A DNA stretch of 17,904 bases from a bacterium (GTDB taxonomy: Bacteria; CAIWAD01), in assembly GCA_030429345.1 (NCBI GenBank), contig JAUIFJ010000050.1, forward strand, positions 1-17,904, given 5' to 3'. The position numbers and the translations under genes were made by a program. A model generated the notes under the pieces. The model worked only from the letters and a program-made list of their open reading frames with translations. It was not told the origin of the DNA and did not search any database. Shown here one piece after another: positions 1 to 17,904 of this stretch. Within the stretch, counting starts at the first letter, position 1; each line of letters begins with the position of its first letter.

Positions 1-153
1 AAGGACGGTGCCAAGGACGGTGCCAAGGACGGTGCCAGGGACGGTGCCAGGGACGGTGCCAGGGACGGTGCCAAGGACGGTGCCAGGGACGGTGCCAAGG
101 ACGGTGCCAGGGACGGTGCCAAGGACGGTGCCAGGGACGGTGCCAGGGACGGT
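1..153. repeat. 12-bp tandem repeat array, about 12.75 copies
   Basis: Twelve perfect-length units plus a degenerate thirteenth, with consensus ARGGACGGTGCC. The only variable base is the second (A or G); the order of variants is A A A G G G A G A G A G G, and the last unit decays after GGACGGT. The array begins at the first base of the window, so it probably continues to the left. Because the unit is 12 bp it stays open in every frame, for example as repeating R/G-T-V-P on the plus strand. I see no start signal or domain to support translation. It lies 126 bp upstream of the HTH gene. It could be an intergenic minisatellite or the end of a low-complexity coding region. Confidence 0.95.
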
Positions 154-278
154 AGTTCAAGCGGACTTGCGGAAGAGGATTTCATTTCATTGTCAGCAGA
201 GATTCCTTTTCCAACCGAAAGAATATTTCTTCTTTTGTTGAGGCTCGGAATCACTCACGCACGAAATCCAGGACTTTC

Positions 279-638
279 ATGGACACAGCCACCTTTGTCA
301 ACAATCTCAATTACGTCTTCGGAAACATGGGAATCACCAAGGCCCATGTAGCCAAGATGTGCGGCGTTTCCAAGGCAACGGTCAGTATGTGGCTCAGTGG
401 GCGCAGGCCCTACAGGCAAAGCATCGAGACCATCGCCGAGTACTTCAGCGATCTGCTGTATCTCGATATCAGCGCCGCAGAGCTCATGCAGGAAGAGATT
501 CCTGAATTGCTGCGCCGCAATGCCGTGAAACGGGTGCTTGTCCAAAAGCTGGTGCGCGATCTGCGCCAGATGCCCCTGGAGAACCTGGTGCAGGTCTCCG
601 AGCAGGTCCAGGGCGCCGGTCCGGCGTCCAGGGACTGA
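279..638 (+). CDS. Small XRE-like helix-turn-helix DNA-binding protein
   Basis: A 119-aa protein. Residues about 12-60 form a Cro/C1-type HTH: a first helix, then 'ITKAHVAKMCGVSKATVSMWLSG' read as the scaffold and recognition helices, then a third helix leading into 'ETIAEYF'. The remaining 60 residues are helical and charged, with no membrane segment, and may be a dimerisation or partner-binding tail. The ATG is preceded by AGGA at a 5-nt spacing. The stop is followed after 8 bp by the GTG of the STAND/SARP ATPase, so the two are almost certainly co-transcribed. The likely role is a cytoplasmic transcription regulator, possibly controlling its own operon or acting as the DNA-binding partner of the ATPase. 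The target is unknown. Confidence 0.85.
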   Translation: MDTATFVNNLNYVFGNMGITKAHVAKMCGVSKATVSMWLSGRRPYRQSIETIAEYFSDLLYLDISAAELMQEEIPELLRRNAVKRVLVQKLVRDLRQMPLENLVQVSEQVQGAGPASRD

Positions 639-646
639 GATTCCCG

Positions 647-3600
647 GTGAAGCGAGCGGACGACGGCGAGGATCCCTTTGTCGGACGCGAGGAGGTCCTG
701 GACAGGCTTCTGGCCTTTCGCCGTGATACGGTGACTGCCGGTGACTGCCGGCTCTGTCTCGTCGAAGGCGAGGCCGGCGTGGGCAAGACCGCGCTAGCCG
801 GAGAGCTGCAGGACCGGTGTGACAGATCCGAAATTCGCGTGATCCGTCTACGCGCCGAGCGCGACTCCACGTTCCTCGACTTGTCCTGGCCCGGTGCAGA
901 CAACCTGCCGGACGAGCGGATCCGTACGGAAGCCGAGGCCCTGCGACTGGCGGTCCGCATGCGGCGCTATTCCCGCCTGCGTGCCCACCTGATCCTGCTC
1001 GACGACGCGCAGATCCTGGATCCGGAACAGCGTCGACTCTTCGGCCAACTTCTGGAAGAATGCAAAGGCGCTTCCCTTCCCTTCATCTTGCTGGCACGCC
1101 CGCTGGCTGCAGGCCTCCGTGGCGAGTGGCTTGCCTTCCTGGAGCAGGAAATCCCGCTTCAGGGACTCCAGGTCGATGAGCTGGCCGTCTACTGGCGGAT
1201 GCGCTTCGGCCAGGAGGGGGCCCCCGGCATGCTCGAAACCCTGCATAATGGAACGGCAGGAAACCCCAGCGCCCTGCGTGCCGTGCTCCAGGCGGCCATT
1301 GCGGCCGGAGCCATCCACTATGATGAGCTGTGCGCCTGTTGGCAGATCGCCGGTTTGGCGGGGGCCCTTCCGGACCTGATCCGAAGAGCGCGCGAAGGGG
1401 TCGTGCGGCCCTTGCTGCAGAGGCTCGACAAGAAGCAGGAAGCGGATCTGGCGGATCTGTCCGTGCTGGGCGAACAGCTCAGCCGAGAGGCGGCGCTGGG
1501 CATCTGTTCCGGTGAGCGCCTTGAGGCGCTTGTAGCACGCGGGCTGTATCGCGAGATCCTCCGCGCGCCGGAAGCCTTCGATCGGCGGGAAAGCGGATCT
1601 CCGACCCTGAGATTGTGTCACAGCCTGCTGCTGCCGCACCTGGAAGACCGGATCCGGCTGGACGCGATCCGCGTGCTCGCTCTCCTGGCCACTGCGCCGC
1701 CCTTGTACAACAGCCGGGTCCACCGCTACCTGCTGAAGCTGTGTGACGCGGATCTGCCGGCGCAGGCCCCGCCGCGCGCGATCCGGCTGCTGATCGATGA
1801 CGCGACCCATTTGCAGCGCAGTGCGGACTGGCCGCTGGGGATTGCCCTGTGCGCCCTTGCACGAAGGCTGCTGGAGCCGCTCAAGGAATCCCTGGGAGCG
1901 GAACGATGGGCCGGACTTCAAGCCCTGAGCCTGCACATCGAGCTGCAGCTGCGCAAGCGCCATCCCGAGGAAGAGGGATTCAAGGTGGCCCTGGAGCAGC
2001 TGCTCCAGCTGTGCCAGGAGCGGCCGAAGGAAGAGCTGATGCAGCGCTACCTCCTGCGTGCCTTCGTTCACCGCAACAGAGCCCAGATGCGCCTGGACTG
2101 GGAGGCGGCGCGCGCATCCTGGGACGAGATCTTCTCCTATGTCACCCGCCGCAAGGAACTGCGCCTGGGCCTGACCTGGGCGGGTCTTCTGTGTGACATC
2201 GCCCTGATGGCCGGATTGCATCGGGATCGAGAGGCCAGCCTGAGAGTGGAGAGTGAGACGCGGGCCCTGCTGTCCCGGGACGACCTGCCAGAAAGGGTTC
2301 GCGGCATGCTGCACTATGCAGAACCTCACCAGCTCTACCTTTTTGACACGTCGGAAGAGCTGGACCGCCGCCGGAAACGGCTGCGGGAGTTGGGGGGCAT
2401 TCTGGACAACCGCAATGGCACCTGGCTGACCATGCGCCTGCTCTTCCTGTGCGACACGGGCGATCTCGAAGGAGCCTTCGCCCTGTGGGAACACGCCCGG
2501 CCGCTGCTGGAGGAAACCGGGCTCGAGCGCAACCTGCTCAACGGCCAGTCGGGCATCCTCCGCCTGCTGGCCATGCGCGGAGAAGCGCCCGAGACGCTTC
2601 AGCGGGAGTTGCAACGGCTGGAGACGCACCCCCTGCTGGGAGAGGACCCCGACCTTCTCCCCCTGTTCCGGGACACGCGGATCTTCTGCGACCTGCTGGA
2701 GGGGCGAGACGACCCCCTGCTCCCGGGGGAAGAAAAGGGCCTGCTTCCCGCCTTGGCCGTGATGGCGCGGGACCGTGTCGCGGGCTTGGCCCTCTTGCCC
2801 GTATACGGAGCGCGACCGGAGCAACTGGAGAACCTGCGCGCCCTGGGGGCAGAGGAGGGATTCCGCAAGGCCTTCCGCCGTCTCTGCCGTGCGCCGCTTC
2901 TGGGCATCGAGGATCTGGTCCTGCCTCAGGTCCTGCGCGGAGTGCTGGACCAGATGGTTCTGCCGCCTGCCTCGCGCAGCGCACTCAAGCAGGACCTGTG
3001 GAAAGCCTGGCAAGTCCGGCTGAAATGGCTTGCCGAGCGGAACTGCTGGCCCAGGATCCAGCGCCTCTGTGAGCTGCTGCAGGGCTGGGCGCGACCGGGC
3101 GAACTGGCATCCTGGATGGATCACAGCCGCCAGGGACGTCGTCGCCAGCCGACCCTGGCCGTTCCGGTCAGTGAAAGGAGGCGCATTCGGCTCGAGCTGG
3201 GCGGCACCTTCCGCCTGATCGGCGAGGAGCGGGAAGAACGCTCGCTTCGGGGAGCCCGTGTGCGGACACTCTGCGGGCTGCTTTCGGCCGTCGAGATCCT
3301 GGGTCGTACACTGGAGCCGGAAGACTTCGCCCTGTTGGCTTCGGGTCGAGAAGATGACCTGGCGAAGGCCCGCAACATCCAGTACGTGACGGTGCATCGA
3401 CTGCGCGAGGCCCTGGGGGTGGATGTAATCCAAACCGACGGGGAGCGTCCGCGCTGGAACCCGCGCCGCATCCAGGTGGATGTGGTCGAGGCCTGGAACC
3501 AGCTGAACGAGGCGGCCCGCCAGGCGCGGAGGGAAGTCTACTTCCTGGCGCACGAAGCCCTGAACTCCGCCCGCAAGGTCCTTTTTGCCGGCGAGGCCTT

Positions 3601-3859
3601 TGCCGGCCTGGAAACCGAATTCTTCGACGCCCTGCGCGAGGACCTGGCCGCCACGCACCGCCGTGTGACAAGTGATCTTGCCCGTCGCCTGGAGCGGGAA
3701 GAGGATCCGGACGGCGTGATCCAGGTGCTGCAGCCATGGATGGAAGCCTATCCCGACGACGAGGAGCTGGGCGACCTGCTTTGCCCCGCGCTTGAAGCCC
3801 GCGAACGGCACGGGGAAGCAGAAACCCTGCGCCGCCGCATGCGCGGTTCAAGGGACTAG
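647..3859 (+). CDS. STAND-type ATPase transcription regulator with C-terminal SARP-like winged helix and BTAD
   Basis: A 1070-aa cytoplasmic protein starting at GTG. An N-terminal AAA/STAND module opens with FVGRE (11-15), then Walker A GEAGVGKT (41-48) and Walker B LILLDDAQ (115-122), as in MalT/AfsR-like signalling ATPases. The middle (about 370-840) is rich in Leu, Glu and Arg and is likely helical TPR/ARM-type repeats. Around residue 845 a beta-strand start (RIRLELGGTFRLIG) leads into an OmpR-type winged helix. Its probable recognition helix is YVTVHRLREALG near 909-920. A BTAD-like helical tail follows to the C-terminus. In SARP regulators such as AfsR the DNA-binding/BTAD part is usually N-terminal, so the order here is reversed. 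It is the second gene of an operon with the small HTH protein. The start has only a weak ribosome-binding site (AGGGA about 12 nt away), which suggests translational coupling. The ligand and regulon are unknown; the convergent protease operon is one candidate. Confidence 0.85.
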   Translation: MKRADDGEDPFVGREEVLDRLLAFRRDTVTAGDCRLCLVEGEAGVGKTALAGELQDRCDRSEIRVIRLRAERDSTFLDLSWPGADNLPDERIRTEAEALRLAVRMRRYSRLRAHLILLDDAQILDPEQRRLFGQLLEECKGASLPFILLARPLAAGLRGEWLAFLEQEIPLQGLQVDELAVYWRMRFGQEGAPGMLETLHNGTAGNPSALRAVLQAAIAAGAIHYDELCACWQIAGLAGALPDLIRRAREGVVRPLLQRLDKKQEADLADLSVLGEQLSREAALGICSGERLEALVARGLYREILRAPEAFDRRESGSPTLRLCHSLLLPHLEDRIRLDAIRVLALLATAPPLYNSRVHRYLLKLCDADLPAQAPPRAIRLLIDDATHLQRSADWPLGIALCALARRLLEPLKESLGAERWAGLQALSLHIELQLRKRHPEEEGFKVALEQLLQLCQERPKEELMQRYLLRAFVHRNRAQMRLDWEAARASWDEIFSYVTRRKELRLGLTWAGLLCDIALMAGLHRDREASLRVESETRALLSRDDLPERVRGMLHYAEPHQLYLFDTSEELDRRRKRLRELGGILDNRNGTWLTMRLLFLCDTGDLEGAFALWEHARPLLEETGLERNLLNGQSGILRLLAMRGEAPETLQRELQRLETHPLLGEDPDLLPLFRDTRIFCDLLEGRDDPLLPGEEKGLLPALAVMARDRVAGLALLPVYGARPEQLENLRALGAEEGFRKAFRRLCRAPLLGIEDLVLPQVLRGVLDQMVLPPASRSALKQDLWKAWQVRLKWLAERNCWPRIQRLCELLQGWARPGELASWMDHSRQGRRRQPTLAVPVSERRRIRLELGGTFRLIGEEREERSLRGARVRTLCGLLSAVEILGRTLEPEDFALLASGREDDLAKARNIQYVTVHRLREALGVDVIQTDGERPRWNPRRIQVDVVEAWNQLNEAARQARREVYFLAHEALNSARKVLFAGEAFAGLETEFFDALREDLAATHRRVTSDLARRLEREEDPDGVIQVLQPWMEAYPDDEELGDLLCPALEARERHGEAETLRRRMRGSRD

Positions 3860-3906
3860 CTTTCTTTCCCCCTTCCGTGACTCATGGTGTTTCCGCCCGA
3901 AAAAGA

Positions 3907-3938
3907 CCGGGGCCGGCACACGCATGTGCCGGCCCCGG
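3907..3938 (-). terminator. Strong hairpin terminator between convergent operons
   Basis: A perfect 14-bp GC-rich stem (CCGGGGCCGGCACA, 3907-3920, pairing with 3925-3938) closes a 4-nt loop. Read on the minus strand, a five-T tract (3904-3900) follows within two bases of the stem. This fits an intrinsic terminator for the protease operon. On the plus strand the stem lies about 48 bp after the STAND gene stop but has no T-run, so termination in that direction is less certain. Confidence 0.85.
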
Positions 3939-3968
3939 CCGGGGGGTACTTCCTGATGGAAGTCGAGA

Positions 3969-6900
3969 CTACTTCAAGTCAGTTCGCAGGATGGGATGCT
4001 TCGTCTTCGCATCGAAGGCAGGCAGATCCTGGAAGAGGTCGCCGATCTTCGTGTTGGCGGGAACGTCCGCTCCCACACTGGCAGAAACGACCCAGCCGTC
4101 GGTATCCACGCCGTATACCCGCAGGAAGCCCATGTCGAGCATGCCAACGGCGTGGTAGTTCAGGTTCAGGTTCGTCAAGTCGGTCTGTGCGACACCGAAG
4201 CCGACGAAGTACATGTTGTCCGCATACTCCAGCACGTAGTGGTCGATCTCCAGCGGATCCCCGTTGACATCCTCGGTCACGGGCGTCCACTGGGCATTGA
4301 CGATCGCCAGGCCGGCGCTGAAGTCGACCGGGGTCATCGTCAGGTCGGTGATCTGGGCCGGCTCGCCCGGGGCGTTGAAGCGGATGCGGTAGGTCGCGTC
4401 CTGTCCCAGGTCGACGCTGCCGGTCTTGTAGACGGCCACGCCGTGCCAGCCGGTGACCGTGGCGCTGAAGCTGCCGGTCTCGTCCTGTCCGCCGCCGTTG
4501 CTGTTCAGGTGCACGACGTTCGTGTACATCTGGACGTAGTCCAGGCCGGCCGCGTAGACGGCAATGCCGAGGTCCGCGTTGCCCGAATCGATGCCCAGGG
4601 TCAGGTCATAGCTCGACCCGGCGGTCAGGTAGACGGCGAAGGCGTCCACGATGTTGTTGCCGTTCATCGCGAAGGGGCCGTTGGGACCGGAGGTGGACAG
4701 GTTGGCCTGGCGGGTGGAGAACTCGACCACGTAGTCGCTGGTCGAGGGATCCGCCGGATAGGTGCTGTGGTGGTTGATGCCGACGTCCTTGACTCCGTTG
4801 GTCACGTAGTCGTTGATGCCCACCAGGACCGTCTCCCCGTCGGCGCCGATCGTGTTCGCCTCCGGATCCAGCAGGGCCGTATTGTCGGTCGCGTGGTAGT
4901 CATAGGCATGGATGTTCAGGCCCGACGAGGCGTCGACAGGCACGGCGGCCATGAAACTCCAGCTGACCGGCAGGCAGGAATAGCCGTGCTGCATGAAGTT
5001 GCCGCCGGGGGTAGTGGGCGCTCCCGTATCACGGTAGTTCGGGGCCGCGCTGCGGACCATCGGGCTCTGGCTGCCGATGGCGTAGGGCTCGACCACGTAG
5101 CGTTCCCAGGCACTGTTGTTGAAGGGCGAGCAGCTGCCGGCCAGGTCGTGGGGTTCGACGATTTCCTCGTTGACATCGATGTGTACACCCAGTTCGTGAC
5201 GGCCGCCGAGAACCATGCCGATCGTGCGGTTGTTCGTGTGCAGTGTCACACCCGCACCGAAGGCGGAAAAGTCTCCGGTCAGGAGGCGCTCGGGACCATT
5301 CAGGGAGAATCGGGTATTGCTGCCGCTCTGGAAGGTGGCGAAGCCGATGTTGGTGTAGCCGGCGTCCACGTCCAGCACGCCTTCCTCGATCAGCGGATCC
5401 GTGATACCGATGGGATCGGAATCGTTGCGCAGGGTGAAGGGATTGTCGGCGCCGCCGTAGATGCCGTGGGTCAGGTCGCCCATGGTGGGCAGGCCCCAGA
5501 TGAAGTTGTAGCTGGCGCTCAGGGGCACGTCGCTGAGGGCGTCCTTGGCGATGACCACGCAATGGAATCCTGTTTCAGTCGGCGTGAAGAGGATTTCCTC
5601 GGAGTCGCCGGGACCGCCGCTGTTGAAGGTGCCCTGGGCGAGGCTGCGAGTGAAATACTCCTGGCTGGGTCCGTAAATGAAGACCGCCAGGTCGGCCGAA
5701 CCGCTGCAGACTTCGAGCAGGATCTGGATCTGCTCGCCGTCGGTCAGGTTCAGTTCGAAGGCGTCTACCAGCTCGTTGGCATCCAGGCTGCCGCTGACCT
5801 CCAGGATCGGCGCACTGGTGGGTGTCGACAGGTACGAGCTGCCGTCGCCTTCGAAGACATAATTGGAGTTGGAGTCGTTGGGATTGAGCACGCCGACACG
5901 ATCCATGTCGCTGCCGCCGTTGGCGTTGGTGCCGACGAAGTCGACCAGCGTGCCGTAGCTGCTGCTCGCGACGTTTGCGCCGAAACCGGTGGTGGCCGTG
6001 ACACCTTCCGCGTGTCCGCGGATGTCATAGTTGGTCGAACCGTCCGTCGAGGCGGCCGCGTAGACTTCCCAGAAGCCGGGCAGATCCCCGCCGTTGTAGA
6101 AGCCGTCGCAGCTGTACCAGAAGTAGTTGGCGGGAGCACGCTTGGGGCCGCGGCTGTAGACAACCGGCGAGTCCGGCGTGAAGGTCGTGCCTTCCCAGAC
6201 GTACTCGTGATACGAGTCGTTGTTCGTCTCGCTGCCTTCTTCCAGGGCCGTCAGGTCGTCGCAACGCTGGCTGACCATGTGCCGGCCGCCGCGCACCTGG
6301 TGGCCCCATTCGCGGACGAAAGTGAAGGTATTGGGGTTGAGGTCGCCACTGTAGGTCGCCCAGGTAATCAGCGCATCATCCCGGTAGTAGCCGGAACGAG
6401 CAGGATTCGCCGCGCTGTAGAAGCTGCTGTTGATCCACTTCCAGTCGATGTAGGTCGTCGCCGGAGCCGGGGCGAGTGCAGTAGCCGGGATCTCGCCGTC
6501 CGGGGCGGCCGTCGTGATCTTGGGCACGATGTCCGCGTCCCAACCACTCACATAGGGCTCCAGATCCGGAGCCAGGATGCCCATCATGTTGGGCAGCACG
6601 CTGATCTCGCGGGTGAAGTCCGAGTTCTGCGGAGTGCCGTTCTTCTGCAGCCGGCTGCGCAGGGTCGCCGCGCTCGGGTATGCGCCGGCGCCGCTCTCGT
6701 AGCGGTGGATCAGCGCCAGCGAAGCCATGGTGCTGGCGACGATCGGCGTGGCGCTCGAGGTGCCGCTGAAGCTGAAAGTATACTCCTGGGAGCAGTCGCC
6801 GGGATCGCCGTCGAAGCGATTGCCGTAGCCGAGGGTCTCGACGCCCTCGCCCCAGCCGTATACGTCCACGCGGGAACCGTGACTGGTCCAGCACATGGGA

Positions 6901-8060
6901 TCGTGGGAGTTGCCCTGGCTGCCGGCGCCGATGACCACGGCGTCGGAATCGCGGAACCAGCGCTGGAAGGCGTTTCCGTATACGCCGCTGTCCAGGTCCA
7001 TGCTGCCGTTGCCGGCGGCCTGGGCGCAGAAGATGCCGTTGGCGCTGTTGACGGAGATCGCGTCGAAGTTGTCGGTCCAGTACTCCATGGCAATGTACTC
7101 GAACTGACCGCAGTTGCAGGTGCAGGTCGTACCCTGGGTCGGGCCGGGAGCGTGGACTTCGATCAGGTAGGTCTCGCCGAGAATCAGGCTGTTGCCCGTT
7201 TCGGCGATGGCGTTGGAAATGTCGGGATAACTGACGCCGCTGGTGTTGGCCCAGTCGCGCGCCGTGGCCCGGGTGTCGTGAACCATGCCGGTCACGCCGA
7301 AGCCGTTGTCGCAGGCATGCATCACGCCGACGACGGCGATGCCGTGGTCGCCGATTCCGCCGTTGTCGTTGTAGATCGTGAAGTTGGTGTCCATGTCCTC
7401 GTGATCGGGGCACCAGCTCTGCTCAATGTCCTGGATCCAGTAGCCGGAGGTTCCGTCGCCGTAGGTGCTGAAGTCCCAGGCGTACTGCATGCCCACGCCT
7501 TCCGGCGCCGGGTCCATGTATTCCTGCTGGGCTTCGTAGTCGCCGGTGGTGGGCGCGACATCGGAGTTGCACACGGCCTCCTCGGCCAGGGGCGAGAAAT
7601 GGCAGGTCTGGATCAGGTCGACGTCCAGCAGGTCCAGCAGCAGCTGCTTCGGCTGGGCGATGTCTTCGCTGAGTTCAAGGGTGTAGTAGTTGTTCATGTC
7701 GGCCAGGTCGATGCCGCTCAGCCTCTCGCCGCGGTCGACCCAGGCGTCCACTTCCTGCTCGCTCAGGCCGTAGATCGTGCGACGCAGCTTGGCCATGGGG
7801 TATTTCTTGAGGAAGGCCTCGAAGGGAGCCATGCTGTGGCCCTCCAGGGAAACGAGCCTTCCGTCGCGCAGGCGCACGCGGGTCTCTTCGGAGAATTTCA
7901 GGACGACGTGGCGCGTGTTCACTTTTTCCGGCGAGACCAGGTCCACGTAGTGGTCGCGGGGCAACAGCTGGTTGCGCTGTTCCAGGCTGTAGTCGTGCAG
8001 GGCCAGTGCCGGGGCCGCCAGAGCGGCGGCAAGGGTGGTCGTGATCAGAATGCGTTTCAT
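3969..8060 (-). CDS. Secreted subtilisin-like serine protease (peptidase S8) with multidomain C-terminus
   Basis: A 1363-aa exported endopeptidase. Residues 1-20 are a clean signal peptide ending ALA. Residues about 45-160 resemble an I9-like propeptide. The S8 catalytic domain follows, with Asp211 (YWIQDIEQSW), His239 (GIGDHGIAVVGVM), oxyanion Asn351 (AAGNG) and nucleophile Ser435 (FSGTSSATP), so it should be active. Between His and Asn there is a Cys-rich insertion (TCTCNCG, about 312-318), likely disulfide-linked. The long C-terminal half is beta-rich: two PPC-like domains near 757-860 and 1130-1240, each opening with a VDAF motif, and an Fn3-like region from about 1243. No type IX sorting tail is visible. 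The ATG overlaps the stop of the upstream small gene by 4 nt (ATGA), with GGAGGTG five bases before it, so translation is coupled. A terminator follows the gene. The role is probably extracellular protein degradation or processing. Confidence 0.93.
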   Translation of the reverse strand: MKRILITTTLAAALAAPALALHDYSLEQRNQLLPRDHYVDLVSPEKVNTRHVVLKFSEETRVRLRDGRLVSLEGHSMAPFEAFLKKYPMAKLRRTIYGLSEQEVDAWVDRGERLSGIDLADMNNYYTLELSEDIAQPKQLLLDLLDVDLIQTCHFSPLAEEAVCNSDVAPTTGDYEAQQEYMDPAPEGVGMQYAWDFSTYGDGTSGYWIQDIEQSWCPDHEDMDTNFTIYNDNGGIGDHGIAVVGVMHACDNGFGVTGMVHDTRATARDWANTSGVSYPDISNAIAETGNSLILGETYLIEVHAPGPTQGTTCTCNCGQFEYIAMEYWTDNFDAISVNSANGIFCAQAAGNGSMDLDSGVYGNAFQRWFRDSDAVVIGAGSQGNSHDPMCWTSHGSRVDVYGWGEGVETLGYGNRFDGDPGDCSQEYTFSFSGTSSATPIVASTMASLALIHRYESGAGAYPSAATLRSRLQKNGTPQNSDFTREISVLPNMMGILAPDLEPYVSGWDADIVPKITTAAPDGEIPATALAPAPATTYIDWKWINSSFYSAANPARSGYYRDDALITWATYSGDLNPNTFTFVREWGHQVRGGRHMVSQRCDDLTALEEGSETNNDSYHEYVWEGTTFTPDSPVVYSRGPKRAPANYFWYSCDGFYNGGDLPGFWEVYAAASTDGSTNYDIRGHAEGVTATTGFGANVASSSYGTLVDFVGTNANGGSDMDRVGVLNPNDSNSNYVFEGDGSSYLSTPTSAPILEVSGSLDANELVDAFELNLTDGEQIQILLEVCSGSADLAVFIYGPSQEYFTRSLAQGTFNSGGPGDSEEILFTPTETGFHCVVIAKDALSDVPLSASYNFIWGLPTMGDLTHGIYGGADNPFTLRNDSDPIGITDPLIEEGVLDVDAGYTNIGFATFQSGSNTRFSLNGPERLLTGDFSAFGAGVTLHTNNRTIGMVLGGRHELGVHIDVNEEIVEPHDLAGSCSPFNNSAWERYVVEPYAIGSQSPMVRSAAPNYRDTGAPTTPGGNFMQHGYSCLPVSWSFMAAVPVDASSGLNIHAYDYHATDNTALLDPEANTIGADGETVLVGINDYVTNGVKDVGINHHSTYPADPSTSDYVVEFSTRQANLSTSGPNGPFAMNGNNIVDAFAVYLTAGSSYDLTLGIDSGNADLGIAVYAAGLDYVQMYTNVVHLNSNGGGQDETGSFSATVTGWHGVAVYKTGSVDLGQDATYRIRFNAPGEPAQITDLTMTPVDFSAGLAIVNAQWTPVTEDVNGDPLEIDHYVLEYADNMYFVGFGVAQTDLTNLNLNYHAVGMLDMGFLRVYGVDTDGWVVSASVGADVPANTKIGDLFQDLPAFDAKTKHPILRTDLK

Positions 8061-8656
8061 CGGTTCACCTCCACGGCATCGCCGCTCTGCTTGAGGTCGC
8101 CCGTCGCGGTCTGCTGTGTGACAGGGCTCGAAGCGCTCTTCCTCGGCGAGGCCTTCAGCTGGGGCGAGTCGGCGCGCTTTTGCGCGTCGCTCAGGACCGC
8201 TTCGCGATCGGCGGAAATGGTGACGGGTGCCTGCATCTGGCGCAGGACTTCCCTCAGGTTTTCGGCACGGAACTCATCACCGGCAGCGATGGCTTCCTGC
8301 AGCAGCAGCTGGCGCTCGGCCAGGTCATTGGCCAGGCGCAGGTCCTGCATCTCGTTCTCGAGGGCGAGAATTTCGGCATTGTCGTCGCTGGCCAGCACGC
8401 GAGCCTCCAGGGCGCTCCACTGCGACTGGAAATCGGCGCGCAGGGCGGCGACAGCAGGAGAAACCTGGTCGGCGATGCGCAAGGGCATGCCGCTGGCCGG
8501 CTCCACCTCGGCGATGGCCGCCTGGCGGACGGTCGTGTCTTCGACGCGATTGTAGGTATGATCCCCTTCGCGGTCGTGGCCTTCCTCATCGGGCGCGGCC
8601 CAGGCCAGTCCGGCCAGGGCGCCGCAAAGGGCCATGCAAATCAGTTTCTGCTTCAT
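8057..8656 (-). CDS. Small secreted coiled-coil protein of the protease operon
   Basis: A 199-aa protein that I do not recognise as a named family. Residues 1-20 (MKQKLICMALCGALAGLAWA) form a signal peptide cut after AWA. Residues about 65-150 are strongly helical and charged, with coiled-coil character, including ENEMQDLRLANDLAERQLLL and a following A-x-x-A-G-D-E-F-R-A-E-N-L segment. The C-terminal 40 residues are Ser/Lys/Gln-rich and probably disordered. It is the middle gene of a three-gene operon. Its ATG lies one base after the stop of the upstream gene, and its own stop overlaps the protease ATG. Such tight coupling suggests a partner made in proportion to the protease, for example a periplasmic chaperone, inhibitor or substrate. 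That role is inference. The last residues DAVEVNR overlap the protease ribosome-binding site. Confidence 0.82.
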   Translation of the reverse strand: MKQKLICMALCGALAGLAWAAPDEEGHDREGDHTYNRVEDTTVRQAAIAEVEPASGMPLRIADQVSPAVAALRADFQSQWSALEARVLASDDNAEILALENEMQDLRLANDLAERQLLLQEAIAAGDEFRAENLREVLRQMQAPVTISADREAVLSDAQKRADSPQLKASPRKSASSPVTQQTATGDLKQSGDAVEVNR

Positions 8657-8657
8657 C

Positions 8658-9101
8658 TTAGTTCACCTCCACGGCGTTCTTCTGGACGATGGGCTGGACG
8701 TCCTGCTCGCCCTGGCTCAGGCCGGCCTCGGCCCGCTCCTGCACCGGGGTTTCCAGGCGATCGATGCGAAGCTGGATCTCGCCGGCCAGGTCCCCGTGGC
8801 CGGTGGCCAGGTAGGAATCGCGGGTCACGCGCAGCTCGCGCAGACGGAACTGCTGCATGGCGGCGTTGAACTCGCTGCGGCGTTCGACCAGCTCTTCCCG
8901 CGTGCCCCATTCGAAATTCTCCTGGAATGCGGCCCTTTCCTCTTCCAGCCCAAGGAGTTCAAGCTGTGCAGAATCGGTCAGCTGAACCTGCTGGGATTTG
9001 ATTTTGAGCTGCTTCTGCTCGATGCTCAATCCCTCTGCCTGAACAGCGGAGGCGATGAGCAGCAGACTGCAAAGCAGCGCACTCAGTGCTTGTTTGACCA
9101 T
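8658..9101 (-). CDS. Small secreted helical protein, first gene of the protease operon
   Basis: A 147-aa protein of unknown family. Residues 1-22 are a signal peptide ending AVQA. The mature part is about 125 residues of charged helix. It holds the segment EERAAFQENFEWG followed by RR-x-x-F-x-A-x-x-Q and RELRV, which recurs in the protein encoded at 9419-9745. The ATG has a good ribosome-binding site (AAGGAG, 5-nt spacing). The stop (TAA) is followed after one base by the next ATG, whose ribosome-binding site GGAGGTG is encoded within the C-terminal residues VEV. The gene heads an operon with a second small secreted protein and a large S8 protease, so it may help fold, inhibit or transport that protease. 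No catalytic motif is visible. Confidence 0.8.
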   Translation of the reverse strand: MVKQALSALLCSLLLIASAVQAEGLSIEQKQLKIKSQQVQLTDSAQLELLGLEEERAAFQENFEWGTREELVERRSEFNAAMQQFRLRELRVTRDSYLATGHGDLAGEIQLRIDRLETPVQERAEAGLSQGEQDVQPIVQKNAVEVN

Positions 9102-9418
9102 GATTGCTCCTTCTAGATGTGTTGCCTGGCGCGGATCCGGAGTGGGTCCTCGCCTTTCAATGGATTGTTTCTATACGTGTTGCTGTCGTGTCTCTCTGAA
9201 TGGTGCAGCAGCGGTCTCTGGTCTCCAGGATCGATCGGGATTGGTGCAGTTCCTTCTGACAGAAGATGCTGGACAGCTATTGCTGGAAGAATGACTTGCC
9301 GCCCCATCCGGGCAACCGGCGCGGGGGGGAGCCGGACAGGCAGGACTCTGTGCAAATCCCGTGGCAGAATTCTCGCTGAGTGAATTCCATCCGACAGTCC
9401 CGCATGCCCGGCCTCGGG
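9102..9418. other. Gene-free interval upstream of the protease operon
   Basis: This is 317 bp between two minus-strand genes. It must hold the promoter of the three-gene protease operon. The only clear signal I can assign is the ribosome-binding site AAGGAG next to the 9101 start. A short inverted repeat of two GAATTC boxes sits at about 9368-9388. I see no convincing sigma-70 promoter, intrinsic terminator, RNA gene or domain-bearing reading frame here. Confidence 0.5.
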
Positions 9419-9745
9419 TCATTCTTCCGCCCGTTGGTCCCCCTGCTCCCCTGGTGATCGCTGTTTCTTCTCCTGCCCCTGATCCTGCTTCCGGCGGTCC
9501 CGAAGAACCAGCTCGCGAAAGCGGCTTTCATAGGCCTGCAGTCCGGCGACGAAATCTTCCCGCCGCAACTCCCATTCCGTGCTGGCGCCCCAGTCGAAGC
9601 TGCGGATGAAGACTCGCCGTTCCTCCAGCGTGCCTTCCAGCTCGGCACGGATGCCGGCGTCGCGCACTCGCAGGGGACCGCCTTCCAGGCCTGTCTCCTG
9701 CGCCTGCCCGGCGGAACGCTTTCCGTCCTTCGTCTTGTCCGCCAC
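9419..9745 (-). CDS. Small cytosolic-looking paralogue of the secreted protein at 8658-9101
   Basis: A 108-aa protein. I chose GTG at 9745 because AAGGAG lies 7 nt upstream; the longer open frame to 9913 would run into the ilvE terminator and is not supported. Residues about 33-85 resemble the neighbour at 8658-9101: LEERR-x-F-x-x-SFDWG, then RRE-x-F-x-A-x-LQ-x-x-E, then RFREL-x-LRD. They match EEER-x-x-F-x-x-NFEWG, RRSEFNAAMQQ and RLRELRVTRD. It has no signal peptide: the first 30 residues are polar and basic-rich, and the tail is Lys/Gln/Glu-rich and probably disordered. It may be a duplicated copy that lost its export signal, or an intracellular partner. No known family or activity is recognised, and it may be decaying. 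Confidence 0.65.
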   Translation of the reverse strand: MADKTKDGKRSAGQAQETGLEGGPLRVRDAGIRAELEGTLEERRVFIRSFDWGASTEWELRREDFVAGLQAYESRFRELVLRDRRKQDQGQEKKQRSPGEQGDQRAEE

Positions 9746-9892
9746 GCGGCTGCTCCTTCCTGGGACCCCATTGTTCACGGGCCAAGAATAAGCGCGGAGC
9801 CTTTCAGTTCGGGACGGCTCTTCTTTCAGTTGAGAATTTTTCGAGAAATCAGCTTTGAAAAGGTATCCGGGGTCACAATCGGGGAAGGGCGG

Positions 9893-9926
9893 AGAGAGAA
9901 AACGGGCCGGCAAGCGCCGACCCGTT
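9893..9926 (-). terminator. Intrinsic terminator of the ilvE remnant
   Basis: On the minus strand, 24 bp after the ilvE stop, an 11-bp stem (AACGGGTCGGC pairing with GCCGGCCCGTT, one mismatch) closes a 4-nt loop and runs into TTTTCTCTCTCC. This is a standard Rho-independent terminator. It is in the right place and orientation for ilvE, which supports this stretch being a native gene end. Confidence 0.85.
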
Positions 9927-9950
9927 CTTCGTGGGCAGGTGTTTCGGATT

Positions 9951-10061
9951 CTAGATCATCACGTTCCAGCCGCGCGTGTCTTCCCGGGTGCCGTACTGGA
10001 TGCCGGTGATCTCGTCGTAGAGGCGCTGGCCGACCTCGCCGATGGCGAAGTTGTTGATGGT
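9951..10061 (-). pseudogene. ilvE: 3' remnant of branched-chain amino acid aminotransferase
   Basis: The minus strand encodes 36 residues followed by TAG, including TINNFAIGEVGQRLYDEITG, then IQYGTRED and GWNVMI. This is recognisable as the conserved C-terminus of class IV branched-chain aminotransferases, which typically end LTGIQ-x-G-x-x-ED-x-x-GW. Going upstream, an in-frame TAG (10062-10064) interrupts the frame and the DNA becomes AT-rich and unrelated. The first roughly 90% of the gene is missing, so the PLP enzyme cannot be made from this copy. Its own terminator remains downstream. It marks an insertion, deletion or rearrangement breakpoint, or possibly an assembly join. Confidence 0.8.
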
Positions 10062-10156
10062 CTATGTTTGATCACCAATGGCACCCTAATACATTGATTT
10101 TGGCGATCTGATCTGGCAACTTTTACTCAAATAGAGATGTAATGAGGATTCTCTGA

Positions 10157-13100
10157 ATGATCGATGAGTCACGCATTAAAAGCATCGAGAAAATGCTTGA
10201 AAGCGATTCTTATACTGATTTGCACGTGAATTTCGAAGAACTGCTGCAAGAAAACCGGACAAGGGAACAATTTGACCCACAAATTGAAGCCAGACTTTTT
10301 GTAGCCTATTTTAAGCGCCTCAATGCAATTAGAACAGCCTCACACTCTGATGTTAAACACTGTATACAATTTTGCAGATTAACCTCGAAGATGTATGGAA
10401 ACTCGACCAGACAGTATGCCCAGGCATTATCGGCTTATGGCACTATTGTAAGCTTTCTTGGGAAAACGGAATTGCAGATTAGACTCCTGCAAAGAGCCAA
10501 AACACTACTTACTGACACAAAATTTGTCGATACACTCGTTGGTGTTCTAAATAATCTTGCGAGTGCAAGTTTGGAGCTCGGGAATGTGCATAATGGCGAG
10601 AAGTTTTTACGACTTGCATTGAAGCAAGTAGAGTCATGTAATAATTTTCCAAACAAAGAGTTTGAAGGGAATGTTATTGCGAATCTTGGAATTCTTCTTT
10701 CAAATAGGGGTAGAAACCAGGAAGCTATTACGCTTTTAAATAGAGCCCTGGAGCTTAGATGTTCAGTATTGGGGCGAAGGCACATTGATGTTGGGTTCAC
10801 TTTATTTAGCATAAGTCAGTGTTTTCAACGTATGGAAGATCGTGCCAGTGCCAGAAGAACAATTGCTGAGTCTATTGAGATACTGAGGGCAGCTCTAGGC
10901 AGTAAAAACATTCGAATATTGGGTGGCTTAACCCAGTTAGCGGGTGTGCTAATTTCACTTCACGATTATGTAGCCGCAGATATGCTACTGCGTTATGTGG
11001 AAACTCAGTCAAAGCAGATGTTTCCTTACGCTCATTTGCATTTGTATCGGGTATACATAGAAATGGGTCGAATGTACGCAACAATTAATTGCCATTCAAT
11101 GGCTGTTGATTTCTTCGAGAAATCATTAGAAGAGCTTAGCCAGCTTGGAGATAGTAGAACTAAGGCTGCTAATGTTGCCAGATTGCACTTGGGCAAGTCC
11201 AAATTCCACGTAGGGGCTTTTCTAGAAGCAAGAAGAATACTTGAGGATGGTAGACAAATCGCAAAGGAAGCAATTGGTAAACAATCTGTTTATGATGTTT
11301 ACTCCCTTTTGCTGTTAGGTAGTATTGCTGCCCACCAAAACAAATTTGACAAATCTCGCGAAGTCTATTTGGAATCAATCCTGCTCTGTAAGAAACTTAA
11401 ATTAGATAATTCTCTAAATCGTGATGGACAAATTGGATACGCAAACTGTCTTGCAAACGAGGGCAGGTACGCGGAAAGTGCAAAAATAATTGAAAAGCTG
11501 TTGTATGCTAGGAGGGCGCAGTCGGCGGTAATTTCAACAGATGTTGCAAGTTTAAATTTCAGGTTGGCAGAATTATATGTGAAATTGAATCTACAAGACA
11601 AAGTCAATGAACATTTTAGGAGGTCTCTAGAATTATTATGTGCGGTAATAAAAAAATTGGCAGAAGCTTTCTCTGACTTTGAAAGCTTGAATACATCGGC
11701 AATTCTCCATTACTTCCGTAGTTGCTTACTAGCAAGTTATAACACAGAAATCCCCCTGGATCATAATACAATTATAGATCTTGTTCGGACGAAAGGCGTT
11801 CTGGAGCAGGCAAGGGCTGGTCTAATTGGATTCCAAAGTTCGAACGAGCTTGACATGGAAATGATCAGTTCAAGCTCAACGAATGCAAGGAGTGCAGAAG
11901 ATGTTTCGGAACATCCTTCCAATGGCGATTTCAATGATTGCCCAATAGAAAGTTCAAAGAGCATCATAGTAAGTTACCTTTCATTTGATACTCGCCAAAG
12001 TCATGTCAATGTTAAATCTCTATTCGAACACCGCGAGAAGGCCGGCTATACTGCGGTAATTAGCAATGAGAATGACGAAGTATTGGATGTCATTTATCTA
12101 GGTAGTAAAAGTGTTATTGAAGATTGTATTGAACAGTGGTTAGCATGTTGTACTTCAAATTCAGCTGTACTTGATCCAGGGAAGCGTCTCAGAGAGTTAC
12201 TCTGGGACCCTGTTTCAAGATACTCGAATGGTGTTGATCAAGTGTTTGTACTGCCTGATGGCATGGTGACCTATGTCAATTTTGCGACCTTAGTCGCCAA
12301 GAATGGCAATTTTCTTATTGAAGAAGGTCTACTATTTCACTCAATTAATGCGCTTTCGGATTTACATAGATCAACAAGTGAGGATGTAGCCGGCAATGGA
12401 GCTCTTCTGGTTGGCGATCCAGACTTTAGTTTCGAATTTCCAGCACATTCGAATGATACTGATCAAGAAAAAATGGGAAACATTCTGGAAGAAATGGCTG
12501 AGGAGACTTTTGGAGGCAAACATCAGGATGCAAAAATGGGTAATGAGTCGGAGTTTGGCCTAACTTATCGATCGGCAATTTCCAGCGAACTTTGCAGATT
12601 ACCTGGTACAGCTGACGAAGTCACTTATATACAACGCAAGATCAAGGCAAATTGGAAGAATGCAGCAATTCACGTTTTAACTGGTTCGGCTGCTGCTAAA
12701 GACGCGGTTTGCGCCTTGTCACCTGGAAAAGAAATCCTTCACTTTGCTACACACGGATATACAACAACAGCTTACAGAGCAGCGCAAGAGCTTGCAGCGA
12801 ATCCAGCAACTACACCAGTGGGTGCTTCAATCTACTTTGGTAACGCAAATCCAATGAAACAAGCTGGGTTGGCCCTGGCCGGCGCATCTGCGAATTCAGG
12901 ATTGTCAGTCATAGAACGGCAATCTCTTCTTTCGGCAGAAGATATCTGCCAACTTGATCTCCGTGGCGTTCGGTGGGCAGTTTTATCCGCATGTGAAACA
13001 GGGTTAGGGAGGGCCGTCCATGGGGAGGGTGTGTTTGGCTTAAGGCGAGCATTCAGAACAGCGGGTGTAAAAACAACAATAATGAGTTTGTGGAAGGTGG

Positions 13101-13282
13101 AAGACCGATTTACACGGAAGTGGATGGCCGAACTATATTGTGGTCGATATGATCATGGTCTCACTACAATAGAAGCCGTTAACAGTGCAACATTGAAAGT
13201 GTTGCAGTACTGCAGGAAGAACAACATAAGTGTAAATCCTTTTTATTGGGGTGCATTTATTGCGGCAGGAGATTGGCAGTAG
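10157..13282 (+). CDS. TPR-CHAT caspase-like cysteine protease
   Basis: A 1041-aa protein without signal peptide or membrane segment, so cytoplasmic. Residues about 90-530 are tetratricopeptide-type helical repeats; one clear unit is NVIANLGILLSNRGRNQEAI near 171. Residues about 610-1041 are a CHAT domain of the caspase/separase (clan CD) fold. The probable catalytic His866 lies in HFATHG and Cys946 in LSACETG. The C-terminus has the usual EGVFGLRRAF, SLWKVED and YWGAFIAAGDWQ blocks. Both catalytic residues are intact. The ATG has only a weak GAGG site about 9 nt upstream. The gene is much more AT-rich in codon choice than the genes before 10061, suggesting transfer. It converges on an anti-sigma-like/ECF sigma operon 56 bp away. 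TPR-CHAT proteins are known to cleave partner proteins on activation, as in Craspase and gasdermin-linked proteases. The substrate here is unknown. Confidence 0.93.
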   Translation: MIDESRIKSIEKMLESDSYTDLHVNFEELLQENRTREQFDPQIEARLFVAYFKRLNAIRTASHSDVKHCIQFCRLTSKMYGNSTRQYAQALSAYGTIVSFLGKTELQIRLLQRAKTLLTDTKFVDTLVGVLNNLASASLELGNVHNGEKFLRLALKQVESCNNFPNKEFEGNVIANLGILLSNRGRNQEAITLLNRALELRCSVLGRRHIDVGFTLFSISQCFQRMEDRASARRTIAESIEILRAALGSKNIRILGGLTQLAGVLISLHDYVAADMLLRYVETQSKQMFPYAHLHLYRVYIEMGRMYATINCHSMAVDFFEKSLEELSQLGDSRTKAANVARLHLGKSKFHVGAFLEARRILEDGRQIAKEAIGKQSVYDVYSLLLLGSIAAHQNKFDKSREVYLESILLCKKLKLDNSLNRDGQIGYANCLANEGRYAESAKIIEKLLYARRAQSAVISTDVASLNFRLAELYVKLNLQDKVNEHFRRSLELLCAVIKKLAEAFSDFESLNTSAILHYFRSCLLASYNTEIPLDHNTIIDLVRTKGVLEQARAGLIGFQSSNELDMEMISSSSTNARSAEDVSEHPSNGDFNDCPIESSKSIIVSYLSFDTRQSHVNVKSLFEHREKAGYTAVISNENDEVLDVIYLGSKSVIEDCIEQWLACCTSNSAVLDPGKRLRELLWDPVSRYSNGVDQVFVLPDGMVTYVNFATLVAKNGNFLIEEGLLFHSINALSDLHRSTSEDVAGNGALLVGDPDFSFEFPAHSNDTDQEKMGNILEEMAEETFGGKHQDAKMGNESEFGLTYRSAISSELCRLPGTADEVTYIQRKIKANWKNAAIHVLTGSAAAKDAVCALSPGKEILHFATHGYTTTAYRAAQELAANPATTPVGASIYFGNANPMKQAGLALAGASANSGLSVIERQSLLSAEDICQLDLRGVRWAVLSACETGLGRAVHGEGVFGLRRAFRTAGVKTTIMSLWKVEDRFTRKWMAELYCGRYDHGLTTIEAVNSATLKVLQYCRKNNISVNPFYWGAFIAAGDWQ

Positions 13283-13338
13283 CTGGCCTTGCACCCAGAC
13301 TAGAAATTGTTCAATTTTCAGGAGAGCTTACGAAGCCA

Positions 13339-14130
13339 TCAGGAAATTATCCTCAATTGTATTTCAATAATCTTACAATCCGCGTCCATCTTTAGCTCTT
13401 CCCCCGCAACAAGAGGTATCAACTCAAATCGATAAAGGCCTGGTTCCATTGGCGGCACATTCACATAGTTCAGTACAAGGAAATCCTGCGAATAGTTTTT
13501 CCGTGAGCAGACCATGCTCGCTAAGAGCTTTTCTTCCAGGTATACATCCACTTTCAGCTCGTCGGCATCCTCCCAGTGGATAGGGGCCAAAATCAGATTT
13601 ACAATCGGCGCATTCGGGTCGACGATCTGAATGCGATGATGTTGTTCTCCGCGCAGTACCGGCCCGGGGACAAGTTGTGGATGGATAGAAAACCCGGAAG
13701 GCAGGCGTTCTCCAAGCGCCTTGAGCAGGGTCTTCCCGGCATCGGCACCCTGATCAATCAGTTTCCCAAGACGACCTTGCTCGGCCAGTTGTTCTGCCGG
13801 TGCCGGATCCGGTGAAAGCTCTGGCTTGAATCCTGCGTCGATCAGGCGTTGGCGGCACTCGATTGAACTGGCAAGGTGCTTTCCGACGATTTCCCGTTCC
13901 AGTTTGACCAGGCCCCTGCTTGCCGCATCCCAGTTATCGAGGATGACATCTGGTATGTGCGTCGCAAGTTTTTTTTCGGCCTGTTCTTTTCGGAAAGCCA
14001 CCCAGAATCCGTTGCATATCGGATTCTCTTCGACTAGCTCATCAAAGCGATTTCGCTCTTGATCGTCGATGGTCTCGAAGAAGCGGGACAACATGCGGCT
14101 ACGAAACCAGCGGATGTCTTCAGGATTCAT
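13339..14130 (-). CDS. Putative anti-sigma factor with degenerate zinc-finger motif and beta-rich C-terminal domain
   Basis: A 263-aa protein starting at ATG 14130, with AAGGGG 6 nt upstream. It begins 11 bp after the sigma factor stop, so the two form an operon. Residues 58-98 resemble the zf-HC2/ZAS anti-sigma fold: HIPDVILDNW, an E-R-E-I-V-x-x-HLASSIECRQRL segment. By comparison with the usual H-x3-C-x2-C, the ligands would be His58, His85, Ser89 (in place of Cys) and Cys92. Zinc binding may therefore be weak or lost. Residues about 105-160 are a Pro/Ala/Glu-rich linker and helix. Residues about 160-263 look like a beta-sandwich (KVDVYLEEKLLAS, DFLVLNYVNVPPMEPGLYRF). There is no transmembrane helix, unlike most anti-sigma factors. 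I infer it restrains the adjacent sigma factor and could be a target of the CHAT protease. Confidence 0.65.
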   Translation of the reverse strand: MNPEDIRWFRSRMLSRFFETIDDQERNRFDELVEENPICNGFWVAFRKEQAEKKLATHIPDVILDNWDAASRGLVKLEREIVGKHLASSIECRQRLIDAGFKPELSPDPAPAEQLAEQGRLGKLIDQGADAGKTLLKALGERLPSGFSIHPQLVPGPVLRGEQHHRIQIVDPNAPIVNLILAPIHWEDADELKVDVYLEEKLLASMVCSRKNYSQDFLVLNYVNVPPMEPGLYRFELIPLVAGEELKMDADCKIIEIQLRIIS

Positions 14131-14141
14131 GCATTGCCCCT

Positions 14142-14705
14142 TTAGAGGAAGTCGCCCAGGCCATCGGCGAAAGCAAGTTTCAGGTTCTTCATACAGCGTG
14201 ACCACTTCTGTCGCAGGGAATCATAGGTGATGTTTTCAAGCATTTGGTCTTCATGGATCTGCTTCAAGCCAGCCCCCTTCAGAATCAGAACTGCAATCTG
14301 TCTGCAGCTGACTCCCTTGGACTTCTGCTGTGCATCATGCTTCTCGAAGAACGACATAACGGCAAAACGTATACGATCCGCTCTATCTCCGGTATCGCAA
14401 AGGGCGTCCAGCGGATTCTTTTGGCTCATGTCCACAAACTGATCCTCTTCCGGCAGCTCCAGATCTTTCTTGCCGCGGGTCCGATTCATGGAGCGGAAGA
14501 AATCTCCCAGGCGATTCTTGGCAATCTCAATTGCATAGCCGAAAGGGTCATCGATTTCCTGGTCCTGGATTTTCTTCCAAAGTGTAACGAGGACATCCTG
14601 GCACAGGTCATCCGTATGAGCGGACAGGTTCTGCAGCCTGCCGCGCAGGAATTCCTGTACGCGTTGAACAAGCGCAGGCCAGTCCAGATCATCCTTATGG
14701 TGCAT
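14142..14705 (-). CDS. ECF-type RNA polymerase sigma factor
   Basis: A 187-aa protein. I chose ATG 14705 because GGAG lies 5 nt upstream; a TTG at 14720 lacks such a site. Region 2 is visible at residues about 10-75: a first helix (ALVQRVQEFLRGRL), the DDLCQDVLVTLWKKI helix equivalent to the AEDLxQDxFLxxW motif of ECF factors, then DDPFGYAIEIAKNRLGDFFR. A linker rich in Asp/Glu follows. Region 4 at about 130-180 holds SCRQIAVLILKGAGLKQI and YDSLRQKWSRCMKNL, although its recognition helix is longer and less canonical than usual. It redirects RNA polymerase to a specific promoter set. It is the first gene of an operon with an anti-sigma-like protein and faces a TPR-CHAT protease. A CRP-type palindrome lies 65 bp upstream. 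Confidence 0.82.
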   Translation of the reverse strand: MHHKDDLDWPALVQRVQEFLRGRLQNLSAHTDDLCQDVLVTLWKKIQDQEIDDPFGYAIEIAKNRLGDFFRSMNRTRGKKDLELPEEDQFVDMSQKNPLDALCDTGDRADRIRFAVMSFFEKHDAQQKSKGVSCRQIAVLILKGAGLKQIHEDQMLENITYDSLRQKWSRCMKNLKLAFADGLGDFL

Positions 14706-15028
14706 CTCCACTCCATGCAACGCGCCGGAGCAGGGCTGTCCGGCGTAGGGGTTGTTCTTGAAATTGAAATGTGACGAAGATCACAGCTGATTTCAACTTG
14801 ATCCTCCGGCACTAGTAGGCATTCCGCATCCTCAGCAGTCTGTCTACCCATCGCAAGCAGTGGCAAAGGCAATCAAGTCGACAAGAGTTTGAAAGAACTT
14901 GCTCTTCTTCTACCAGTCACTGTCACAGAGCTGTTAAACCAACAACCTGCTTTGTAGCGCTCGCCCAATCGTTCTGCCTGGGCATAGCTTCTGAAATGCA
15001 ATCAATTTCAATTGTGGCTGGAGGAAAG
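14706..15028. other. Divergent promoter region between sigma factor and FG-GAP protein genes
   Basis: This 323-bp interval must carry the start signals for two divergent transcripts. It contains the CRP/FNR-type palindrome at 14770-14785 on the sigma side. On that side, TTGAAA (14798-14793 on the minus strand) followed 17 nt later by CACATT is a weak candidate promoter that would place the palindrome inside it. On the plus side only the ribosome-binding site GGAGG just before 15029 is clear. No small gene is evident. Confidence 0.5.
14770..14785. promoter_or_regulatory. CRP/FNR-family type operator
   Basis: The sequence TGTGACGAAGATCACA is a perfect TGTGA-N6-TCACA palindrome, the classic half-site spacing of CRP. 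It is flanked by AA on the left and GCT on the right, close to the extended CRP consensus. It lies 65 bp upstream of the sigma factor start, in the divergent intergenic region. Whether a CRP homologue of this organism binds it is unknown. A chance match is possible but unlikely in a 323-bp region. Confidence 0.6.
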
Positions 15029-17521
15029 ATGAGACACGCAGTTTCTGCATGGTTGTTGGTGATTTGTGTCCACATGGTGGTTTCAACATGCCAAGCATTT
15101 GATTTTGGAGAGGAAACAATTCTTGCCGGACAAACGGTGGACCCCCGCTGTGTTCGGCTTGCGGACATGAATGATGATGGGCTAGCGGATGTAGTTGTTA
15201 CTTCATCTGGCAACAATACTGTTTCCTGGTTCAGAAATCTTGGTGAAGCCAATGGCTTCAGCTCCGGGATTATCATCGAATCGGAATACCTGTACCCCGA
15301 TGCTATAGAGTGTAATGACCTGGATTCGGATGGTGATGTCGATGTGCTGGTTGCGTTTCGATTCAGCAACAGAGTGTCGTGGTACGAGAACATGGATGGT
15401 GCAGGGAATCAATTCCAAGAACATGTAGTATCTGACGTACTTGATCAACCCACTGCAGTGCATATTGCGGATATGGATAGTGATGGAACAATGGATGTTA
15501 TTGTGGCTTCGGACTATATCCAGAATCTGGTCTGGTTCCCGAATGAGCAGGGAGATGGCGAATTCAGCTCGTTGATTGGAATTGCGCTCAATTCATATTC
15601 GGAGCGGATTTACGCTTGTGATATCGACAATGACCAAGGAATGGATATCCTCTCTGTTTCCTTGCAAACCGACGAGGTTCGCTGGTACAAGAATTTTGGT
15701 GGTCAGGGCCAATTCTTTACAGATCACCTCATTGCAGAAATTGGGGGTCCCACGAGCATTCAGTGCGTCGATGTTGACAACGATACGGATCTGGACATCG
15801 TTGTGGCGGGGACATACAACGACGAGGTGGTCTGGTATCAAAACCTGGATGCTCAAGGAACATTCAGTGAAGAGATCGAAATCACTGATTCAGTTAATAA
15901 TCCCTGGGATCTTCAATGCAGGGACATGAATGATGATGGCCATGTAGACATTGTCGTGCTGTCCAATTCGGACTACACTGTGGAGTTGCTTCTGAACTCA
16001 GGTTCAAATGGTGTATTCGGAGAAGGCGTTAGCATTGCCACCATCGACACGTTCTATCGTTCTATGGACGTATCTGCAAGTGGGCAAGGGAATTCTCCAG
16101 TAGTAGCGACTATTGCCAGCAATAACATTGTAGCGTTCCATTCGGAGTTCGAAGGTTCTTGGATGACTCGGGAGATAACCTCGAGTGCAGAAGGAGTAAG
16201 AATTGCCGTAAGTGCAGACATGGATCAGGATGGAGATCTGGATGTGATCGCCTCGTCCAATGAGGAAGAAAAGCTCCTTTGGATGTCCAACCTGGATTCG
16301 GCTGGGCGCTTTGGACCTAGTCACGATGTGCCCCTGGAGTGGAATGACCACTTTAGAGCAGTGGCAGTCGCTGACCTGGACGGGGACCAGGACTTGGATG
16401 TGATCGGAGCAGGCTTGGACTTGAAGTGGTTCCGGAATGAAAATGAGTCCGACGAGTTGACCTTTGTTGAAGAGTTGGCATCCGGACTTGGATACATAGA
16501 AACTATTATCCCGATGTTCATTAACGGAGATGACAGTGTGGATCTCCTGCTGCGGGTAGGGTCCAATAATGCTATTGGTTGGCTTCCGAATCTGGATGGT
16601 CAGGGCAGTTTCGGATTGTTTCAGGTAATCGCAACTTTCGATGTAGGACATAACTCACTCAAGTGCGCGGATATAAATCAGGATGGGTTGTTGGATGTCG
16701 TTGTTGGTACAAATGATGGGCTGTTTTGGATCGAGAACCTTAATGGTCAGGGAAGTTTTGGCGAAGCGCAGACGATTGCCGATGCAAGTGTTGGAAAAAT
16801 TGAGGTGATACGTATTGATGACGATGATTTTCCGGATGTCGTTGCAGGTTTGGGCAGAGAAATGCACTGGTATCGAAATCCTGGCACCTCCGGGGGGATC
16901 TGGATTGATGCGGACATTCAACCAGACCTAATGGGTTTAGGAAGCACTCAAAACATCATAGGAAAAGATTTGGATCTTGATGGTGATACAGATCTCGTCG
17001 TTTCCTGGGGCGGAATTCGTGATCCAGATCTGGCTGATATCCTGCTGTTCGAGAACGAAAACGGAAATGGAGACTTTGGTGCATACGAATCTGTTCCTGT
17101 TGAAGTAGAAAATATCAGTGACCTTGAAGTCGCCGATATGAATGGAGATGGACTTCCGGATCTCTTGCTTTCTTCTAGCAGCAGTAGCCAAGTCGTTTGG
17201 GTCAGGAATGAAGGTCCGGTCAGCATTGCACCACGTCAGGAATATGAGTCGCGTCCCAATAGTGTGGTTCTTGAACCTGCATTCCCCAATCCTTTCAATC
17301 CTGCGACGAGAATTCCGTTTCGCATCTCATCTATTGCCAAGGTTCAATTGGATCTATATTCGGTAAATGGGAGAAGAGTCAAGAGCCTGGTTGATGGAGT
17401 GTTGCCTGCAGGGCAACATGCAGCCTTTCTGCAGGCAGATGGCCTTGCGAGCGGGGTTTACTTCGTGACTCTTCGATCCAATGGGGTGCAGCAATCACAG
17501 AAAATTCTGTTGCTAAAGTAA
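15029..17521 (+). CDS. Secreted FG-GAP/VCBS repeat protein with type IX-style C-terminal sorting domain
   Basis: An 830-aa exported protein. I chose ATG 15029 over 14996 because GGAGG precedes it and the signal peptide then begins cleanly: MRHAVSAWLLVICVHMVVSTCQA, cut before FDFGEE. About twelve repeats follow, each with a calcium-binding D-x-D/N-x-DG-x-x-D loop and a strand ending in a W-x-x-N motif, for example LADMNDDGLADVVV, VADLDGDQDLDVIG and VADMNGDGLPDLLL. They predict a beta-propeller. The last 80 residues start at AFPNPFNPATRIPF and end with GVYFVTLRSNG and KILLLK. This is the FlgD-Ig-like/Por sorting type domain widespread in FCB-group bacteria with type IX secretion. It is probably cell-surface or secreted, for adhesion or polymer binding. 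It is divergent from the sigma operon and so may belong to its regulon. Confidence 0.9.
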   Translation: MRHAVSAWLLVICVHMVVSTCQAFDFGEETILAGQTVDPRCVRLADMNDDGLADVVVTSSGNNTVSWFRNLGEANGFSSGIIIESEYLYPDAIECNDLDSDGDVDVLVAFRFSNRVSWYENMDGAGNQFQEHVVSDVLDQPTAVHIADMDSDGTMDVIVASDYIQNLVWFPNEQGDGEFSSLIGIALNSYSERIYACDIDNDQGMDILSVSLQTDEVRWYKNFGGQGQFFTDHLIAEIGGPTSIQCVDVDNDTDLDIVVAGTYNDEVVWYQNLDAQGTFSEEIEITDSVNNPWDLQCRDMNDDGHVDIVVLSNSDYTVELLLNSGSNGVFGEGVSIATIDTFYRSMDVSASGQGNSPVVATIASNNIVAFHSEFEGSWMTREITSSAEGVRIAVSADMDQDGDLDVIASSNEEEKLLWMSNLDSAGRFGPSHDVPLEWNDHFRAVAVADLDGDQDLDVIGAGLDLKWFRNENESDELTFVEELASGLGYIETIIPMFINGDDSVDLLLRVGSNNAIGWLPNLDGQGSFGLFQVIATFDVGHNSLKCADINQDGLLDVVVGTNDGLFWIENLNGQGSFGEAQTIADASVGKIEVIRIDDDDFPDVVAGLGREMHWYRNPGTSGGIWIDADIQPDLMGLGSTQNIIGKDLDLDGDTDLVVSWGGIRDPDLADILLFENENGNGDFGAYESVPVEVENISDLEVADMNGDGLPDLLLSSSSSSQVVWVRNEGPVSIAPRQEYESRPNSVVLEPAFPNPFNPATRIPFRISSIAKVQLDLYSVNGRRVKSLVDGVLPAGQHAAFLQADGLASGVYFVTLRSNGVQQSQKILLLK

Positions 17522-17545
17522 AAACTTAACCAGGCTCGGAGATTT

Positions 17546-17589
17546 GGCGCTGCAGTGTTGCACAAATTTTTGTGTGATGCTGCAGCGCC
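17546..17589. terminator. Long imperfect hairpin after the FG-GAP gene
   Basis: Perfect 10-bp outer arms, GGCGCTGCAG (17546-17555) and CTGCAGCGCC (17580-17589), enclose a partly paired inner stem (GCACAAA with TTTGTGT). The hairpin starts 25 bp after the FG-GAP stop. There is no T-tract after it on the plus strand, so it may act as a 3' mRNA-stabilising or Rho-assisted structure rather than a classical intrinsic terminator. A mobile-element end or REP-like element is an alternative. Confidence 0.55.
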
Positions 17590-17710
17590 GTGAGGAGCAA
17601 AGCGTTGGCATGCCGATTCTAAGCCACCCCGGCTCTAGAAAGTTGATCTTCTGTTATTCTGCCTACTCCTTTCGTTGTTGCGTCGCATAGTAAGGCATGC
17701 GGAGGATCTT

Positions 17711-17741
17711 CGTAGCGTCAAGTCCAAAAGTGTGTGCAAAT
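17711..17741 (-). repeat. Probable right terminal inverted repeat of an IS256-family element
   Basis: Directly after the transposase stop, the minus strand reads TTTGCACACACTTTTGGACT followed by TGACGCTAC. This resembles the terminal repeats of IS256-family elements, which lie just outside the transposase gene and often contain a TTTACACAC-like block. The other end and the target duplication are outside the window, so the exact boundary is approximate. Confidence 0.45.
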
Positions 17742-17904
17742 TCAACCGGCCTTCCGTAGTGACAGCATTTCAAGTAGTTCAGGATTAAGGTAGCGGCGCT
17801 CACTCCGCCATTCTTCATCCTGCTCAACGGTCAGCGCTGTGATAAGTCGCAGCAGACTGGCGCTGTTCGAGAAGATCCCCACCAGACGAACACGGCGACG
17901 AAGT
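17742..17904 (-). CDS. IS256-family (Mutator-type) transposase, C-terminal part, cut by window edge
   Basis: The minus strand encodes 53 residues before TGA: LRRRVRLVGIFSNSASLLRL, then ITALTVEQDEEW and RSERRYLNPELLEMLSLRKAG. The R-R-R-x-R-x-V-G-I-F-x-N block, the LEQ-D/N-x-EW motif and the RRY segment are hallmarks of the C-terminus of IS256 DDE transposases. The N-terminal zinc/HTH region and the catalytic DDE residues lie beyond 17904. No frameshift is visible in this part. It shows that the right side of the low-GC segment borders a mobile element. Confidence 0.85.
   Translation of the reverse strand, partial: LRRRVRLVGIFSNSASLLRLITALTVEQDEEWRSERRYLNPELLEMLSLRKAG

Follow-up and report, generated by a model that had tools for sequence, protein, structure and literature searches.

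A TPR-CHAT protease gene linked to an ECF sigma/anti-sigma pair suggests a CRISPR-independent, protease-released sigma switch

The window analysed here, a stretch of 17,904 nucleotides, corresponds to a complete contig (G000:C50); the draft genome to which it belongs comprises 4.24 Mb and comes from a bacterial phylum represented by five genomes. It carries a gene for a TPR-CHAT protease, which converges on two genes of the opposite strand encoding an ECF sigma factor and a 263-aa protein related to anti-sigma factors. The features are as follows:

10157..13282, forward strand: gene for a TPR-CHAT protease of 1041 aa (Pfam: CHAT, E=3e-54; TPR_12, E=2e-24)
10478..11632, forward strand: TPR region, approximately residues 108-492 (TPR family matches), a putative sensor
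12173..13273, forward strand: CHAT catalytic domain, residues 673-1039 (Pfam PF12770)
12752..12754, forward strand: codon of the catalytic His866 (HFATHG), kept in 44/46 aligned relatives
12992..12994, forward strand: codon of the catalytic Cys946 (SACETG), kept in 46/46 correctly aligned rows
13283..13338, no strand: 56 bp separating the converging CHAT and anti-sigma genes (from the sequence)
13339..14130, reverse strand: soluble anti-sigma-like protein, 263 aa, 27-28% identical to membrane-anchored zf-HC2 homologues encoded after a sigma gene
13648..13653, reverse strand: R160-G161, the linker Arg-Gly and candidate cleavage site, kept in 4/4 family members and enriched over 42 anti-sigmas
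13819..14130, reverse strand: N-terminal helical part, residues 1-104, a putative sigma-binding domain (alignment with the homologue in genome G275; helical in a low-confidence model)
14142..14705, reverse strand: ECF sigma factor, 187 aa from the ATG (Sigma70_r2 E=3e-7)

The 1041-aa protein belongs among the TPR-CHAT proteases, having a CHAT domain with a His-Cys dyad behind TPRs, and both catalytic residues lie where a preliminary description of this DNA had placed them, in positions conserved among relatives; Tyr replaces the catalytic His in two related loci, L099 and L100. No signal-peptide-like segment is present in the window protein, and an in-frame stop lies immediately 5' of its ATG. 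A profile of the CHAT domain matches structures of Csx29 (E ~1e-6) and, weakly, of separase (E ~0.8). Following the catalytic Cys, nearly all sigma-linked CHATs have the Asp of an LWxVxD segment; the profile alignment places a Ser of Csx29 at this position. An Asp also occurs in a similar WDVTD segment of separase, a protease that cleaves after Arg. The described convergence within 56 bp on a sigma/263-aa operon is likewise correct, and the gap contains neither a significant fold (z -0.34) nor a hairpin terminator. Third-position GC is 0.36-0.62 in the four genes at 10157-17521, whereas the remaining genes of the window have 0.68-0.87.

In the sigma factor, for which a TTG at 14720 is an alternative start, region 2 scores above the Pfam cut-off, whereas region 4 falls below Pfam detection; the aligned C-terminus matches those of homologues, with which it shares a W[SK]RC motif. 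Pfam finds region 4 in 37/54 CHAT-linked sigmas. The ATG of the 263-aa gene is located 11 bp past the sigma stop and is served by an AGGGG ribosome site, so that translation of the two is probably coupled. The encoded protein has no transmembrane helix, as first described, and no Pfam domain was found in it. The anti-sigma-like zinc-finger motif once ascribed to it is not borne out, as both sites, around C39 and H85/C92, are degenerate (ENPIC and HLASSIEC). The corresponding sites of the G275 homologue read HLSECDEC and HLEHCGQC, and the HxxxCxxC motif is intact there and in the homologue of genome G102. Encoded directly after the sigma gene and homologous to zf-HC2 proteins, the window protein is, judged by sequence, a zinc-less relative and not a ZAS protein, i.e. 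an anti-sigma by homology instead of by an intact motif. A single-sequence AlphaFold model (pLDDT 43.6) is helical up to residue 141 and forms strands from 148 onwards, and a predicted layout of sigma-binding part, linker and beta domain is in keeping with this low-confidence model.

Four members of the family of the 263-aa protein were found, and all four sigma/anti-sigma pairs adjoin a TPR-CHAT gene. A paralogue in the same genome (contig C75; 269 aa, 28% identical, with a membrane helix) belongs to the genome's only other sigma/263-aa pair and shares one operon with a TPR-CHAT gene, in the single-strand order sigma, anti-sigma, two secreted 460-aa paralogues, CHAT. The genome has four CHAT genes in total, and by chance this second pair would fall no more than 6 kb from any of the remaining three with a probability of ~1%. 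The G275 homologue (locus L029; 312 aa, zf-HC2 E=5e-12) has both zinc sites intact as well as a membrane helix, and its genes converge as in the window, with a gap of 62 bp. The G102 homologue (308 aa) equally combines two intact zinc sites with a membrane helix; the order is CHAT, sigma, anti-sigma, where adjacency of the last two is inferred, the sigma gene ending one contig and the anti-sigma gene starting another without overlap. Contig scans with the 263-aa protein, both as single sequence and as alignment, gave no matches, and the pair is absent from the other genomes of the window's phylum, five genomes in all.

Beyond this family, CHAT matches were obtained in 111 of 386 genomes sampled across the whole domain, from which 80 CHAT loci with 83 CHAT genes were taken by score and gene length alone, without regard to sigma factors. 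An ECF sigma gene lies within 2 kb of 37/83 CHAT genes, 18.6x the rate at 3-9 kb (p=2.8e-14), the rate per 100 kb falling from 17 in the first kilobase to 8 in the next and to 0.7 at distances above 3 kb. These ECF calls were made with a locally built profile and verified with Pfam, which recovers region 2 in 44/54 linked sigmas and zf-HC2 in 25/45 anti-sigma candidates. Hence the co-occurrence in related genomes on which the preliminary description had staked its proposal beforehand is found, in the 4/4 family pairs as in the survey, whereas the convergent layout is not the rule: the triads are mostly co-directional operons, the convergent ones being the window, L029, L104, L107, L129 and L135. 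Three CHAT-sigma neighbours (L119, L124, L155) have no recognisable anti-sigma. Approximately half of the surveyed CHAT genes have no ECF sigma nearby, which means that CHAT proteins have other jobs too. We regard the link of CHAT to a sigma/anti-sigma pair as well supported.

Compartments, scored by a hydrophobicity rule combined with inspection of N-termini, agree between the two partners. CHAT and anti-sigma share the same predicted compartment in 44/44 clean triads: in 30 an exported CHAT accompanies a membrane anti-sigma (29 separate pairs and one fusion, L130), and in 14 there is neither an export signal on CHAT nor a membrane anti-sigma. The signal peptide of the L099 CHAT is visible only with a probable frameshift. 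The 44 triads, like the motif counts, omit L066, L094 and L095, probably the three members matching protein kinase models. Six loci with an unrecognisable or incomplete anti-sigma were left unscored (L119, L124, L126, L132, L142, L155), G102 fits the match and was left uncounted owing to its contig break, and two loci excluded as unclean would be mixed, namely L096, where 3.5 kb separate sigma and CHAT, and L110, which has an unusual 411-aa sigma. The match corresponds to a Fisher p of ~1e-11, a value that ignores the kinship of the rows. Mapped on the CHAT tree, the trait shows only two independent changes, one of them deep and the other on the window branch, and this small number counts against the switch proposed below. 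The window branch is nested in a fully supported group of otherwise exported or membrane systems, so that the signal peptide of CHAT and the anchor of the anti-sigma were lost together, which makes the window an informative case. The window and G275 CHATs fall in different clades, though their anti-sigmas form one family.

Two further observations bring CHAT and the anti-sigma together. In L130 (G138:C120, 6435-10010, forward strand), a single open frame of 1191 aa without stops in a draft genome encodes a pair of zinc sites (HLKHCEAC and HIATCTRC) together with a membrane helix at ~142-160, TPRs and CHAT, and a sigma gene ends ~12 bp upstream; this fusion of zf-HC2, membrane helix, TPR and CHAT is a single case from one genome. 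The other is the linker Arg-Gly. It is shared by all four linkers of the window family (VPGPVLRGE, LPVPVTRGD, QTGVARGD, QPGLVRGD) and occurs within the 60-aa linker of 31/42 anti-sigmas, as compared to 16.7 +/- 2.9 for shuffled linkers (maximum 26 in 2000). Arg-Gly is also present in 21/29 CHAT-linked anti-sigmas versus 4/18 membrane proteins encoded after CHAT-free sigmas (p=0.001), the latter being few and not all anti-sigmas. We rely on these unaligned counts, since aligned Arg columns are unsafe on their own, the aligner forming Pro/Gly columns from shuffled linkers as well. Cleavage after Arg160 is a natural guess given the linker Arg-Gly, the LWxVxD Asp and the likeness to separase, and the conserved Arg-Gly could instead be structural.

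Based on these data we propose, with a probability of approximately 0.64, that the three genes together make up a protease-released sigma switch in which CHAT acts directly on the anti-sigma, as suggested by the compartment match, the L130 fusion and the shared linker Arg-Gly. In the cytosol, the N-terminal helical domain of the 263-aa protein would keep the ECF sigma inactive. Upon a signal that the TPR region may sense, CHAT would cut the linker, with R160-G161 as candidate site, and the sigma would then be freed, perhaps once the leftover fragment is degraded, and would steer RNA polymerase to its targets. In regulated proteolysis of the DegS-RseA-RpoE type a membrane anti-sigma is cut outside the membrane and an ECF sigma is released. 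Most relatives of the window fit this plan, combining an exported CHAT with a membrane-spanning anti-sigma that has Arg-Gly just outside the membrane, and here CHAT may be the site-1 protease, as DegS is for RseA; the proposed protease differs in being a caspase-like CHAT encoded beside the sigma. In the window lineage, signal peptide and anchor are both gone, leaving what would be an all-cytosolic version devoid of the membrane step. The earlier proposal of CHAT control over sigma through the anti-sigma, independent of Cas genes, thus gains from recurrence in a paralogous operon and other lineages, from the matched compartments, the fusion and the linker motif.

Other arrangements of the same genes were weighed against this switch. 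ECF sigmas commonly control neighbouring genes, and CHAT could be the target of the sigma instead of its activator, i.e. a stress-sensing pair would turn on an adjacent effector protease, for instance in programmed death. The position of the CHAT gene at the end of the C75 sigma operon is in agreement with such an arrangement, yet matched compartments are not expected from it, as a membrane anti-sigma could equally control a cytosolic effector, and neither are the anti-sigma/CHAT fusion and the linker Arg-Gly; we consider it unlikely. Somewhat less probable still is a CHAT that does not cut the anti-sigma, where the TPR region would bind it and release or stabilise the sigma complex, proteolysis being aimed elsewhere or lost. 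Matched compartments and fusion require contact and not cutting, and the catalytic His is Tyr in L099 and L100. However, retention of Cys in every correctly aligned row and of His in all but two, together with a conserved site in the linker, the expected place for a proteolytic cut, argues against such a role.

The neighbourhood in the window might also be accidental whatever holds for relatives, a low-GC island having brought unrelated genes together. The low third-position GC of the four genes, the convergent layout, which is the rarer one, and the separate clades of the window and G275 CHATs despite one anti-sigma family point in this direction, whereas the linkage in all four family cases, once (G275) in the identical convergent layout, and the joint loss of export features from the window CHAT and anti-sigma do not, and we find this improbable. 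Finally, the three genes might be what is left of a type III-E CRISPR (Craspase) system after loss of the Cas genes, which would account for the same three roles and for the Csx29 match of the CHAT profile. This origin was rejected as highly improbable: the anti-sigma profile matches no Csx30 chain in the PDB (sequence search), the sigma profile finds ordinary ECF sigmas, the CHAT clade is nearer to exported, membrane-linked systems, and no Cas7-11 or other cas gene was detected in the window, which has no defence-system match beyond a weak TPR match.

The parallel to Craspase drawn in the preliminary description accordingly holds for the roles and not for a close relation. In type III-E CRISPR, Csx29 (TPR-CHAT), Csx30 and CASP-sigma are combined, and cleavage of the inhibitor relieves sigma inhibition (PMC10028731). 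The window locus shares a TPR-CHAT protease, an ECF sigma inhibitor and a sigma in one locus, but it has no Cas genes or guide RNA, its CHAT is only distantly similar to Csx29, its inhibitor is of zf-HC2 type instead of Csx30, and most of its relatives would work across a membrane; as far as seen, Csx29/Csx30 lack the Arg-Gly linker and the LWxVxD Asp or have other residues in their place. By sequence, the window system is an analogue of Craspase and not a stripped CRISPR locus, in view of the distant likeness to Csx29 and of anti-sigma and sigma profiles that miss the type III-E counterparts. In CalpL/CalpT/CalpS, a dedicated protease cuts an anti-sigma and frees an ECF sigma (PMC11417357), all in the cytosol as proposed here, but CalpL is a cA4-activated Lon-type protease with a SAVED domain and not a CHAT. 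ECF54 sigmas, described as devoid of anti-sigmas, have conserved CHAT and subtilase neighbours as well as carboxypeptidase domains in their vicinity, and proteases are proposed to act on the sigma itself (PMC8999054, section 3.3). The CHAT and subtilase neighbours recur here, with a subtilase directly before the C75 sigma, whereas, in contrast to that description of ECF54, an anti-sigma is present in the window system. No report of CHAT with a membrane or soluble anti-sigma as a general trio was found in the literature searched, which excludes most subscription journals. Protease-released sigma switches are already known, and the new element would be the use of a CHAT protease.

In conclusion, we describe a TPR-CHAT protease gene linked to an ECF sigma/anti-sigma pair, an association that recurs in bacteria of many lineages. 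At even odds, the window exemplifies a widespread CRISPR-independent class of switches, in which CHAT would cut the anti-sigma after a linker Arg, and periplasmic and cytosolic versions would change into one another when export signal and anchor are lost jointly. TPR-CHAT genes are common in environmental bacteria, and the literature searched names substrates for none but the CRISPR-linked members. Should the anti-sigma prove to be the substrate, then a substrate, a cut site and an output would be predicted at once for almost half of the CHATs of this size class that were sampled, and Craspase would represent a single version, captured by CRISPR, of a more general signalling scheme.

At one of the CHAT loci compared with the window (L130; G138:C120, 6435-10010), a pair of zinc sites of the anti-sigma type and a membrane helix are fused to TPRs and a CHAT domain in one ORF, with an ECF sigma gene immediately 5' of it. 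At three further CHAT-sigma loci (L066, L094 and L095), the membrane protein that follows the sigma factor is apparently a protein kinase and not an anti-sigma factor, and these loci appear to represent a kinase version of the trio. Pkinase was matched by 3 of the 45 anti-sigma candidates checked with Pfam. The CHAT proteins nearest to that of the window are those of L094 and L066.

The CHAT component itself varies. In L044, L046 and L075 it is short (~470-480 aa), lacks TPRs and adjoins a sigma factor and a small soluble zf-HC2 anti-sigma factor with a VPVRG-type linker. The L160 protein (7487-10711) apparently bears an adenylate-cyclase-type domain at its N-terminus and adjoins a sigma factor and a soluble anti-sigma factor, the latter partly masked by N. 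Gene content differs too: at L029 (G275:C155, 11503-18338), two closely related TPR-CHAT genes in tandem face one sigma/anti-sigma pair. In the paralogous operon on contig C75 of the window's own genome (L005, 12385-15205), two secreted 460-aa paralogues sit between the anti-sigma and CHAT genes, and are possible sensors or substrates.

Beyond the trio, the window carries the following genes.

279-3859, + strand: HTH (Cro/C1-type) protein, then a 1070-aa AAA_16/NACHT-like ATPase
3969-8060, - strand: secreted subtilase-like protein (Peptidase_S8, 3e-6; PPC domain)
14996-17521, + strand: FG-GAP protein carrying a type IX secretion sorting tail; its gene and the sigma gene diverge, ~290 bp apart

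The subtilase-like gene has a high third-position GC and neighbours a gene for a secreted 199-aa protein. Third-position GC is 0.36-0.62 in the CHAT, anti-sigma, sigma and FG-GAP genes, whereas it is 0.68-0.87 in the remaining genes of the contig. The region 10157-17521 is likely an island gained by horizontal transfer. The sigma/anti-sigma pair is absent from G002-G004, genomes of the same family as that of the window. Within this region, the FG-GAP gene is a candidate target of the window's sigma factor.
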